A DNA stretch of 64,000 bases, taken from the NCBI RefSeq assembly GCF_016461955.1, contig NZ_JADMNM010000010.1:1-64000 (forward strand). The letters are read 5' to 3'. Below are positions 1 to 64,000 of the stretch, one piece after another. The position numbers and the translations under genes were made by a program. Numbering within the stretch: position 1 is the first letter of the stretch; every line of letters starts with the position of its first letter. Source of the DNA: Qipengyuania sp. YIM B01966. GTDB lineage: Bacteria; Pseudomonadota; Alphaproteobacteria; Sphingomonadales; Sphingomonadaceae. A model generated the notes under the pieces. That model searched no databases, had not been told where the DNA came from, and was given only the letters and a program-made list of their open reading frames with translations.

Positions 1-188
1 GGTAGAAACTTCGGGCTCAGACCAACCATCACCGCGCATGGATCGTCCAACGCGGTATCGAGCGCAATGATCGCCCCGCGGCTCATCTTGAGCATTTCGC
101 GCAGCGGCACGCGGGCCTGGCCCAGCACCACCGCGAGGTCCACTTCAAGCTCGGTAAAGAGCGGCACATCGGCGGCCGGCAGCGTCAT
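1..188 (-). CDS. fliN: Flagellar switch protein FliN, N-terminal part (cut by window edge)
   Basis: Reading leftward from an ATG at 188, 62 codons are open to the window edge. The residues include VVLGQARVPLREMLKMSRG followed by AIIALD, which is the start of the SpoA (FliM/FliN C-terminal) domain of the C-ring switch complex that sets the direction of flagellar rotation. A GGGAG sequence lies about 9 bases before the ATG. It is divergent from flgC with a 111-base gap, and fits the flagellar genes that follow. FliN versus a FliM C-terminus or a YscQ-type protein cannot be settled from this fragment, but the domain begins almost at the start codon, as in a short FliN. Confidence 0.75.
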   Translation of the reverse strand, partial: MTLPAADVPLFTELEVDLAVVLGQARVPLREMLKMSRGAIIALDTALDDPCAVMVGLSPKFL

Positions 189-299
189 GATCAATGTCTC
201 CCTCGGGCCCATCCTAGGAAGATTTTTCCGCCCCCCGCCCCGCCACCCGGCAAATTTTTCCTACGATGGCGAAAGCCGGAACACTGGGGAGACTGACCG

Positions 300-707
300 A
301 TGCCTGCCGATCTCGACCGCTCGCTCGCCATTTCTGCCAGCGGCCTGCGCGCGCAATCGGTGCGGATGCGGGTGGTGGCGGAAAATCTCGCCAATGCCGA
401 TTCCGTCGCGGATACGCCCGGCGGCGATCCCTATCGCCGCCGCGTGGCGAGTTTCCGCGCGGCGCTGGACGGGGCGGAAACCGGGGTCGAGGTCACCGGC
501 ATCGCTCGCGATCAGAGCGATTTTCGCCTGTCCTATCAGCCCGGCCACCCGGCGGCCGATGCGGCGGGCTATGTCCGCCTACCGAATGTCAATTCGCTGA
601 TCGAAAGCGCCGACATGAAGGCCGCGCAGCGATCGTACGAAGCCAATCTGGGCGCGATCCAGGCGGCCCGCGCAATGCTCGCGCGGACAGTCGATCTGCT
701 CAAATAA
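300..707 (+). CDS. flgC: Flagellar basal-body rod protein FlgC
   Basis: A 135-residue protein of the proximal rod that crosses the periplasm. The N-terminus (residues about 11-35) has the rod/hook signature with SGLRAQSVRMRVVAENLANA, and residues 81-98 give GHPAADAAGYVRLPNVN, the classic FlgC stretch before the C-terminal helix. Length matches FlgC (about 135). The start at 300 is preceded by GGGGAGA. It heads a run of export and rod genes (flgC, fliE, fliQ, fliR, flhB) with short gaps or overlaps, so it is probably the first gene of that operon. flgB, its usual neighbour, is not in the window. Confidence 0.93.
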   Translation: MPADLDRSLAISASGLRAQSVRMRVVAENLANADSVADTPGGDPYRRRVASFRAALDGAETGVEVTGIARDQSDFRLSYQPGHPAADAAGYVRLPNVNSLIESADMKAAQRSYEANLGAIQAARAMLARTVDLLK

Positions 708-733
708 ATCCACCCCATCAGGAGAAACAGACA

Positions 734-1054
734 ATGTCGATTGGCGCCCTGGACGCAGCCACCGCCTATGCCCGCTTGCGGCCTGACCCAGTGGGCGAGG
801 GATTGCCCGCAACCTCTCCCTCGTCAGCCCCAGAGGCGCCGGGCTTCGGGCAGATGGTCAGCGAACTGGTCGGCAGTACCACCAGCGCGTTGCGCCAGGC
901 CGAGGCGGCGGGGATCAACCAGCTCGCCGGCAAGGGCGATCTGATCGACGTGGTGACCGCGATCAACGCCGCCGAACAGGCGCTCGACACGGTGGTCGCC
1001 GTGCGCGACCGGGTGGTCGGCGCCTATGGCGAAATCATGCGGATGCAGATCTGA
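734..1054 (+). CDS. fliE: Flagellar hook-basal body protein FliE
   Basis: A 106-residue protein that joins the MS ring to the rod. The C-terminal half has the FliE pattern: a helix with GDLIDVVTAINAAEQALDT followed by VVAVRDRVVGAYGEIMRMQI at the very end. The N-terminal 40 residues are proline/alanine-rich and variable, as usual. The start at 734 is chosen because AGGAGA lies 10 bases upstream; a longer open frame to 266 overlaps flgC and is not coding. Its stop overlaps the ATG of fliQ by one base (TGATG), so the two are translationally coupled. Confidence 0.92.
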   Translation: MSIGALDAATAYARLRPDPVGEGLPATSPSSAPEAPGFGQMVSELVGSTTSALRQAEAAGINQLAGKGDLIDVVTAINAAEQALDTVVAVRDRVVGAYGEIMRMQI

Positions 1055-1320
1055 TGAGCGGCAGCGAAGTCGCGGCGCTGGCCCAGTCGGCGTTCTGGGT
1101 GGTGCTGGCGATTGCCGGCCCCATGCTGCTGGCGGCGCTGGTCGTCGGGGTCGGCATCGGGCTGTTGCAGGCGCTGACGCAGGTGCAGGAAATGACCCTG
1201 ACCTTCGTGCCCAAGCTGCTGGTGATCGGCGGCGTGTTCCTGCTCAGCCTGCCGATGATCGGCCACGCGATGGGCGGGTTCATGGCCGAGACCAGCCAGC
1301 TGATTACGCGCGGGCGATAA
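1054..1320 (+). CDS. fliQ: Flagellar export apparatus protein FliQ
   Basis: An 88-residue protein with two transmembrane helices (about residues 15-38 and 52-75), the normal size of FliQ, a component of the FliPQR gate of the flagellar type III export machine. The loop between helices has QALTQVQEMTLTFVPKL, a highly recognisable FliQ signature. It starts inside the fliE stop codon and is followed 4 bases later by fliR, the usual gene order. Confidence 0.95.
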   Translation: MSGSEVAALAQSAFWVVLAIAGPMLLAALVVGVGIGLLQALTQVQEMTLTFVPKLLVIGGVFLLSLPMIGHAMGGFMAETSQLITRGR

Positions 1321-1324
1321 CTCA

Positions 1325-2083
1325 GTGAGCGCCGCCGCGATGCTGCCGCAGCTTTACCTCCTTGCCGCCGTGTTCGCGCGGATCGGTGCGTTGGTGATGG
1401 CGCTGCCCGGTTTTGCCGACAGCGCAGTCCCGGTGCGCGTGCGGCTGATGATCACGCTCGGCCTGTCGGCGGCGATTGCCGGGCTGGTCCAAAAGCATAT
1501 CACGCTCCCGATGGGAGAGATCGCGCTGGCGCTGCTGGTGGTGGGCGAAATGCTGATCGGCCTCGCTATCGGGATGATCATCCGCATCCTGTTCACCGCG
1601 ATCACGGTGGCCGGATCGATTGCCAGCCTGCAGACCGGGCTGACTGCGGCGATGGCGCCCGATCCCAGCATGGGCGGACAGGTGCCGATCCTGGCGCGGT
1701 TGCTGACATTGGCGGCGACCACCGCCTGCCTCGCGGCCGGCCTCCACCATTGGTGGATCGCCGCAATGGTCGATTCCTACCGCCTGTTTCCCCCCGGCAC
1801 GCTGCCGCCGGCGGGTGATTTTGCGCAGCTGTTGGTGGCGGTGACGGGCCGCGCGCTGGCGCTCGGTCTGTCGCTCGCCGCGCCGCTGGTGATCTTCGGG
1901 CTGCTATTCAACCTCGCGCTCGGTCTTGCCGGGCGGCTTGCACCGACGATCCAGATCTTCTTCATCGCGCAGCCGCTGACCCTGCTGTTCGGCCTCGCGC
2001 TGATGGGGGTGATCAGGGGCGCGATGATCCTCGCCTTTGCCGAGGCGATGGAAGCGTTCGTGCGCGGCGGCTGGGCGCTCTGA
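1325..2083 (+). CDS. fliR: Flagellar export apparatus protein FliR
   Basis: A 252-residue integral membrane protein with about six hydrophobic helices. The N-terminus has FARIGALVMALPGFADSAVP and the motif VGEMLIGLAIG, both typical of FliR, a core subunit of the export gate. A GTG at 1325 is the likely start, directly after fliQ; there is no in-frame ATG before the conserved part except at codon 6. It ends two bases before the ATG of flhB. Confidence 0.94.
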   Translation: MSAAAMLPQLYLLAAVFARIGALVMALPGFADSAVPVRVRLMITLGLSAAIAGLVQKHITLPMGEIALALLVVGEMLIGLAIGMIIRILFTAITVAGSIASLQTGLTAAMAPDPSMGGQVPILARLLTLAATTACLAAGLHHWWIAAMVDSYRLFPPGTLPPAGDFAQLLVAVTGRALALGLSLAAPLVIFGLLFNLALGLAGRLAPTIQIFFIAQPLTLLFGLALMGVIRGAMILAFAEAMEAFVRGGWAL

Positions 2084-2084
2084 C

Positions 2085-3149
2085 ATGGCCGATGATGCCG
2101 GCGAGAAGAGCTTTGCCCCGAGCGAGAAGAAGCTCGCCGATGCGCGCAAGAAGGGCCAGACCGCCACCGCCGCCGAGGCGCGCCACGCGGCGATGCTGGG
2201 GGGCGCGGCGCTGGCGGTCGGGGTGGCCGGGTGGTGCACGCAGGCGCTTGCTGCAATGGCCGCCGGGCTGTGGGGCGGCGCTGGCCAGATGCGGCTGCAC
2301 AGCGCGGGCGACGGGCGCCTGCTGGCGGGCCAGGCGCTCGGCGGCAGCCTGTGGGCGATTTTGCCGCTGCTTATTGTGCTGATGCTCGCGGCTGTAGTCG
2401 GGGCGTTGGCGCAGGGCCGGCCCAGCTGGTCCACCGCGCGCCTGGCGCTCAAATGGGAAAAGCTTTCGCCTGCCGCCGGGCTGAAGCGGCTGTTCGGCCC
2501 GCGCGCGCTGGGCGAATTTGCCAAGGTCCTGATCAAGCTGGCGCTGGTGCTGGCGGCGGCTTTGCTGGCGGTGTGGCCGCAACTGGTGGTGCTGGGCGGA
2601 ATGGTCGGCGCGCCGGTGCCGGCAATCGGCGCGCTGGCGGCGGAGCTGAGCTGGCGGATGCTGGCGGTAGTGGCGGTGCTGGCCGCCGCGCTCGCGCTGG
2701 GCGACGGGCTGTGGCAGCACCGCGCCTTCCGCAAGCGGATGATGATGACCCGCGAAGAGGTCAAGCAGGAGGCGAAGGAGGCCGAAGGCAATCCCGAGAT
2801 CAAGGGCCGGATGCGCCAGATCGCCCGCCAGCGCGCGCGCCAGCGGATGATGGCCGCGGTGCCCAAGGCGACCGTCATCGTTACCAACCCCACCCATTAC
2901 GCGGTCGCGCTGCAATATGACCACGCGGCGATGGCAGCGCCGGTGGTGGTCGCCAAGGGGGTCGATGCGGTGGCGCTGCGGATCCGCGAGATCAGCCGCG
3001 AGGCGGGCGTTCCCGTGATCGAAAGCCCGCCGCTCGCCCGCGCCCTGTTCGCCCAGAGCGAGATCGAGCAGCCGATCCCGGTCGAACATTATGCCGCGGT
3101 GGCCGAGATCATCTCCTACGTCATGCGGCTGGCCGCCACGCAGCGTTAG
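2085..3149 (+). CDS. flhB: Flagellar export switch protein FlhB
   Basis: A 354-residue protein that controls substrate specificity of flagellar export. It begins with the FlhB pattern KSFAPSEKKLADARKKGQ, has four membrane helices in residues about 30-215, and a cytoplasmic domain containing the self-cleavage site N268-P269-T270-H271 inside VTNPTHYAVALQY. Downstream residues GVPVIESPPLARALF are also diagnostic. The start at 2085 follows the fliR stop immediately; the in-frame ATG at 2037 lies within fliR and is rejected. FlhB normally autocleaves between N and P and switches from rod/hook to filament export. Confidence 0.96.
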   Translation: MADDAGEKSFAPSEKKLADARKKGQTATAAEARHAAMLGGAALAVGVAGWCTQALAAMAAGLWGGAGQMRLHSAGDGRLLAGQALGGSLWAILPLLIVLMLAAVVGALAQGRPSWSTARLALKWEKLSPAAGLKRLFGPRALGEFAKVLIKLALVLAAALLAVWPQLVVLGGMVGAPVPAIGALAAELSWRMLAVVAVLAAALALGDGLWQHRAFRKRMMMTREEVKQEAKEAEGNPEIKGRMRQIARQRARQRMMAAVPKATVIVTNPTHYAVALQYDHAAMAAPVVVAKGVDAVALRIREISREAGVPVIESPPLARALFAQSEIEQPIPVEHYAAVAEIISYVMRLAATQR

Positions 3150-3150
3150 A

Positions 3151-3576
3151 TCACACGCGGCGGTCGTATTTCGCCAGTTCCACCCGCGCGCGCAATTCGA
3201 CCTCGTCCATCAGCGCGCGCAAGGCCGCATCATCGGCCGGATCGCGCGGCTCCTCCAGCCAGCCGCGCAAGGCGGCCAGCGCCGCGACCGGCATGGCTTC
3301 GTCCGCGTGATCGAGCGCGTCGAGCCGCTCCAGCGCCTCCTCAGCCGGGCGCACGAGGCGGCGGCGCAGTTCGCGCGCCGGATCGCTGGCCATCGCCAGC
3401 AAAGCGGGCATGGCCGCCATCGGCACCCCCAGCGGCGCATTGGCGGCGGCAGGAGCGGGCGGCGCGGGCGGCAGGAACTCTACGGCCGAGGGCGTTGTGG
3501 CAGCGCTGCGCGGGGCGCCAAGCGCGCTTAGAACGGAGCCCAGCGGCGGCCCAAGTGGCGGCAATGCTCCGCTCAT
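3151..3576 (-). CDS. fliX: FliX-like flagellar assembly regulator
   Basis: A 141-residue protein with a proline/alanine-rich N-terminal half (residues about 1-60) and a helical C-terminus. The end, ALMDEVELRARVELAKYD, strongly resembles the C-terminus of FliX, the alphaproteobacterial class II flagellar assembly regulator that links basal-body assembly to the activator FlbD. It is convergent with flhB (1 base gap) and divergent from flgI. From memory, a fliX-flgI divergent arrangement also occurs in Caulobacter. The similarity is confined to the C-terminal third, so the assignment is probable, not certain. Confidence 0.68.
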   Translation of the reverse strand: MSGALPPLGPPLGSVLSALGAPRSAATTPSAVEFLPPAPPAPAAANAPLGVPMAAMPALLAMASDPARELRRRLVRPAEEALERLDALDHADEAMPVAALAALRGWLEEPRDPADDAALRALMDEVELRARVELAKYDRRV

Positions 3577-3688
3577 GTCCCGCCCCCCGTGCTACTGCCT
3601 AGCGCGCCTCTCGCGCCGACCCTGTCCTATAATAGGCGCAAGCGATGCACCGGGCCAAACCGGCCCCCGCAGGAAAGAGGGACGGCAG

Positions 3689-4813
3689 ATGCGCTCCATG
3701 CCACGGATTGGCGGCCTCCTCGGCCCCGCGCTGGCACTGCTGGCGCTGGCCGCGCCGGCGATGGCCAGCGCGCAGGCGCAAGCGCAGGTGCGGATCAAGG
3801 ATATCGTCGAGTTCGACAATGTCCGCGAGAATCAGCTGGTCGGCTATGGCCTGGTGGTCGGCCTGCCCGGCACCGGCGACAAGGTCCGCAACGTGCCGTT
3901 CACCGAGGAATCGATGCAGGCAATGCTCGAGCGGATGGGCATCAACACCCGCGATACGCCGCTCCGCACCAAGAATGTCGCCGCCGTCTCGCTGACTGCG
4001 ACCATGCCCGCTTTTGCCCGCAGTGGCTCGCGGATCGACGTGCAGGTTTCGGCGCTGGGCGATGCCAGCAGCCTGCAGGGGGGCATCCTGCTGGCCAGCG
4101 CGCTACGCGGGATGGACGGGCAGATCTACGCGATGGCGCAGGGTCCGGTGGCGATTGCCGGCTTTGCCGCGCGCGGCGCGGGCGCCAGCGTCAGCCGCGG
4201 GGTGCCGACCACCGCGCGCATCGCCAGCGGCGCGATCGTCGAACGCGAGGTGCCGTTTGCGCTCGACGATGCGCGCGCCATGCGCCTTGCGCTGCGCCAC
4301 CCCGATGTCACCACCGCCCACCGCATTGCCGAGGCGATCAACCGCGAGGTCCCCGGCATCGCCCGTGCGAGCGACCCGGCCACGGTCGAACTGGCCGTCG
4401 CCGGGCCCGATATCATGCGCCTGATCGGCCGGATCGAGAACCTTGCCATCGCGGTCGAACAGCCGGCGCGGATCGTCATCAACGAAGCCTCCGGCACGGT
4501 CGTTCTGACCGACGATGTGCGGATCAGCCCGGTCGCCATCGCGCAGGGCGGGCTGACGATCTCGGTCGCCGAGCGCCCGTTCGTGTCGCAGCCCGCGCCG
4601 CTATCAAGCGGAGAAACGGTGGTGACGCCCGATACCGCGCTGGCGGTCGATGATGGCAGCGGCGCGGCGCTGGCCCGGATCGGCGGCGGCGCATCGCTGC
4701 AATCGCTCGTCGACGGGCTGAACGCGCTGGGCGTTTCGCCGCGCGATCTGATCGCAATCGTTCAGGCGCTGGCCACCGCCGGCGCGCTTCAGGCGGAGAT
4801 TATCGTCCAATGA
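3689..4813 (+). CDS. flgI: Flagellar P-ring protein FlgI
   Basis: A 374-residue exported protein forming the P ring around the rod in the peptidoglycan layer. Residues 1-27 are a signal peptide ending in AMASAQA. Mature sequence begins with RIKDIVEFDNVRENQLVGYG and has LVVGLPGTGDK, both standard for FlgI, and ends with LVDGLNALGVSPRDLIAIVQ. The start at 3689 is preceded by AGGAAAGAGGGACGG; an open frame extending back to 3410 overlaps fliX and lacks a signal peptide. It overlaps flgJ by 4 bases (ATGA). The 112-base gap to fliX holds the divergent promoters; a CCTATAATAGG palindrome lies there, with no clear -35. Confidence 0.96.
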   Translation: MRSMPRIGGLLGPALALLALAAPAMASAQAQAQVRIKDIVEFDNVRENQLVGYGLVVGLPGTGDKVRNVPFTEESMQAMLERMGINTRDTPLRTKNVAAVSLTATMPAFARSGSRIDVQVSALGDASSLQGGILLASALRGMDGQIYAMAQGPVAIAGFAARGAGASVSRGVPTTARIASGAIVEREVPFALDDARAMRLALRHPDVTTAHRIAEAINREVPGIARASDPATVELAVAGPDIMRLIGRIENLAIAVEQPARIVINEASGTVVLTDDVRISPVAIAQGGLTISVAERPFVSQPAPLSSGETVVTPDTALAVDDGSGAALARIGGGASLQSLVDGLNALGVSPRDLIAIVQALATAGALQAEIIVQ

Positions 4814-5088
4814 CCGCACTCGCTCCCCTCTCCGCCGCCCTGCCCTCCACGCCTGCCCAGCGGCTCGACACCGCGCGCGATTTCGAGGCGGTGTTTCTTG
4901 GGCAGGTGACTAAGCTGATGCTCGAATCGGTCGAACTCGATCCGCAATTTTCGGGCGGTGAGGGCGAGGCGATGTTTCGCGGCGTGATGGCCGAGGAACT
5001 GGGCACGATGATCGCCGCGCGCGGTGGCCTGGGCATCGCCGCTGCCGTTGCCGCACAGATCGAGCGGATCGAAGGAGGCGGGCAATGA
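4810..5088 (+). CDS. flgJ: Rod-binding protein FlgJ (short form, no muramidase domain)
   Basis: A 92-residue protein matching only the N-terminal rod-capping domain of FlgJ: ARDFEAVFLGQVTKLMLESV and a later FRGVMAEELGTMIAARGGLGIA. Enteric FlgJ has a second, peptidoglycan-hydrolysing domain of about 150 residues; alphaproteobacteria often carry this short form (called CheL in Caulobacter). The muramidase function must then come from another protein. It overlaps flgI and the following flgN-like gene by 4 bases each. Confidence 0.88.
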   Translation: MTALAPLSAALPSTPAQRLDTARDFEAVFLGQVTKLMLESVELDPQFSGGEGEAMFRGVMAEELGTMIAARGGLGIAAAVAAQIERIEGGGQ

Positions 5089-5507
5089 TCGCCGCGCTGC
5101 TCGATATTGCGCGTTCGCTGGCGCAGATCATGGACGACGAAACCGCGCAACTGGCGCAGACCGCCCGGCTGGGCGATCATGCCGCGCTGGGTCAGGCCAA
5201 GCAGGTGCTGGCCGGCCAGCTGGAGGCGGAATTCGTCAAGCTTGACGCGCTCGGGCCCGACTGGCCCAACCGCCTGTCAGGCGACGAGCAGGCCGATCTT
5301 GCCACCACCATTGGCGAGCTGATCGCAGTGGCCGAGGTCAATGCCGCGATGCTCCAGCGCCAGCTCGATCTGTCGAGCGACCTGCTCGCCGCGCTGACCC
5401 GCGAAGCGCGCCGGGCATCGGGGCGTGGCGGGATCGTCTATGCCGCCAGCGGCACGCTCAGCACCGCCGAGGGCGCCGGGCCGATCGCGCTCAACCGGAC
5501 GTTGTGA
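5085..5507 (+). CDS. FlgN-like putative flagellar chaperone
   Basis: A 140-residue, mostly helical soluble protein. Position (overlapping flgJ by 4 bases), length and heptad-like N-terminal 110 residues with a disordered tail fit a FlgN-type export chaperone for hook-associated proteins, or the small unnamed gene that commonly follows flgJ in alphaproteobacteria. No sequence motif proves FlgN. It ends tail-to-tail with the decayed MFS gene, overlapping it by 17 bases. Confidence 0.6.
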   Translation: MIAALLDIARSLAQIMDDETAQLAQTARLGDHAALGQAKQVLAGQLEAEFVKLDALGPDWPNRLSGDEQADLATTIGELIAVAEVNAAMLQRQLDLSSDLLAALTREARRASGRGGIVYAASGTLSTAEGAGPIALNRTL

Positions 5508-6404
5508 CCGCGCGCAGCGGCGCCGCATCGCGCCGCAGGACGATGATGGCGATGGTCAGCGACAGGGTGGCGAGCGCGGCCAGCAGCAGCCAGACCGGGC
5601 GGTAGCTGCCCGCCCCGTCAAACAGCCGGCCGGCGACTTCGACCATCGCCATCGTCGCCGCCGTGGTGATCACCGCGCTGGTCCCGTAAGCGAGCGGGAA
5701 TTCGCGCGGTTCAAAGCGGCTGGCGATAAGCAGGCTCCACAAGGGGAACACCCCGCCCAGCGCAAGGCCCACGGTCAGCACGGTGATGAACAGCACCGGC
5801 ACCGCCGCGGTCAGCGACAGCACGGCCAGCAGCACCAGATGACAGGCGATGACGATCGCGAACAGCGGCAGCAGCCGCATCCGGTCGGCCGCCCAGCCGA
5901 CCAGCAATTTGCCGGCAATCGCCGAGGCGGTCATTGCCGACATCAGCCACGCCGCTGTCTGCACGTCGATCTGCTGCTGGCGCAGGGCGATGCCGAGCGC
6001 GCGCCCGCTGCGGGCGACGAACCAGCCCGTCACCAGCATGTTGACCGTCAGCGCGCCAGCGGCAATCGCACCCGCGGCCAGCGGACCGGCCAGCGCCGCG
6101 CCGAGCATGGCCGGGCTGCGCGCGCTCGCCGCCATCCCCGCGCCGGCCACAGGCGGTGAAGCTGACCGGCGAGCGGGCTCCACACCATCATCCCCAGCAG
6201 GATCAGCACCAGCCCGCGATTGGCCTCCGCCCGGTTCAGCCCGAATTCGCGGCTCAGCGGCTCGACGAACAGGCCGAAGGGATAATTGAGCGCGCCGACC
6301 ACGAGCATGGCGGCGACAAAGCCGCCGGCCAGCGCCAGCCAGCCGCCGCGCCCGTCCGGCGCGTCGGCCGCGGGGGAAAGCGCCGCGCCGCTCACCAGCC
6401 CCAC
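5491..6404 (-). pseudogene. MFS transporter remnant (frameshift plus internal deletions)
   Basis: Two frames together describe one Major Facilitator protein. The N-terminal part starts at 6404 and runs through two membrane helices to SPLAGQLHR near 6160. The rest, from about GAGMAASARSPAML to the stop at 5491, continues in a different frame. The usual motif A loop (D-R-x-G-x-R-R type) and most of helix 3 are missing at the frame change. A second gap is seen where GRALGIA is followed directly by DVQTAAWLMSAM, so about helices 5-7 are missing. About 300 residues are left of a usual 400-430. This looks like real decay and not a single sequencing error. An intact paralog elsewhere is possible. 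Confidence 0.72.
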
Positions 6405-7021
6405 GCGGCAGGCGGCGGGGCAACCGGGCGGTCGGCGGCGAATTCGACGCGGAACAGCCGGTCATTGGGCGCCGCGCGGGTCAGCTGATAGGCGAATGTC
6501 GCGCCCCGCGTGCCGGCCGGGTCAACATCCACCCGCCAGACATTGGTGACCGAGCGGTCCAGCCCATTGGCGCGAAACGCGGCGATGCTTTCCGCATCGA
6601 CCGGAAAATCCTGCGCGCGCGCGGTGCCGGCGCTGGCGGTGTCGCCGCCGTAGAGCGTGACCGCATCGGCACTGCCGTCCTCGTGCCGGTGATCGTGCTT
6701 CAGCCTGAGGCCGGTGGGCGTGCGGGTGATCAGCCAGGTGCGCGAGCGATCCCAGCTGCCATCGGCGCGCAAGACATGGAACGGAATGGCGATCCGCTCG
6801 GCGCTGCACTGGCTGACCTGCATGATCATCGCCTGCCCCGCCATGTCGGCATCGACCGCTTCGGTGCTGACCAGCTGGCCGGCATAAGCCTTGCCGCAAT
6901 GGCTGCTAAGGGCGCTCCAGAACGCCTCCTGGGGCGCTGGCAGCGGGGCCGGCAGGGTGGCGCAGCCCGCCAGCGCGAGCGCGCCGAGAACGGCTGGGAG
7001 AGCGATCTGAGGCATTCGCAT
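6392..7021 (-). CDS. Hypothetical outer-membrane-type lipoprotein
   Basis: A 209-residue protein. Residues 1-18 form a lipoprotein signal peptide with lipobox ALAGC. The mature part has no family I recognise; it contains charged beta-rich stretches (LITRTPTGLRLKHDHRHEDGS split around a histidine-rich turn) and one further Cys pair candidate (HCGKAY, QCSAER). The start at 7021 is chosen because it places the signal peptide at the N-terminus; an upstream ATG would add 16 residues. Its end overlaps the MFS remnant by 13 bases. Function unknown. Confidence 0.7.
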   Translation of the reverse strand: MRMPQIALPAVLGALALAGCATLPAPLPAPQEAFWSALSSHCGKAYAGQLVSTEAVDADMAGQAMIMQVSQCSAERIAIPFHVLRADGSWDRSRTWLITRTPTGLRLKHDHRHEDGSADAVTLYGGDTASAGTARAQDFPVDAESIAAFRANGLDRSVTNVWRVDVDPAGTRGATFAYQLTRAAPNDRLFRVEFAADRPVAPPPAAWGW

Positions 7022-7056
7022 CGACCCGATGTGCCAGCAAGCCGGGCGCGCGGCAA

Positions 7057-7596
7057 CTAGCGGCTGCACCAGTCGCGATCCCCGTCCGCCCGCGCCGAAC
7101 CGGCGGCGATCATCGCTTCGGCCAGATCATCTTCGCGCCCGTCGGGGCCGATCCGCCAGGCGGCGCGCAATTCGCGGCCATAGATGTCGCGCGGAGGGTC
7201 GGCCCCGCCATCCAGCAGGAACGGGCCGCGCGCGGTCCAGGCCACCAGATCGCCCCGCGCCCGCAGCGCGAGCTGGCGTTCGGCCGCGCAGGCTCCGGCA
7301 ATCTCGGGCGCGTTGTAGCCGGTCAGCCGGACGCGCCGTTGGCCGATGATCAGCGTATCGCCATCGGGCGCGCAGATCGCCGCGCGCCCTCCCCCGCACA
7401 CCGCCACCGGCCCGGCCAGTTCCTCGCCCGTTCGGGGCGCGGCGGGCCATAGCCAGCGCAGCGCCGCAATGCCGCCGAGGATGGCCGCCAGCACCAGCCA
7501 CCAGCGCCATGCGCGCATGCGCGCCAGCGCGCGCGGCGGCGCTGCCAGCCTTCGTCGAACCGCAGCGGCCGGCCCCCGCGCGGCGCCCGGCGCCAT
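7057..7596 (-). CDS. Thermonuclease (SNase-like) domain protein, membrane-anchored
   Basis: Up to 179 residues. A membrane helix with WWLVLAAILGGIAALRWLW lies at about residues 31-49 and anchors the protein. The rest has the staphylococcal-nuclease fold pattern: APDGDTLIIGQRRVRLTGYNAPEI, then E-x-LALRARGDLVAW and a late IYGRELRAAW. The family hydrolyses nucleic acids with calcium; the D and R around the DGDT/RLTGYNAPE motif are retained. An alternative start at 7518 (MRAWRWW) would place the anchor at the N-terminus. It lies 35 bases upstream of the lipoprotein gene and may be co-transcribed. Confidence 0.8.
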   Translation of the reverse strand: MAPGAARGPAAAVRRRLAAPPRALARMRAWRWWLVLAAILGGIAALRWLWPAAPRTGEELAGPVAVCGGGRAAICAPDGDTLIIGQRRVRLTGYNAPEIAGACAAERQLALRARGDLVAWTARGPFLLDGGADPPRDIYGRELRAAWRIGPDGREDDLAEAMIAAGSARADGDRDWCSR

Positions 7597-7683
7597 CCTC
7601 TCATCCGCCGCCGCATAGCCGGGCGGGCCCCGCGGCGATAGCTGGCGCTTTACGTCGGGGCGCAGAGCGGGCTAATCGCTCGC

Positions 7684-8583
7684 GTGATGCACACCACCGA
7701 CCCCGCCATGCTGGCCAAGGCCGAAACCCTGATCGAGGCGCTGCCCTATTTCCAGCGCTATGCCGGGCGCACCTTCGTGGTGAAATATGGCGGCCATGCG
7801 ATGGGCGACCCCGAGGCGGCGCGCGATTTCGCCGAGGATATCGTGCTGCTGAAGGCGGTCGGGATCAATCCGGTCGTGGTTCATGGCGGCGGCCCGCAGA
7901 TCGGCGCCATGCTGAGCCGACTGGGCGTGGAAAGCCGCTTCGTCGATGGCCTGAGGGTGACCGACAAGGCCACCGCAGAGGTGGCCGAGATGGTCCTGTC
8001 GGGTGCGATCAACAAGGAACTGGTCGGCTGGATCGCGGCCGCCGGCGGGCGGGCGATCGGCATTTCCGGCAAGGATGGCGGGCTCGTTACTGCCAGCCCG
8101 GTGCAGCGGACCGCGCGCGACCCTGATTCGCTGATCGAGCGGGCGGTCGATCTGGGTTTCGTCGGCGAGCCGGCAGCGGTCGATACCACGGTGATCGACA
8201 CGGTCAGCGCCGCCGGGATGATCCCGGTGATCGCCCCGATCGGCGCCGGGACTGACAGGCATACTTACAATATAAACGCCGACACCATGGCTGGCGCGAT
8301 TGCGGCCGCATTGGGCGCGGCGCGGCTGTTCCTGCTGACCGATGTGCCGGGCGTGCTCGACCAGCAGGGCGGGTTGCTGACCGATCTGACGCCTGCCGAC
8401 ATTGCCGGTTTGCGCGAGGATGGCACGATCAGCGGCGGGATGATCCCAAAGCTCGAAACCTGCATCCATGCGGTTGAGGCGGGCTGCGATGCGGCGGTCG
8501 TGCTCGACGGACGGGTGCCGCACGCCATGCTGCTCGAATTCTTCACCTCGCGCGGCGCGGGCACGCTGATCCGGGCGGCATGA
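7684..8583 (+). CDS. argB: Acetylglutamate kinase
   Basis: A 299-residue amino-acid kinase that phosphorylates N-acetylglutamate in arginine synthesis. Key signatures are [10 protein letters not shown] (phosphate-binding lysine and glycine loop), [11 protein letters not shown], the substrate region [23 protein letters not shown], and the C-terminal [10 protein letters not shown]. Size is standard. GTG at 7684 and ATG at 7687 are adjacent possible starts. It is the first gene of a rightward run with 4-base overlaps or short gaps (lipoprotein, YggT, folD, lipoprotein, MarC). Confidence 0.96.
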
Positions 8584-9221
8584 TGCGCGGTTCGATCGCC
8601 CTGCTGATCGGCTGTGCAGCCTTGGCCGCGTGTGACCGCGCGGCCACGCCGGTTGCGCCCGCGCCCGCCGAAACCGCACCCTCGCCCACCGCGCCCGCAC
8701 CTGCCGCAACGCCGACACCCGTCACCGCGCCGACCGCCGGCCCCGCGCCTTCGCCGGCGCCCGATCCAGCGGATGCCCCAACCCCGGCGGCGGACGCACC
8801 GAGCGCCGAGACACGCACCTGCCGCGAGGCCACCGCCGATTATGGCGCCGCGATCGCCGCGCGCGATTTCGCTGCCGCCGCCGCGAGCTGGTCGCAGCGC
8901 AGCAAGATGACGCCCACCAGCCTGGCAGCCGCCTATCGCCCCTATCTGCGCCCGCGCCTCGGCATTGGCGCGGCGCAGGAAGAGGGCGCTGCCGGATCGG
9001 TCTATTGCACGGTCGAGGTTACCGTGAGCGACCGTGCCGGTGATGGCGAAACGCGCTCGGGCTCGCTCACCTGGCGGCGGATCAACGATGTGCCCGGCGC
9101 GCGCGAATGGCAACTGCGCTGGCATCTGACCGGTTCGTCGCTCAATCTGGTGCCAACCCCCGAACCGTCCGCGGCAGAACCTGCCGGCGAAGGCGAAACC
9201 GCCAGCGATCCCGCCGAATAA
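8580..9221 (+). CDS. Hypothetical lipoprotein with Pro/Ala-rich linker
   Basis: A 213-residue protein overlapping argB by 4 bases. A signal peptide with lipobox AALAAC puts the lipid-modified Cys at about residue 19. Residues 20-75 are an almost pure Pro/Ala/Thr linker, as in periplasm-spanning lipoproteins. The folded part (about 80-190) contains two Cys residues ([19 protein letters not shown]) that could pair. A second disordered acidic tail follows. No recognisable family. Confidence 0.72.
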
Positions 9222-9307
9222 GCGGGCTGTTAAGCCGCCGCGCGATCTTGTAGAGCCGCCTTGACCGGCCCGCCACCATCCGCGCGGGGCATAAGACAGG
9301 CTGACCC

Positions 9308-9601
9308 GTGCTGCTGCAAACGCTGATCCAGATCGTCGACTTGCTGACCAATGTGCTGGTCATGCTGCTGATCGTCCAGATGGTGATCGGGCTGCTGCTG
9401 GCATTCAACGCCATCAGCGGCCGCAATGAATTCATGATGACCCTCTATAACGCGATCAATTCGCTGCTCGATCCGGTGCTGGCCCCGATCCGGCGGCTGA
9501 TGCCGCGCACCGGCGCGCTCGATTTCTCGCCGCTGGTGCTGATCATCGGCTTGCAGATCGTGATGATCGTGCTGCGCAATCTCGCTTATTCGCTGGCATG
9601 A
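9308..9601 (+). CDS. YggT family membrane protein
   Basis: A 97-residue protein with two hydrophobic helices (about 2-33 and 75-96) and the YggT signature [16 protein letters not shown] before [12 protein letters not shown]. YggT proteins are small inner-membrane proteins implicated in osmotic protection or cell-envelope organisation; the exact role is unclear. GTG at 9308 is the start, and the stop overlaps the folD ATG by 4 bases. Pairing of yggT with folD and argB is common in alphaproteobacteria. Confidence 0.9.
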
Positions 9602-10494
9602 GCGCGGCGGTCATCGACGGCAAGGCCTTCGCTGCAGGTCTGCGCCAGCGCGTCGGCGTGGCGGCCGCAGCCTTTGCCGCCCAGGCCGGGCGCAAGGCGG
9701 GGCTCGCCGTGGTGCTGGTGGGCGAAGACCCGGCAAGCGCGGTCTATGTCCGCGCCAAGGGCAAGGCGACACTTGAGGCCGGCATGGCCAGTTTCGAACA
9801 TCGCCTGCCCGCCGCCACCAGCGAAGCCGAGCTGCTGGCGCTGATTGCCCAGCTCAACGCCGATCCGGCGGTGGACGGCATCCTCGTCCAGCTCCCCTTG
9901 CCCGCCGGGATCGACGAGCAGGCAGTGATCGCCGCGATTGCGCCGGACAAGGACGTGGACGGGTTCCATATCGACAATGCCGGCCGGCTGGCCGTGGGAC
10001 AGGAGGGGTTTGTCCCCTGCACCCCGCTCGGCTGCCTGATGCTGCTGCAGGATGCTCTGGGCGATCTTTCGGGCAAGGAAGCGGTGGTGATCGGCCGCTC
10101 CAACATTGTCGGCAAGCCGATGGCGCAATTGCTGCTGAACGCCAATGCTACCGTCACCATCGCGCATAGCCGCACGGCCGATCTGCCGGCGGTGGTGCGC
10201 CGCGCGGATATCGTGGTCGCCGCAGTCGGCCGGCCGGAGATGATCCGCGGCGACTGGCTGAAACCGGGCGCGGTGGTGATCGATGTCGGCATCAACCGCC
10301 TGGCGCCCACCGATGATGCGCCCAAGGGGCGGCTGGTGGGCGATGTCGCCTATGACGAGGCAGCCGGGGTGGCAGCGGCCATCACCCCGGTCCCCGGCGG
10401 GGTCGGGCCTATGACCATCGCGGTGCTCTTGCGCAACACGCTGGTCGCCGCCTATCGCCATGCAGGGCTGCAAATGGAGGGCGATGCGCTGTGA
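9598..10494 (+). CDS. folD: Bifunctional methylene-tetrahydrofolate dehydrogenase / methenyl-tetrahydrofolate cyclohydrolase
   Basis: A 298-residue FolD. It interconverts 5,10-methylene-, methenyl- and 10-formyl-THF for one-carbon supply. Visible signatures: [17 protein letters not shown] with the catalytic Lys (YVxxK), [26 protein letters not shown], the NADP motif [16 protein letters not shown] and [17 protein letters not shown]. It overlaps YggT by 4 bases and the next lipoprotein gene by 4 bases. Confidence 0.97.
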
Positions 10495-11207
10495 GGATCT
10501 GGCCGAAACTTGCCGCCACCGCTGCGCTCATCGCCGCGACCGCCGCCTGCGTAGAGGGGCCGCTGCCCAATCACGGCCCCTTGCGCCCCTCGGCCAACCC
10601 CAGCGCGGTGATCGCGGCCGAGCTCGCCTTTGCCCGCGCGGCGCGCGAACGCGGCACCTGGACCGCGTTCCGCGAATACGCCACGCCCGATGCGCTGTGG
10701 CCCAATCCGGGCCTCGTCAACGTCCACCGCTCGCTCGCCGGCTGGGCCGATCCGGCGCAGCCGATCATCTGGAGCCCGACCCGCGTGTGGTCGAGCTGTG
10801 ACGGATCGTTCGCCGCCAGCACCGGCTGGGCCGACCATCCCGATGGCAGCAAGGGCGAATTCCTCACCATCTGGCAGCGCCAGCGCGATGGCTCCTATCG
10901 CTGGGTGCTCGACCAGGCGCTGTCCGAACGGCCCGGCGCACAGCGGCCCGAAATGGCCAGCGGCATCGTCGCCGACTGCCCGGCAGCGCGCCAGTTCCGC
11001 CAGAAGGTGCGCCGGGGTGAGGCCTGGGGCAGCGGCGAATCCGACGATGGCACGCTGACCTGGGAAACCCGCATCGCCGCCGACTGTTCGCGCACCGTGC
11101 GGGTCGCCATCGCCCGCGCAGGCGGCCGCGAAACCGTGCTCGCCCGCCGCGAACCGGCCCCGCCCGCCCGTGCCGGCGGCACCGCGCCGAGCTGCACGCC
11201 GGCCTGA
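10491..11207 (+). CDS. Hypothetical lipoprotein, possible NTF2-like fold
   Basis: A 238-residue protein. It starts at a GTG at 10491 overlapping the folD stop. Residues 1-20 are a lipoprotein-type signal with AATAAC. The region [27 protein letters not shown] resembles the first helix of SnoaL/NTF2-like domains, and later [15 protein letters not shown] fits the strand pattern of that fold. No catalytic residues can be assigned. Cys residues at SCDGS, ADCPAA, AADCSRT and SCTPA suggest disulfides in the periplasm. Confidence 0.7.
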
Positions 11208-11218
11208 GGCAGCGCGCG

Positions 11219-11842
11219 GTGTTCGAAATCTTTGTCTCGGCGTTCATCACGCTGTTCGTGGTGATCGACCCGCCCGGCTGCGCGCCGATCTATGCCGGGC
11301 TGACCAAGGGCGCCAGCCGCGCGCAGGCGACCGCCATGGCGCTGCGGGCGACCTTCATCGCCGCGATCATCCTGCTGATCTTCGCTTTGTTCGGGCAGGA
11401 ATTGCTCGCCGCGCTCCATATCGAACTGGACGCCTTTCGCATCGCCGGCGGACTGATGCTGTTCTTTATCGCGTTCGACATGGTGTTCGAAAAGCGCACT
11501 CAGCGGCGCGAGGAACGGGCCGAGAAAGTCGCCGCCACGCCCGAGATCGAGGATGTCTCGGTGTTCCCGATGGCCATGCCGATGCTCGCCGGGCCGGGCG
11601 CGATCGCGGCAATCATGCTGCTGATGAACGAAGCGGGCGACTGGAACATGCGCGGCGTGGTGCTGGCGGCGCTGGGCGCGGTGCTGCTGATCACCGCCGC
11701 CGCCCTGGTCGCCGCCGGCCCCCTGATCCGCATCCTCGGCGACCGCGTCGAAGCGGTCATCACCCGCCTGCTCGGCGTCCTGCTCGCCGCGCTCGCCGCA
11801 CAATATGTGATCGACGGGTTGCGGGGCAGCTTCGGGGTTTGA
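11219..11842 (+). CDS. MarC family integral membrane protein
   Basis: A 207-residue protein with six membrane helices. It starts FVSAFITLFVVIDPPGCAPIY, the MarC N-terminal motif, and has FRIAGGLMLFFIAFDMVF and MAMPMLAGPGAIAAIMLL, also typical. The family (UPF0056) has no established transport substrate; the old link to multiple antibiotic resistance was not supported. GTG at 11219 is the start, 11 bases after the preceding gene. It is the last gene of the argB-folD run; an island with different base use begins directly after it. Confidence 0.9.
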   Translation: MFEIFVSAFITLFVVIDPPGCAPIYAGLTKGASRAQATAMALRATFIAAIILLIFALFGQELLAALHIELDAFRIAGGLMLFFIAFDMVFEKRTQRREERAEKVAATPEIEDVSVFPMAMPMLAGPGAIAAIMLLMNEAGDWNMRGVVLAALGAVLLITAAALVAAGPLIRILGDRVEAVITRLLGVLLAALAAQYVIDGLRGSFGV

Positions 11843-11916
11843 GGGGGCGTGCGGGGTGTCGGCGTGCGACCCGATTGCTGACGAAGCGAAACTGCGAGTT
11901 AGACTTAAGAGCAGAC

Positions 11917-13317
11917 ATGGCACGCGATAGGCTTGGAAAGGAAACGGACTATGTCTGCTGCGAGCAGGTGACAGGCCGTGCCGTCCAGGGCGAGCTTCGC
12001 CTCTCTGACGATCGGATCGAAGTGCGGTTGGTCTCCTTCGATGACTTTTTCTTCATCGACAGGGACACTGAGCATCTCCCGCTCCGGCTCGAAGACAATA
12101 GTTATACGACGATGCACAATGCCTTTTTTGGTGGGCCGGGAAGCTGCTCATCGAGAACGGAGACGACCCACAACCAAACCATCTCTACGAGCACTCTCAT
12201 ACACGGCCCGGACGAATGGAAACCCGACGATCCCATCCGGCATGTCACCTTTGAGTTGCCGCGCGTGAAGGCGTTTCTCCGCTACGACCCGAAGATCAAG
12301 GAGCTGGAGTCCAATTCACCTCGGAGCGAGATCGACACTTACGCTTTCGCGGTCGAGCTCCCCGGACTGACCGTCCGGCTGGGCTATCGCAGCACCGTTT
12401 CCATGGCCTCCGAGCGGGTGCGCGTGGAAGCGCCCGTGTTTGTCATCGATTTTGCTCAGCCGCGTTCGATCAAGACCTATCTCGAAGACGTTCAAACCAT
12501 TGTACGGTTCGTTTCGTCGGCGCTTGGCATCACAATGCACCCCGAAGACATACGCATCCGGCGCGTTTCCGATGAAGAGATGCGCTCAAGCGTCGAGACG
12601 GGTGACTTTCTTGGCGACCATTCGGTCACAGAAATGTGGTTCAGAAAATCGCACCAGGACGACGGGGAAGCGTGCTCTTATCGCGCCTTCGCTGGCCTTT
12701 TCGATGAAGAAGAGATGCGTGCGTTCTGCGCCTGCCTTCGCCTCTGGATTGAACGCGATCCGGAATGGGCGCGGTCCAATGCTTTGATGATCGAATGTCT
12801 TCGTCTGCAACGAGAGATCAGCGCAGAACGGATGCTGGCCGCCTGCAAATGGCTTGAGGAAGTTCCAACAGCCAAAGCCGTTCGCGTGACCGATGACAGG
12901 ATCATCAAAACAATTGCGGATGCGGCGTTACAAGCAGCTGATGAACTTGGCCAAGATCGGTTGAAGGCTCGCATTCCGCAGGCCCTCGAACGGTTGACGC
13001 TTGAATCACATCGGGAACGCTTTGAACGGCTCATTGCAAGAGTTGCAGACAGGTTTGGCCCACGCGTGGTCCATAAAGATATGCCGGACCACCTCATCGC
13101 GGCTATTCGCGACTTTCGAGGAAAGGTCGCTCATGGCCACTATGAGCCCAAAGACGATGCTGAGAGCGAGTCCTTCGCCCGTTCAATCTTTGCCGTTGAG
13201 GCGCTTTGCCTTTTGCTGACATGCTTCGATATGCCGATGACAAAAGACGGCCTCGACCGGATAAAGCACCACCCGCTCGTTGAGCATTACCGCCTTTTCA
13301 CCGTTAAGTGGGCCTAA
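11917..13317 (+). CDS. ApeA-like HEPN protein, putative abortive-infection defence
   Basis: A 466-residue single-gene candidate defence protein. The first ~200 residues (GRAVQGELRLSDDRIEVRLV, LRLEDNSYTTMHNAFFGG) look like the beta-rich ApeA N-terminal domain, thought to sense infection. The C-terminal ~150 residues are helical with R401-G-K-V-A-H406, the R-x4-H catalytic motif of Apea-like HEPN RNases, followed by a helix AVEALCLLLTCFDM. HEPN toxins of this kind cleave tRNA or other RNA and stop growth. The start at 11917 follows AAGAGCAGAC; the open frame back to 11170 runs through marC and is rejected. Base use is clearly less GC-rich than neighbours (for example AAAACAATTGCGGATGC), suggesting horizontal gain. 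No partner gene is visible. Confidence 0.72.
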   Translation: MARDRLGKETDYVCCEQVTGRAVQGELRLSDDRIEVRLVSFDDFFFIDRDTEHLPLRLEDNSYTTMHNAFFGGPGSCSSRTETTHNQTISTSTLIHGPDEWKPDDPIRHVTFELPRVKAFLRYDPKIKELESNSPRSEIDTYAFAVELPGLTVRLGYRSTVSMASERVRVEAPVFVIDFAQPRSIKTYLEDVQTIVRFVSSALGITMHPEDIRIRRVSDEEMRSSVETGDFLGDHSVTEMWFRKSHQDDGEACSYRAFAGLFDEEEMRAFCACLRLWIERDPEWARSNALMIECLRLQREISAERMLAACKWLEEVPTAKAVRVTDDRIIKTIADAALQAADELGQDRLKARIPQALERLTLESHRERFERLIARVADRFGPRVVHKDMPDHLIAAIRDFRGKVAHGHYEPKDDAESESFARSIFAVEALCLLLTCFDMPMTKDGLDRIKHHPLVEHYRLFTVKWA

Positions 13318-13518
13318 TCTTTCCAATCGGTCGGCGGCGTGTGGCAATTGGAGCCGCTGGACAAACAAGAACAGTTCGATTGTCCTGAGCCTTCTGCGAT
13401 TCCCTTGAGAGCAGTTAGGTCGCATTTGGCTCAACCTTCGACGTTGATGAAAGGTCCGGCTCGTCGATTTACATCCGAGGGCCGACAGTCAGTTAACCAC
13501 CCCACGTCGGTCATTCAT

Positions 13519-13549
13519 AATCAGACGCGCAGCGCCTGAAATCAGACGC
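13519..13549. repeat. Short direct repeat at the end of the HEPN island
   Basis: AATCAGACGC occurs at 13519-13528 and again at 13540-13549, a 21-base period. It lies in the 235-base non-coding stretch (13318-13552) between the HEPN gene and the LON-domain gene, which has mixed, lower-GC sequence and no gene I can support. It may be a trace of the insertion event, or chance. Confidence 0.3.
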
Positions 13550-13552
13550 ACC

Positions 13553-14164
13553 CTACTGCAGCGTCACCCGGTCCTCGTCGCTGTTCCGCAGGCCGTAGAA
13601 TTGCATCAGCTGGATCAGCAATTCGCAGCGTTCGCCCAGCGTACCCGCTTCGAGCAGCGCCTGTTTCGAGGCCGGGTCGAACGGGGCAATTTGCGAGACG
13701 CCGTTGATCAGCGTCTCATCGTCCAGCCGGGCAACCGAATCCCAATCGACGCTGTAGCCCTGGGCATCGGCGAAGGCGCGGGCTTCCTGTTCGAAGCCGG
13801 CGCGTTCGACCGCGCTCAGCACCTCGCCCGCCGGCTCGTCGAGCACCTCGCCTTCCACCTGGCGGAACGGGGTCGCCACCTCCAGTTCGCGCAGCAGGCG
13901 GAAGCGCGCCTCGCCCTCGAGCACGAGGTTGAAGCCGCCATCCTCGAGCGCCTCGACCTCGCCGATGCGCCCGATGCAACCGATCGTGAACAGCTCCGCC
14001 CCCTCGGCCGCGCGCTGCGGCTGGATCATCGCGATGCGCCGATCGCGGGCCAGCGCATCGGACACCAGCGCGCGGTAACGCGGCTCGAAAATGTGCAGCG
14101 GCAATTGCATCCCGGGAAACAGGATCGCGCCCGACAGCGGGAAGATCGACAGGCGCCGCGCCAT
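13553..14164 (-). CDS. LON N-terminal (substrate-binding) domain protein
   Basis: A protein of about 203 residues made only of the Lon protease N-terminal domain: LSIFPLSGAILFPGMQLPLHIFEPRYRAL, interrupted after PLPLHIFEPRY by a helical part, with IGCIGRIGEVEALEDG and ARFRLLRELE. It has no AAA+ or protease domain, so it is a stand-alone PUA-like domain, as found in many alphaproteobacteria next to a thioredoxin-TPR gene. The start at 14164 is chosen because it gives MARRLSIFPLSG and follows the cnoX stop closely. Role unknown; a protein quality-control link is suggested by its neighbour. Confidence 0.88.
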   Translation of the reverse strand: MARRLSIFPLSGAILFPGMQLPLHIFEPRYRALVSDALARDRRIAMIQPQRAAEGAELFTIGCIGRIGEVEALEDGGFNLVLEGEARFRLLRELEVATPFRQVEGEVLDEPAGEVLSAVERAGFEQEARAFADAQGYSVDWDSVARLDDETLINGVSQIAPFDPASKQALLEAGTLGERCELLIQLMQFYGLRNSDEDRVTLQ

Positions 14165-14175
14165 TGCGAAGCCCG

Positions 14176-15090
14176 TCAGCCGAACAGCACGCGCGACAGG
14201 CAGCGGCGGGTGGCGACCGTCCATGGATCTTCAAGGCCGACCGATTCGAACATCTGCAGCAGCCGGGCGCGCGCGGCGCCCTCGTTCCATTCGCGGTCGC
14301 TGGCGATCATCCGCAGCAGCACCTCGGCCGCCTCGTCCCGCTCGCCGGCGGCAAAGGCGGCCTGCGCGAAGGCGAACTGCCGGTCCATATCGGCCGGCGC
14401 CTCGGCCGCGGCGGCTCGCAGCACCTGCAACTCGCTGTCATCGACGCGTTCCGCGGCAAGCTCGAGCGCGGCGAGCGCCTGCCGCACCGGCGCGCTCTCG
14501 GCAATCTCGGGCGGCAGCGCGCCCGCCACAGCGCGCGCCTCGTCCGCCTGGCCCCCAGCGACCAGCGCGCGGATCAGCCCGCCCTGCGCGGCGGCATCGT
14601 GCGGCGCCATCTCGACCACCTGGCGGAAAATGCCCGCGGCCCGCTCGGCCTCGCCCGCGGCCAGCACCTCTTCGCCCATGGCGATGAACTGGCCGACATC
14701 GGGCGCGACCGCATCGCCCGCCGCGCCATCGATCGGCAATTGGGCGAGCAACTGGTCGAGCGTCTGCTTCAGCTGCGATTCGCTGCGCGCATTGGTCAGG
14801 TCGGCGACCGGCTGGCCCTGGAACATCGCATAGACCGTGGGGATCGAGCGGACCTGGAACTGTGCGGCGATAAACTGTTCCTCGTCGACATTGATCTTGG
14901 CCAGCACCACGCCCTTATCGGCATAGTCGGCGGCGACCTTTTCCAGCACCGGGGTCAGCGCCTTGCACGGGCCGCACCATTCGGCCCAGAAATCGAGGAT
15001 TACGAGCTTGGTCATCGAGGGTTCGACCACCTCGGTGCGGAACCGGTCCACGGCCTTCTGCTCGTCGAGATTGAGGCCCATACTGGCCAT
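14176..15090 (-). CDS. cnoX: Thioredoxin-TPR chaperedoxin CnoX (YbbN)
   Basis: A 304-residue protein. Residues about 10-115 are a thioredoxin domain with ILDFWAEWCGPCKALTPVL, active-site C39-G-P-C42, and the cis-Pro region VRSIPTVYAMFQG. Residues about 150-300 are tetratricopeptide-like helices (YbbN type). CnoX holds and protects proteins from oxidative aggregation and passes them to GroEL/DnaK. E. coli CnoX has lost the CXXC, whereas this one keeps it, as reported for Caulobacter. The start at 15090 follows AGGAAGGATC; an upstream ATG at 15171 adds a basic stretch that does not fit. Confidence 0.92.
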   Translation of the reverse strand: MASMGLNLDEQKAVDRFRTEVVEPSMTKLVILDFWAEWCGPCKALTPVLEKVAADYADKGVVLAKINVDEEQFIAAQFQVRSIPTVYAMFQGQPVADLTNARSESQLKQTLDQLLAQLPIDGAAGDAVAPDVGQFIAMGEEVLAAGEAERAAGIFRQVVEMAPHDAAAQGGLIRALVAGGQADEARAVAGALPPEIAESAPVRQALAALELAAERVDDSELQVLRAAAAEAPADMDRQFAFAQAAFAAGERDEAAEVLLRMIASDREWNEGAARARLLQMFESVGLEDPWTVATRRCLSRVLFG

Positions 15091-15271
15091 GCGCTGATCC
15101 TTCCTGCGGCAAACTGTCGGCGCCAATGTGGGGCGGCGGGCGCGAAAGTGAAGCGTTAAATCGCCGGGCAATCATGGGGCCGCGCCGGCGGGCAATTTCC
15201 CCTTGCCGCCGTGGGGAACCGCTGCTAACCGCGCGCTTCCCACCGGGGCCAGCCGCCCCGTGACGCCGTGA

Positions 15272-15346
15272 GCGGGCGTAGCTCAGGGGTAGAGCACAAC
15301 CTTGCCAAGGTTGGGGTCGAGGGTTCGAATCCCTTCGCCCGCTCCA
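15272..15346 (+). tRNA. tRNA-Gly (anticodon GCC)
   Basis: A full cloverleaf can be drawn: acceptor GCGGGCG with CGCCCGC, D arm GCTCAGGGGTAGAGC, anticodon stem AACCT/AGGTT with loop TTGCCAA (anticodon GCC), T arm GAGGGTTCGAATCCCTT, discriminator T and encoded CCA at 15344-15346. It decodes GGC/GGT. It stands alone between cnoX (minus) and the TonB receptor (plus). Confidence 0.97.
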
Positions 15347-15362
15347 GTTTTCTTTCAGCATC

Positions 15363-15445
15363 GACATATCGCAGCGCGGGTCAGCCTGGCCGATAAGCGC
15401 TTGCGAGCAGCTGTAGCTTCGGCTAGCGGCACGATATGTCATATC
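15363..15445 (+). promoter_or_regulatory. Palindrome across the TonB-receptor start, with an upstream inverted copy
   Basis: GATATGTCATATC at 15433-15445 is a perfect 13-base palindrome that covers the ATG (15436) of the receptor gene. An inverted copy of its core, GACATATCG, lies at 15363-15371 directly after the tRNA-Gly. Two such half-matching sites flanking the promoter region fit an operator for a dimeric repressor; with a zinc-type receptor downstream, a Zur-like regulator is a guess. No good ribosome-binding site is visible before the ATG. Confidence 0.4.
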
Positions 15446-17583
15446 ATAGCACGCGCTTCACCCGTCCTGTCCGCCTGCTTGCTGGCGGCAGCCTTGCCGC
15501 GCTGGCGTTCGCCGCGTCGCCTGCGCTGGCGCAATCTGCCGCGCCGGCCGACGATCTGCATGACCGCCGCGTCGATACCGAAGGCGAGATCGTCGTTACC
15601 GCCACCGGGCTCGAGCAGCTCGACATCATCGCCGGCACCTCGGTGGTCGAAGCGGCCGAATTGCAGCGCGAGATGCACGGCCAGATCGGCGAGGTGCTGG
15701 CCAAGCAGCCGGGTGTGTCCGCCACCAGCTTTTCGCCGGGCGCCTCGCGCCCGGTGCTGCGCGGTTTTTCAGGCGAGCGGGTCAAGGTGCTGGTCGACGG
15801 GATCGGCGCGATCGATGCGTCCAACACCTCGGCCGACCACGCCGTCTCGATCGACCCGCTGACTGCCGAGCGGATCGAGGTGCTGCGCGGCCCGGCAGTG
15901 ATGCTCTATGGCGGGCAGGCGATTGGCGGGGCGATCAATGTGATCGACAAGCGTATCCCGCTGCGCCGGCTGAACGAGCCGGTTCATTTCGACCTCATCG
16001 CCGGGGCCGACAGCGCGGCTGACCTGCGGCAGGCAGGCGCCTCGGTCGATCTGCCGCTGGGCCGCCAGTTCGTCGTCCATCTCGATGGCGCGTGGCGCAA
16101 GACCGACGATCTCGCCATTGGCGGCAAGCTGCTGGCCCCAGCCTTGCGCGCCGAGGTGCTGGCCAACGCGGCCGAGGAACTGGCCGAGGGCCATGCGGAT
16201 GAAGCCGGCGAGCTGACCGAACTCGCCAATGCGCGCGGTACGCTGCCCAACAGCGCGACAGAGACTTGGAGCGCCAATGCCGGTTTCGCCTTCTTCGCCG
16301 GCGGCGGGTCGCTGGGCGCCTCCTTCGGCGTTTATGACACCGCCTATGGCATCCCGCTGCGCCCCGGTGCCGGCCATCATCACGAGGGCGGCGGCGAGGA
16401 AGAGCATGGCGAGGAAAATGTCACCATCGGCCTTCGGCAATATCGCGCCGATCTGCGCGGGGTGCTGCCGCTGGGCGATGGCTTGTTCCACCGCCTGAAA
16501 ACGCGCGTCGGCTTCTCCGATTACACGCACACCGAATTCGAAGGCGACGAGATCGGCACGGTGTTCGACGTCAAGGGGATCGAGGCGCGGGCCGAGCTTG
16601 AACAGAATGTCCGCGGCACATGGCGCGGCGCGAGCGGCATCCAGTATTACACCCGCGATTTTGCCGCCACCGGAGCCGAGGCGTTCATTGCCCCCAACGA
16701 CACGCGCCAGCTTTCACTGTTCACGCTGCAGGAAGTCGGCTTCGGCCCGTGGCAGCTCGAACTGGGTGGGCGCTGGGAACGGGCCGACATCCGCTCGGTG
16801 CCGACAGGCTTCGATCGTTCCTTCGACAGTGTGTCGGGCGCGGCCAGCCTTGCCTATCAGGTGCCCGGGGGCTTGCGGGTCGGGATCAGCGCCTCGCGCT
16901 CCGAACGCGCGCCGGCCGCCGAGGAGCTGCTGTCGAACGGCCCGCACATCGCCACCCAGGCATTCGAGGTCGGCGATCTCGGTCTCGATACCGAACGCGC
17001 GCTCGGCCTCGAAGGCTTCGTCCGCGGCAAGGCCGGGCCCGCGACGGTCAGCCTCGCATTGTTCCGCAACTGGTTTGCCGATTACATCTACCTCGCCGCC
17101 ACCGGCGCGGAAGAAGACGGGCTGCCGGTGTTCCAGTACCGCCAGGGCGATGCCGACTATTTGGGCGTCGAGGGCGAGGTGAGCCTGCCGCTGGGCCAGA
17201 TGGGCCCCATATCGCTGCTGGCCGATCTGCGCGGCGATTATGTCCGCGCCAGTCTCGCCGATGGTTCGCCCTTGCCGCGTATCCCGCCGCTGAGCCTGCT
17301 CGGCGCGCTCGAGGCGCAGAGCGAGGTGGTCGATGGACGGGTCGAAGTGCAATGGTTCGACGCGCAGAACCGCGTGGCCGAATACGAAACGCCGACCGAC
17401 GGGTTCACGCTGGTCAACGCCTCCCTGTCGTTCAAGCCGTGGCCCGGATCGAACAATCTGACGCTGGTGGCGGCGGTCGACAACATCTTCGACGTCGATG
17501 CCCGCCGGCACGCCAGCTTCACCAAGGATTTCGCCCCGCTCGCCGGGCGCAATTTCAGGATCAGCGCGCGCGCCAGCTTCTGA
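15436..17583 (+). CDS. znuD: TonB-dependent outer-membrane receptor, ZnuD-like (zinc)
   Basis: A 715-residue receptor. Residues 1-32 are a signal peptide ending ASPALAQ. A TonB-box-like EIVVTATG lies just after. The plug domain has VLAKQPGVSATSFSPG, SRPVLRGFSGERVKVLVDG and RIEVLRGPAVMLYGGQAIGGAIN. The barrel ends with the required terminal Phe (ISARASF). A His/Glu-rich extracellular loop, HHHEGGGEEEHGEEN at about residue 315, and the plug features fit ZnuD-type zinc receptors. A zinc role is inferred from that loop; heme or another metal remains possible. A possible operator overlaps its start. Confidence 0.85.
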   Translation: MSYHSTRFTRPVRLLAGGSLAALAFAASPALAQSAAPADDLHDRRVDTEGEIVVTATGLEQLDIIAGTSVVEAAELQREMHGQIGEVLAKQPGVSATSFSPGASRPVLRGFSGERVKVLVDGIGAIDASNTSADHAVSIDPLTAERIEVLRGPAVMLYGGQAIGGAINVIDKRIPLRRLNEPVHFDLIAGADSAADLRQAGASVDLPLGRQFVVHLDGAWRKTDDLAIGGKLLAPALRAEVLANAAEELAEGHADEAGELTELANARGTLPNSATETWSANAGFAFFAGGGSLGASFGVYDTAYGIPLRPGAGHHHEGGGEEEHGEENVTIGLRQYRADLRGVLPLGDGLFHRLKTRVGFSDYTHTEFEGDEIGTVFDVKGIEARAELEQNVRGTWRGASGIQYYTRDFAATGAEAFIAPNDTRQLSLFTLQEVGFGPWQLELGGRWERADIRSVPTGFDRSFDSVSGAASLAYQVPGGLRVGISASRSERAPAAEELLSNGPHIATQAFEVGDLGLDTERALGLEGFVRGKAGPATVSLALFRNWFADYIYLAATGAEEDGLPVFQYRQGDADYLGVEGEVSLPLGQMGPISLLADLRGDYVRASLADGSPLPRIPPLSLLGALEAQSEVVDGRVEVQWFDAQNRVAEYETPTDGFTLVNASLSFKPWPGSNNLTLVAAVDNIFDVDARRHASFTKDFAPLAGRNFRISARASF

Positions 17584-17613
17584 CGTACGGCTGGCCGCAG
17601 ATATGTGGGCGGG

Positions 17614-18141
17614 TCAGCCGATCCGCCCGTCGCCGTCATGATCGAGGCCGCGGTCTACGATGGTCGGCTCGTGCCGCTCCACCACCACGGGGCGCGGGGC
17701 CTGCGTGGCGCCTTCGGCGACCCCCTCGGCATGGGCAGCACGCAGATTGGCATCGTGCAGCCGCTTCTCGCTGCGGATGTGGTCATACGATCCGCGCATC
17801 TGACCATAGGCAAAAATCAGCAGCAGCCCGCCGGTAATCGCGAGGTTCTTCAGCGCAGCGCTGACCTGTACCGGGTCGCCCCACTGGTTGTGGAAGAAGA
17901 AGATCGTCAGCAGGGTAAACCCCGCGAGTACGATTGACACCAGCCGCGTCATCAGCCCGATCGCCAGCAGCAGCCCGGCCGCCACCTCGAATATGCCCAC
18001 GCCTTGCGCGAAATTGGCCGGCAGGCTGACGCTTTCGAGGATCTGCGCGGTGGCGGCCGGATCGAGCAGCTTGTTGATGCCCGAAATAACGAAGATCGCG
18101 GCGAGCAGGATGCGGCCGAGAATGGCGGCAAGCGTGGACAT
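17614..18141 (-). CDS. DoxX family membrane protein
   Basis: A 175-residue protein with four hydrophobic helices in the first 125 residues and the DoxX pattern LLAAIFVISGINKLLDP and ALKNLAITGGLLLIFAYG. The C-terminal 50 residues are charged and disordered, with DHDGDGRIG at the end. DoxX proteins are linked to redox or sulfur stress, but no single reaction is established. The start at 18141 is preferred because it places the first helix at the N-terminus; an in-frame start 11 codons upstream is possible. It is convergent with the TonB receptor. Confidence 0.85.
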   Translation of the reverse strand: MSTLAAILGRILLAAIFVISGINKLLDPAATAQILESVSLPANFAQGVGIFEVAAGLLLAIGLMTRLVSIVLAGFTLLTIFFFHNQWGDPVQVSAALKNLAITGGLLLIFAYGQMRGSYDHIRSEKRLHDANLRAAHAEGVAEGATQAPRPVVVERHEPTIVDRGLDHDGDGRIG

Positions 18142-18251
18142 GGCGTGTGGCTCCTTCCCCTTGAAGCCACACAATTATCACGCCGCGCCGCGCAGGGCCA
18201 GTGGGCCACCGGGCCAGCCTACAACCGGGGGCGGGCTGCAGCCGGGGCATT

Positions 18252-18806
18252 CTAAAGCCGGGGCAGCGTCACCCCGCGCTGGCCCATATATTTGCCCGCC
18301 CGGTCGGCATAGCTGACCTCGCAGCGTTCATTGCCCTGGAGGAACAGGAACTGGCAGGCGCCTTCATTGGCGTAGATCTTCGCCGGAAGCGGGGTGGTGT
18401 TGGAAAATTCCAGCGTCACGTGCCCTTCCCAGCCCGGTTCGAGCGGGGTCACGTTGACGATGATGCCGCAGCGCGCATAGGTCGATTTGCCGAGGCAGAT
18501 GACCAGCACATCCTCGGGCACGCGGAAATATTCGACCGTGCGGGCGAGCGCGAAGCTGTTGGGCGGGATGATGCAGACATCGGTCTGCCGGTCGACAAAG
18601 CTGGTGGCGGCAAAATCCTTGGGATCGACCACGGCATTGTCGATATTGGTGAAGATCTTGAACTCGTCGGCCACCCGCGCGTCATAGCCATAGGACGACA
18701 GGCCGTAGGAAATGCAGCCGTCGCGCCGCTGCGCTTCGACGAAGGGTTCGATCATCCCGCGGGTCGTCGCCGCCTCGCGGATCCACCGGTCGGAAAGAAT
18801 CGCCAT
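18252..18806 (-). CDS. dcd: dCTP deaminase
   Basis: A 184-residue enzyme converting dCTP to dUTP, the main route to dTTP in many Gram-negative bacteria. Signatures are [13 protein letters not shown] at the N-terminus, [55 protein letters not shown] (catalytic Arg/Glu region) and the C-terminal [12 protein letters not shown]. Full length and unbroken. The 360-base region upstream contains a REP-like doublet and one candidate promoter. Confidence 0.97.
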
Positions 18807-18941
18807 GATGCCGGCATTGCCCGCCCCGCCGCGCCGGGCAAGGGGGCGCGGCGCGTGGGTGCCGGTTTTCCTACAGGGGCGGAGGTGTGGTAGGGTGCGG
18901 GCGCTCTTTGACCTTGCCGATTGTATGGCGCGCGGCGGCGG

Positions 18942-19041
18942 CTGGATTGCTTCCCGGCTCCGGGCCGGGGTCGCAATGACGACATGCGGACAGGCCCCAG
19001 CCTCGTCATTGCTAGGCGCCCCAGGCTCCGCGGCAATCCAG
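18942..19041. repeat. REP-like palindromic doublet
   Basis: Two palindromic units face each other. The outer ends are CTGGATTGC (18942-18950) and GCAATCCAG (19033-19041). The inner ends are GCAATGACGA (18973-18982) and TCGTCATTGC (19003-19012). Unit one also has an internal CCCGGC/GCCGGGG hairpin. TGGATTGC...GCAATGACG units are a common intergenic REP-type element of alphaproteobacteria. Outside it, 18807-19166 shows no gene; GTCACCCG occurs three times between 19068 and 19165. Confidence 0.75.
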
Positions 19042-19108
19042 GCGGGTGCCCCTGTCGCCCGCTATCTGTCACCCGTCACCCGCACGGCGCAGCATCGCAT
19101 CATGTTGG

Positions 19109-19137
19109 TTTATATAATGTTTGCTGGAAGGTCACAA
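19109..19137 (-). promoter_or_regulatory. Candidate sigma-70-type promoter reading toward dcd
   Basis: Read leftward, TTGTGA (19137-19132) is followed after 17 bases by TATAAA (19114-19109). This is 4/6 and 5/6 to the consensus in a locally AT-rich patch within GC-rich DNA. A transcript from here would pass through the REP-like doublet and reach dcd after about 290 bases. The rightward strand also has TATAAT at 19113 but no fitting -35. Confidence 0.3.
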
Positions 19138-19166
19138 AGTTGACACCTGTCGCCTTTGTCACCCGG

Positions 19167-19694
19167 TCAGCGGATTTCGCGGGCACCCAGTTGCGGGTTC
19201 AGCCGGGTAATGTGGTTGAGCCACGCCTTGGGCCGGCGCAGCAGATTGGCCGGATAATCCACCCGCACCCCCGCCAGCTCGGCCATCCGCCCGACGAAAT
19301 GGATGCAGTTGCGCGTGTCGAGATCGTAATAGCGCCCCGGTGCATCGCGCCAGCGGACCATTTCGGCCACCATCCGGCGATAGGTCGCATCGCTTACCGG
19401 CAGCGTGAAATGGCGGTTGGTGCTGCGGATATAGCGCGGCTGTTCGACCATGATTTCGTGCTCGACCGGGCCGCGCAGCACGGCCGGGCCGGCGACCCTG
19501 GCGGTGAAGCCGTAATTCTCGTTCACCGGCGTGCCATCGGCCAGCGTCCCTTCGAACACGACGAAGGCATGGGGGTAACGCCCGACCACCACCGAGCCGT
19601 TGAAGCTGTGGAAGCTGACGCGCACCTCGGCCGCTGCCGGGCCGGCCAGCGCCAGCGCCCACAGGCCGAGCAGCAGGGCGAAAAACCGTCTCAT
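19167..19694 (-). CDS. Secreted hypothetical protein with conserved-looking RNCIHFV motif
   Basis: A 175-residue protein with a clear signal peptide (residues 1-22, ending AGPAAAEV). The mature part is beta-rich, then has YDLDTRNCIHFVGRMAELAG, an N-C-x-H-F pattern on a helix that resembles active sites of cysteine peptidase-like (NlpC/P60 or DUF4105-type) proteins, and VDYPANLLRRPKAWL after it. This is suggestive only; no histidine partner can be assigned with certainty. It lies 42 bases from the end of putA on the same strand, so may be read from the same transcript. Confidence 0.65.
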   Translation of the reverse strand: MRRFFALLLGLWALALAGPAAAEVRVSFHSFNGSVVVGRYPHAFVVFEGTLADGTPVNENYGFTARVAGPAVLRGPVEHEIMVEQPRYIRSTNRHFTLPVSDATYRRMVAEMVRWRDAPGRYYDLDTRNCIHFVGRMAELAGVRVDYPANLLRRPKAWLNHITRLNPQLGAREIR

Positions 19695-19736
19695 GCCCGC
19701 CCCTTAGCCGCGCCGCCGCTTAACCGCCAGTGAAGC

Positions 19737-22700
19737 TCAGCCGGCCAGCAGCGTGGCATTGCCGCCCGCTGCCGTCGTATCGATGCACACCACCCGCTCG
19801 GTGGCAAAGCGGGCGACATAATGCGGCCCGCCGGCCTTGGGCCCGGTGCCCGACAGCCCCTCGCCGCCGAATGGCTGGCTGCCGACCACCGCGCCGATCT
19901 GGTTGCGGTTGACATAGAGGTTGCCGACCCGCGCCCGCGCCTCGACCAGCCGGCGGGTCGCGTCGATCCGGCTGTGGAGGCCCAGCGTCAAACCGAAGCC
20001 GATGGCGTTGATCTCGTCGATCACCGCCTCCAGCCGGTCACCGGCGAAGCGGGCGATATGGAGGATGGGGCCGAAATTCTCCTTGTCGAGATCGGCGATC
20101 GACCCGATCTCGATGATCGTCGGGGCGACAAAGGTGCCCTGATCGGCCCCCGCGCCCGGTGCCAGTCGCCAGACCGGATCGCCAGCGGCAATATGGTCGG
20201 CGACATGGGCCTCAAGCGAAGCGCGCGCTTCCTCGTCGATCGCCGGGCCGACATCGGTGGCGAATTGCGCCGGGTCGCCGACATTGAGCGTTTCGAAGGC
20301 ACCGCGGATCATCGTCACCATCCGGTCGGCGACATCGTCCTGCACATAGAGCACGCGCTGCGCCGAGCAGCGTTGCCCGGCGCTCTGGAACGCGCTGGCG
20401 ACGACATCGCGGGTGACCTGTTCGGGCAGCGCCGAGCTGTCCACGATCATCGCGTTCTGCCCGCCGGTTTCGGCAATCAGGATGCCGAGCGGGCCGTCGC
20501 GGTTGGCCAGGCTACGGTTGATCGCCTGCGCGGTGGCGGTCGAGCCGGTGAAGGCGACACCCGCAATGCGCGGGTCGGAGGTGATCGCCGCCCCGACCTC
20601 GCCCCCGCCGGGAAGCAGTTGCAGCACCTCGGCCGGCACGCCCGCCTGGTGGCACAGCCGCACCGCCAGCGCGGCGATCAGCGGGGTCTGCTCGGCGGGT
20701 TTGGCAATCACGGTGTTGCCCGCCGCCAGCGCGGCCGCGGCCGGGCCGATGAAGATCGCCAGCGGAAAATTCCACGGGCTGATCGTGGCGAACACCCCTC
20801 GCCCGGCGAGATAGAGGCGGTTTTCCTCGCCCGTCGGGCCGGGGAGCACTTCGTGGCGGGTGAACAGGGTGCGCGCCTCGGCGGCGTAATAGCGCAGGAA
20901 ATCGACCGCCTCGCGCAGTTCGAGCACCGCGTCCATCAGCGTCTTGCCCGCCTCGCGCTGGCATAGCGACAGGAAGGCGTCAGTTTCGGCCTCGAACGCA
21001 TCGGCGCAGGCGTCGAGCAGGTCGGCCCGGCGGGCGCCGCCCAACGCGTCCCAGCCCGGCTGCGCGGCGGCGGCGCGGCCGATCGCGGCACTGACGTCGG
21101 CCGCAGTCGCAACGCGCATCGTCCCGACCCGGTCGCTGCGGTTCTGCGGTGCGGTGATGGCGACCGTCTCGCCGGCAGGGCCCTCGGCAAAGGTGGGCGC
21201 GGCCTCCCACAGCTTGCCAGCCAGCCCGGCGAGCCGCGCGAGCAGCGGTTCGCGCACCAGCGGATCGGCAAGGTCCACCCCGGCGCTGTTGCGGCGGCCG
21301 GGGAATATGTCGCCCGGCAGGGGGATCGCCGGGTTGCGCTTCGGCTCGGTGGCGGCGAGTTCGCCGACCGGGTCGATCACCAGCGCGCCGACCGGCACAT
21401 CGGCATCGGCCATTCGGTTGACGAACGAGCTGTTGGCCCCGTTCTCGAGCAGCCGGCGCACCAGATAGGCCAGCAGATCCTCGTGCGAGCCGACCGGCGC
21501 ATAGATCCGCACCCGCGTCGGCGCGCCTCCCGCCTCGCGCTGGGTGCGGGCGAGTTCTTCGTAAACATCCTCGCCCATGCCGTGGAGGCGCTGGAATTCG
21601 AACGAGCGGCCTGCAGCGAGCGCGGTGATCGCGCCGATCGTATAGGCGTTGTGCGTGGCAAAGGCCGGGAACAGCGCATCGCCCGCATCGAGCAGCCGCG
21701 CGGCACAGGCGAGGTACGACACATCGGTTGCCACCTTGCGGGTGAACACCGGGTAATCGGCATAGCCGCCGACCTGGCTCAGCTTGATCTCGGCGTCCCA
21801 ATACGCGCCCTTGACCAGCCGGACGAACAGCTTGCGGCCATGCCGGCGGGCGAGCGCCACGATCCAGTCGCAGAGCGGGACGGCGCGCTTCTGATAGGCC
21901 TGGATGGCGAGGCCGAAGCCTTCCCAGTTTCTGCCGTCAGCGCGGGTGAACAGGCTGTCATCGGCGACCAGCGCCTCAATGATGTCGAGCGAGAGTTCGA
22001 GCCGCTCGGCCTCTTCGGCGTCGATCGTGAAATGAACATTGGCATCGCGCGCCCGCTCGGCCAGCGCGCGGAGCATCGGCACCAGCGCCGCCTTCGCCGC
22101 ATCGGCGTGATAGACATCGTATTTGGGATAGAGCGCCGACAGCTTTACCGAAATGCCGGGCGAGGAATGTAGGTCGCCATCACCCTCCGCCGCGACGCGC
22201 GCCAGTGCCTGCTCGTAAGCCAGCCGGTAGCGTTCGGCATCGGCCAAGGTCATCGCCGCTTCGCCCAGCATGTCGAACGAATGGCCGAGCCCGCGGCGCC
22301 GTTCAGGCGCGGCGCGCTGCAGCGCCTCGTCAATCGTCCGCCCATAGACGAACTGGCCGCCCAAGATGCGCATCGCCTGCAGCGTCGCCTTGCGGATCAC
22401 TGGCTCGCCCAGCCGGCTGACGGTGCGGCGCAGCGTGCCCGCCATGCCGCGCTGCGCGGCCTCGGGCCGATCGAGCACCTCGCCGGTCAGCATCAGCGAG
22501 AAGGTGGCCGCGTTGACGAAGGTCGAATCGCTGGCGCCGAGATGCTCGGCCCATTCGATCCCGGCCAGCTTGTCGCGGATCAGCGCGTCGGCGGTCTCGG
22601 CATCGGGCACGCGCAGCAGCGCTTCGGCAAGGCACATCAGCGCGATGCCTTCTTCGGTGGCGAGGCCGTATTGCTGGAGGAAGGCGTCGATCCCGCTGGC

Positions 22701-22868
22701 CTTGCGGCGGCGCGCGCCCTCGATCAGCCCGGCGGCGATGCGCGCCGCCTGCGGGTGCACCGCGCGCGAGCCGGCTGCCTGATCGAGCCTCTCGGCAATA
22801 CACGCCGCCTCGTCCTGCCGATAGACGCGGCGCAACGCGGAACGGTCGAGCGGGGCGTGGTCGGTCAT
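19737..22868 (-). CDS. putA: Bifunctional proline dehydrogenase / glutamate-semialdehyde dehydrogenase PutA
   Basis: A 1043-residue enzyme oxidising proline to glutamate at the membrane. Residues about 60-490 are the FAD-dependent proline dehydrogenase barrel (SSPGISVKLSALYPKYD, FVRLVKGAYWDAEIK, FATHNAYTIGAI, GAPTRVRIYAPVGSHEDLLAYLVRR split by the loop). Residues about 540-1020 are an aldehyde dehydrogenase with ISPWNFPLAIFIG, AFTGSTATAQ, ETGGQNAMIVDSS and catalytic C834 in QSAGQRCSAQR. It lacks the N-terminal ribbon-helix-helix domain of E. coli PutA, so it should not regulate its own gene. About 1040 residues is the alphaproteobacterial type A length. Confidence 0.96.
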   Translation of the reverse strand: MTDHAPLDRSALRRVYRQDEAACIAERLDQAAGSRAVHPQAARIAAGLIEGARRRKASGIDAFLQQYGLATEEGIALMCLAEALLRVPDAETADALIRDKLAGIEWAEHLGASDSTFVNAATFSLMLTGEVLDRPEAAQRGMAGTLRRTVSRLGEPVIRKATLQAMRILGGQFVYGRTIDEALQRAAPERRRGLGHSFDMLGEAAMTLADAERYRLAYEQALARVAAEGDGDLHSSPGISVKLSALYPKYDVYHADAAKAALVPMLRALAERARDANVHFTIDAEEAERLELSLDIIEALVADDSLFTRADGRNWEGFGLAIQAYQKRAVPLCDWIVALARRHGRKLFVRLVKGAYWDAEIKLSQVGGYADYPVFTRKVATDVSYLACAARLLDAGDALFPAFATHNAYTIGAITALAAGRSFEFQRLHGMGEDVYEELARTQREAGGAPTRVRIYAPVGSHEDLLAYLVRRLLENGANSSFVNRMADADVPVGALVIDPVGELAATEPKRNPAIPLPGDIFPGRRNSAGVDLADPLVREPLLARLAGLAGKLWEAAPTFAEGPAGETVAITAPQNRSDRVGTMRVATAADVSAAIGRAAAAQPGWDALGGARRADLLDACADAFEAETDAFLSLCQREAGKTLMDAVLELREAVDFLRYYAAEARTLFTRHEVLPGPTGEENRLYLAGRGVFATISPWNFPLAIFIGPAAAALAAGNTVIAKPAEQTPLIAALAVRLCHQAGVPAEVLQLLPGGGEVGAAITSDPRIAGVAFTGSTATAQAINRSLANRDGPLGILIAETGGQNAMIVDSSALPEQVTRDVVASAFQSAGQRCSAQRVLYVQDDVADRMVTMIRGAFETLNVGDPAQFATDVGPAIDEEARASLEAHVADHIAAGDPVWRLAPGAGADQGTFVAPTIIEIGSIADLDKENFGPILHIARFAGDRLEAVIDEINAIGFGLTLGLHSRIDATRRLVEARARVGNLYVNRNQIGAVVGSQPFGGEGLSGTGPKAGGPHYVARFATERVVCIDTTAAGGNATLLAG

Positions 22869-22879
22869 GGCTGGTCTCG

Positions 22880-24382
22880 CTACCGGGGAGGGTCGAGCGC
22901 GCCTTGGACTGCAGCGCCGGCGGTTTCAAGCCGCCTGGCAAACCAGCGGGCGACCGCGGCGCGTTCACCGGCAGAATAATGCAGGCCGAGCCGGGTGCGC
23001 CGGTCGAGCACGTCGTCGGCGCCGGCGGCCCATTCCTGCGCGGCAAGATATTCGAGCTCGCCGGCGAACAGGCCAGGCGCAATTTCGGGGCCGGGCGCCG
23101 CGCCGGGGGCAAGAATATCGAGCGCCCTTGTGCCATAGCTGCGCGCCCAGCGCTGCGCCACGCCGCCGACAAGCGCCGGATGCCGCTCGCTAAGGGTCGC
23201 CGCCAGCGCGGCGGCCCCGCCCGCCGGCAGATCGCCGCCCGGCAGCACCGCCCCGGCGGTCCAGGCTGGCCCCATCGCCGGGATATGCGGCGCCAGACGC
23301 GCCAGCGCGTGTTCGGCGAGCTTGCGATAGGTGGTGATCTTGCCGCCATAGACCGACAGCAGCGGCGCGCCGCCCGCGCTATCGAGCGCGAAGGCATAGT
23401 CGCGGGTGACGGTGGAATTGCGCGCCGCGCCATCATCGTAAAGCGGACGTACGCCGGAATAGGTCGCGTGAACCTCGCTTTCGTCCACCTGCCGGCCGAA
23501 AGCGTCGCTGGCGGCGGCAAGCAGATAGGCACGCTCGGCCGCGTCGATCGCCACGGTGGCCGGATCGCCGTCGAACGCGGTGTCGGTGGTGCCGATCAGG
23601 GTGAAGCGCCCCTCGAACGGCAGGGCGAACACCACCCGGCCATCGCGCTGCTGGAGGATATAGGCATGGTCGCCATCATAGAGGCGGGGCACGACGAGAT
23701 GGCTGCCCTTGACCAGCCGCACGCGGCGCGGCGTCGCCGGGCCGAGCGCCATGCGGGCAAGCTCGTCAACCCATGGGCCGGCGGCATTGACCAATGCGCG
23801 CGCGGCGATCTCGCTCTCGCCCTCCGGGCCGACGAGACGCGCGACCCAGCGATCGGCATGGCGGGTAAGAGCCACGCAGCGCGTGCGCGGGCAGATGTCG
23901 GCCGCGCGCTCGGCCGCGTCGCGGGCGGACAGTACCACCAGCCGGGCATCTTCCACCCAGCAATCCCAATAGGCAAAGCCATGCGTGAAGCGCGGGGCAA
24001 GCGGGCCTCCTGCCAGCGGCACAGCCGCGCTTGCCGGCAACGACCGACCGCCGCCCAGCCGGTCGTAGAGGAACAGACCTGCCCGCAGCATCCAGCGCGG
24101 GCGCAGATGGCGGTCGTGTGGCAGGATGAACCGCAAGGGGCGGACGATATGCGGCGCGGCGCGCAGCAGCACCTCGCGTTCGCGCAGCGCCTCGCGCACC
24201 AGCCGGAATTCGTACTGTTCGAGATAGCGCAGGCCGCCATGGATCAGCTTGCTGCTGGCCGACGAGGTATGCGCGGCCAGATCGTGCTGCTCGACCAGTG
24301 TCACCGAAAGCCCGCGCCCGGCAGCATCGCGGGCGATCCCGACACCGTTGATCCCCCCGCCGATGACCAGCAAATCGCGCAT
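22880..24382 (-). CDS. glpD: Glycerol-3-phosphate dehydrogenase (FAD)
   Basis: A 500-residue membrane-associated flavoenzyme oxidising glycerol-3-phosphate to DHAP. The FAD motif is GGGINGVGIARDAAGRG at residues 8-24. Further signatures: TSSASSKLIHGGLRYLEQYEF, ALVNAAGPWVDELA, VKGSHLVVPRLYDGDHAYILQ (interrupted), FTLIGTTDTAFDGDP and LLSVYGGKITTYRKLAE. Full length. It ends 11 bases before putA on the same strand, so the two catabolic genes may be co-transcribed. Confidence 0.95.
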   Translation of the reverse strand: MRDLLVIGGGINGVGIARDAAGRGLSVTLVEQHDLAAHTSSASSKLIHGGLRYLEQYEFRLVREALREREVLLRAAPHIVRPLRFILPHDRHLRPRWMLRAGLFLYDRLGGGRSLPASAAVPLAGGPLAPRFTHGFAYWDCWVEDARLVVLSARDAAERAADICPRTRCVALTRHADRWVARLVGPEGESEIAARALVNAAGPWVDELARMALGPATPRRVRLVKGSHLVVPRLYDGDHAYILQQRDGRVVFALPFEGRFTLIGTTDTAFDGDPATVAIDAAERAYLLAAASDAFGRQVDESEVHATYSGVRPLYDDGAARNSTVTRDYAFALDSAGGAPLLSVYGGKITTYRKLAEHALARLAPHIPAMGPAWTAGAVLPGGDLPAGGAAALAATLSERHPALVGGVAQRWARSYGTRALDILAPGAAPGPEIAPGLFAGELEYLAAQEWAAGADDVLDRRTRLGLHYSAGERAAVARWFARRLETAGAAVQGALDPPR

Positions 24383-24470
24383 CGCCGGCCCTTAGCCGCC
24401 GCACGCCCGCTTGGCGAGGTGGCAGCCGCCCGCTACGCGAAGGGCCGTTCCTGTTGCCGGAGAGAGCGCG

Positions 24471-25286
24471 ATGACCGAACCCCAAGCTGCCCCGCCCGTC
24501 CGCTACGAACGCGATGGGGGCATCGTCACCCTGACGCTCGACCGGCCCGAAATCCGCAACCCCATCTCCGATCCTGACATGGTCGAGGCGCTGCTCGCCG
24601 CGCTGGACCGGCTGGAGGACGACCCCGAGGCGCGCGTCGCCATCCTGACGGGCGCGGGCAAGAGCTTCTCCACCGGGGGCAATATCCAGTCGATGGTGCC
24701 CGGCGCCGGGCTCAATGCCGGCGATCCGGTGCGGACGCGGCGCAATTACAAGACCGGCATCCAGCGGCTTCCGCTGGCCTTCGCCAAGCTGGAGGTGCCA
24801 ATCATCGCCGCCGTAAACGGGGCGGCCATGGGCGCGGGCTGCGACCTTGCCTGTATGTGCGATTTACGGATCGCGGCCGAGGATGCGAAATTCGCCGAAA
24901 GCTTCGTCAAGTTGGGAATCATCGCCGGCGATGGCGGGGCGTGGCTGCTGCCGCGCGTGGTCGGCTTTTCCAAGGCGGCGGAGATGGCGCTGACCGGCAA
25001 TCCGATCGATGCGGCAGACGCGCTGGCCTGCGGGCTGGTGTCGCAGGTGGTCGCCGCGGACGATCTGCTGCCCGCCGCGCGCCGGCTCGCGCAGCGCATC
25101 GCCGCCAACCCGCCGCACGCCGTCCGCATGACCAAGCGGCTCTTGTGGGAAGGACGCTCGAGCGAACTTGGCACCCTGCTCGAAATGGCCGCGGCGATGC
25201 AGGCGGTGGCGCACACCACCGCCGATCACGCCGAAGCGGTCGCCGCCTTCCTCGACAAGCGCCCGCCGCGCTTTACCGGCGGCTGA
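24471..25286 (+). CDS. Enoyl-CoA hydratase/isomerase family protein (crotonase)
   Basis: A 271-residue crotonase. Characteristic parts are VTLTLDRPEIRNPISDPDMV, ILTGAGKSFSTGGNIQSM, IAAVNGAAMGAGCDLACMCDLRIAAED (oxyanion hole), FVKLGIIAGDGGAWLLPRVVG and ALACGLVSQVV. In the oxyanion helix the second catalytic Glu position is replaced by D in GDGGAW, seen in several subfamilies, so hydratase activity is not certain; the substrate is unknown. The start at 24471 follows GGAGAGAGCGCG. It is divergent from glpD and convergent with the next gene. Confidence 0.88.
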   Translation: MTEPQAAPPVRYERDGGIVTLTLDRPEIRNPISDPDMVEALLAALDRLEDDPEARVAILTGAGKSFSTGGNIQSMVPGAGLNAGDPVRTRRNYKTGIQRLPLAFAKLEVPIIAAVNGAAMGAGCDLACMCDLRIAAEDAKFAESFVKLGIIAGDGGAWLLPRVVGFSKAAEMALTGNPIDAADALACGLVSQVVAADDLLPAARRLAQRIAANPPHAVRMTKRLLWEGRSSELGTLLEMAAAMQAVAHTTADHAEAVAAFLDKRPPRFTGG

Positions 25287-25295
25287 GCGCCGGCC

Positions 25296-28277
25296 TCACT
25301 TGCCGCGACGTGGCGGGACAGGTTCGGCCCGTACGCCGCCTTCGATGCGGATCGTGCCGACATCCAGTGTGCGTGCGGTACCGGCATTGAGGTCGAAATC
25401 GATTGCCTCCTCGCGCTCCGTCGGGCGGCCGAAATCGCGGATCAACCGGGCGCGGAGCCGGCTGGAGCCGTTGGGATCAAGTCGGTCGGAAGCGAACACA
25501 TTGGCCTTGATCTTGTAAGACCCGCCCGGAGCACGGCGCAGCCAGTATTCCTCCGGCCCGAACCCGTTGGTCATGTCATTCGACAGCCGCCCGCCGATCA
25601 ACGTGTGCGGGTAGGAGTATATCGCGGTTTCGCCATTGGGCTGTTCGACCCACAGGTCGATATCGGTCGCATCGCGGTCCCATTCGATGACCACCCGCAC
25701 ATCGCTGTCGAGATTGGCGATCAGCCGCTGGTCGAGCCGCACCTCGCCGCCCAGCGCGCGCAGGCGCGGGATCAGCGCATTGGCTTCGCGCAAGGCGATC
25801 ACCTCGATACCGTCCCACCGCGGATCGGTGTTGGTGAGCGCAACTTCGGTAAGCAGCGCGATGGCGCGCTCGAGATCGGCCCGTGCAGTGGCGGGATGGG
25901 ACCGCGCACGTTCGGCCAGCGCGAGCGCCAGCAGGCGTCTGGGCTGCGGCCGGTCGGGGTCGAGCTGCGCCTGACGCTCGCGCAGCCGCACGGCGAGATC
26001 GGCCGCCCCGCCCCAGCGTTCAAGCCGCGCGGCAACCGCGCCGATGGTGGCGTGATCGGCCGTCGGCAGGTCGAGCGCGGAGAGCAGCACCTCTCGCGCC
26101 CGCGCAGCCTGCCCCTTGCGGTGCAGCCAGTCGGCCGTGTCGAGATAGAAGGCCGGCACCCCGCCCGCCTTGCGGACCCATTCGACATAGGCCGTTTCAA
26201 AGGAAGCGGGCGCGGCATCGTAGGCGTCGATATAGTCGCGCGACGGGCGCCATGCATCGACTGCGATGCGGATCGAACCATCCTCTTCAACCACGCTTTC
26301 GGCGCTTGCCGCGTCGCTACTTGTGCGGCGCGAGACAGAGCTGCCGGTGACGATGATGCTCCCGGAATCGTCAAAGCGCTCGGCAGCGCTGTCGCTCGAC
26401 GGTGCCGCCTGCTCGCGCACAGCTGGCGGAGGGGGGGGTGGGGGTGGAGGCGGTGGGGGTGCCGCAACGGGCACAGGCATCGGCGGCGGCGGCGGGCCGC
26501 CTGAACTTGGGCGGTTTTCGGCCGGGCGGGCAGCGGGATCGAACCGGCGCTGCCACCATTCGACCTCGGACTGCCAGCGCGCGAGGACCACCGCGAACCG
26601 GTCGATCCGCGCTTCCTCTGCCGCTTGTGCCGCTTCGTCGGCACGCGCCCGCCATTCGGCATATTTCGGGTAGCTTGCCGGCGGCTCGATCCGGTTGGCG
26701 ACGTAATCCTGCGGGCTTTCGAGCACCACGTAAGCCAGTGTTTCGGACGGCACGCCGTAGCGGCGGCTTTCGGCCAGAAATGCGCTGCGCTGGGTGAACG
26801 GGTCGAGCCGGGCGATCCGCCGCGCGGCAAGCAGCGTGTGCGGCGCGGCCAGCGGCGACGCCTCGCCCGAAAGCGCGATCCGCTGGCGCTCGCGGCCAAT
26901 CTGCACCGTAACCTCAGCCGCGCCCGGATCGGCGATGACCGCGCGCCATTCGCCCGCAGGGGCCGGCAGCGCCAGCCATTCGACCGGTGCGCCATTGGCC
27001 CCGGCAACTGCCGTCACGGCGGGGCGCAGCCAGTCGAACCGCGCACCGTCGGCCTCGACGATCTGCGCGCCGCCGGCGGTAAGCGCGGCCCGGTCGGCGC
27101 CGCGCCCGGCGGGAATGGCAAAGCTGCGGCAAGGCAGTTGCGGCAAGGCGCCGCCCAGATTGGCGCGCCCGTCGCTGACGAGGATGCAGTGATCGGCCGC
27201 CGGCAATGCCGCCAGCGCGTCAAACCCGCTCGCCCCGCCCGCCCGGATCGCGGCAATCGCGGCGGCCAGCGCTTCGGGTGCGACGGTGCTGGTCGTCTGC
27301 CCCTCGGCATCGAACGCGACCAGATCGATCCGCGCCGGGCGCAGCGCCGCCACCGCCTGTTCGAGCCGTGCGATAAGCGGCGCGCGATCGACTCCTTGCA
27401 GCGAATGCGAGCGGTCCCACAGGATACGCAAGGTCCCGCCGCCAGCGGCCTCGCGCGCGGGCAGCCGGCCGCCGATCTGCCAGCTGCGCTCGCCGGTCTG
27501 GGGATGCGCAGCGGCAAGAGGGCGGCGGGCATCATCCGGCGCCACGCGCAATTCGCGCGCCATCGCCCCGCGCCCCCGCGCCGTGCCTGTCAGCCGCGTT
27601 CCACCCAGCGCGGCGGTGGCCCCACCTTCGCGGTCGGGTTCAACGCTGACCGACCAGCTCTGCGTGTGTCGGTCGAGCCGGATCGGCAGCATCGCGCCCT
27701 CGCCAATCGGCGCGACAAAGCGCAGGCGGATGCGCCGCCCTTCGGCACCGATGGGGAACACGCGGGTGGAAAAGCCGCCGGTTGCCCGGTCGACCTGGCC
27801 GATCGCCGGGTCCACCCGCTCGCGCACCCGCGCCTCATACGCCGCGACCGCACGCGCGGGCTCGACCAGTGAGCCATCGATCAGCACCCCGCCAATGTCG
27901 AGCGCGTAACCGGTGACGATCGCGCCCGCCGGGAGCGCGACATTGAGATGCCCTTCAAGCTGTTCCCGCCCATGCCCGGCGAATCGCATTTCAAGGTCGT
28001 AATCGGCCAGCGCGCCGCGCGGCCGCACCGTCAGCGCATAATCGAGCAGCCGCAGGGCGACCTTATTCTCCTCGGTCCTGACCCCGCGCGGATAGGCCAC
28101 CAGCGACGGGTTCGCGAGCGGATCGGTGTTGGGCGCCACCGGCGCTGTCGGCGGGGCGGGAAGCGGCGGGCGCGGCGGAGCGATCCGCTCCTGCTCCTGC
28201 GCCTGCGCGGGTCCGGCGAGCAGCGCCGCCGCGATGATTGCCCCAATCCCTGCCTGCCACACCCTTCGCGTCATCAT
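25296..28277 (-). CDS. Secreted VIT-domain / DUF2135-type protein with Pro-rich centre
   Basis: A 993-residue exported protein. Order: signal peptide (1-26, ending GPAQAQ); a VIT domain (about 60-215; FSTRVFPIGAEGRRIRLRFVAPI); a degenerate vWA-like domain (about 275-420; LRILWDRSHSLQG, IDLVAFDAEGQ, CILVSDGRANLGG), in which the DxSxS metal site reads DRSHS; a run of about a dozen prolines near residue 620; then GSIIVTGSSVSRR near 640, which looks like a TonB-box segment; TPR-like helices (about 690-850); and a C-terminal DUF2135-like domain (VVIEWDRDATDIDLWVEQPNGE). The role is unknown; such proteins are probably periplasmic or surface binding scaffolds. The Pro codons create a G-rich tract at 26428-26460. 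Confidence 0.82.
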   Translation of the reverse strand: MMTRRVWQAGIGAIIAAALLAGPAQAQEQERIAPPRPPLPAPPTAPVAPNTDPLANPSLVAYPRGVRTEENKVALRLLDYALTVRPRGALADYDLEMRFAGHGREQLEGHLNVALPAGAIVTGYALDIGGVLIDGSLVEPARAVAAYEARVRERVDPAIGQVDRATGGFSTRVFPIGAEGRRIRLRFVAPIGEGAMLPIRLDRHTQSWSVSVEPDREGGATAALGGTRLTGTARGRGAMARELRVAPDDARRPLAAAHPQTGERSWQIGGRLPAREAAGGGTLRILWDRSHSLQGVDRAPLIARLEQAVAALRPARIDLVAFDAEGQTTSTVAPEALAAAIAAIRAGGASGFDALAALPAADHCILVSDGRANLGGALPQLPCRSFAIPAGRGADRAALTAGGAQIVEADGARFDWLRPAVTAVAGANGAPVEWLALPAPAGEWRAVIADPGAAEVTVQIGRERQRIALSGEASPLAAPHTLLAARRIARLDPFTQRSAFLAESRRYGVPSETLAYVVLESPQDYVANRIEPPASYPKYAEWRARADEAAQAAEEARIDRFAVVLARWQSEVEWWQRRFDPAARPAENRPSSGGPPPPPMPVPVAAPPPPPPPPPPPPAVREQAAPSSDSAAERFDDSGSIIVTGSSVSRRTSSDAASAESVVEEDGSIRIAVDAWRPSRDYIDAYDAAPASFETAYVEWVRKAGGVPAFYLDTADWLHRKGQAARAREVLLSALDLPTADHATIGAVAARLERWGGAADLAVRLRERQAQLDPDRPQPRRLLALALAERARSHPATARADLERAIALLTEVALTNTDPRWDGIEVIALREANALIPRLRALGGEVRLDQRLIANLDSDVRVVIEWDRDATDIDLWVEQPNGETAIYSYPHTLIGGRLSNDMTNGFGPEEYWLRRAPGGSYKIKANVFASDRLDPNGSSRLRARLIRDFGRPTEREEAIDFDLNAGTARTLDVGTIRIEGGVRAEPVPPRRGK

Positions 28278-28457
28278 TACCCCCTATTGGCTCTGCCCCA
28301 GCAGGCTGCCTTTGCCCAGCTTAACGCCGGATGACGCGTAGCGCGCGCAGAATCTCGGCCGCAAAGGCTTGCCGCCGCGCCGGCGCGCCCCGATAGGGCA
28401 AGTGTGATGTCCCGCGCCGGTGCCGGCGCTGCGGACCGGCCAACAGGAGCGCGTAAT

Positions 28458-29930
28458 ATGAGCGGCCCCCACCGCACGGCGATCGTCATCGGCAGCGGCT
28501 TTGGCGGGCTGGCGCTCGCCATCAGGCTGCAAAGCGCAGGGATCGCCACGACGATCTTCGAAGCGCGCGACCGGCCCGGTGGCCGCGCCTATGTGTGGCA
28601 ACGCGAAGGCCATGTGTTCGATGCCGGCCCCACCGTTATCACCGATCCGGCGTGCCTGCGCGAATTATGGGCGCTGTCGGGCAGCGAGATGGCCGATGAT
28701 GTCGAACTGATCCCGGTCGAACCGTTCTACCGTCTGGTGTGGAACGACGGCACGCGGTTCGATTACGCCGGCGACAATGATGTGCTCGAACGCAATATCG
28801 CCGCGCTGGAGCCGCGCGATGTCGCCGGTTATCGCCGCTTTCTGGACTATTCGAAGGGCGTCTATCGCGAAGGCTACGAGAAGCTGGGTGCGGTGCCATT
28901 CCTCGATTTCGGCTCGATGGTCCGCGCTGCCCCCGCGCTAGCGCGCTATCAGGCGTGGCAGTCGGTCTATTCCGCGGTCTCGCGCCACATCTCCAATGAC
29001 AAGCTGCGGCAGGCCTTTTCCTTCCACACATTGCTGGTGGGCGGTAACCCGATGACCACCAGTTCGATCTATGCGCTGATCCACCACCTCGAGAAATCGG
29101 GCGGCGTCTGGTTCGCGCGCGGCGGGACCAACCGGCTGGTCGCGGGGATGGTGGCCCTGTTCGAGCGGCTGGGCGGCACTATCCACTGCGGCGAGCCGGT
29201 GCAGGCGATCACCCATGCCGGCAAGCGCGTAACCGGGGTCATCACCGCGTCGGGCGCGCATCAGGCCGACATGGTCGCGTCAAACGGCGATATCGTCCAC
29301 ACCTATCGCCTGCTTGGCGATCATCCGCGCGGCCGCCAGGCGGTGCGCCGGCTGGAGCGCAAGCGGTTTTCGCCCAGCCTGTTCGTGGTCCATTTCGGGC
29401 TGGAGGGCCACTATCCCGAGATCGCGCACCACTCGATCATCTTTTCGGACCGCTACGGCCCGCTGCTCGACGATCTTTACAAGCATGGGGTGGTGGCAGG
29501 CGACCCTTCGCTCTACCTCCACCACCCGACCGCGACCGATCCGTCCATGGCCCCGCCGGGCCACTCGACCTTCTATGCGCTTGCCCCGGTGCCCAATCTC
29601 GCCAAGGGCGATGTCGACTGGGACGCGGAGGCCGAACGCTACCGCGAGGTGGTGTTCGACCGGCTGGAGCAGACGGTGCTGCCGGGCCTGCGCGACCGGC
29701 TGACCGTGCAGTTCTGCTATACCCCGCAGGATTTCACGCAGGATCTGTCCGCCCATCTCGGCAGTGCCTTCAGCCTCGAGCCGACGCTGCTGCAGAGCGC
29801 CTACTTCCGAGGGCACAACCGCGACGATCATTTCGGCAATTTGTATTTGGTGGGCGCGGGGACGCATCCGGGCGCCGGCATTCCGGGCGTGGTCGGCAGC
29901 GCCAAGGCGACTGCCGGTTTGATGATCTGA
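28458..29930 (+). CDS. crtI: Phytoene desaturase CrtI
   Basis: A 490-residue FAD enzyme converting phytoene to lycopene by four desaturations. The dinucleotide site G12-S-G-F-G-G17 is followed by EARDRPGGRAYVWQREG and FDAGPTVITDP, all CrtI hallmarks. The C-terminal LVGAGTHPGAGIPGVVGSAK is the bacterial phytoene desaturase signature. ATG 28458 is preceded by AGGAG. It is divergent from the VIT gene (180-base gap, no clear regulator site seen) and followed by crtZ after 23 bases. Confidence 0.97.
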   Translation: MSGPHRTAIVIGSGFGGLALAIRLQSAGIATTIFEARDRPGGRAYVWQREGHVFDAGPTVITDPACLRELWALSGSEMADDVELIPVEPFYRLVWNDGTRFDYAGDNDVLERNIAALEPRDVAGYRRFLDYSKGVYREGYEKLGAVPFLDFGSMVRAAPALARYQAWQSVYSAVSRHISNDKLRQAFSFHTLLVGGNPMTTSSIYALIHHLEKSGGVWFARGGTNRLVAGMVALFERLGGTIHCGEPVQAITHAGKRVTGVITASGAHQADMVASNGDIVHTYRLLGDHPRGRQAVRRLERKRFSPSLFVVHFGLEGHYPEIAHHSIIFSDRYGPLLDDLYKHGVVAGDPSLYLHHPTATDPSMAPPGHSTFYALAPVPNLAKGDVDWDAEAERYREVVFDRLEQTVLPGLRDRLTVQFCYTPQDFTQDLSAHLGSAFSLEPTLLQSAYFRGHNRDDHFGNLYLVGAGTHPGAGIPGVVGSAKATAGLMI

Positions 29931-29953
29931 TCGCCCCGGCCTAGGATAGATCC

Positions 29954-30451
29954 ATGTTCACGCTTGTCGCCCTGTTCGTGCTGACCGTCGCGTTCATGGA
30001 GCTGTTTGCCTATGCCATGCACCGGTGGGTGATGCACGGGGCGGGCTGGTTCCTCCATGCCAGCCATCACCGCGAACGGACCGGCTGGTTCGAATGGAAC
30101 GATGCCTATGCGGCGATCTTCGCTCTGCCCTCGATCGCGCTGATCTGGGCCGGGGTGCATGGCGGCTGGGGACCAAAGGCCACGGCGATCGGCGCGGGCA
30201 TCGCCGCCTATGGGGCGATCTATTTCGGGTTCCACGACTGGATCGTCCATCGCCGGCTGCCCCACCGGATCGTGCCCCGCTCGCCCTATTTCAAGCGGAT
30301 CGTCCAGGCGCACCGGCTGCATCATGTGATTGCCAGCCGAAAGGGCGCGGTGAGTTTCGGGTTCCTCTATGCGCCGCCCATTTCGCGCCTGCTGGCCGAG
30401 CTGGAGCAATCAAAGGAAGGCCGCCAGCGCCTACCGCAAGGCGGCGGCTGA
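29954..30451 (+). CDS. crtZ: Beta-carotene hydroxylase CrtZ
   Basis: A 165-residue membrane di-iron hydroxylase that makes zeaxanthin from beta-carotene. Histidine clusters are present in the CrtZ order: HRWVMH, HASHHRERTGWFEWND, FHDWIVHRRLPHR and AHRLHHV. Four hydrophobic segments. Its 3' end overlaps the end of crtB on the other strand by 21 bases, so the two transcripts converge. Confidence 0.95.
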   Translation: MFTLVALFVLTVAFMELFAYAMHRWVMHGAGWFLHASHHRERTGWFEWNDAYAAIFALPSIALIWAGVHGGWGPKATAIGAGIAAYGAIYFGFHDWIVHRRLPHRIVPRSPYFKRIVQAHRLHHVIASRKGAVSFGFLYAPPISRLLAELEQSKEGRQRLPQGGG

Positions 30452-31399
30452 AACCGGCGGGCGCTGCCACAGCCCGTCGCGCGCAGTAGCTTCGGGCGCT
30501 CGACCGGCAGCGCCGAACAGGCTGCGGCCCACGACGGCGAGCTTGGCGGTATTCGGCACGATCACCCGCTCATCCCACGCTGCGGCCCCGCGCGCGGCGA
30601 CCGCCTCGCCAATTGCGCCATAGATGCCCTCGGCCGCCAGCACCGCCCAGCGCGAGCGGAACGGCAACCGCACCGCGCCGACCCGCGCAGACCGGCGATA
30701 GCTTAGCGCCATCTGCGCCAGCCCTTGGGCGAACATGGCGCTGATCGCGCGCGTTTCCGGCCCGGCCAGCGCGCGTGCGCTGACCCCGGCGGCGGAAAGC
30801 CATTCGGCGGGAATATAGCACCGGCCCTGCGCTGCGTCGGGCACGATGTCGCGGGCGATGTTGGCGAGCTGGAACGCGATACCGAGATCGGCCGCGCGGT
30901 CGAGCGTATCGGCATCACCCGCTGGCGCACCGAGGATCGGCGCCATCAGCACCCCCACCGCGCCCGCCACCCGGTAACAATAATCGAGCAGGTCGTCGGT
31001 CGTCTGCGGCCCCCAGCCTGCCGCGTCGAGCGCGAAGCCCGACAGGTGCGCCGCGATTGCCGCGCGGTCGAGCGGAACTTCGCGCGCTACCTGCCGCAGG
31101 GCGGCAAAAGGGAGCGGCACCGACACCTCAGTGTCGAGAGCCGCATGGGTCCAAGCGGTGAGCCTTGCGTGCCGCTGCCGGGCATCCTCGGCGCCCGGCG
31201 TGGCGGCACTATGCCCGACCTCCTGCCCGTCGGTCAGGTCGTCCGCCGCGCGGCACCATGCATAGAGCAGCCAGACGCGTTCGCGCACTTGCGGCGCCAG
31301 CAGCCTGCTGGCCATCGCGAAGCTGGTCGATCCGCGCGCGATGATCGATCGCGTGACCTCGACGAGTTCGCCGCGTGGGCCGCTCCACGCGGTTTCCAT
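30431..31399 (-). CDS. crtB: Phytoene synthase CrtB
   Basis: A 322-residue enzyme joining two geranylgeranyl-PP into phytoene. The first Asp-rich motif is D53-D-L-T-D57 after LLYAWCRAA; the second is in FQLANIARDIVPDAAQGRCYIP. The start at 31399 gives METAWSG and overlaps the crtY stop as TGATG; a start 4 codons upstream (31411) is also possible. crtE (GGPP synthase) is not in this window. Confidence 0.95.
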   Translation of the reverse strand: METAWSGPRGELVEVTRSIIARGSTSFAMASRLLAPQVRERVWLLYAWCRAADDLTDGQEVGHSAATPGAEDARQRHARLTAWTHAALDTEVSVPLPFAALRQVAREVPLDRAAIAAHLSGFALDAAGWGPQTTDDLLDYCYRVAGAVGVLMAPILGAPAGDADTLDRAADLGIAFQLANIARDIVPDAAQGRCYIPAEWLSAAGVSARALAGPETRAISAMFAQGLAQMALSYRRSARVGAVRLPFRSRWAVLAAEGIYGAIGEAVAARGAAAWDERVIVPNTAKLAVVGRSLFGAAGRAPEATARDGLWQRPPVSAAALR

Positions 31400-32562
31400 C
31401 ACTGGCGCCACGACGGCCTGCGCCCCGCCAGCGCCATCATCGCCGCGCCGACTCCAACCGGCGGCTTGCCGCTGAGGATGCGGAGCTTGTCCAGCGCGGT
31501 CAGTTGCCCGCTGTAAAACCGCGCCACCGTGTCCGCATCAAGGCGGTAGAAATGCGCGAAGATACGGCGGCGCTCGCCCGGCGGGGCGGCCCAGAACAGC
31601 ATCCGGTTGAGCAGGCGGAAAAAGCTCGTCGCCTGCCAATGGCGCAGAAACGCGCCGCGCGACCATTGCGCGAGCACGGGCGCGCTCAGCGGATTGGGCA
31701 GCGCGGCCAGTTCGGCCGCATTGCGGAGCGCCAGCCCGATCGAATAGCCGGTGGTCGGATGGAAGAAGGCGCCGGCCATGCCGAGCCGGGGGACGGGATC
31801 GCTCTCTGGCCAGAACACGGCCGGATCGCCGTCAAGCGCCAGCGGCAGCACCCCGGTTTCGGTTCGGCCAGGCGTGCCGGTGATGCCGCGCTCGGCCGCC
31901 AGCGCGGCCACCCGGTCGCTGACGGTCGGAACGTCGAGCGCCGGGTCAAGCGTGTAGTAGGTGTCCTCCACGAGCACCCGGTCAGCCGCAAACGGCAGCA
32001 GATAGACGAAACGGTAGCCGCCGATCTGGTCGGGCGTAGCGTCCATCACCATCGGGACTGCCGGCACGCCGCTGGTGGCATCATATTCGATCCCGACGAA
32101 GTTTTGCCAGGCCAGCTCCATCCCCGGCATCGGCCCGGCCGGACCCCGGCAATCGATTACCGCGCTGCCGGCGATCTCGCTGCCGTCAGCCAGCGCGACA
32201 TGATCCGCGGCCAATCGCGCGATCGCGCTGTCGAGGCGGCGCCGTTCGGGCGGGATATGAGCGATGATTGCTTCGTGCAGGCGCTCGCTGGCGACCGACA
32301 GATAGCCGATCTCGATCGTCCGGCTGTGCGCGCCGAAGCGCACCTGATGGGCGGGCCAGCGCCTCGGCGACAGGCTGGCGAGCAGTTCGGCCGCGCTCGG
32401 CGGCACATCGGTGTCGAAGCACGACCAGGTGTGGTTGCCACCAAAGCTGGAGCCGCCTTCGACCAGCACGAACTCGATCTCGGGCTGCGCGCGCTGCAGC
32501 GCCAGCGCCGCCAGACCGCCGGCCAGCCCGCCCCCGGCAATAATCAGCGGCCCTTTGCACAT
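31399..32562 (-). CDS. crtY: Lycopene beta-cyclase CrtY
   Basis: A 387-residue cyclase turning lycopene into beta-carotene. It begins with the dinucleotide motif LIIAGGGLAGGLAALAL and has SSFGGNHTWSCFD, VIDCRGPAGPMPGMELAWQNFVG, FVYLLPFAADRVLVEDTYYT and GAFFHPTTGYSIGLA, which are standard CrtY-type motifs. Coupled to crtB by a one-base overlap. Together with CrtI, CrtB and CrtZ it predicts zeaxanthin as an intermediate or product. Confidence 0.95.
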   Translation of the reverse strand: MCKGPLIIAGGGLAGGLAALALQRAQPEIEFVLVEGGSSFGGNHTWSCFDTDVPPSAAELLASLSPRRWPAHQVRFGAHSRTIEIGYLSVASERLHEAIIAHIPPERRRLDSAIARLAADHVALADGSEIAGSAVIDCRGPAGPMPGMELAWQNFVGIEYDATSGVPAVPMVMDATPDQIGGYRFVYLLPFAADRVLVEDTYYTLDPALDVPTVSDRVAALAAERGITGTPGRTETGVLPLALDGDPAVFWPESDPVPRLGMAGAFFHPTTGYSIGLALRNAAELAALPNPLSAPVLAQWSRGAFLRHWQATSFFRLLNRMLFWAAPPGERRRIFAHFYRLDADTVARFYSGQLTALDKLRILSGKPPVGVGAAMMALAGRRPSWRQ

Positions 32563-32604
32563 GGCGGTGTTCTAGTGGTCAGACCCTGCTATGCAAGCGC
32601 GGCA

Positions 32605-33348
32605 ATGACCCGGCTGACGCTCTTTTCGACGATCATCGCGATGACGCTGATCGTGGCGGTGCGCTATCTCGCGGTCAGCGGGGCGTTCGCCTGGCTCGGC
32701 CTGCGCCGCCATCCGCAGTTGCATGACGGGCTGGCCCGGCAAATCCGCCGCGAAATCGGCTGGTCGCTGGCCAGCACGGCGATCTATGCCGCGCCGGCGG
32801 CGGCGGCGGTCTGGGCCTGGCAGGAGCGCGGCTGGACGCGCATCTATACCGACCTGGGCGCCTATCCGCTGTGGTGGCTGCCGCTATCGCTGCTGCTGGC
32901 GCTGTTCATCCAGGATAGCTGGTTTTACTGGACTCACCGGTGGATGCACCGCCCGGCGGTGTTCCGGCGGGTGCACGCCGTGCACCATGCGAGCCGCCCG
33001 CCGACCGCCTGGGCAGCGATGAGCTTCCACCCGCTCGAGGCGATTACCGGCGCGATCGTCGTGCCGCTGACCGTATTCGTGCTGCCTATGCATCTGGGGG
33101 TCGTAGGGGCGTGGCTGACGATCATGACCGTAATGGGCACCCTCAATCACATGGGCTGGGAGTTGTTCCCCCGCTGGCTGGTCGAAGGGCGCGCCGGGCG
33201 CCACCTGATCACTGCTACGCATCACCAGCAGCACCATGATCGCTACAATTGCAATTACGGCCTCTATTTCCGCTTCTGGGATCGACTGTGCGACACTGAT
33301 CGCGGACTGGGCCGCTTCAAGAATGCGGCCTCGGAGCCTCAACATTAA
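32605..33348 (+). CDS. Sterol desaturase / fatty acid hydroxylase superfamily protein
   Basis: A 247-residue membrane protein with four to five hydrophobic helices and the three di-iron histidine boxes: HRWMH, HAVHH (in RVHAVHHASRPPT) and HQQHH (in ATHHQQHHDRYN). The family oxygenates lipid or terpenoid substrates. The start at 32605 is used because the longer open frame to 31375 runs antisense through crtY. It is divergent from crtY with a 42-base gap, so a carotenoid or hopanoid/lipid substrate is possible but unproven. It is not a CrtW ketolase by its motifs. The next operon starts 72 bases later. Confidence 0.85.
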   Translation: MTRLTLFSTIIAMTLIVAVRYLAVSGAFAWLGLRRHPQLHDGLARQIRREIGWSLASTAIYAAPAAAAVWAWQERGWTRIYTDLGAYPLWWLPLSLLLALFIQDSWFYWTHRWMHRPAVFRRVHAVHHASRPPTAWAAMSFHPLEAITGAIVVPLTVFVLPMHLGVVGAWLTIMTVMGTLNHMGWELFPRWLVEGRAGRHLITATHHQQHHDRYNCNYGLYFRFWDRLCDTDRGLGRFKNAASEPQH

Positions 33349-33362
33349 ACAACATTAGGTGC

Positions 33363-33387
33363 GGAACGTTGGTTGCTGTCCGCTGTT
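33363..33387 (+). promoter_or_regulatory. Candidate EcfG-type (general stress response) promoter
   Basis: GGAAC at 33363-33367, then 16 bases, then TGTT at 33384-33387, in the 72-base gap before the Mfd-like gene. Alphaproteobacterial EcfG sigma factors use GGAAC-N16/17-CGTT, so one base of the -10 differs. The -10 lies about 33 bases before the chosen start codon, a suitable distance. It would place the whole 33.4-44.4 kb operon under the general stress response. Confidence 0.4.
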
Positions 33388-33420
33388 TGTTCGATGCGGC
33401 CGCAACCGCGGCACGCATCA

Positions 33421-35415
33421 ATGAAAGTCGCCCCTTTGGTTCGCATGGCAGATTGTCTGCTTGGCATGGCCGCCCATGTCGGCAAAGCGCCGCTTGTCGT
33501 GCTGCTGTCCGCCGACCATGATGCAGAGCGACTGGCGCTGCTGGCCCGAGGCGCCTTTCCCCATATACCGGTGCTCTGCTGCCCCGCGACAGACGCGCTT
33601 CCCGGTGACAGCGCGGGTGCTTCGGCGGTCAATGCCGGGCAGCGGGTGGCCGCGCTGACGGCGATGGGTGCGCCGCATGATGTGCCGCCGATTCTGATTT
33701 GCGGGGCCGGGGCGACAATTGCCGCATATCCGCCACCTGAGGCCTTCGTGGCCCAACCACCGCTGGTAAAACTTGGCGACCAGATTGATCTGGCCGATTT
33801 GCGCGAACAACTGATCGCCATCGGCTATCGCGCGGACGAGCGGATCGACGAGCCGGGCGAGGTAGGGGATGCGGGCGCCGTGCTCAATGTCTATCCCGTC
33901 GATGCGCAGCGTCCGGTGCGGATCGAACTGGAAGATGGCCGCGTCCGCTCGCTGCGCCTTTATGATCCGCTGTCGCAAACCACCCTTGAGGAAATCGAGC
34001 GCGCCTCTTTCGGGATCGCCTCCGCACCGCCCGTACCAAAAGACGCGGCGACGCTGCTGGCGCATGCTGCCGGCGCTATGGTGCTGGTCGATCCGGGTTT
34101 CGCCAAGGCGCGTGCGCGCCTGCTCGATCTTGCCAAGGAAATCGACCCTGTCGCTGCCGCCCTCCGCATTTCGGCCAAGGTGTGGGATGAAGCGCTGTCC
34201 GAACACGCTGCACAGCCGCTGATCGAGGGGGCTGATACCCCGCGCTTTGCTGGCAAGCGCCGACCGATCAAGGCACTCAAAACGTGTCTTGCCGCCGAGC
34301 ATGACGCCGGGCGCAAAGTGGTGATCGCCGGCAGCGTGCGCGATGTCCGCTTCTTCGCGCGCCGGCTTGGTAAGTTGCTACCAGACGATCTGCCGGTGGC
34401 ACCGTCGCTTATCGACGCACTGGCCGCCGATGCAGCGCGCGTGCTGGTCGAAGTGCCGATCGACGAGGTAGCCGTGCGCGCGGCCCTGCTGCGCGAAAAT
34501 GCCCGGGGCGGGCAATCCTTCGTCGTGGTGCCGCGGATCGACGATCTGCCGGCAATCCAGGAGTTGCTCGCCAAACTGGTGCCGGATCTCGAAGTGATCA
34601 CCGTGCACGGCAAGATGGGCTCGGCCGAAGCCGATGAGGCGCTGATCGGGTTTGCCGGGAGGCGCGAGCATATTCTGCTGGCGAGGAGCATCACCGAAAC
34701 CGGCCTCGACGTGCCGCGGGCAAACACCATGGTCATCGCCGGCTGCGACCGCTTTGGCGTCGGTCAATTGCATCAGTTGCGCGGCCGGGTCGGGCGGTCG
34801 GCACGGCGCGGGCACGTATTGATGATGAGTGCCCCGGGTACAGCGCTGACCGAGAAGACAAGGGCGCGTCTCAACCAGCTTGTCACGCATTCCGCTCTGG
34901 GGGCAGGGTTCGCGGTGGCGGCCAACGATCTCGACATGCGCGGCGCCGGCGATCTGACCGGCGACGATCAGTCGGGCCACCTGAAGCTGATCGGGCTGGA
35001 ACTGTACCAGACGCTGCTTACCCATGCGTTGCGCCAATTGGCGGGTGGGGAGCCCGCGCCGCCGCTGCCGAAAATCTCCACCGGTGAGGACGCGCTGCTT
35101 CCGGACGACTGGATCGTCGACAGCGAAGCGCGGATCGCGGCGTATGTCAGTCTTGCCCGAATTGACGACACTGCCGAACTCGACCGGTTCGCTGACGAAC
35201 TGGAAGATCGCTATGGCGCGCTGCCAGCCCCGGCGCTGACCCTGCTGGCGACCCAGCGCCTCGCCCTGTCGGCGCGCGATGCCGGCATCGCCCTCCAACC
35301 TGGCGCCGGCCAGCGGGTGAGCGATGAGCGTATCATTGCTGATCGCCGGCCCGACACCCGGCCGATCGAGGATGCTGCCAATGCCCTCGACGCGCTGATC
35401 GGGGACGCGGCATGA
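33421..35415 (+). CDS. Truncated Mfd-like (TRCF) protein lacking the ATPase motor half
   Basis: A 664-residue protein with parts of the transcription-repair coupling factor Mfd (about 1150). Present: the UvrB-homology part with YPVDAQRPVRIELEDG and RSLRLYDPLSQTTLEEIER at residues 158-197; helicase lobe 2 with GGQSFVVVPRIDDLPAI (~363), motif V TETGLDVP (425-432) and motif VI QLHQLRGRVGRS (449-460); and the C-terminal TRCF (D7-like) domain, IGLELYQTLLTHALRQLAGGE. Missing: the RNAP-interacting domain and helicase lobe 1, with no Walker A or DExH motif, so it cannot be an autonomous motor. ATG 33421 is chosen; a TTG at 33373 is possible. It overlaps the first glycosyltransferase gene by 4 bases. 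The gene is intact, so this is not a simple pseudogene. Confidence 0.82.
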   Translation: MKVAPLVRMADCLLGMAAHVGKAPLVVLLSADHDAERLALLARGAFPHIPVLCCPATDALPGDSAGASAVNAGQRVAALTAMGAPHDVPPILICGAGATIAAYPPPEAFVAQPPLVKLGDQIDLADLREQLIAIGYRADERIDEPGEVGDAGAVLNVYPVDAQRPVRIELEDGRVRSLRLYDPLSQTTLEEIERASFGIASAPPVPKDAATLLAHAAGAMVLVDPGFAKARARLLDLAKEIDPVAAALRISAKVWDEALSEHAAQPLIEGADTPRFAGKRRPIKALKTCLAAEHDAGRKVVIAGSVRDVRFFARRLGKLLPDDLPVAPSLIDALAADAARVLVEVPIDEVAVRAALLRENARGGQSFVVVPRIDDLPAIQELLAKLVPDLEVITVHGKMGSAEADEALIGFAGRREHILLARSITETGLDVPRANTMVIAGCDRFGVGQLHQLRGRVGRSARRGHVLMMSAPGTALTEKTRARLNQLVTHSALGAGFAVAANDLDMRGAGDLTGDDQSGHLKLIGLELYQTLLTHALRQLAGGEPAPPLPKISTGEDALLPDDWIVDSEARIAAYVSLARIDDTAELDRFADELEDRYGALPAPALTLLATQRLALSARDAGIALQPGAGQRVSDERIIADRRPDTRPIEDAANALDALIGDAA

Positions 35416-36584
35416 GGCGCGGAGCTGCCCACCCAGGGCGAATCATCGTCATCTCGGACCGGATCGAACACCTCGCCGATATTCCCGACGGCTGGTCAGG
35501 CGACGAACCCACCGTTGATGATTGTAGCGCGGCGGTCGTCGTCGAAGGGGGATATCTCGAACGGCTGCCGCTATCGCTGATTGCTGCCGGCCGGTTCGCC
35601 GAAGTGGAAGTCTGGCATCATGGCAACGGCCTTGATCGGCCGATCGCGCGCCGCTGTTCGCCGCATCTCGTCCGACGGGTTTTTCCATTGGGCGAGCATA
35701 CCGCGCCGTTCGACAATCGCGCCATGGCGGAACACTTGGCGCGGCACGGCGCGCCTGCCCTGCTGCTCATCTATGGCTTGGGCGTTTCGCCAGCTGTTCT
35801 CGACGCGGCCGACCGGTCGATCATCGTTTACAATTCGATCGATGCGCCAGCGCTGCGCGTGCCGGAGGAGGTTTCGGCACGGTGCGACATCGTGCTGACT
35901 GGGGCCCAATGGCAATCGGACGAGGTCAACCGGCGGCATCCCGAGATGCCCACACCGATCCTGCCGGTCGGCCCCGAATTTGCCGGGACGGATCAATTCC
36001 GCCCGCTATCCGGCGAAAAGGATTACGACCTGATCTATGCCGCGGCCGCCCAGCCCTACAAACGCCATGATATCCTGTTCGACACCATTGAGCGGCTGGA
36101 TGGCGCGGTGTCGGCGCTATGCGTGTTCGGTTACGGCGAGTTGGCCGAGGCGTTCCGCGACGAGATCGCCGCGCGTCAGCTCCCGATTGATTGCGTAATG
36201 CCGCCTGTGGTTCCCTTCGCCGAGGTCAATCGGCTGATGAACCGCGCGCGGATCGGGATTGTCGCGGGGGTCGATGATGGCGCTCCGGCGATCATCACCG
36301 AATACATGCTGGCCGGTCTGCCCGTGCTGGCCAACGCCCAGCTGACCTGTGGGCTGCAATACCTCCTACCGGGGACCGGGGAGGTCGCCGACCCGGCGCA
36401 ATGGCCTGCCGCCGTTACCAGGATGCTGCAGCAGCTGGATCACTACCGCCCGCGGGAAATTGCCCTGTCCCGCTGGAGCTGGCCAGTGTCGGCCGCGCGC
36501 TTCCTGTCAATCTACGATGATGCCGTTGCCGCCCGTCATGCGCTCGGCCGTGCCCCAATTACCCTAGAGGATTGTGATGCTTAA
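35412..36584 (+). CDS. Glycosyltransferase, GT-B fold
   Basis: A 390-residue glycosyltransferase. The C-terminal half shows the GT4-like layout: DLIYAAAAQPYKRHDILFDTIERL, CVFGYGELAEAFRDEI, FAEVNRLMNRARIGIVAGVDDGAPAIITEYMLAGLPVLAN, the last being the usual E-x7-E nucleotide-sugar region. The N-terminal domain is divergent. No signal peptide or membrane helix, so it acts in the cytoplasm. It overlaps both neighbours (4 and 11 bases). Donor and acceptor are unknown. Confidence 0.8.
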   Translation: MRRGAAHPGRIIVISDRIEHLADIPDGWSGDEPTVDDCSAAVVVEGGYLERLPLSLIAAGRFAEVEVWHHGNGLDRPIARRCSPHLVRRVFPLGEHTAPFDNRAMAEHLARHGAPALLLIYGLGVSPAVLDAADRSIIVYNSIDAPALRVPEEVSARCDIVLTGAQWQSDEVNRRHPEMPTPILPVGPEFAGTDQFRPLSGEKDYDLIYAAAAQPYKRHDILFDTIERLDGAVSALCVFGYGELAEAFRDEIAARQLPIDCVMPPVVPFAEVNRLMNRARIGIVAGVDDGAPAIITEYMLAGLPVLANAQLTCGLQYLLPGTGEVADPAQWPAAVTRMLQQLDHYRPREIALSRWSWPVSAARFLSIYDDAVAARHALGRAPITLEDCDA

Positions 36585-38955
36585 AGACCACCAACTGCGC
36601 CCTGTCGACGACCTTACGGGCGACCGTGCACCTGCAGCGCGGGATGCCCCGCACGTCCCCGAGGCGATCCCGCAGGAAGTTCCGCTCGTGGCTTTTTCGC
36701 ATCTTCGGTGGGACTTCGTGCGCCAGCGGCCGCAGCATTTGCTGAGCCGCTTCGCCAGCGAGCGGGCCGTGTGGTTCTGGGAGGAGCCGATCCCGTGCGA
36801 TCACCACCTGCCCTACCTCGAATATCATCACTTCGCAGAGGACAAGATTACCGCCCTGCGCCCCCGTGTGCCGCATTCCTGGACCGAGCCGGCACGTGCG
36901 AATGCCCTGGCCGAGCTGTATCGGCTCTTCCAGCAACAGACCTTGCAGCGCACCCCAATTGCCTGGTTCTATACTGCGGCGATGCTTCCTGTGCTGGCCA
37001 ACGGTGGGGCGGAACTGACAGTTTACGATTGCATGGACGAACTTTCTGCGTTTGCCCATGCGGATGCTGAGTTGATCGCCCAGGAAGCGGCTCTGCTGGC
37101 GCGCGCAGACATCGTCTTCACCGGCGGCAAAAGCCTTTACGAGGCGAAGCGAAACCGAAATCCAAACGTTCATGCCTTTCCCTCCGCGGTCGACCGCGCC
37201 CATTTTGCGGCTGCGCGCACGATCACGGCGCGCGATCCCGCACAGCGGACCGCCGGGTACTTCGGGGTCATCGACGAGCGGCTCGATCTGGAACTGATTG
37301 CGGCCATGGCCGATGCTCTGCCCGAATGGCGGATCGAAATGGTCGGGCCGGTGGTCAAGATCGATCCTGCATCATTGCCGCAACGCCCCAATATCAGCTG
37401 GATCGGTCCGCGCGGGTATGCTGATCTGCCCGCCATGCTGGCGCGTTGGAACGTCGCGCTGATGCCGTTTGCGCTCAACGAAGCGACCAGATTCATCAGC
37501 CCGACCAAGACGCCGGAATATCTCGCAGGAGGCCGCCCGGTGGTCTCGACCCCGATCGCCGACGTCATCGCAGATTGGGGCAGTGCAGAGGGCGTCGCTA
37601 TCGCCGCCGACGCAGAGGAGTTTGCCCAGGCTGTCCGCCGTTTCGGCGCACTGCCGGCGCAGGGTGCGTGGCTGACCGATATCGACCAGCGCCTGAACCG
37701 CATCAGCTGGGACCAAACCCAAGGAAAGATGAGCACGCTGATGGCGCAATGCTATCGCAAACGACATGCACAGCGCGGAGCGGGCGGCGCTGCGCCGGCG
37801 ATCCTGCGTGGGTCAAAACCTTATGACACGCTCATCGTAGGCGCTGGCTTTGCGGGGTCGGTGATGGCCGAACGGTTGGCGCGCGATGCCGGACAACAGG
37901 TGCTGGTCGTTGACCGGCGACCGCATGTCGGCGGCAACGCGTATGACGAAACCGATGCGGCCGGGGTGCTGATCCACCGTTACGGCCCGCACATCTTCCA
38001 TACCAACAGCCGCGAAGTCTTCGACTATCTGTCGCAATTCACCAGCTGGCGGCCCTATGAACACCGGGTGCTCGCCAAGGTCGGCGACCAGCTGGTGCCG
38101 ATGCCGATAAACCGCACCACGCTGGAAAAGCTCTACGGCGTCGCGCTGACCGATGATGCTGCGGCCGAACAATTTCTGGCCGCGCGGGCTGAACCGCGTG
38201 AACCGATTGTCACTTCGGAAGATGTCGTGGTTTCGGTGGTTGGTCAGGAGCTTTATGAAAAATTCTTCCGCGGTTACACGCGCAAGCAATGGGGGCTCGA
38301 CCCCTCGCAGCTTGATCGGACGGTCACCAGCCGCGTGCCGACGCGGACCGATCGGGACGACCGCTATTTCCAGGATAGTTTTCAAGCGATGCCGGCCGAT
38401 GGATACACGGCGATGTTCAAGCGCATGCTCGATCACCCCTCGATCGAGTTGCGGCTGGGCACGGAATTTGCCGCACTTGATCCCTCGACGCTGGCTGATC
38501 ACACGGTCTTCACCGGGCCGATCGATGAATATTTCAATTACCGATTCGGCAAGCTGCCTTATCGCAGCCTGCGGTTTCATCATGAAACGCACGACACGCC
38601 GTCATATCAACCGGTGGCGGTGGTCAATTACCCGGACGAGGCTACTCCCTACACAAGGATCACCGAATACAAGAAGCTGACCGGGCAGGACCATCCGCAA
38701 AGCTCAATCAGCTATGAATACCCGACCGCCGAGGGTGACCCCTACTATCCCATTCCGCGCCCCGAAAATCAGGACCTTTTCAAGCGTTACGAGCAGCTCG
38801 CACGGGAACTGCGGGAGGTGACGTTCGTCGGGCGGCTGGCGAATTACCGGTATTACAATATGGATCAGGTCGTCGGACAGGCATTGGCCACCTATCGGCG
38901 CATGGGCCTCAGCCCCGCCGAAGCGGGGATGCGGCAGGCCCGGGTGGCCGACTGA
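36577..38955 (+). CDS. Fusion: TuaH-like glycosyltransferase + UDP-galactopyranose mutase
   Basis: A 792-residue fusion. Residues 1-400 are a GT-B transferase of the TuaH kind (VAFSHLRWDFVRQRPQHLLSRF, then VWFWEEPIP, and ISPTKTPEYLAGGRPVVSTPI). Residues about 415-792 are a complete UDP-galactopyranose mutase: FAD motif VGAGFAGSVMAERLA at about 422, HVGGNAYDE, RYGPHIFHTNS, and QLDRTVTSRVPTRTDRDDRYF with YRSLRFHHETHDT. The mutase makes UDP-galactofuranose, so the transferase half may use it. A GTG at 36574 directly precedes the ATG. It overlaps the upstream gene by 8 bases and the next gene by 1 base. Confidence 0.9.
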   Translation: MLKDHQLRPVDDLTGDRAPAARDAPHVPEAIPQEVPLVAFSHLRWDFVRQRPQHLLSRFASERAVWFWEEPIPCDHHLPYLEYHHFAEDKITALRPRVPHSWTEPARANALAELYRLFQQQTLQRTPIAWFYTAAMLPVLANGGAELTVYDCMDELSAFAHADAELIAQEAALLARADIVFTGGKSLYEAKRNRNPNVHAFPSAVDRAHFAAARTITARDPAQRTAGYFGVIDERLDLELIAAMADALPEWRIEMVGPVVKIDPASLPQRPNISWIGPRGYADLPAMLARWNVALMPFALNEATRFISPTKTPEYLAGGRPVVSTPIADVIADWGSAEGVAIAADAEEFAQAVRRFGALPAQGAWLTDIDQRLNRISWDQTQGKMSTLMAQCYRKRHAQRGAGGAAPAILRGSKPYDTLIVGAGFAGSVMAERLARDAGQQVLVVDRRPHVGGNAYDETDAAGVLIHRYGPHIFHTNSREVFDYLSQFTSWRPYEHRVLAKVGDQLVPMPINRTTLEKLYGVALTDDAAAEQFLAARAEPREPIVTSEDVVVSVVGQELYEKFFRGYTRKQWGLDPSQLDRTVTSRVPTRTDRDDRYFQDSFQAMPADGYTAMFKRMLDHPSIELRLGTEFAALDPSTLADHTVFTGPIDEYFNYRFGKLPYRSLRFHHETHDTPSYQPVAVVNYPDEATPYTRITEYKKLTGQDHPQSSISYEYPTAEGDPYYPIPRPENQDLFKRYEQLARELREVTFVGRLANYRYYNMDQVVGQALATYRRMGLSPAEAGMRQARVAD

Positions 38956-41009
38956 TGCGCATCTGTCTGGCAACGGAAAGCCCGGCACCATCCGGGATGG
39001 GCGTCCATATGCTGGCGCTCGCCGAAGCGTTGCCCGACCACGATTGCGTAATCCTCGCGCCGTCACATACCGACCTGTTTTGCAATGCGCGCGGCCGCTT
39101 CGCGGTCAAGGATCTGCCAAGCGATGCCGATGCGCTTGCCCTCTATCTTCGGCAGGGCGGGTTCGATGTTGTGCACCTTCACGCCGGCATCGGCTGGGAA
39201 GGGCATACGATCACCCGCGCGGCAGCTGCGGCCGGAGTCCCGCTCATCCGCACCGAGCATCTTCCCCAGCTGTTGACCGATGCCGACGAGCAGTCGGATT
39301 ATGCAGCTGCCCACCAGTCAGTCGCGGCGACAATTGCGGTAAGCGATGCGGTGGCACAATCCTATGCCGCGAGCGGCCTGACCTCGCAGCCGCTGGCGGT
39401 CATACGTAACGGGATTGTCCCGCCCCACTGTGTCGCCCCCGGTGCTGCGCGTTTCGAGCGGACTGCCTCCCGACCGATGCTGCTCAATGTCGGGCGCCTG
39501 GCTGCGCAAAAGAACCAGCCCTTGCTGATCGATGCGGTGATGCAACTGGCGGCAGAAGGCCGCGGTGTCGATCTGGTGCTGGTCGGCGACGGGCCGGACC
39601 GCGCGCGGATCATCGCGCACATCCAGCGAACGCGCGCCGAGGGGCATGTCCGACTTATGGGGCAGCGCGCCGATGTTGCTGCGTTGATGCAGCAGGCCGA
39701 TCTTTACGTCCATGCGTCCGATTTCGAAGGTCTGCCGCTTGTTCTGCTCGAGGCAATGGCGGCTGGACTGCCGATTGTCGCGCGTTCCGCCCCCGGGGTC
39801 GACGAAGCGTTAGACCAAAACACCGCCGCGCTGGTCGCCGGCGACGATGCGGCGTCCCTCGCCCGGGCAATCCGCGCCGCACTCGACGATCCTGCCCGAT
39901 GCCGGGCGCGGGCGACGCGCGCGCGGGACCGCCAGCAGCGCCAATTCGCTGCCGAGCGCATGGCGGCAGAAACCGCCCAGCTTTATTCGCTTCACGCCAG
40001 AAAGGGGCCCTCTGTGGACCAGCTTCGTATCGGTTTCATCGGCGCAGGCGGCATCGCCTGCCGCCACCGCGATGTCTTGAAGACCATGGAGGATGTGCGC
40101 ATCGCAGCCGCTTGCGACACCGACACCGAGCGCGCCCACGACTTTGCGGCACAGGTGGGCGCCAAGGTGTACGCCGACTGGCAGACGATGCTTTCATCAG
40201 GCGAGGTGGATGCGGTGTTCATCTGCGTGCCCCCCTTCGCCCATGGACCGATCGAGGATGCCGTGATCGCCGCAAGTCTGCCATTCTTCGTCGAAAAGCC
40301 GGTGGCGTTGTCGCTCGGCGAAGCGGAGCGGATCGCGGCCGCCGCCGATGCCCACGGACTGGTCACCGCGGTCGGTTATCACTGGCGCTGGCTCGATACG
40401 CTCGACGATGTGCGCCATGCCATGGGTGAGCGCCGGCCGCGGCTGGTATCCGGCTATTGGCTCGATTCGACTCCGCCGGTCGCATGGTGGTGGCGCCAGG
40501 AGCAATCGGGCGGACAGATGCTCGAGCAGGCAACGCATATCGTCGATCTGGCCCGCTATCTATGCGGCGATGTTGTGAGCGCGTACGGGCTTGCCGAGCA
40601 CAGTGCCCGTGCATCGCATCCAGAGCTTGATGTCGCCACGGCATCGATCGCCACGCTCGCTTTTGCCGATGGTGCGATTGGCAATTTTGCCGCGACCTGC
40701 CTGCTCGGGTGGAACCATCGGGTGGGGCTCCATCTGTTTGGCGACGGGTTCGCGATTGAACTGACCGACCACAATGTGATGATCGATGTCGGGGCAGGAC
40801 GGCCCGTTACGGGCAATCGCTCCGACCCCGTGTGGCATCAGGACCGCGCCTTTGTCGATGCGGCGCGCGGGGGCGAAAACCGCATTCGCTGCACCTATCG
40901 CGACGCGGTCGAGACGCTGCGGGTGATGGATGCCATCGGGCAATCGGTCGCCTCGGGACAGGCGGTCAAGATTTCTGCCCCAGAGCGCGCATTGGAGCAG
41001 GCCGCATGA
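38955..41009 (+). CDS. Fusion: GT4 glycosyltransferase + Gfo/Idh/MocA oxidoreductase
   Basis: A 684-residue fusion. Residues 1-345 are a GT4 transferase (SGMGVHMLALAEALP, VVHLHAGIGWEGH, LLNVGRLAAQKNQPLLIDAV, YVHASDFEGLPLVLLEAMAAGLPIVA split across the E-x7-E region). Residues 354-684 are a Gfo/Idh/MocA NAD(P)-dependent sugar oxidoreductase: LRIGFIGAGGIACRHRDVLK, VFICVPPFAHGPIEDAV and FVEKPVALSLGEAERIA, the last holding the catalytic EKP. AAAGGGG lies 6 bases before an internal GTG at 40014, so the oxidoreductase could also be made alone. The pair suggests a sugar is oxidised or epimerised in step with its transfer. Substrate unknown. Confidence 0.88.
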   Translation: MRICLATESPAPSGMGVHMLALAEALPDHDCVILAPSHTDLFCNARGRFAVKDLPSDADALALYLRQGGFDVVHLHAGIGWEGHTITRAAAAAGVPLIRTEHLPQLLTDADEQSDYAAAHQSVAATIAVSDAVAQSYAASGLTSQPLAVIRNGIVPPHCVAPGAARFERTASRPMLLNVGRLAAQKNQPLLIDAVMQLAAEGRGVDLVLVGDGPDRARIIAHIQRTRAEGHVRLMGQRADVAALMQQADLYVHASDFEGLPLVLLEAMAAGLPIVARSAPGVDEALDQNTAALVAGDDAASLARAIRAALDDPARCRARATRARDRQQRQFAAERMAAETAQLYSLHARKGPSVDQLRIGFIGAGGIACRHRDVLKTMEDVRIAAACDTDTERAHDFAAQVGAKVYADWQTMLSSGEVDAVFICVPPFAHGPIEDAVIAASLPFFVEKPVALSLGEAERIAAAADAHGLVTAVGYHWRWLDTLDDVRHAMGERRPRLVSGYWLDSTPPVAWWWRQEQSGGQMLEQATHIVDLARYLCGDVVSAYGLAEHSARASHPELDVATASIATLAFADGAIGNFAATCLLGWNHRVGLHLFGDGFAIELTDHNVMIDVGAGRPVTGNRSDPVWHQDRAFVDAARGGENRIRCTYRDAVETLRVMDAIGQSVASGQAVKISAPERALEQAA

Positions 41010-42082
41010 GCGTGCGCCATATCCGCAGCCTCGGTTTCGAAGCGCCGGGCGTGCCCTATTTCGCGGGTTATGACGAACATCCGCCGCACCCTTGGGAATT
41101 GCGCCTCGCGACGACCTATTCCGGGTTCTCGGCGGGCACCGAACTCACTTTCATGAAGGGCACCAACCCTTACCTCCATTCGCGCTGGGACGAGGGGCGG
41201 CGCATCTTCGTGCAGGGCGAGGCCGGCATGCATTATCCCGTACCCTTTGTCGGCTACATGGAAGTCGGCACGGTGATAGAAGGGGAAACCCGCGGTGCGG
41301 GGCCCGGAACAACCATTGCCGGCGCCTGGGGGCACAAAAGCGGCCATGTCATCGCGCCTGATCGCGACCGGTTCTTTGTCCTGCCCGATACGATCGATCC
41401 AATGCTTGGCATCTATGTCGGGCAGATGGGGCCTATCGCGGCCAACGGATTGCTCTATGCCGATCACGAGCTGTCCGGCGCGGGCAGCACGCGGCTCGGC
41501 AGTTCGCTGGCGGGGCGGCCGGTGCTGGTGTTCGGCGCCGGTATCGTCGGCTTTTTCACTGCGCTGTTTGCCCAGCGCGCCGGCGCGAGCGAGGTGGTTA
41601 TTGCCGACCCGTCGCCCTTCCGGCGGTTACGGGCGGAAACGCTCGGTATGCTGGCCATGGAGGAACACGAGGCGGTCGATTATGCCAAGGCTCGCTGGCG
41701 CGGGGCGGATCTGGTGTTCCAGACCCGCGCGAGCGGTGAAAGCCTCCACAAAGCGATGAAGGCGCTGCGTCCGCATGGCTGCGTTATCGATCTTGCTTTC
41801 TACCAGGCGGGCGCAGATCCCGTCCGCCTTGGCGAGGAATTCCACCATAATTGGCTCTCGATCCGCTGCGCGCAGATCGGCCGCGTGCCCCCGGGGATGG
41901 AGCGCCTGTGGGATCACGAGCGTCTGGGGCGGGAAACAATCGACCTGCTGGCCGAACGCGGACCGGCTATCGGCAACCAGTTGGTGACCCATGTCGTCCC
42001 GTTCGACGAAGCGCCTGATTTTCTCCGCCACCTCGTCGCCGAGCGGCCCGACTTCATCCAGATCGTCTTCGATTACACATGA
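41006..42082 (+). CDS. Zinc-independent MDR (medium-chain) dehydrogenase
   Basis: A 358-residue medium-chain dehydrogenase. GroES-like half: YSGFSAGTELTFMKGTNP and VPFVGYMEVGTVIEG. Rossmann half: G177-A-G-I-V-G182 in VLVFGAGIVGFFTALFAQ followed by EVVIADPSPFRRL. The catalytic zinc Cys and the structural-zinc Cys cluster are absent, and the layout is like BchC/threonine-dehydrogenase-type MDRs acting on a polyol or sugar-like alcohol. It overlaps the genes on both sides by 4 bases; the start at 41006 was chosen over a longer frame inside the previous gene. Confidence 0.85.
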   Translation: MSVRHIRSLGFEAPGVPYFAGYDEHPPHPWELRLATTYSGFSAGTELTFMKGTNPYLHSRWDEGRRIFVQGEAGMHYPVPFVGYMEVGTVIEGETRGAGPGTTIAGAWGHKSGHVIAPDRDRFFVLPDTIDPMLGIYVGQMGPIAANGLLYADHELSGAGSTRLGSSLAGRPVLVFGAGIVGFFTALFAQRAGASEVVIADPSPFRRLRAETLGMLAMEEHEAVDYAKARWRGADLVFQTRASGESLHKAMKALRPHGCVIDLAFYQAGADPVRLGEEFHHNWLSIRCAQIGRVPPGMERLWDHERLGRETIDLLAERGPAIGNQLVTHVVPFDEAPDFLRHLVAERPDFIQIVFDYT

Positions 42083-44445
42083 CAGGGCGTGTCTCGTTCG
42101 TCCGCGGCGAGCCGCCGCCGGCGCCGATCCGCGTCCTGTTCGTATTCGCCTGGTTGGTGGTGGGCGGCGAAGAGACCGAAGTCCGTCTGTTGGCAGAAGG
42201 GCTCGATCCGGCGCGCTTTGTGATCGATGTGGTCGCCTGCTTTCGCAAGCCCGGCATGCCCGAGCAGACGCACGACCAATTGCGGGCAGCCGGCGTCAAC
42301 GTAGATACTACGCCCTATCACCTCGATTTCGAAGGAACGGTCACCTACCTCGCCTCGAAACTGCCGGCGTACGATGTGGTCGTCTCATGCCAGAACGTGG
42401 CTGACATCTACCCGGCGCTAGAACGGTTGCACTACCGCCCGCCGCTGATCGAACATGGCGGGCTGGTGTCAGAAGCATTGGCTGGCCCTAAACATTTCAC
42501 CAACCGCTATGTCGGGGTGTGCGAAACGATCCGCGAGGCCGCTTCCAGCAAGATGCCCGGGCGCGAGCACCATGCGCTCAAGATACCGTCAATGGTCGAT
42601 ATGCGTGCCTTCGATCCGGCGCACCGTATACCGACCCGTGCAGCGCTGGGTATCGCCTCAGACGGTGTGCTCGTCGGTTGGGTCGGCCGGCTCGATGCCA
42701 AGAAACGGGTCGAGGATTTCATCGACGCCGCCGCGCTGGTCGCCCGCACCGATCCCCGCACGCATTTCGTGATCATAGGCGGCCCCGATGCGTTCATGCC
42801 CGAATATGCCGATGCATTGTACGCTCGGGCGCGCGAGGCAGGCCTCGATGGTCGGCTTCAGTTCCTCGGCGACCGGCAGGACATCCCGCAGCTACTCGCT
42901 GCCCTCGACATCTTCGTCTGGCTGTCGCGCGGCGAAGGGATGCCGCACGTCATCGCCGAAGCGGGCGCCGCCGCACTGCCGGTGATTGCCACGCCCGACA
43001 ATGGCGCGCTCGAACAGATTGCCGACCAGGTGTCGGGCCTGTTCGTCCCGCACGAGGATCCGCCCCGGGTGGCGGCGGCGATAACCCGGTTGGCGCGCGA
43101 TGAAGCCCTGCGCCAAAGGCTGGGCCGCGCCTTGCATGCAAAAGTGGCCAGCGTTTACGCCACCGAGGCCGTCCTGCCGCAATGGTCGGCCCTGCTGGCC
43201 GAAGTTGCCGCCGAACGCGAGCTGACCCAGGCGCCACCCTTGTTTGGTTCGCCGATCCTGGGCGGCTTCGAATGTTCCTCCCACCGGCGGGCGCATGATC
43301 GGCAGCGGCGCGACATGATTGCGCTGAGCGCGCATGACACAAACGCTGTCGCGCATTATCGGGCTGTTTCACGGCTGGGGATCACCACCGTTCGCGACGG
43401 GCTGCGCTGGCACCTTATCGAACAGACGCCCGGGCACTACGATTGGAGCAGCATCGCCCAACAATTGGCTGCCGCGCGCGCGACCGGGACCACGGTCATC
43501 TGGGATCTGATGCATTATGGTTATCCTGAGGATCTCGATCCTCTGGGCACCGACTTCGTCAACCGGTTCACCGATTTTGCCGTGGCAGCTGCAGATCGGA
43601 TCGCACGCGACAGCGACGGGCCGATGCTGCTGTGCCCGATCAACGAAATCAGTTTTTTCGCGTGGGCGGGCGGTGACGTCGCCTACCTCAATCCCTTCGC
43701 CCGTGAGCGGGGCCACGAATTCAAGGTGCAATTGGCGCGGGCGACGATCGAGGCGACCCGGGCAATTCGAGCGGCACATCCGGCGACCCGCTTCTTCACT
43801 TGCGAGCCGATGATCCACATCATGGCACATGCAGACCAGCCCCATGCCATTCCGCGCGCCGAGGAGCATCGGCTGGCACAATTCCAGGCGTTCGACATGC
43901 TGACCGGCGAGCAGTGGCCGCAGCTTGACGGGTCGCCTGATCTGCTCGACGTTGTCGGGGTCAATTTCTATCACAATAATCAATGGGTCCATGGCGAGCA
44001 GCCGATGGCGTGGACCGATCCGCGGCGCCGGCGGCTGCGCGACCTCCTCGCCGAAGTCTATGCCCGCTATGGCCGACCATTGATGATCTCCGAGACGGGG
44101 ATCGAAGGCGACGAGCGCAGCGCCTGGATCAATTATATCGGCGAGGAGGTCGCGGCCGCCATCGCGCGCGGGATCCCGGTGGAGGGGATTTGTCTCTATC
44201 CGGTGCTTGGCCATGTGGGATGGGATGACGAGCGCTATTGCCCCAATGGCCCGATTGATGTCGATCGACAGGGCAATCTAGCCATCCATGCGCCGTCGGC
44301 CGAGGCGATTGCCAAAGCCCTCGGCCTGATCAAGAACGCGCGCGCCGAATTGCTCGACGCCGGGGTGGGGGATCGAACGTCTCACGAAAAATCGAGCACG
44401 CGCGCGAATGCGACAACCTGGTCGGCAAATCACGCCAGCCACTAG
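42079..44445 (+). CDS. Fusion: GT4 glycosyltransferase + clan-A glycoside hydrolase-like domain
   Basis: A 788-residue fusion. Residues 1-387 are a GT4 transferase (VLFVFAWLVVGGEETEVRLL, VGWVGRLDAKKRVEDFIDAA, RGEGMPHVIAEAGAAALPVIA). Residues 388 to about 760 resemble family GH1/GH5-like TIM-barrel hydrolases: GITTVRDGLRWHLIEQTPG, acid/base E523 in CPINEISFF, VGVNFYHNNQWV and nucleophile E672 in LMISETGIEGDE. The 149-residue spacing of the two Glu fits clan GH-A retaining enzymes. With no signal peptide, the hydrolase half must act in the cytoplasm, perhaps by transglycosylation or as an editing step. The last 35 residues are disordered. It is the end of the operon. Confidence 0.87.
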   Translation: MTGRVSFVRGEPPPAPIRVLFVFAWLVVGGEETEVRLLAEGLDPARFVIDVVACFRKPGMPEQTHDQLRAAGVNVDTTPYHLDFEGTVTYLASKLPAYDVVVSCQNVADIYPALERLHYRPPLIEHGGLVSEALAGPKHFTNRYVGVCETIREAASSKMPGREHHALKIPSMVDMRAFDPAHRIPTRAALGIASDGVLVGWVGRLDAKKRVEDFIDAAALVARTDPRTHFVIIGGPDAFMPEYADALYARAREAGLDGRLQFLGDRQDIPQLLAALDIFVWLSRGEGMPHVIAEAGAAALPVIATPDNGALEQIADQVSGLFVPHEDPPRVAAAITRLARDEALRQRLGRALHAKVASVYATEAVLPQWSALLAEVAAERELTQAPPLFGSPILGGFECSSHRRAHDRQRRDMIALSAHDTNAVAHYRAVSRLGITTVRDGLRWHLIEQTPGHYDWSSIAQQLAAARATGTTVIWDLMHYGYPEDLDPLGTDFVNRFTDFAVAAADRIARDSDGPMLLCPINEISFFAWAGGDVAYLNPFARERGHEFKVQLARATIEATRAIRAAHPATRFFTCEPMIHIMAHADQPHAIPRAEEHRLAQFQAFDMLTGEQWPQLDGSPDLLDVVGVNFYHNNQWVHGEQPMAWTDPRRRRLRDLLAEVYARYGRPLMISETGIEGDERSAWINYIGEEVAAAIARGIPVEGICLYPVLGHVGWDDERYCPNGPIDVDRQGNLAIHAPSAEAIAKALGLIKNARAELLDAGVGDRTSHEKSSTRANATTWSANHASH

Positions 44446-44732
44446 TCACGCGTGCCGGTGGCGGACGTCTGGCGAAAAGGGCGATCTACTCATTCTGCTT
44501 GCCTGCCTCCCGTTCGGCGAATTACTCATCATCACTGCACGGGTCACCGACCGGCGGCGCTTATGACCGGGCTCCCGCCGGCGGCGGCGGCACGGGTCAA
44601 GCGTTTCGGCGGAAGCTACCTTATCCGCGCCGCCGAGTATGCAGAGGTCAGACACCTGTGCAAGGGTTGGGTGCACTGCCAGTATTATCTGTGAATAGGT
44701 TTTTCCCAACAAGCTGAGCAAGAGCCAGTAAT
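44446..44732. other. Non-coding stretch after the glycosyltransferase operon
   Basis: About 290 bases between the end of the operon and the tRNA-Leu. Short open frames occur on both strands but none has a ribosome-binding site, codon bias or recognisable motif. No strong terminator hairpin with a T-tract was found; the sequence is of mixed GC content. Confidence 0.5.
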
Positions 44733-44818
44733 GGTGCGGTCGAGAAGACTCGAACTTCCACGGGCTTTCGCCCACAACGACCTCAACGTTGCGCGTCTAC
44801 CAGTTCCGCCACGACCGC
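44733..44818 (-). tRNA. tRNA-Leu (anticodon GAG)
   Basis: On the reverse strand: acceptor GCGGTCG with CGACCGC, D arm GGCGGAACTGGTAGACGC, anticodon stem CAACG/CGTTG with loop TTGAGGT (anticodon GAG), a long variable arm GGGCGAAAGCCC type typical of class II tRNA, T arm AGTTCGAGTCT and encoded CCA at 44735-44733. It decodes CTC and CTT. Length 86 bases with CCA. Confidence 0.96.
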
Positions 44819-44961
44819 ACAGTCATCAGGTCGGCCAGGGCGGACCTGCGGGGTAGGCGCGCGCCTCTAGCAAAGGGGCTGGCGCCGGGCAAGGGGAACA
44901 TTGGCCCGGTCGGGGACAGGTGTTTTCCCGCATTTACCAGATGGTTCACCGCGCGCTAACC

Positions 44962-45192
44962 ATGCGCATGACCCCTGCCGCCGTATTCCTGCTGCTTGCC
45001 GTCAGTGGTTCCGCACCGTTGGTGCCTGATGCCACGGTGCGCCCGGCTGCACGGGCGGAGGCGCGCGCCAGCGTTCGCGTGCTGCCAACGCGCCGAGTGC
45101 GCGAGATCGTCATGCGTGCTGACACGCAGCCCGGCCCCGAGGTCACCGTGCGCCGCGATGCGGCCGGCACGGTGTGGGCCGAGTTCAGCTGA
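44962..45192 (+). CDS. Small secreted hypothetical protein
   Basis: About 76 residues. The N-terminus MRMTPAAVFLLLAVSGSAPL is a signal-peptide-like hydrophobic stretch, followed by an Arg/Ala-rich part and a C-terminal strand VTVRRDAAGTVWAEFS. In-frame starts also exist at 44941 (ATG) and 44920 (GTG, with GGGGACAG just before it); the signal-peptide argument favours 44962. No family recognised. Convergent with the zinc-ribbon gene 9 bases away. Confidence 0.5.
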   Translation: MRMTPAAVFLLLAVSGSAPLVPDATVRPAARAEARASVRVLPTRRVREIVMRADTQPGPEVTVRRDAAGTVWAEFS

Positions 45193-45201
45193 GGACGCGC
45201 G

Positions 45202-45948
45202 TCAGTCGGGTTTCCAGCCGAATTCCGCGACCCGCGCCGAGCGCGGAACATCGGTCACCGCCTCGTTGATCGCCACCGTCTCCCCCGGGGCGAGCGTCGC
45301 CTGCGGGGGCGCAACCTCCCAGGTATAGACGATCCGTTCCTGGCCATCGCGCAGGACGATCAGGATCGGCGGGATCGAGCGGGTTTCGCGCCCGGTATTT
45401 GTGATCGTCCCGCTCGCACCGAAAAACTCCACCCCGCTTGGCAGGGTGCGGCGATCCTGCTGGTCGCCGGGAAATTCGAGCAGCAAATCGGGTTGCTGCG
45501 CGCCGAAAGTAGGACGCGCGACCGGCACCCAGTCGGGCAAGCCGAACCAACTGGTGGCGGCGATCGTGCCGATGGCGACCAACGCGAACAGGGATGCTGC
45601 CAGCGTCCACATCCGGGCCGGGTTGCGGCGAGCGCGGAAGAGTGGCGCGTGATCGAAGGGCGAGGTGTCCGGCTCGTCGACCGGACTTGGCGGGGGCATC
45701 GCGGCCGCCGCCGGTCGTTCGAACGCAGGCATCGGCGCAGGCGCTGGCACGGGCCCCGCAGCCGTCTCAACGGCGGGCGGCGGAGCAACGGCGAGCGGCG
45801 GCGCCTGCTCAACGGCCGCCGGCTGCTCGGGCCCATCCTGGAACCACGAGTGCCGGCATTTCGCGCAGCGCACCGTCCGGCCCTGCGCGCCCACGGCGCT
45901 GTCGGGCACGACATAGCGTGTCGAACAGGCGGGGCAGGCGATGATCAT
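45202..45948 (-). CDS. MJ0042-type zinc-ribbon membrane protein with DUF3426-like domain
   Basis: A 248-residue protein. The N-terminal zinc ribbon has C5-P-A-C8 and C28-A-K-C31 (the MJ0042 pattern, also seen in PilY/FimT-region proteins). A proline-rich linker (40-105) leads to one membrane helix at about 114-136 and a periplasmic domain of DUF3426 type (FGASGTITNTGRETRSIPPI, LAPGETVAINEAV). It is divergent from ftsE, an arrangement common in alphaproteobacteria. Function unknown, possibly linked to the cell envelope. Confidence 0.88.
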   Translation of the reverse strand: MIIACPACSTRYVVPDSAVGAQGRTVRCAKCRHSWFQDGPEQPAAVEQAPPLAVAPPPAVETAAGPVPAPAPMPAFERPAAAAMPPPSPVDEPDTSPFDHAPLFRARRNPARMWTLAASLFALVAIGTIAATSWFGLPDWVPVARPTFGAQQPDLLLEFPGDQQDRRTLPSGVEFFGASGTITNTGRETRSIPPILIVLRDGQERIVYTWEVAPPQATLAPGETVAINEAVTDVPRSARVAEFGWKPD

Positions 45949-46099
45949 GTCCTTGCTTTACGCAAACCCCCCTGCCCGACAAGGCTCGCGGTCGGTGACA
46001 TGGCCCGGCAACGCCTTTTTTCCACATCGCAGCGCGGCTATAGGACGCGCCGATCATGCGCCTTACACCCCGATCCCGCTTAGCCTTGGCGCGCCATCG

Positions 46100-46831
46100 A
46101 TGACCGGCGCGAGCGACATCGTGACGTTCGATAATGTTGGGCTGCGTTACGGCAGCGAGCGCGAGGTGCTGAGCAACGTTTCCTTCACGCTTTATCCGGG
46201 CAGCTTTTACTTCCTCACCGGGGCAAGCGGGGCGGGCAAGACGTCGCTGCTGCGGCTGCTCTATCTGGCGCAGCGGCCGTCGCGCGGGGCGATCCGCATG
46301 TTCGGCGAGGATATCATTACCATGCCGCGCGCGCGCCTGCCGGGGTTCCGCCGGCGGCTGGGCGTGGTGTTTCAGGATTTCCGCCTGATCCCGCACCTGT
46401 CGGCCTACGATAATGTTGCGCTGCCACTGCGCATCTCGGGCGTTGCCGAAAGTGAGATCTCCAAGCCGGTCGCCGATATGCTCGAGTGGGTGGGCCTGAC
46501 CCACCGTGCCGAAGCGCGTCCGGCGAGCCTGTCAGGCGGCGAACAGCAGCGCGTGGCGATCGCGCGGGCAGTGATCGGCCGGCCCGAATTGCTGGTCGCG
46601 GACGAGCCCACCGGCAATGTCGATCCCGACATGGCCCTGAAGCTTCTGCGGCTCTTCGAGGCGCTCAACCGGCTGGGCACCACCATCGTCGTGGCGACAC
46701 ACGACGTCCATCTGCTGCGCAAGGTGCCAGATTCGCTGATCATGCGGCTCGACCGGGGCACTTTGTCCGACCCGACCGGGGCGCTGCGGTACCCCCCGCG
46801 CCCTGCGCCGAGCGAAGAAGCCGGCGCATGA
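46100..46831 (+). CDS. ftsE: Cell division ATP-binding protein FtsE
   Basis: A 243-residue ABC ATPase that works with FtsX at the division septum to control peptidoglycan hydrolases. Walker A GASGAGKTSLL, Q-loop VFQDFRLIPHLSAYDNVALPL, signature LSGGEQQRVAIARAV and Walker B LLVADEPTGNVD are intact. ATG 46100 is chosen as it starts just before VTFDNVGLRYG; the longer frame to 45941 crosses the divergent promoter region. Overlaps ftsX by 4 bases. Confidence 0.95.
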   Translation: MTGASDIVTFDNVGLRYGSEREVLSNVSFTLYPGSFYFLTGASGAGKTSLLRLLYLAQRPSRGAIRMFGEDIITMPRARLPGFRRRLGVVFQDFRLIPHLSAYDNVALPLRISGVAESEISKPVADMLEWVGLTHRAEARPASLSGGEQQRVAIARAVIGRPELLVADEPTGNVDPDMALKLLRLFEALNRLGTTIVVATHDVHLLRKVPDSLIMRLDRGTLSDPTGALRYPPRPAPSEEAGA

Positions 46832-47730
46832 GAAGCTGGCGCACCCATCTGCCCGGCCCGCGCGCCGATGCGCTCCTGCCGCAGGCGCGGCTGGCGGGGC
46901 CGATGCCGTGGGTGATCGCGATCATGGTCACGCTGACGGTGATCGCGGTCGCCGGCGGGTTGGCGTTGAGCAATATAGTTCAGCAGGCGCGCAGCGACCT
47001 TGCCGGCGGGCTCACTGTCCAGATCGTCAATGCGGACCCGGTGGGCCGCGCGCGCGACGCGGAGAGCGCCCGCCGAGCGCTGGTGACCGACCCTGCCGTG
47101 CGCTCGGTCCGCGCGATCCCGCAGGCCGAGATCGAGGCGCTGCTCGAACCGTGGCTGGGCGATCATGTCGGGGAACAGGGCGTGCCGGTGCCGGCGATGA
47201 TCGACGTCCGGCTGAACAGGGATGCCTCGCCCGAACAGCTTGCCCATCTGCGCGCCAGCCTCGCGCCGATCGCCCCGAGTGCGCGGATTGACGCGCAGTC
47301 GAGCTGGCTGCGGCCGGTCTTCTCGGCCATCGTCTCGCTGCGGCTGGCGGCCTTGCTGCTGGTCATTCTGCTGGCCGCATCGGGCGCGGCGGCGGTGGTG
47401 CTCGCCGTGCGCAGCGCGCTCGGCGCCAATCGCGACACGATCGAAATCGTTCACCTGCTGGGCGGTAACGATCGCCAGATCGCCCGCCTGTTCCAGCGTT
47501 CGGTGGGCGTCGACGCGCTGTTGGGGGGCCTGGCCGGGCTCGCTCTGGGTAGCGGCGCGGTCCTGCTGCTGGGCCGGCGGTTCGGCGAGCTGCAATCCGG
47601 GCTGGTCAGTGGCGGCGGCCTCTCCCTGTCCGACTGGATCGTGATCGCCAGCGTGCCGCTGATCGGGCTCGCGCTGGCGCTGGTGACCGCGCGGGTTACC
47701 GTGCTGCGCGGTCTGGGGCGGGTGCTGTGA
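46828..47730 (+). CDS. ftsX: Cell division permease-like protein FtsX
   Basis: A 300-residue protein with the FtsX topology: one helix near residues 25-50, a periplasmic domain (about 55-170) and three further helices (about 175-295) with FsAIVSLRLAALLLVILLA and IEIVHLLGGNDRQIARLFQRS, the latter being a strong FtsX motif. ATGA overlap with ftsE. It lacks a transport role; it transmits ATP hydrolysis to amidase activators in the periplasm. Confidence 0.93.
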   Translation: MRSWRTHLPGPRADALLPQARLAGPMPWVIAIMVTLTVIAVAGGLALSNIVQQARSDLAGGLTVQIVNADPVGRARDAESARRALVTDPAVRSVRAIPQAEIEALLEPWLGDHVGEQGVPVPAMIDVRLNRDASPEQLAHLRASLAPIAPSARIDAQSSWLRPVFSAIVSLRLAALLLVILLAASGAAAVVLAVRSALGANRDTIEIVHLLGGNDRQIARLFQRSVGVDALLGGLAGLALGSGAVLLLGRRFGELQSGLVSGGGLSLSDWIVIASVPLIGLALALVTARVTVLRGLGRVL

Positions 47731-48263
47731 TACGCCGCTTCGCCGCCGCGATCGCGCTGGTCTGGGCGCTCGGGTTCCTGTGGTTCGTGACCGCGCTTCC
47801 GCAGCCTGCAGCCGCGGTGAAGACCGATGCGGTGATCGTCCCGACCGGCGGCAGCGGCAGAATCGCGCGCGGGCTCGACGTGCTTGACGCCGGGCAAGCG
47901 CGCATGATGCTGGTCTCGGGCGTTGATCGCGAAGTCAGGCCCGAAGAATTTGCCGCGGAGTTCAACGTGCCGCCGGCAACGATGGAATGCTGCGTCACGC
48001 TCGGCTTCGCGGCGGTCGATACGCGCAGCAACGCCGCCGAAACCGCCGACTGGGTGCGCGAACAGGGCCTGCGCAGTCTGCGGCTGGTGACGACCGACTG
48101 GCATATGCGCCGCGCCCGGGCCGAGCTGGAGCGCACTCTCCCGGCCCATGTGTCGATCGTCGAGGATGCGGTCAGGTCCGAACCGTCGCTGAGGACCTTG
48201 TTTCTTGAGTATCACAAGCTGATCGCCAGCCGGCTGGCGGCGGTGGCGGGCGATGTGCTGTGA
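47727..48263 (+). CDS. YdcF/ElyC family protein (DUF218)
   Basis: A 178-residue protein with an N-terminal membrane anchor (residues 4-24) and the DUF218 fold: DAVIVPTGGSGRIARGLDVL, MMLVSGVDREV, TRSNAAETADWVREQG and LRLVTTDWHMRRARAELER. The family includes envelope-biogenesis factor ElyC. GTG at 47727 overlaps ftsX; 4-base overlap with plsC. Likely part of the ftsEX-plsC envelope operon. Confidence 0.88.
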   Translation: MIRRFAAAIALVWALGFLWFVTALPQPAAAVKTDAVIVPTGGSGRIARGLDVLDAGQARMMLVSGVDREVRPEEFAAEFNVPPATMECCVTLGFAAVDTRSNAAETADWVREQGLRSLRLVTTDWHMRRARAELERTLPAHVSIVEDAVRSEPSLRTLFLEYHKLIASRLAAVAGDVL

Positions 48264-48943
48264 TCGCGCTGCGCAATTTGGCTTTCTATGTCGCTTTCTA
48301 CAGCGGATCGGCGGTGCTGGTGCCGTTTGCCGGACTGATGGGCACGATCCACGCCCCATGGGCGCGCGGGCCAATCCAGGCGTGGTCGAACTGGCATCGC
48401 TGGTGCGTGACACGCCTGCTCGGCATCGCGGTCCGCACCGAGGGGGTTAACCCGGGAATCCCGGCGCTCTATGCGATCAAGCACGAAAGCTTTTTCGAGG
48501 CGATAGACGCGCCAGTTCTGCTCGACCGCCCGGTTCCCTTCGCCAAGGCCGAACTGTTCCGAATTCCCGGCTGGGCAGCAGCATCGAGTGCCTGGGGCGC
48601 GGTTGCGGTCGAACGCGAACAGGGCGCTAAGATGCTGCGCCAGATGGTCGGGCAGGCACGCAGCTATGCCGCTGAAGGCCGACAATTGGTGATCTTCCCG
48701 GAAGGCACCCGAGTGCCCCACGGGGGCCCCGCGCCGCTGCAGGCAGGCTTTGCCGGACTCTACAAGATGCTCGGTCTGCCGGTGGTGCCAGTAGCGGTCG
48801 ATAGCGGCCCGCTCTATCACCGGCGGTGGAAGCGCCCCGGGACGATCACGTATCGGTTCGGCGAGATTATCGCACCGGGCCTGCCGCGCGAAGAAATGGA
48901 GCGCAGGGTCGGCGAGGCGCTCAACGCGCTCAATCCGGGCTGA
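48260..48943 (+). CDS. plsC: 1-acylglycerol-3-phosphate O-acyltransferase (PlsC-like)
   Basis: A 227-residue membrane acyltransferase that makes phosphatidic acid. The catalytic motif reads H-E-S-F-F-E (H-x4-E, the variant common in proteobacterial PlsC in place of H-x4-D), and the substrate motif is FPEGTRVPHG. N-terminal hydrophobic helix at about 6-30. It is the last gene of the ftsE-ftsX-ydcF-plsC run and converges with tyrC. Confidence 0.9.
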   Translation: MIALRNLAFYVAFYSGSAVLVPFAGLMGTIHAPWARGPIQAWSNWHRWCVTRLLGIAVRTEGVNPGIPALYAIKHESFFEAIDAPVLLDRPVPFAKAELFRIPGWAAASSAWGAVAVEREQGAKMLRQMVGQARSYAAEGRQLVIFPEGTRVPHGGPAPLQAGFAGLYKMLGLPVVPVAVDSGPLYHRRWKRPGTITYRFGEIIAPGLPREEMERRVGEALNALNPG

Positions 48944-48958
48944 CCGTCACTTCTGCTA

Positions 48959-49864
48959 TCAATGGTCAGATCGCCCGAAATCGGGCCGAGCATCGTCCTG
49001 CCCCTGTTCGATCACCTGCCGGCGGATCGCGCGGGTGCGAGTAAACAGGTCGAACAGCGCATCGCCGTCACCATTGCGGATCGCCCGCTGCAAGGCGGTG
49101 AGATCCTCGGTAAAGCGGCCGAGCATTTCGAGCACCGCGCCGCGATTGGCGAGAAACACGTCGCGCCACATGGTCGGATCGCTCGCCGCGATGCGGGTGA
49201 AATCCCGGAAACCGCCGGCCGAATATTTGATTACCTCGCTCTCGGTGACCTGTTCGAGGTCGGAAGCGGTGCCGACGATTGTATAGGCGATGAGATGCGG
49301 GATGTGGCTGGTCACCGCGAGGACCAGATCGTGATGGTCGGCATCCATCACCTCGACCCGCGCGCCTAGCGCTTCCCATAAGGCGCTGAGCCGGGCGAGG
49401 CTGGCAGGATCGACCTCGGGGCCGGGGGTGAGGATGCACCAGCGGCGGCGGAACAGTTCGGCAAAGCCCGCATCCGGTCCGCTGCGCTCGGTCCCGGCCA
49501 CAGGGTGGGCGGGTATGATCTGATGCCCCGGCAGCGCCGCCGCCAGCGCGCGGGCGACTGTCCCTTTGGCTGATCCGACATCGCTGATAATCGCGTCCTC
49601 TCGCAGCGCCGGGGCAATCTCGGCCGCGACCGACGCCATGGCGCCCACAGGGACGCACAGGATGACCAGATCGGCACCTACCACGGCCTCTGCGGCACTC
49701 TCGACAACGCTTTGCGTCAAACCGCGCTGTTGAGCCCGTGCGCGGGTTGCGGGATCGGCATCATACCCGATGGTCACCGTGCCGGGCAGCGCCTCGCGCA
49801 TCGCAAGGCCGATCGAGCCGCCGAGCAGCCCGAGACCGATCAGGACGACGCGCTCGAAGCTCAT
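48959..49864 (-). CDS. tyrC: Prephenate/arogenate dehydrogenase
   Basis: A 301-residue NAD(P)-dependent dehydrogenase of tyrosine synthesis. The NAD motif is [18 protein letters not shown], then [30 protein letters not shown] and [27 protein letters not shown], all standard. No fused chorismate mutase or ACT domain. Start at 49864 (MSFERVV) overlaps the hisC stop by 4 bases; an ATG 4 codons earlier lies inside hisC. Adjacent to an aromatic/His aminotransferase, so the two probably work together. Confidence 0.94.
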
Positions 49865-50970
49865 GGAGCCCCGCACGCCGCGGCCAGCGCGCCGGCCACC
49901 GCAGCCATATCCGCCGCGCTGCCGATGGTAATCCGCAAGGCATCAGGCAGCCCCTGACCCGGCAGATGACGCACGGCATAGCCCGCCGCATTGATCGCCG
50001 CGAGCGCGGCAGCCGCGCTCAGCCGCCCTTCAAACAGCACCAGCACGAAATTGCCCTTGCTTGGCACCGCGCGTAGCCCGTGATTGCCGAGCGCCGCGAT
50101 CGCAGCGCAAAATCGCGCCCCTTCGGCGAGATTGTGATCGCGCGATTGCTCGACAAAGGCCTGATCGGCCAGCGCCGCAACCGCCGCGAGCTGGCCGTGC
50201 GTGGTCACGTTGAACGGCCCGCGGATCGCGCCGAGCGTGGCAATCAGCGCGGGCGCCCCGGTCGCCCAGCCGATCCGTTCGCCGGCAAGCCCGTAGATCT
50301 TCGAAAAGGTTCGTGTGACCAGCACATTTTCGTGTTGCTCAGCCAGTGCGAGCCCGCCATCATCCTCGCCCGGTGCAAGATATTCGGCATAGGCCTGGTC
50401 GATCACCAGCAGCACCTCCGCCGGCAGGCCGGCGTGCAGCCGGGCCATCGCCTCTCTGTCGATCCAGGTGCCGGTCGGGTTGTTCGGATTGGCGACAAAC
50501 ACCACGCGCGTCGCCGGGGTAACGGCAGCCAGCAGCGCATCGACATCGGTGCCGTATTCGCGATCGGGCGCGATCACCGGCGTCGCCCCGCAGCGGCGCG
50601 CGGCGATATCGTAGACGGCAAAGCTGTAACGAGTGAACAGCACCTCGTCGCCCGGCCCGGCATAGGCCTGCGCCGCGAGATTGAGCAATTCATCCGATCC
50701 GGTGCCGCAGACGATGCGTTGCGGATCGATCATGTGCAACGCCCCGATGGCGGCCCGCAGCGCGGTGCTGTCGGGATCGGGATAGTGCGCCAGATCGCCC
50801 GTTGTGGACAGCGCCGCCAGCGCGACCGGGCTGGTGCCGAGCGGGTTCTCATTGGCCGACAGCTTGATCAGCGCCCGCCCGTCCGCCGCCTTGGCCGCGC
50901 CCGGCACATAGGGCGCGATGGCGGCGATCCACGGTTTGGGCGAAGGCTGGCGGTCGGGCGCGGGGGTCAT
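49861..50970 (-). CDS. hisC: Histidinol-phosphate / aromatic aminotransferase
   Basis: A 369-residue PLP enzyme. N161-P-N-N-P-T-G167 and the PLP lysine K224 in [20 protein letters not shown] are present, plus [12 protein letters not shown] near the start. hisC next to tyrC is common in alphaproteobacteria, where the enzyme may serve histidine as well as phenylalanine and tyrosine synthesis. The start at 50970 was chosen because the conserved part begins soon after. Divergent from metX with a 69-base gap that shows no SAM-II riboswitch pattern. Confidence 0.93.
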
Positions 50971-51039
50971 GGCGCGCCGCGATAGCGCGGCTTGGCCGCG
51001 ATTGACAGCCTGTGCCCCCTCCCGCAATCGGGAGCCTTC

Positions 51040-52140
51040 ATGGATGCGCCCCTGCACAGCCCGGTCTATCGCCTGCCCGCGCCGCTGCCGCTCGATAGCG
51101 GGCGCGTGCTCGATGGCGCCGTCATTGCGTATCGCACTTATGGCGAGCTGAACACGGCGCGCGATAACGCCATCCTCGTGTGCCATGCGCTGACGGGCGA
51201 CCAGTATCTTGCCGACCCGCATCCGCTGACCGGGAAGCCCGGCTGGTGGACCCGGATGGTCGGGCCGGGCCTGCCGATCGATATAGCCCGCTATCACGTG
51301 ATTTGCGCCAATGTCATCGGCAGCTGCATGGGTTCGACCGGGCCAGCGAGCATCGCGCCAGCAAGCGGGCAGCCCTACGGGCTCGACTTTCCGGTGATCA
51401 CCATCCGCGACATGGTCCGCGCGCTGGTTGCGCTGCTGGACGGGTTGGGGATCGCGCGCCTGCACGCGGTGGTCGGCGGATCGATGGGCGGGATGCAGGC
51501 GCTGAGCCTTGCCGCCAATTTTCCGACGCGGGCCGCGCGGGTGCTGGCGATTGCCACCACGGCGCGCCATTCGGCGCAGAACATCGCCTTCCATGAAGTC
51601 GGGCGGCAGGCGATCATGGCCGATCCGGCCTGGGCGGGCGGCGCCTATTACGCCGCCGGCCGCGCGCCCGATGCCGGGCTCGGCGTGGCGCGGATGGCAG
51701 CGCACATCACCTATCTGTCGGAAGACGGGTTGACCGACAAGTTCGGCCGCCGCCTGCAGGACCGCGATGCCAAGACCTTCGGCTTCGATGCGGACTTTCA
51801 GGTCGAAAGCTATCTGCGCCATCAGGGTAGCGGCTTCACCCGCCGGTTCGATGCCAATTCGTACCTCTATATCACCCGGGCGATGGATTATTTCGATCTC
51901 GCCGAGGAACATGGCGGGCGGCTGGCGGATGCCTTTGTCGGCTGCGACGCGCGGTTCTGCCTCGTCAGTTTCGACAGCGACTGGCTGTATCCGACGGCCG
52001 AATCGCGGCACATCGCGCACGCGCTCAACGCTGCCGGGGCGCCGGTCAGCTTCGTCGAGCTGAGCGCACCGTTCGGACATGACAGCTTCCTGCTCGACGT
52101 ACCGGCGCTTGATCGGGTGGTGGCGGGGTTCCTCGGATGA
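51040..52140 (+). CDS. metX: Homoserine O-acyltransferase MetX
   Basis: A 366-residue alpha/beta-hydrolase acylating homoserine (acetyl or succinyl) in methionine synthesis. Catalytic triad visible: S148 in [13 protein letters not shown]314 in FDSDWLYP and H347 in FGHDSFLLD. Other signatures are [11 protein letters not shown] and [15 protein letters not shown] 51040 is preceded by GGGAGCC; a start 16 codons upstream is less likely. The acyl donor cannot be fixed by eye. Coupled to metW by a 4-base overlap. Confidence 0.94.
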
Positions 52141-52724
52141 GCGCGGCGCTGCGCCCGGATCTCGCCATCATTGCCGCACAGATCGCGCCGGGCGCGCGGG
52201 TGCTCGACATCGGCTGCGGCGATGGGGCGCTGATGGCGGCGCTGGGTGCGCGCGGGGTCGATGCGCGGGGGATGGAGCTAGACGGGGCCTGCGTCGAACG
52301 CTGCGTCGCGCGTGGGTTGTCGGTGATGCAGGGCGATGCCGACCGCGACCTTGCCGATTATGGCGATGGGGCGTTCGATTACGCTATCCTGTCGCAGGCC
52401 TTGCAGACCATGCACCGCCCGGCCGATGTGGTCGAACAATTGCTCCGCATTGGCAAGCGGGCCTTCGTCAGCTTCCCGAATTTCGCCCATTGGCGCGTGC
52501 GGGCGAGCTTGCTGTGGAGCGGGCGGATGCCGGTGACGCGGCTGCTACCCGTGGCGTGGTACGAGACGCCCAATATCCACCATGTCACCGTGCGCGATTT
52601 CCGTGCCTTTGCCGCCCAAAGGGGCATCCGGGTCGAACAGGCCTGGTTCCTCAGCGGCGACCGGCTGACCAGCCCGGCGGCGGCGGGCTGGCGGGCCGAG
52701 CACGCGGTGTTCCTGCTCGGTTGA
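52137..52724 (+). CDS. metW: Methionine biosynthesis protein MetW
   Basis: A 195-residue SAM-methyltransferase-fold protein ([61 protein letters not shown]). MetW is always paired with MetX in many proteobacteria and in some cases supports its acyltransferase activity. Typical length and intact. Confidence 0.95.
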
Positions 52725-52745
52725 ACAACAGTCCGGTCTGGCCGC

Positions 52746-53615
52746 TCAGGCGTGGCCGGCGACCGGCCCTTCGGCGACCAGCTGGAAACGCGGATCGCGC
52801 TGCGACAGCCCGGCCATGCCGCGCGCCGCGCGCCGGCTGATCTGGCGGATCCGTTCGCGGGTAAGCCCGGTATCGGACGAGATCTGGTACTGGCTGTCCT
52901 GTTCGAACAGGGTCCGCACCACGATCAGCCGGTCGCGTTCGAGCCGTTCCTCCAGCCGCTCGATCTCGCGCGGATCGATGAAGGCGTTGCCGGCGCGAAA
53001 GCCCACCGGCAGGTCGGGCCGCTGCTCGCGCACCAGCGCCTTGCACGGCCGCGCGCGTTTCTTGAGCTGCTTCATCGCGGCGGCGCGGTCTTCGGCGATA
53101 TAGGCATCGATCAGCGCCGCCGTGGCCGAGCGCGCGAGATAGGCGCTGGCGCCGGCTTCAGCCATGTCGAGCGCGCCTTCATCCTCCAGCGTGTCCTCGA
53201 TCGTGGTGCTGCCCTCGCCGCTGTCGCCGCCGACCAGCGTGCTGAGCGAAATGGTGCTGGCCGCGACCTTGCGGGCGGAGGGGCGCTGATCGGCCATCAG
53301 GCGGAAGCGCAGGCCCTGCAGTTCGCCGCGCAGCTGCCAGTTGATATGGGTGGTGAACTTGGCCTTCTCCGGATCGTAGCTGGCGAGCGCGGTATGGACC
53401 GCGATGGCGCAGACCTGTTCGGCATCGTCCCAGTGGTCGGCCAAGCCGTATTGGCGGATGAAATGGCGGATGCGCGGCGCGATCAGGGTCAGGATACCGC
53501 TGAACAGCCGGTCATATTCGGCGCGTTGCCGGGCGCCGGGCGCATCGCCCGCAGCGGCGCGGTTGGCCAGCGCGGCCAGCACCAGCTCCTCCAGTTTGCG
53601 CGTGGTCTTGGACAT
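52746..53615 (-). CDS. Sigma-70-like factor with long spacer
   Basis: A 289-residue protein with a sigma region 2-like part (residues about 30-105; DDAEQVCAIAVHTALASYDPEKAKFTTHINWQLRGEL) and a region 4-like C-terminal helix-turn-helix (about 235-275; ISSDTGLTRERIRQISRRAARGM). Between them lie about 100 residues with an acidic stretch (STTIEDTLEDEGALD) and a basic one (KQLKKRARPCKALVREQRP), and no region 1.1 or RpoH box. It is not RpoD, RpoH, or a usual ECF sigma (under 200 residues). Its role is unknown. It converges with metW, and no anti-sigma factor is next to it. Confidence 0.75.
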   Translation of the reverse strand: MSKTTRKLEELVLAALANRAAAGDAPGARQRAEYDRLFSGILTLIAPRIRHFIRQYGLADHWDDAEQVCAIAVHTALASYDPEKAKFTTHINWQLRGELQGLRFRLMADQRPSARKVAASTISLSTLVGGDSGEGSTTIEDTLEDEGALDMAEAGASAYLARSATAALIDAYIAEDRAAAMKQLKKRARPCKALVREQRPDLPVGFRAGNAFIDPREIERLEERLERDRLIVVRTLFEQDSQYQISSDTGLTRERIRQISRRAARGMAGLSQRDPRFQLVAEGPVAGHA

Positions 53616-53699
53616 TTTTCGAACCCCCGTCAGGACACGTCCCGTCGCGTGTCGAAGGGGAGAATGCGGCGGTTATGGGTAAGACCTCTTTGCCCAAGG

Positions 53700-53740
53700 C
53701 CCCCGTGCTTTTGCGTAAGGGGTAATACGCAGCACGGGGG
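53700..53740 (-). terminator. Strong hairpin directly after the lysozyme-like gene
   Basis: Arms CCCCCGTGC (53700-53708) and GCACGGGGG (53732-53740) enclose TGCGTA/TACGCA (53712-53717 and 53726-53731) around an 8-base loop. Only a 3-base bulge interrupts a 15-pair stem. It begins at the base after the stop codon of the leftward gene. No T-tract follows, so it may act as a factor-dependent terminator, an RNA-stability element, or both. An ACACG/CGTGT inverted repeat follows at about 53635-53653, before the sigma-like gene. Confidence 0.55.
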
Positions 53741-54724
53741 TCAGAGTGCGTAGCGGTCGGGGCGGATCTTGCGCGTGATATAACTGCCCAGCCATTCTCG
53801 GTGCGCCGCCGCCGCGCTGCCGCTGGCGGCAATCCGCCGCGCGGCCGCATCGCTGCCGATCTGCGCCGCCAGCAGCACCCGCGCGCGCCCTTCGCCGATC
53901 CCGCCGCGCAGGAAGGTAAGCGCATCGCCCAGGCCGAGATGATGCGCCAGATAGGCCGCGCGCGCCTGCCCTTCCTCGCCCGCGCCGATCGCGGCACCCG
54001 ACCGCGCCAGCCGGTCGAGATTGCCGCGCGCGAAATCGGCAATGCTCTCGATCGAGGCCACCGGATCATAACGCATCGCCAGCACCCGTGCGCGCGCCTG
54101 TGGCAGCACGCGCCCCGCGCCATCGGTCAGCCCCGCCTCGCGCACGCGCTGGGCCAGCCAACTGCCCGGACGCGCGGCGAGGTCGAGCCAGGTGCCGGCG
54201 AGAAACTGTCCCAGCCCCGCCGCGCTCGAGCGGGGGTTGCGCGAATGGGTGTTCCAGCGCCCGTCGGGGTGCTTGCCGGCCTCGGCATCGATAATCGCCG
54301 CCAGCGCGGATGGGGCGAGCCCGGTGCGCTCGGCCGCAGCATTGAGCGCCGGCGCCAGCGCCGCATTCGGCCCCAGACCGGCGCCGGCGACAGAGGGTGG
54401 GGTGGACGTCGCAGCGGACACGGCAGCGAGCGGCACGAGCGGCACGGGCGGCGGCGTTTCCGGCTCCTGCGGAACAGGCGGCGACGACAGCGCCGCGATC
54501 ATCGGCCCGCCAACCGCGCAGCTGTGGCGGCAATCCTGCCCCCCAAAACCGAGCAGATCGGCGGCCTGCGCCCTGCTGCCGGCCCGATCCCCCTCATCAT
54601 CGCCCAGCGCCGCCTGCCACAGGCGCTGGCTCATCTCGCTGCGGGCCTGCGCATAGATCAGCTGCGCGCGCTGCGCGGGGCTAAGGCCGGCCGCCACATC
54701 GCGCTGTGTGACCGCGCCGCTCAT
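53741..54724 (-). CDS. Lysozyme-like / lytic transglycosylase-superfamily protein
   Basis: A 327-residue protein. Residues about 165-320 have a lysozyme-like fold pattern: LAAIIDAEAGKHPDGRWNTHSRNPRSSAAGLGQFLAGTWLD, with the E in DAEAG a plausible catalytic acid and SAAGLGQFLAGTW the typical second motif (long stretches given in pieces in that order). The N-terminal 90 residues are helical, followed by a Pro/Ala linker. No signal peptide is obvious, so export is unclear. ATG 54724 (MSGAVTQ) is used; the frame stays open to 55132 but overlaps the coiled-coil gene. A role in flagellar or envelope peptidoglycan remodelling is possible, since FlgJ in this genome lacks a muramidase domain. Confidence 0.7.
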   Translation of the reverse strand: MSGAVTQRDVAAGLSPAQRAQLIYAQARSEMSQRLWQAALGDDEGDRAGSRAQAADLLGFGGQDCRHSCAVGGPMIAALSSPPVPQEPETPPPVPLVPLAAVSAATSTPPSVAGAGLGPNAALAPALNAAAERTGLAPSALAAIIDAEAGKHPDGRWNTHSRNPRSSAAGLGQFLAGTWLDLAARPGSWLAQRVREAGLTDGAGRVLPQARARVLAMRYDPVASIESIADFARGNLDRLARSGAAIGAGEEGQARAAYLAHHLGLGDALTFLRGGIGEGRARVLLAAQIGSDAAARRIAASGSAAAAHREWLGSYITRKIRPDRYAL

Positions 54725-54752
54725 GCTGCGCGCCCCGAAAGCGCCGCACCAG

Positions 54753-55187
54753 CTATCGTCGCGCGGATAAACTGCGCCCCGCCCAATCGTCAGCCCGTGT
54801 TTGCTCACGCCGGTCAGCGGCGCGGCGGAGCTCGGCGCGGTAGCGTTCCGCCGCTTGGGCCAGCGCATGATGTTCGCCAAGCAGTTCGGCTGCGGCGCGG
54901 CGGGTGGCCGCTTCGCGCCGTTCGGCCGCGTCCACCTCCCGCGCCAGCGCCGTCCGGCGCGCGCGGCAGAGTTGGCGGAAACCATCAGCGGGCAGCGCGC
55001 CGTCATCCAGGGCGCAGGGTCGCAACAGCTCGGCGCGATAGGTGCCGGCCAGTTCGGCAAGCTCGGCCTGCAAACGCATACACTCGGCGCTTTCCGCCCC
55101 AGCCGCGCACGCAGTGCCGAACTGCCGCCCACGCGCGGTGCGTATCAGGTCAAGGTGTGCGGCGAGCGGGCTGTCAGAAGCGAACAT
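54753..55187 (-). CDS. Hypothetical helical protein, partner of the lysozyme-like gene
   Basis: A 144-residue, Ala/Arg/Glu-rich, almost entirely helical protein with coiled-coil tendency in residues 75-130 (AAERREAATRRAAAELL). Length and composition resemble FliJ-type chaperones or small phage-like accessory proteins, but nothing is diagnostic. It ends 28 bases before the lysozyme-like gene and probably shares its transcript. It starts at ATG 55187 with a weak GAAGA site. Confidence 0.55.
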   Translation of the reverse strand: MFASDSPLAAHLDLIRTARGRQFGTACAAGAESAECMRLQAELAELAGTYRAELLRPCALDDGALPADGFRQLCRARRTALAREVDAAERREAATRRAAAELLGEHHALAQAAERYRAELRRAADRREQTRADDWAGRSLSARR

Positions 55188-55231
55188 AACGAGATCTTCT
55201 GGTCCCTGTCCGCCGTGGCGTCAACCTTATC

Positions 55232-56299
55232 TCACTCCGCCGCCACGCCCTTGGCTTCGAACATGTCCGGCTCGCCCGCATCGGCGCCGGCCTCGTTGGC
55301 TGGCTCGACCTCGCCCCGGCGGGCGGACTGGCGCTTGTCGAAGCTGGCCCAGACGTCCTGCCAATTGCCCTTGGTCGCGCCTTTCGAATATTCGGTCGCG
55401 CGGGTTTCGAAGAAGTTGGCGTGCTCCACTCCGTTCAGCAGCGGGGTCAGCCAGGGCAGCGGGTGGTCCTCGATCAGGAACTGCTTGGGCAGACCCAATT
55501 GCTCCAGCCGCCAATCAGCGATGTAGCGGATATAGCGCTTGATCTCGCCCGCGGTCATGCCGGGGACGGGGCCGTCCTCGAAGGCGAGGTCGATGAAGGC
55601 ATCTTCCAGCCGCACCGTCTTCATGCAGCAATCGATGATATCCTCGCGCACCGTCTTGGTCAGGCAGTCGCGTTCCGTGACGAAGGCGTGGAACAGGCGG
55701 GTGATGCCTTCGCAATGGAGGCTCTCGTCGCGCACGCTCCAGCTGACGATCTGCCCCATCCCCTTCATCTTGTTGAAGCGCGGGAAGTTCATCAGCATGG
55801 CGAAGCTGGCGAACAGTTGCAGCCCTTCGGTAAAGCCGCCGAACATCGCCAGCGTGCGGGCAATATCCTCGTCGCTGTCGACGCCGAATTGCTGCAGATA
55901 ATCGTGCTTGGCCTTCATCTCCTCATATTCGAGGAACATGCCATATTCGCTTTCGGGCATCCCGATCGTGTCGAGCAGGTGCGAATAGGCGGCGATGTGG
56001 ACCGTTTCCATGTTGCTGAACGCGGCCAGCATCATCTTGACCTCGGTCGGCTTGAACACGCGGCCGTATTTCTCGTGGTAGCAATCCTGCACCTCGACAT
56101 CGGCCTGGGTGAAGAAACGGAAGATCTGCGTCAGCAGGTTGCGTTCGTGCGCCGAAAGGTTCTGCGCCCAGTCGCGGCAATCCTCGCCCAGCGGCACCTC
56201 TTCGGGCATCCAATGGATCTGCTGCTGGCGCTTCCAGAAATCGTAGGCCCACGGATATTCGAAGGGCTTGTAGGTCTTGCGGGCTTCGAGCAACGACAT
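55232..56299 (-). CDS. nrdB: Class Ia ribonucleotide reductase, beta subunit
   Basis: A 355-residue di-iron/tyrosyl-radical subunit. Residues E98-T-V-H101-I-A-A-Y105 match the E115-H118-Y122 set of E. coli NrdB, so the radical tyrosine and metal ligands are retained; D67 fits the first ligand. C-terminal DMFEAKGVAAE includes the alpha-binding tail. Its upstream region has only a half NrdR-like site (CACTATA at 56332). It lies 1.2 kb downstream of nrdA on the same strand, separated by a membrane protein gene and a small gene of opposite strand. Confidence 0.96.
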   Translation of the reverse strand: MSLLEARKTYKPFEYPWAYDFWKRQQQIHWMPEEVPLGEDCRDWAQNLSAHERNLLTQIFRFFTQADVEVQDCYHEKYGRVFKPTEVKMMLAAFSNMETVHIAAYSHLLDTIGMPESEYGMFLEYEEMKAKHDYLQQFGVDSDEDIARTLAMFGGFTEGLQLFASFAMLMNFPRFNKMKGMGQIVSWSVRDESLHCEGITRLFHAFVTERDCLTKTVREDIIDCCMKTVRLEDAFIDLAFEDGPVPGMTAGEIKRYIRYIADWRLEQLGLPKQFLIEDHPLPWLTPLLNGVEHANFFETRATEYSKGATKGNWQDVWASFDKRQSARRGEVEPANEAGADAGEPDMFEAKGVAAE

Positions 56300-56475
56300 C
56301 TTGTGTCTCCGTGGGCGTGATCGCGAACCTCCACTATACGGAAAATCGCCGGCGATTCGATAGCGAAGTGGGGCGAGGAAGTGGGGGATAAAGCGCGAAC
56401 ATTGGGGGCCGGCGCGATCGGCGGAACGGGGGCGGGGCCCGGTGCGTTGTCGCCCCAGAGGAGAGCGACACCGCG

Positions 56476-56808
56476 ATGACCATGCCCGACCCCCACCCTG
56501 CCGAAATCTCGGGCGAGGACGCCCCGCTGGAAAACACCGCCGAGCCGACGCCGGCGGTCAAAATCGCGGCGACGGGCACTGACCGCGAGCTGGCAGGGGC
56601 CGATCGCACGCCCGCATCACCGCAGCGCCAGCCGCCGCCCGAACGGCCACGCCCGTCCCTGGCAACCCGCCCGGACCGGACCGGGCCGGCGCCCGCCGCT
56701 GATGAGGCTGCACCCCTGGACAAGAACAGCCCCGCCCCCGCGCCGCGCCCGGTCGATGGCGGGCAACTCGACGAACCGCAGGAAGGCGAAGGCCGCCAGA
56801 TGGACTAG
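56476..56808 (+). CDS. Small disordered acidic/proline-rich protein
   Basis: A 110-residue, low-complexity protein rich in Pro, Ala, Glu and Asp, with no cysteine, membrane helix or signal peptide. AGGAG lies about 11 bases before the ATG, which supports translation. It is divergent from nrdB. Composition suggests an unfolded protein; function not recognisable. It could be a chance frame. Confidence 0.45.
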   Translation: MTMPDPHPAEISGEDAPLENTAEPTPAVKIAATGTDRELAGADRTPASPQRQPPPERPRPSLATRPDRTGPAPAADEAAPLDKNSPAPAPRPVDGGQLDEPQEGEGRQMD

Positions 56809-56835
56809 GCGGCGCGCCGGCCGCCCCGGCGCGGA

Positions 56836-57369
56836 TTACTGGCGGGTCTGGTTACCCGGGATTTCGCCCGGCCTGGGCGGCACCCCGGGCTGCGCTGCGG
56901 GCGCCGCCGGCTCACCCGGGGCAGCCCGCTCTTCAAGCGCCTTGACCGCGCCGGCAGGTTGCGGCTTTTCGCCAGTGACCACCGACCCGGCCTGCGTGCC
57001 GGCGGCCGCGCGCGGATCGCCGCCGCCCGGCGCAACGCCTTCGCCGCCATCGACCGGCAGCGGGGTCACTTCGGCGGGCGCGCCGTCGAGCGCCGGGTCG
57101 CGCTTGAACACCATGCCCGCAAGACCCAGCGTCGATACGACCAGCCCGATAATCCCCAGCACGTGCAGCGCGAGCGAGGCCCACATCGTGGTGTGGCTGG
57201 CGCCGTGCCCTTCGGACCGGCGGTCGACAATCACCTCGCCATCATGCGCATCGCGCCGGCGCTTGCCGAACATTTCCGCGAGCGTCGGGATGTTGGTGAT
57301 CAGATGCCCCGCCGTCCCGAGGAACAGCAATGCCGAAATCAGCATCACCCAGATAAACGGATTTCCCAT
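56836..57369 (-). CDS. Hypothetical membrane protein between nrdA and nrdB
   Basis: A 177-residue protein with two membrane helices (FIWVMLISALLFLGTAGHLI at the N-terminus and WASLALHVLGIIGLVVSTLGLAGMVF at about 63-88) and a Pro/Gly/Ala-rich C-terminal 80 residues. The loop between has a charged KRRRDAHDGE stretch. No family recognised. It follows nrdA by 116 bases on the same strand and may be co-transcribed. Confidence 0.65.
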   Translation of the reverse strand: MGNPFIWVMLISALLFLGTAGHLITNIPTLAEMFGKRRRDAHDGEVIVDRRSEGHGASHTTMWASLALHVLGIIGLVVSTLGLAGMVFKRDPALDGAPAEVTPLPVDGGEGVAPGGGDPRAAAGTQAGSVVTGEKPQPAGAVKALEERAAPGEPAAPAAQPGVPPRPGEIPGNQTRQ

Positions 57370-57485
57370 GCCAACTGCCCCTTCAAAACCCTGCCCGGCG
57401 CGGATGCTCCCCGCCCTTGCCCTATCTCATGCCAGAACCGCAAAGCCCTGTCTTTGATCCAGCGCATGATCGGGCGAGGCGGCCC

Positions 57486-59537
57486 TCACTGGCAGCTCAG
57501 ACATTCCTCGTAATCGGTTTCGCCGCCCACCGGGGCGACCTCGATGCGCGGGGCGTCGGAGGTGTTGTCGGCTTCGACCCCGCCGGCGAACCCGGCGCGC
57601 TGGACCGATTTCGAGCGCAGGTAATAGAGCGACTTGATGCCCTTCTCCCACGCCTGGAAGTGCAGCATCATCAGATCCCATTTGTCGACATCGGCGGGGA
57701 TGAACAGGTTCAAACTCTGCGCCTGGTCGATGAACGGCGCGCGGTCGGCGGCGAATTCGAGCAGATAACGCTGATCGATCTCGAAGCTGGTCTTGAACAC
57801 CGCCTTTTCCTCGGCCGTCAGGAAATCGAGGTGCTGGACCGAGCCGCCCTTCTCGAGGATCGAGTTCCACACATTGGTCGAATCCTTGCTCTTCGCAGCG
57901 AGCAGCTTTTCGAGATAGGGGTTCTTGACCACGAAGCTGCCCGACAGCGTCTTGTGGGTGTAGATATTGGCCGGGATCGGCTCGATGCAGGCGCTGGTGC
58001 CGCCGGCGATGATCGAGATCGAGGCGGTCGGCGCGATCGCCATCTTGCACGAAAACCGCTCCATCGCGCCCATGTCCTCGGCATCGGGGCAGGGGCCGCG
58101 TTCATTCGCCAGCACCATCGAAGCTTCGTTTGCCGCGGTGCTGATGTGCTTGAACATCTTGAGGTTCCACACCTTGGCCATGGCGCTTTCCATCGGCAGG
58201 CCCTTGGCCTGGAGGAAGGAGTGGTAGCCCATCACGCCCAATCCGACCGACCGTTCGCGCGCGGCGCTATACTTGGCCCGCGCCATCTCGTCGGGCGCGC
58301 GATCGATATAATCCTGCAGGACATTGTCGAGGAAGCGCATGACGTCCTCGATAAAGGCCTTGTCGCCGGCCCATTCGTCCCAGGTTTCGAGGTTGAGCGA
58401 GGACAGGCAGCACACCGCCGTGCGGTCATTGCCGAGATGGTCGCGACCCGTCGGCAGGGTGATCTCGCTGCACAGGTTCGAGGTCGAAACCTTGAGCCCC
58501 AGATCGCGGTGATGCTTGGGCATCATCCGGTTCACCGTGTCGGAGAAGACGATATAGGGCTCGCCGGTGGCAAGGCGGGTTTCGACCAGCTTCTGGAACA
58601 GGCTGCGGGCATCGACCTCGCCGCGCACGCTGCCATCGCGGGGGCTGCGCAGCGCGAATTTGGCGCCATTGCGGACCGCTTCCATGAATTCGTCCGTCAG
58701 CAGCACGCCGTGATGGAGGTTCAGCGCCTTGCGGTTGAAATCGCCGCTGGGTTTGCGGATTTCGAGGAACTCCTCGATTTCCGGATGGCTGATGTCGAGA
58801 TAGCAGGCGGCCGATCCGCGCCGCAGCGAGCCCTGGCTGATCGCCAGCGTCAGGCTGTCCATCACCCGCACGAAGGGGATGATGCCGCTGGTCTTGCCGT
58901 TCAGGCCAACCGGCTCGCCAATCCCGCGGACATAGCCCCAATAGGTGCCGATCCCGCCGCCGCGGCTGGCAAGCCAGACATTCTCGTTCCAGGTGCCGAC
59001 AATCCCCTCGAGGCTGTCATCGACCGAATTAAGATAGCACGAAATCGGCAGGCCCCGCCCGGTCCCGCCATTCGACAGCACCGGGGTTGCCGGCATGAAC
59101 CACAGCCGGCTGATATAGTCGTACAGCCGCTGGGCATGATCCTGATCGTCGGCATAGGCATCGGCCACGCGGGCGAACAGATCCTGATAGCCTTCGCCCG
59201 GCAGGAGATAGCGATCATCGAGCGTCGCCTTGCCGAAATCGGTCAGCAGCGCGTCGCGGCTGGCATCGATGACAATGGTGAAGCGGCGATCGTTGACCTT
59301 CCTGGAATCGCTTTCGGCCGGGGCGACAGAAGCTGCCGCCGCCAGTGCCGCACCGGCCAGCGCGGCGGCGCCATCGGCGGTTACCAGCGCTTCGCTACCC
59401 TTGTCGCTGCGGTCCATCGTCATCGCGCTCGTCCTTGCCATGTCAGGGGCCCGCTCAGGCGCGGTGGTGGCGGCGGCTGTATCGTCATGATCAAGATGCA
59501 TCGCCGTCTGGTCCCCGGTTCTCAATTCCATTCCCAC
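57486..59537 (-). CDS. nrdA: Class Ia ribonucleotide reductase, alpha subunit
   Basis: A 683-residue catalytic subunit reducing NDPs to dNDPs. It has NPVLSNGG-type ATPVLSNGGTGRGLPISC, LSSLNLETWDEWAG, NERGPCPDAEDMG and GGTSACIEPIPANIYTHKT, plus the C-terminal redox pair C-L-S-C-Q. The first about 80 residues are low-complexity and no ATP-cone (dATP-inhibition domain) can be recognised, unlike most NrdA of about 760. GTG at 59537 is the start used; an ATG 12 codons downstream is also possible. Candidate NrdR boxes lie about 170-230 bases upstream. Confidence 0.94.
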   Translation of the reverse strand: MGMELRTGDQTAMHLDHDDTAAATTAPERAPDMARTSAMTMDRSDKGSEALVTADGAAALAGAALAAAASVAPAESDSRKVNDRRFTIVIDASRDALLTDFGKATLDDRYLLPGEGYQDLFARVADAYADDQDHAQRLYDYISRLWFMPATPVLSNGGTGRGLPISCYLNSVDDSLEGIVGTWNENVWLASRGGGIGTYWGYVRGIGEPVGLNGKTSGIIPFVRVMDSLTLAISQGSLRRGSAACYLDISHPEIEEFLEIRKPSGDFNRKALNLHHGVLLTDEFMEAVRNGAKFALRSPRDGSVRGEVDARSLFQKLVETRLATGEPYIVFSDTVNRMMPKHHRDLGLKVSTSNLCSEITLPTGRDHLGNDRTAVCCLSSLNLETWDEWAGDKAFIEDVMRFLDNVLQDYIDRAPDEMARAKYSAARERSVGLGVMGYHSFLQAKGLPMESAMAKVWNLKMFKHISTAANEASMVLANERGPCPDAEDMGAMERFSCKMAIAPTASISIIAGGTSACIEPIPANIYTHKTLSGSFVVKNPYLEKLLAAKSKDSTNVWNSILEKGGSVQHLDFLTAEEKAVFKTSFEIDQRYLLEFAADRAPFIDQAQSLNLFIPADVDKWDLMMLHFQAWEKGIKSLYYLRSKSVQRAGFAGGVEADNTSDAPRIEVAPVGGETDYEECLSCQ

Positions 59538-59708
59538 CCCCGTTTGGGCGGGACCTCATGTTCCCGCTCCGTTCGAATCAGGCGGCTGACCGCCCTAGCA
59601 TCTGCGGGCCCCCGCCGGGCCAAAACTTATCCCCGCCAGCGGGCCCCGAGCCTGTTGACCGGCGCGAATCGGAACGCCGAGATGGCCGGCTTTATCGCCC
59701 CGCTCATT

Positions 59709-59753
59709 ACAACCTCTTGTTGGTGCCCCCAGGCGTCCAACCACTAGATAGTG
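59709..59753 (-). promoter_or_regulatory. Candidate paired NrdR boxes upstream of nrdA
   Basis: CACTAGATAGTG (59742-59753) is an almost perfect match to the core of NrdR boxes (CACTATATAGTG-like). A weaker inverted repeat, CAACCTCTTGTTG (59710-59722), has its centre about 31.5 bases away, the three-helical-turn spacing typical of paired NrdR sites. They lie in the 448-base gap before nrdA, about 170-215 bases from its start. NrdR represses ribonucleotide reductase genes. No nrdR gene is in this window. Confidence 0.55.
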
Positions 59754-59899
59754 AATCAGACACGACTCGCGCGCAATAGGGTTTGCGGCGGTTAACCGTG
59801 CCGGACCGGGCTTCCGCAAGGGTGTGTTAGTCTGCTGCAACGCCGCGACGCGGCGGATTTGCTGGGCCCGCGCGCCGCGCAAGCCGGAAAATGCAATTG

Positions 59900-59966
59900 G
59901 GCAAAAATTTTGCCGGGCAAAGATCGCCGCGCCGCTCTTGGTAGCAATCGAATCGAGCCCGGCAAG
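59900..59966 (-). terminator. Terminator-like repeats after ppk2
   Basis: Two features downstream of the leftward ppk2 stop: TTGCCGGGC (59910-59918) pairs with GCCCGGCAA (59957-59965), and the stem is followed, reading leftward, by a T-rich run. A second perfect palindrome, GGCAAAAATTTTGCC (59900-59914), overlaps it. Either could end ppk2 transcription. The rest of the 59538-59985 gap shows no gene; it holds the nrdA promoter region. Confidence 0.45.
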
Positions 59967-59985
59967 TTTGTGCGCCTAGGGGCGC

Positions 59986-61107
59986 TCAGTCGTCCTTGCC
60001 GCCCCGGCCGAAGCGATATTCGCCGCGTTCGTGGATGATGTTGGGCCGGCCGATGATGAGATCGTCAACCTGGCCGATGCGGTCATTGTCCTTGCCCTTG
60101 TAGGGCAACGAATGGAGCACATAGCGCATGGCGTTGAGCCGGGCGCGCTTCTTGTCGTCGCTCTTGATCACCGTCCACGGGCTGTCGGCGGTGTCGGTGG
60201 CGAAGAACATCGCCTCCTTGGCGCGGGTATAATCGTCCCACTTGTCGAGGCTGGCGAGATCGACCGGCGAGAGCTTCCATTGCTTGAGCGGGTGCACCTT
60301 GCGCTCCTTGAACCGGCGGCGCTGTTCTTCCTGGCTGACCGAGAACCAGAACTTGATCAGGTGGATGCCGCTACGCACCAGATTGCGCTCGAATTCGGGG
60401 GCCTGGCGGAGGAATTCGCGATACTCCTCCTCGGTGCAGAAGCCCATCACCCGCTCCACCCCGGCGCGGTTGTACCAGCTGCGGTCGAACATGACGATTT
60501 CGCCGGTGGTCGGCAGATGTCCGACATAACGCTGGAAATACCATTGGCCGCGTTCGACCTCGCTCGGCTTTTCCAGCGCGACGACGCGCGCGCCGCGCGG
60601 ATTGAGGTGCTCCATGAACCGCTTGATCGTGCCGCCCTTGCCGGCAGCGTCGCGCCCTTCGAACAGGATGATCACCCGCTGCTGCGCTTCCTTGACCCAT
60701 TGCTGCAGCTTGAGCAGCTCGGTCTGGAGGATGAACTTCTCGCGCTCGTAATCCTTGCGCAGCATCTTGTATTTGTAGGGATAGCAACCGTCGCGCCAGT
60801 CGTCGGCCAGCTCGTTGCTGGTGCGGCGCGGGCGGCCCTCGGGCTTGGGCAGGCCCAGCTCGCGGCGCAGGCGGACGGCATCATCGGGCGCAGCGCCCGC
60901 AACCAGCGCGCCGACCCCCTCGCCGGTGGGCGGATTGCCGCCGGCGACCACGCCCTTGGCAGCGGCGACCTCCGCCTCTCGCTTGGCCGCGACCCGCTCG
61001 TCGGCCAGCCCCTTGTCGAGCGGCGTCGCGGCGAGCTTGGTCCGCGCCGGGCCGCGCCGGCGGGCAGGCTTGCTGTCCTTGTTCGTACCGGTCTTGCGTG
61101 TGGCCAT
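59986..61107 (-). CDS. ppk2: Polyphosphate kinase 2 (PPK2)
   Basis: A 373-residue kinase using polyphosphate to phosphorylate nucleotides (or the reverse). Walker A is G151-R-D-A-A-G-K-G-G-T160 in IILFEGRDAAGKGGTIKRF; Walker B-like DRSWYNRAGVERVMGF follows at about 208; later KFWFSVSQEEQRRRFKER and LDKWDDYTRAKEAMF are standard. The N-terminal 60 residues are Lys/Arg-rich and disordered. ATG 61107 is preceded by GAGGGAGAGG. The subclass (I, II or III) cannot be fixed by eye. Confidence 0.94.
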   Translation of the reverse strand: MATRKTGTNKDSKPARRRGPARTKLAATPLDKGLADERVAAKREAEVAAAKGVVAGGNPPTGEGVGALVAGAAPDDAVRLRRELGLPKPEGRPRRTSNELADDWRDGCYPYKYKMLRKDYEREKFILQTELLKLQQWVKEAQQRVIILFEGRDAAGKGGTIKRFMEHLNPRGARVVALEKPSEVERGQWYFQRYVGHLPTTGEIVMFDRSWYNRAGVERVMGFCTEEEYREFLRQAPEFERNLVRSGIHLIKFWFSVSQEEQRRRFKERKVHPLKQWKLSPVDLASLDKWDDYTRAKEAMFFATDTADSPWTVIKSDDKKRARLNAMRYVLHSLPYKGKDNDRIGQVDDLIIGRPNIIHERGEYRFGRGGKDD

Positions 61108-61242
61108 GGGTGCCTCTCCCTCGAATGCGCGACTCGCCGGTTGCGCCGGCTTCAAGCGATCAGTTTCGGCCCGTTGCCAGGGGCCGGTCAATCGGCGAGC
61201 GCGCACCCGCTGTTGCGCGCGGTGCAACCCGCGTCAGGGACA

Positions 61243-62847
61243 TCAGGGAACGAGCACGGTATCCCTGGCCACCGCGTCGGTCTGCGGATGGTCGAGCGTA
61301 TAGTGCAGGCCCCGACTTTCCTTGCGCCTGAGCGCGCTCTGGACGATCAGCTCGGCGCATTGGTGCAGGTTCCGCAATTCGATCAGGTCGGTGGTGACGC
61401 GGAAGGCGCCGTAATACTCGCCAATCTCGCGCCGCAAGAGGTCGATCCGGTGCGCCGCGCGTTCGAGCCGCTTGGTGGTCCGCACGATCCCGACATAGTT
61501 CCACATGAAGCGGCGGATCTCTGTCCAGTTCTGCTTGATCACCACCTCTTCGTCCGAATCGATCACCCTGCTTTCGTCCCATGCGCGCACCGCCGGCGGC
61601 TGGTCGAGTTCGTCCCAGCAGGCGAGGATGTCGCGCGCGGCGGCATCGCCGAACACGAAACATTCGAGCAGCGAGTTGGAGGCGAGGCGATTGGCCCCGT
61701 GCAGCCCGCTTTCGGTGCATTCGCCCGCGCCCCACAGGCCCGGCAGGTCGGTGCGCGCATCCACCCCCACCAGCACCCCGCCGCAGGTATAATGCTGCGC
61801 CGGGACCACCGGGATCGGCCCGGTGGTCATGTCGATGCCCAGTGATAGCAGCTTGTCGTGGATCATCGGGAAATGCGCCGCCACGAAGTCGGCCGGCATA
61901 TGGCTGATGTCGAGATGGACATAATCGAGCCCGAAGCGCTTGATTTCGGAATCGATCGCCCGGGCGACCACGTCGCGCGGGGCTAGCTCCATCCGGTCGG
62001 CGTCGTAGAACGCCATGAACCGCTTGCCGGTGCGCGGATTGATCAGATGCCCGCCTTCGCCGCGCACCGCCTCGGTGATGAGGAAGTTCTTGGTTTCGAG
62101 ATGGTAGAGGCAGGTCGGGTGAAACTGCATCATCTCCATGTTCGACACCCGCGCGCCGGCGCGCCAGGCCATGGCGATTCCGTCGCCTGTCGCGCCGCGC
62201 GGGGCGGTGCTGAACTGATAGACCCGGCCCGCCCCGCCGGTCGCCAGCACGGTCGCGCGGGCGACATGGGCTTCGACCTGGCCGCTGTCCTGGTCGAGCG
62301 CATAGACCCCCCAGACCCGGCCCGAGCCCGAATATTTCTCGGCATGGCGCCCGGTGATAAGGTCGATGCAGGCGCGCCCCGGCAGCAGGGTGATGTTGGG
62401 ATTGGCCTGCGCCGCGCGGATCAGCGCCTCCTGCACCGCCCAGCCGGTGGCATCGTTGACATGGACGATGCGGCGGTGGCTGTGCCCGCCTTCGCGCGTC
62501 AGGTGGAGATTGCCGCTCTCGCGGTTGAACGGCACGCCGAGATCGCACAGCCGGTCGATCGCCGCCGGCGCGCTTTCGATCACGTGGCGCACAACCTCCT
62601 CGTCATTGAGGCCGGCACCGGCAATCATCGTGTCGCGCACGTGATCTTCGAAGGTGTCGCCGGCATCGAGCACGGCGGCGATCCCCCCTTGCGCCCAGGC
62701 GGTCGAGCCGGTGTCGAGTCCGCCCTTGGCCAGCACCAGCACCTTGCGGGTGGTCGCCAGCGCCAGCGCCGTGGTCAGCCCGGCCGCGCCCGAGCCCACG
62801 ACGATCACGTCATGCCGCATCGGCGCCTCGTGTCGAACTTCTGTCAT
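61243..62847 (-). CDS. nadB: L-aspartate oxidase
   Basis: A 534-residue FAD enzyme that oxidises aspartate to iminoaspartate, the first step of NAD synthesis. FAD motif DVIVVGSGAAGLTTALAL, GGIAAVLDAGDTFEDHVRDT, the succinate-dehydrogenase-like EGGHSHRRIVH and GLWGAGECTESGLHGANRLASNSLLE are diagnostic. ATG 62847 (MTEVRHE) or ATG 62820 (MRHDVIVVG) could be the start. No nadA or nadC is adjacent. Confidence 0.95.
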   Translation of the reverse strand: MTEVRHEAPMRHDVIVVGSGAAGLTTALALATTRKVLVLAKGGLDTGSTAWAQGGIAAVLDAGDTFEDHVRDTMIAGAGLNDEEVVRHVIESAPAAIDRLCDLGVPFNRESGNLHLTREGGHSHRRIVHVNDATGWAVQEALIRAAQANPNITLLPGRACIDLITGRHAEKYSGSGRVWGVYALDQDSGQVEAHVARATVLATGGAGRVYQFSTAPRGATGDGIAMAWRAGARVSNMEMMQFHPTCLYHLETKNFLITEAVRGEGGHLINPRTGKRFMAFYDADRMELAPRDVVARAIDSEIKRFGLDYVHLDISHMPADFVAAHFPMIHDKLLSLGIDMTTGPIPVVPAQHYTCGGVLVGVDARTDLPGLWGAGECTESGLHGANRLASNSLLECFVFGDAAARDILACWDELDQPPAVRAWDESRVIDSDEEVVIKQNWTEIRRFMWNYVGIVRTTKRLERAAHRIDLLRREIGEYYGAFRVTTDLIELRNLHQCAELIVQSALRRKESRGLHYTLDHPQTDAVARDTVLVP

Positions 62848-62941
62848 TGCCCCGTCATGGCTGTTGCGCAGACGCGCCGCAAGCAGGTGCCGACAGCCGG
62901 CGGCGATTCGCGAGCCGGCCGATCGCGGAGGGTCGCGGCTC

Positions 62942-63205
62942 ATGCGTCTGTTGCACTGCCTGCTGAACCGGCACGAGGCTGACCGCAACCGCGTGCGCCC
63001 GGCAGCCGATGGCAGCGCCGATCTGACCGGCCAGTGCCGCCATTGCCGCGCCCAAATCCGCCGGCACGCCTATCGGGACTGGCGCCGCGAAAGCGGCTCG
63101 CGGGCGGCGGGGCAAAAGCTCAGCGCGGGGCAGCTGACAATCAGCCTGGCTGATCGGCGGTCAGCTGGACGAACACGTCCTCGAGGTCGGCCTCGCGGGT
63201 GGTGA
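62942..63205 (+). CDS. Small CxxC protein, putative zinc ribbon
   Basis: An 87-residue protein whose first 50 residues look real: MRLLHCLLNRHEADRNRV, then LTGQCRHCRAQIRRHAYRDW. The pattern (C-L-L-N-R-H followed by G-x-C-x-x-C-x-x-x-I-R-R and a Trp) is reminiscent of short proteins conserved in sphingomonads with a single CxxC. The C-terminal part overlaps the end of the ABC transporter gene on the other strand by 65 bases. The start follows GGAGGG, 15 bases upstream. Confidence 0.55.
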   Translation: MRLLHCLLNRHEADRNRVRPAADGSADLTGQCRHCRAQIRRHAYRDWRRESGSRAAGQKLSAGQLTISLADRRSAGRTRPRGRPRGW

Positions 63206-64000
63206 CGTCCTCGATTGCGTAGCCCAGCGCCTGCAGGCGGGCGAGCACCTGGCCGGCAGTCACCTGCGCCTTGTCGTAAGTGATCGCCACACTGCGTTCG
63301 CCCGCCAGCTCGCTGCGCAGGAAGGCCGGGTCGGCCGGCGGAGCAGCAATGTCACGGTCGAGCGTCACCTCGACAACCTTTTCGCCCATCATGCCCACCA
63401 GTTCGCGGGTCGGCTTGTTGGCGATCAGCTCGCCATGATTGATGATCGCGATCCGGTCGCACAATTGCTCGGCTTCTTCGAGGTAATGCGTGGTCAGCAC
63501 CACCGTTACCCCTTCGCCGTTGAGCTGCGTGACCAGTTCCCATAGCTGCCGGCGCAATTCGACATCGACCCCGGCGGTGGGTTCATCGAGCACCAGGATC
63601 GGCGGGGCATGGACCATCGCCTTGGCGATCAGCAGCCGCCGCTTCATCCCGCCCGACAGCGTTCGGGCATAGGCGTCGCGCTTGTCGGCCAGATGCACCG
63701 CGCGCAGCAGCTCCTCGCTCCGCCGCAGCGCGCGGGCAATACCGTAAAAGCCAGCCTGGTTTTCCAGCACCTCGTAAGGTGTGAAGAACGGGTCGAAAAC
63801 GATTTCCTGCGGGACAATGCCGATGCTGCGCTTGGCGTTGCGCGGGTGCTCGTCGATGTCGAACCCCCAGATTGCCGCATGGCCACCGGTCTTGCGGACC
63901 AGCCCGGCCAGGATGTTGATGATCGTCGATTTGCCAGCCCCATTGGGGCCCAGCAGGCCGAAGATGCCGCCCTGCGGGACGTCGAAGCTGACCCCTTTCA
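63141..64000 (-). CDS. ABC transporter ATP-binding protein (start beyond window edge)
   Basis: 286 codons open from the right window edge to a stop at 63141. Walker A is GPNGAGKSTIINILAGL; then IGIVPQEIVFDPFFTPYEVLE, signature LSGGMKRRLLIAKAM, Walker B ILVLDEPTAGVD and the H-loop LTTHYLEEAEQLCDRIA. The layout matches DRA/YadG-type exporters (drug or polysaccharide export) with a C-terminal extension of about 70 residues (VEVTLDRDIAAPPADP). About 20-30 N-terminal residues lie outside the window. The partner permease should be just outside. Confidence 0.9.
   Translation of the reverse strand, partial: KGVSFDVPQGGIFGLLGPNGAGKSTIINILAGLVRKTGGHAAIWGFDIDEHPRNAKRSIGIVPQEIVFDPFFTPYEVLENQAGFYGIARALRRSEELLRAVHLADKRDAYARTLSGGMKRRLLIAKAMVHAPPILVLDEPTAGVDVELRRQLWELVTQLNGEGVTVVLTTHYLEEAEQLCDRIAIINHGELIANKPTRELVGMMGEKVVEVTLDRDIAAPPADPAFLRSELAGERSVAITYDKAQVTAGQVLARLQALGYAIEDVTTREADLEDVFVQLTADQPG

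Follow-up and report, generated by a model that had tools for sequence, protein, structure and literature searches.

An apparent relic of a second Mfd gene, preceded by a general stress promoter motif, lies directly upstream of a conserved sugar operon in Qipengyuania sp. YIM B01966

Why should a remnant of the transcription-repair coupling factor Mfd stand at the head of a row of sugar enzymes? The question is raised by a 64,000-nucleotide stretch of the Qipengyuania sp. YIM B01966 genome (the window; contig NZ_JADMNM010000010.1, positions 1 to 64,000), in which an earlier note, made from the letters alone, had pointed out six genes and proposed the synthesis of a glycan or glycolipid tied to stress. 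The most likely answer is that the Mfd relic and the sugar genes are joined by the general stress response rather than by a shared chemistry.

Organization of the locus

The six genes (33421 to 44445) all lie on the forward strand, and an ORF check of the window found them at the positions that had been given, with neighboring frames overlapping by 1 to 11 nt. From gene 1 to gene 6 the successive overlaps are 4, 11, 1, 4, and 4 nt, the second of which shrinks to 8 nt if the start is the second codon (ATG) of gene 3. Judging from these overlaps, the genes are probably read as a single transcript, as had been claimed. Pfam and NCBIfam profiles also bore out the domain content assigned to the six proteins. 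The first gene (33421 to 35415) encodes an Mfd-like protein of 664 amino acids and is followed by a GT4-type glycosyltransferase of 390 amino acids, assigned by Pfam and by matches at other loci (35412 to 36584), a fusion of an N-terminal GT4-type, TuaH-like glycosyltransferase to a C-terminal UDP-galactopyranose mutase (UGM) (36574 to 38955), and a fusion of an N-terminal GT4 glycosyltransferase to a C-terminal Gfo/Idh/MocA oxidoreductase (38955 to 41009). The last two are a medium-chain dehydrogenase (MDR) of 358 amino acids without the usual zinc-site N-terminal signature (41006 to 42082) and a fusion of an N-terminal GT4 glycosyltransferase to a C-terminal clan-A (GH1-like) glycosidase domain (42079 to 44445, the domain at 43234 to 44445), for which a structure model and alignment were used as well.

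The first gene as a remnant of a second Mfd

The first protein matched UvrB_inter (PF17757, 51.4 bits), Helicase_C (PF00271, 55.4 bits), and TRCF (PF03461, 55.7 bits), all over their cut-offs, and thus shares with Mfd the UvrB-like D1-D2-D3 module, translocation domain 2, and the TRCF (D7) domain. However, against the Mfd equivalog TIGR00580 it scored 313.5 bits, far under the cut-off of 800. Alignment with its relatives showed that a single internal block is absent, comprising the RNA-polymerase-interaction domain and translocation domain 1, and because of this the protein has no Walker A/B; a motif scan for Walker A (GxGK[ST]) and for DEEQ/DEEH found neither. The description of the gene as an ATPase-less Mfd fragment was therefore correct.

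An accessory second Mfd with an intact motor occurs in Alphaproteobacteria, and we call it Mfd2. On plasmids, its records are mostly annotated as "DEAD/DEAH box helicase" and also as "TRCF domain-containing protein" or "mfd_2." Intact copies were present in 44 of 397 genomes of the family and, among the matches listed and read by eye, in at least 10 of 196 genomes of the order, while two Mfd-type matches were found (our own count) in 8 of 385 genomes of a class-wide sample, which covers many families with few genomes each and serves as background only. Unlike the first protein of the window, intact Mfd2 keeps Walker A and the DEEQ/DEEH motifs, and all 10 intact copies aligned contain the block that the first protein lacks. 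Relative to them, about 350 to 358 codons have been removed in frame, with an approximate junction at residues ~341 to 348 (34441 to 34464). In the retained motor 2/D7 part, the protein is closest to sphingomonad Mfd2 (49 to 54% identity) and less similar to the ordinary Mfd that the same genome encodes on another contig (42%); identity to two Rhizobiales Mfd2 copies was only 40 to 42%. The first gene thus appears to descend from Mfd2 through one internal in-frame deletion. In a tree built from the C-terminal part of Mfd it fell beside the ordinary Mfd, a placement that we gave no weight because two long branches meet there. Since the deletion is known from one sequence, in a genus represented by one genome, an assembly error is a possible source of it.

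Constraint on motor domain 2 of the relic is relaxed: in the motor 2/D7 part it differs at 15 of 107 family-invariant columns versus 0 to 7 in intact copies, and its tip branch there measures 1.4 to 1.7 versus a median of about 0.2. With this part relaxed and the RNA-polymerase-binding and motor-1 domains gone, the product could not act as a transcription-repair coupling factor. Conservation is retained in the N-terminal module (1 of 24 invariant columns changed; 0 to 3 in other sphingomonad copies), which is the best-modeled part of the structure (block pLDDT mostly 80 to 94 over residues 10 to 300), so it may still have some function. These features, and a frame that stays open over 664 codons, would fit a shortened but working protein, whose UvrB-like, UvrA-binding module recruits or sequesters UvrA under stress while neither contacting RNA polymerase nor translocating. 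We consider this unlikely, given that the N part, too, has a long tip branch (1.91 versus a median of 0.53; 3.15 in Devosia), that motor 2/D7 is degenerating, and that the relay/D7 region (residues 489 to 556) was modeled at a pLDDT of about 29 to 55.

Sugar enzymes and their distribution

GT4 domains were detected in the second, third, fourth, and sixth proteins. The C-terminal half of the third is a predicted UGM, with a score of 396.6 against the TIGR00031 cut-off of 303.75, and the fourth carries a Gfo/Idh/MocA domain. In the fifth, an MDR protein, a search for Pfam ADH_N gave no match, and the positions that we take to be the Cys/His zinc ligands are replaced in the alignment, in keeping with the zinc-independent dehydrogenase proposed before. 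GH1 enzymes are (beta/alpha)8 barrels with two catalytic Glu residues in NE and ETG/ENG motifs. Both putative catalytic Glu residues of the glycosidase domain were invariant in the nine sequences aligned, and its model (pLDDT, 85.8) had GH1-type enzymes as the best 50 solved matches listed (TM by query, 0.69 to 0.77). As Pfam GH1 was matched by only one of nine members at an E value of <1 (0.071), and GH42 by five of nine (best E value, 0.00037), the domain would be a divergent member of clan A.

Surface polysaccharide loci of the Wzx/Wzy or ABC type contain several GT4 transferases and a UDP-galactopyranose mutase, plus a flippase or exporter, a polymerase, and an initiating transferase. The operon resembles them in the first two respects, but Pfam found no flippase, polymerase, ABC-exporter, or initiating-transferase domain in any of the six proteins; a crude hydropathy scan of these gave maxima of 1.05 to 1.81. 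The earlier note knew of no described pathway with this gene set, and we met none in the literature searched, most subscription papers and supplements being outside its scope.

A relative of the dehydrogenase is encoded at 554 loci, and all of the best 80, which were read, carry the sugar part wholly or partly. Within these best 80 of 554, the Gfo half, the dehydrogenase, and the last transferase were each matched in every locus, the glycosidase half in 77, the first transferase (GT4, 390 amino acids) in 71 (downstream of the operon in two), and the UGM half in 63 (three being weak matches on the other strand). The fusions are also conserved, with GT-GH in all 77 loci having both halves, GT-UGM in 58 of 62, and GT-Gfo in 65 of 79. 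The operon was found on at least two plasmids as well, and in the 385-genome class sample only in the genome of the window; S. meliloti BL225C is one of its carriers. In six family genomes (L061 to L066), distant ADH-Gfo pairs form part of a different cluster and did not enter the operon counts. As far as gene content and order can tell, the five sugar genes represent an old, widespread, and conserved operon, chiefly of Alphaproteobacteria, and the sugar part is not unique to this genome. The sugar gene set is common to many soil and leaf bacteria.

General stress promoter motifs

A strict match to the EcfG-type (general stress response) promoter motif, defined as GGAAC-N17-20-GTT in the parts of PMC6599016 and PMC7083833 that were available, is located at 33363 to 33387 on the forward strand (GGAAC-N17-GTT) and ends 34 nt upstream of the first ATG. 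Only one other strict match occurs in the window when both strands are counted. The -10 box of the match before the first gene reads TGTT, which is functional in Sphingopyxis (PMC7083833, available part). The genome also encodes NepR (G000:C39, score over its cut-off), one component of the PhyR-NepR-EcfG machinery behind the EcfG/RpoE2 regulon presented in the available parts of PMC6599016, PMC7083833, and PMC3616915. The proposal that synthesis is tied to stress thus gains the support of a sequence motif before the operon.

The strict motif also precedes Mfd2 genes elsewhere, 8 of 15 in one set of loci and 18 of 33 in a further set (for the latter: expected, 0.2; antisense, 3). It was found before none of 20 ordinary Mfd genes, nearly all from genomes other than those of the 33 Mfd2 genes and two of them hardly testable (L202, with 11 nt upstream only, and L197, with no called start, for which the first 800 nt were read). 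On plasmids, Mfd2 was found amid stress genes (trehalose synthesis, ferritin-like, catalase, DUF4142) in three of five regions, the other two being not obviously of this kind. No paper on Mfd2 as a stress-response gene was met in the literature searched. In a Sinorhizobium meliloti tolC mutant, mfd expression was raised while rpoE2 fell (PMC2912261), and nothing in the accessible part of that paper indicates a second Mfd. Term searches of the accessible main texts of PMC6599016, PMC7083833, and PMC3616915 returned neither Mfd nor UGM, the absence of Mfd from PMC7083833 being read from a listing of matches.

Operon leaders carried the strict motif in 36 of 76 cases (expected, 1.2; antisense, 6), after 4 of the 80 loci had been dropped (three without leader genes and one cut by a contig end). 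It was found before 1 of 247 inner operon genes and before 91 of 1,022 other neighboring genes, and the latter count and the six antisense matches indicate that these regions are rich in the motif. Gene families neighboring the operon include Ku, LigD, catalase, DUF892, and DUF4142; Ku-LigD and catalase are listed among EcfG-dependent genes in the available parts of PMC6599016 and PMC7083833. All 36 positive leaders come from families other than sphingomonads. The 21 other sphingomonad operon starts had no motif, strict or relaxed; in L059 and L085, where the first transferase was not called, the search covered the region ahead of the second, and in L071 a single relaxed match falls within a longer gene row, before its first transferase. 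EcfG control of the sugar genes is therefore not general in the family, and we rejected the idea that it extends to all carriers.

Association of Mfd2 with the operon

The earlier note had asked whether the Mfd-like gene always adjoins the glycosyltransferases, counting separation in most relatives against the novelty. No Mfd gene lies inside the stretch examined (mean, 19.6 kb; some end at contig ends) at 75 of the 80 loci, so by that note's own measure most relatives keep the Mfd gene apart from the sugar genes, and we rejected it as a fixed part of the operon, being there in 5 of 80 loci only. Pure accident, on the other side, is weakened by co-occurrence and linkage. Mfd2 is linked to the operon in those 5 of the best 80 of 554 loci, in three lineages, versus 0.24 to 0.39 expected. 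Devosia crocina IPL20 and Sphingomonas sp. Leaf339 are among the carriers with a linked Mfd2. A second Mfd-type match (partial in G499 and G524) was found in 36 of 50 operon genomes searched (loci L067 to L120 minus L068, L077, L081, L082, L090, and L113, plus L131 and L135), or in 34 of 48 when L131 and L135, added for their linked Mfd2, are left out. By record name, all 16 Sphingomonadaceae operon genomes had a second Mfd-type match, versus 41 of the 391 family genomes that lack the operon. This co-occurrence is confounded by lifestyle and kinship.

The presence of a second Mfd in operon genomes, its linkage to the operon, and the frequent EcfG motif at both are new here. The statistical side of the proposed link between Mfd and sugars thus stands, while a chemical one is not needed, because gene 1 is apparently what remains of an Mfd2, a protein that as a rule is complete and mostly has its gene at another place in the genome. 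That Mfd2 and the glycan pathway cooperate directly in one protective programme needing both, and hence are kept together, would accord with the co-occurrence and linkage beyond chance and the motifs at both, but is very improbable, as shared regulon membership accounts for both, Mfd2 keeps other stress genes as company in three of five plasmid regions, 41 of the 44 Mfd2-bearing family genomes have no operon, and the copy in the window has lost its motor.

The relic might instead be decaying neutrally (or be the product of an assembly collapse), lying upstream by chance and having no role in the operon. A deletion found in one genome only, relaxed constraint, and the many operon loci without a neighboring Mfd all suit this explanation, to which we give a low probability. 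The intact frame with its 4-nt overlap into the next gene speaks against it, as does the strict motif just upstream. So does the arrangement in two related Rhizobiales loci, where an intact Mfd2 stands directly before the same first-transferase gene on the same strand; in L131 the two overlap by 8 nt, and in L114 their open frames overlap, the called start being further in.

A promoter-bearing relic

We somewhat favor the interpretation that an Mfd2 relic with an EcfG promoter, directly upstream of a conserved sugar operon, lends it a stress promoter and translational coupling. The EcfG promoter of the Mfd2 gene would start the transcript, and the ATGA overlap of the relic would couple translation into the first glycosyltransferase; passage of operon expression through the relic may be the main reason that its frame has stayed open. 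The operon, often under general-stress control, would yield a glycan or glycolipid, synthesized in the cytosol or on the inner side of the membrane. The four GT4 transferases would add sugars, one using or receiving UDP-galactofuranose from its fused mutase, the Gfo and MDR dehydrogenases would oxidize or epimerize a sugar, and the GH1-like domain would trim or transglycosylate an intermediate. A bolder and rather doubtful scenario goes beyond promoter donation: Mfd2 would be a stress-only second coupling factor, switched by EcfG, that evolved together with a stress-time glycan pathway, came to adjoin it at least three further times, and was here stripped to its UvrA-binding half, serving as operon leader and promoter or regulating nucleotide excision repair without a motor.

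The glycan operon has a wide distribution, covering the 80 genomes read and probably many others, and the promoter evidence indicates when its product should be sought. The relic offers a test case for the retention of a dead repair gene solely because it carries a promoter and couples translation. Should the general stress response control a second Mfd, these bacteria would possess transcription-coupled repair in two forms, one for housekeeping and one for stress, which would bear on the survival of leaf- and soil-dwelling cells exposed to light and drying.

A six-gene row and its surroundings

The window comes from a genome of 2.44 Mb whose family-group relatives include Sphingomonas- and Erythrobacter-type genomes, and we therefore treat it as sphingomonad. 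Positions 33421 to 44445 (+) carry six genes whose neighbors overlap by 1 to 11 nt. In order, Pfam and NCBIfam assign them to an Mfd-like protein, a GT4 glycosyltransferase, a GT4-UGM fusion, a GT4-Gfo/Idh/MocA fusion, an MDR dehydrogenase, and a GT4-glycosidase fusion, so that the row described in the earlier note was correct in coordinates, overlaps, and domains. Directly upstream lies a carotenoid cluster (28458 to 33348; CrtI-type desaturase, two fatty-acid-hydroxylase-family proteins, phytoene synthase, and lycopene cyclase), and photoprotective genes thus adjoin the predicted stress operon. Before that cluster, at 25296 to 28262, is the gene for a VIT-domain (vault/inter-alpha-trypsin) protein of 988 aa. 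Just past the row are a tRNA-Leu(gag) (44732 to 44818, −) and FtsE/FtsX-like genes (46100 to 47730), which places its 3′ end close to ordinary core genes.

The glycan operon is widespread

The sugar part of the row, i.e., the five genes after the Mfd-like gene, is widespread. A profile search with the dehydrogenase in a collection holding a single genome for each species gave at least 554 loci encoding a relative, the best 80 of which were fetched, some ending at contig edges. All 80 had matches to the last transferase, the dehydrogenase, and the Gfo half. Matches to the transferase half of the fourth gene were found in 79 loci, to the glycosidase in 77, to the transferase half of the third gene in 76, to the first transferase in 71 (two of them downstream), and to the UGM half in 63 (three of them weak and on the opposite strand). 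The loci came from Sphingomonas, Aureimonas, Rhizobium, Agrobacterium, Devosia, Paracoccus, and others, plus one cyanobacterium. By our gene calls, and where both halves were matched, the fusions were kept in 58/62 (GT-UGM), 65/79 (GT-Gfo), and 77/77 (GT-GH) loci, and in 33 of the 80 the Gfo half was additionally fused to the dehydrogenase. Relatives of the dehydrogenase also appeared in 57 plasmid records, and the two plasmids opened (Sinorhizobium meliloti and Aureimonas) both held most of the operon. It is rare in the family of the window, being found in 6 of 397 genomes with the window counted, two of the six partial or cut. A separate cluster is conserved in six loci from family genomes (L061 to L066); its dehydrogenase-Gfo pair is distantly related, and three more conserved protein families occur in all six.

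The mutase half predicts UDP-galactofuranose as its product. Since UGM was unmatched in 17 of the best 80 loci (three of them cut fragments), besides the three weak matches, the product of the operon may not require galactofuranose. The glycosidase domain gave only weak family matches, and its structure model is a confident barrel (pLDDT 85.8) for which the best solved matches were GH1-type enzymes; both members of its putative catalytic Glu pair were invariant in nine of nine aligned sequences. That it is fused to a GT4 domain and has no visible export signal points to an intracellular role in trimming or transglycosylation. For the Gfo and MDR dehydrogenases, the similarity is to inositol and sugar dehydrogenases and is too broad to name a substrate. 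Pfam detected no flippase, polymerase, or exporter domain in any of the six proteins.

The Mfd-like gene is a remnant of a second Mfd

The ordinary Mfd of this genome sits on another contig, and the gene at 33421 to 35415 (+) is nearer to an accessory group, here called Mfd2, than to ordinary Mfd. As an additional Mfd, Mfd2 is present in 10 of the 196 order genomes among the matches listed (read by eye) and in 44 of 397 family genomes. Intact copies carry Walker A and DEEQ/DEEH motifs. The copy in the window lacks one block of about 350 to 358 residues, the one that contains the RNA-polymerase-interaction domain and translocation domain 1. Within the retained motor/TRCF part it departs at 15 of 107 otherwise invariant columns, versus 0 to 5 departures in intact sphingomonad copies and 7/114 in Devosia, and its tip branch is 1.4 to 1.7 versus a median of about 0.2. 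The N-terminal part departs at 1 of 24 columns (0 to 3 in other sphingomonad copies, 12/36 in Devosia), with a branch of 1.91 versus a median of 0.53, that of Devosia being longer still. In the structure model, confidence is good across the UvrB-like N-terminal module and poor across the relay/TRCF region. Taken together, the missing block, column departures, long branch, and model mark the gene as a predicted motor-dead remnant whose reading frame is still open.

EcfG motifs precede many Mfd2 genes and operons

A strict match to the EcfG motif of general stress response promoters, GGAAC-N17-GTT, lies at 33363 to 33387 (+), 34 nt before the first ATG. Across both strands the window has a single further strict match (56423 to 56448), which lies 27 nt ahead of a called ORF of 110 aa (56476 to 56808, +). 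The genome encodes NepR. Passages of PMC6599016 define the Sphingomonas melonis promoter as GGAAC-N17-20-GTT, and a passage of PMC7083833 gives the −10 box TGTT, as found here, as a functional variant in Sphingopyxis.

With spacers of N17-18, the motif preceded 8/15 Mfd2 genes in the loci first collected and 18/33 newly fetched ones (expected, 0.2; antisense, 3). None of 20 ordinary Mfd genes had it, two being hardly testable and nearly all coming from genomes other than the Mfd2 set. It also preceded 36/76 usable operon leaders (expected, 1.2; antisense, 6) and the S. meliloti plasmid operon. Inner operon genes had it in 1/247 cases and other genes around these loci in 91/1,022; the surroundings are themselves motif rich. 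All 36 motif-positive leaders belong to families other than that of the window, and at the operon start of 21 other sphingomonad loci there was no strict or relaxed match (in L071, from Sphingomonas, a single relaxed match falls within the longer gene row). In this family the operon therefore does not as a rule have an EcfG motif of its own, whereas Mfd2 frequently has one; this is the chief objection to a general-stress link.

Linkage of Mfd2 and the operon

Mfd2 was present within 5 of the best 80 operon loci. In two from Rhizobiales (L114 and L131) it immediately precedes the operon in the same orientation, as it does in the window, overlapping the transferase by 8 nt in L131 and by open frames in L114, where the transferase start is uncertain. 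In Devosia crocina (L135) it is convergent and overlaps the operon end, and in two Sphingomonas loci (L071 and L073) it lies 4 to 6 kb downstream on the opposite strand. As L071/L073 (about 90% DNA identity) and L114/L131 (about 75%) are related pairs, we count three events; 0.24 to 0.39 linked loci are expected by chance (P for three or more, 0.002 to 0.007). Around the ten Mfd2 genes of order genomes among the matches listed, no glycan operon was found in the 19 to 19.5 kb examined.

A second Mfd-type match was found in 36/50 operon genomes searched (34/48 without two added for their linkage). All 16 operon genomes named as Sphingomonadaceae had one (one shortened), versus 41/391 family genomes without the operon, a contrast whose small P overstates the case because the named genomes are mutually related and were picked by similarity. 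In an evenly drawn family sample, intact Mfd2 was found in 3/6 operon genomes (Fisher P, 0.02), or 4/6 with the remnant counted (P, 0.002).

Ku, LigD, catalase, DUF892, and DUF4142 are among the families encoded around the operon. Genes of the Ku and LigD families, several of them with EcfG motifs, are close to it in L112 (13412 to 17628), L095, L101, L116, L119, L122, and L127, all from Paracoccus and Rhizobiaceae, with domains checked for L112. Passages of PMC6599016 and PMC7083833 list Ku, Ku-LigD, and catalase among EcfG-dependent genes. Three of five plasmid Mfd2 regions opened had such stress-type genes, ferritin-like proteins, or trehalose synthesis, and two had no obvious stress-type neighbors. 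On a Novosphingobium resinovorum plasmid (L216), the gene for a small protein annotated as UvrB/UvrC motif containing (6797 to 7093) lies a few genes ahead of Mfd2; this protein is a possible repair partner.

A proposed stress-linked arrangement

Neither this operon nor Mfd2 in the role of a stress gene was described in the literature searched, which included passages of PMC6599016, PMC7083833, PMC3616915, PMC6180224, and PMC2912261; a term search of PMC3892343 found no match. EcfG-dependent glycosyltransferase genes #3505 to #3508, with #3509, and dehydrogenase #2499 are reported in passages on S. melonis and may or may not belong to this operon.

The arrangement in the window is informative because the motif before its operon is of the type found upstream of Mfd2. 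An Mfd2 gene would have brought its stress promoter to the operon and later degenerated as a repair gene with its frame kept open. We lean slightly toward this course of events, a little less than we would had the surroundings not been motif rich. The earlier note had proposed a stress-tied glycan and a link between DNA repair and sugar chemistry; the motif at 33363 to 33387 supports the former, while the latter did not hold. On the best reading of motifs and neighbors, it is the general stress response that would link Mfd2 and the glycan operon. The new findings are the relic, a group of Mfd2 genes bearing general-stress promoter motifs, and the association of this group with a widespread glycan operon that the literature searched did not describe.
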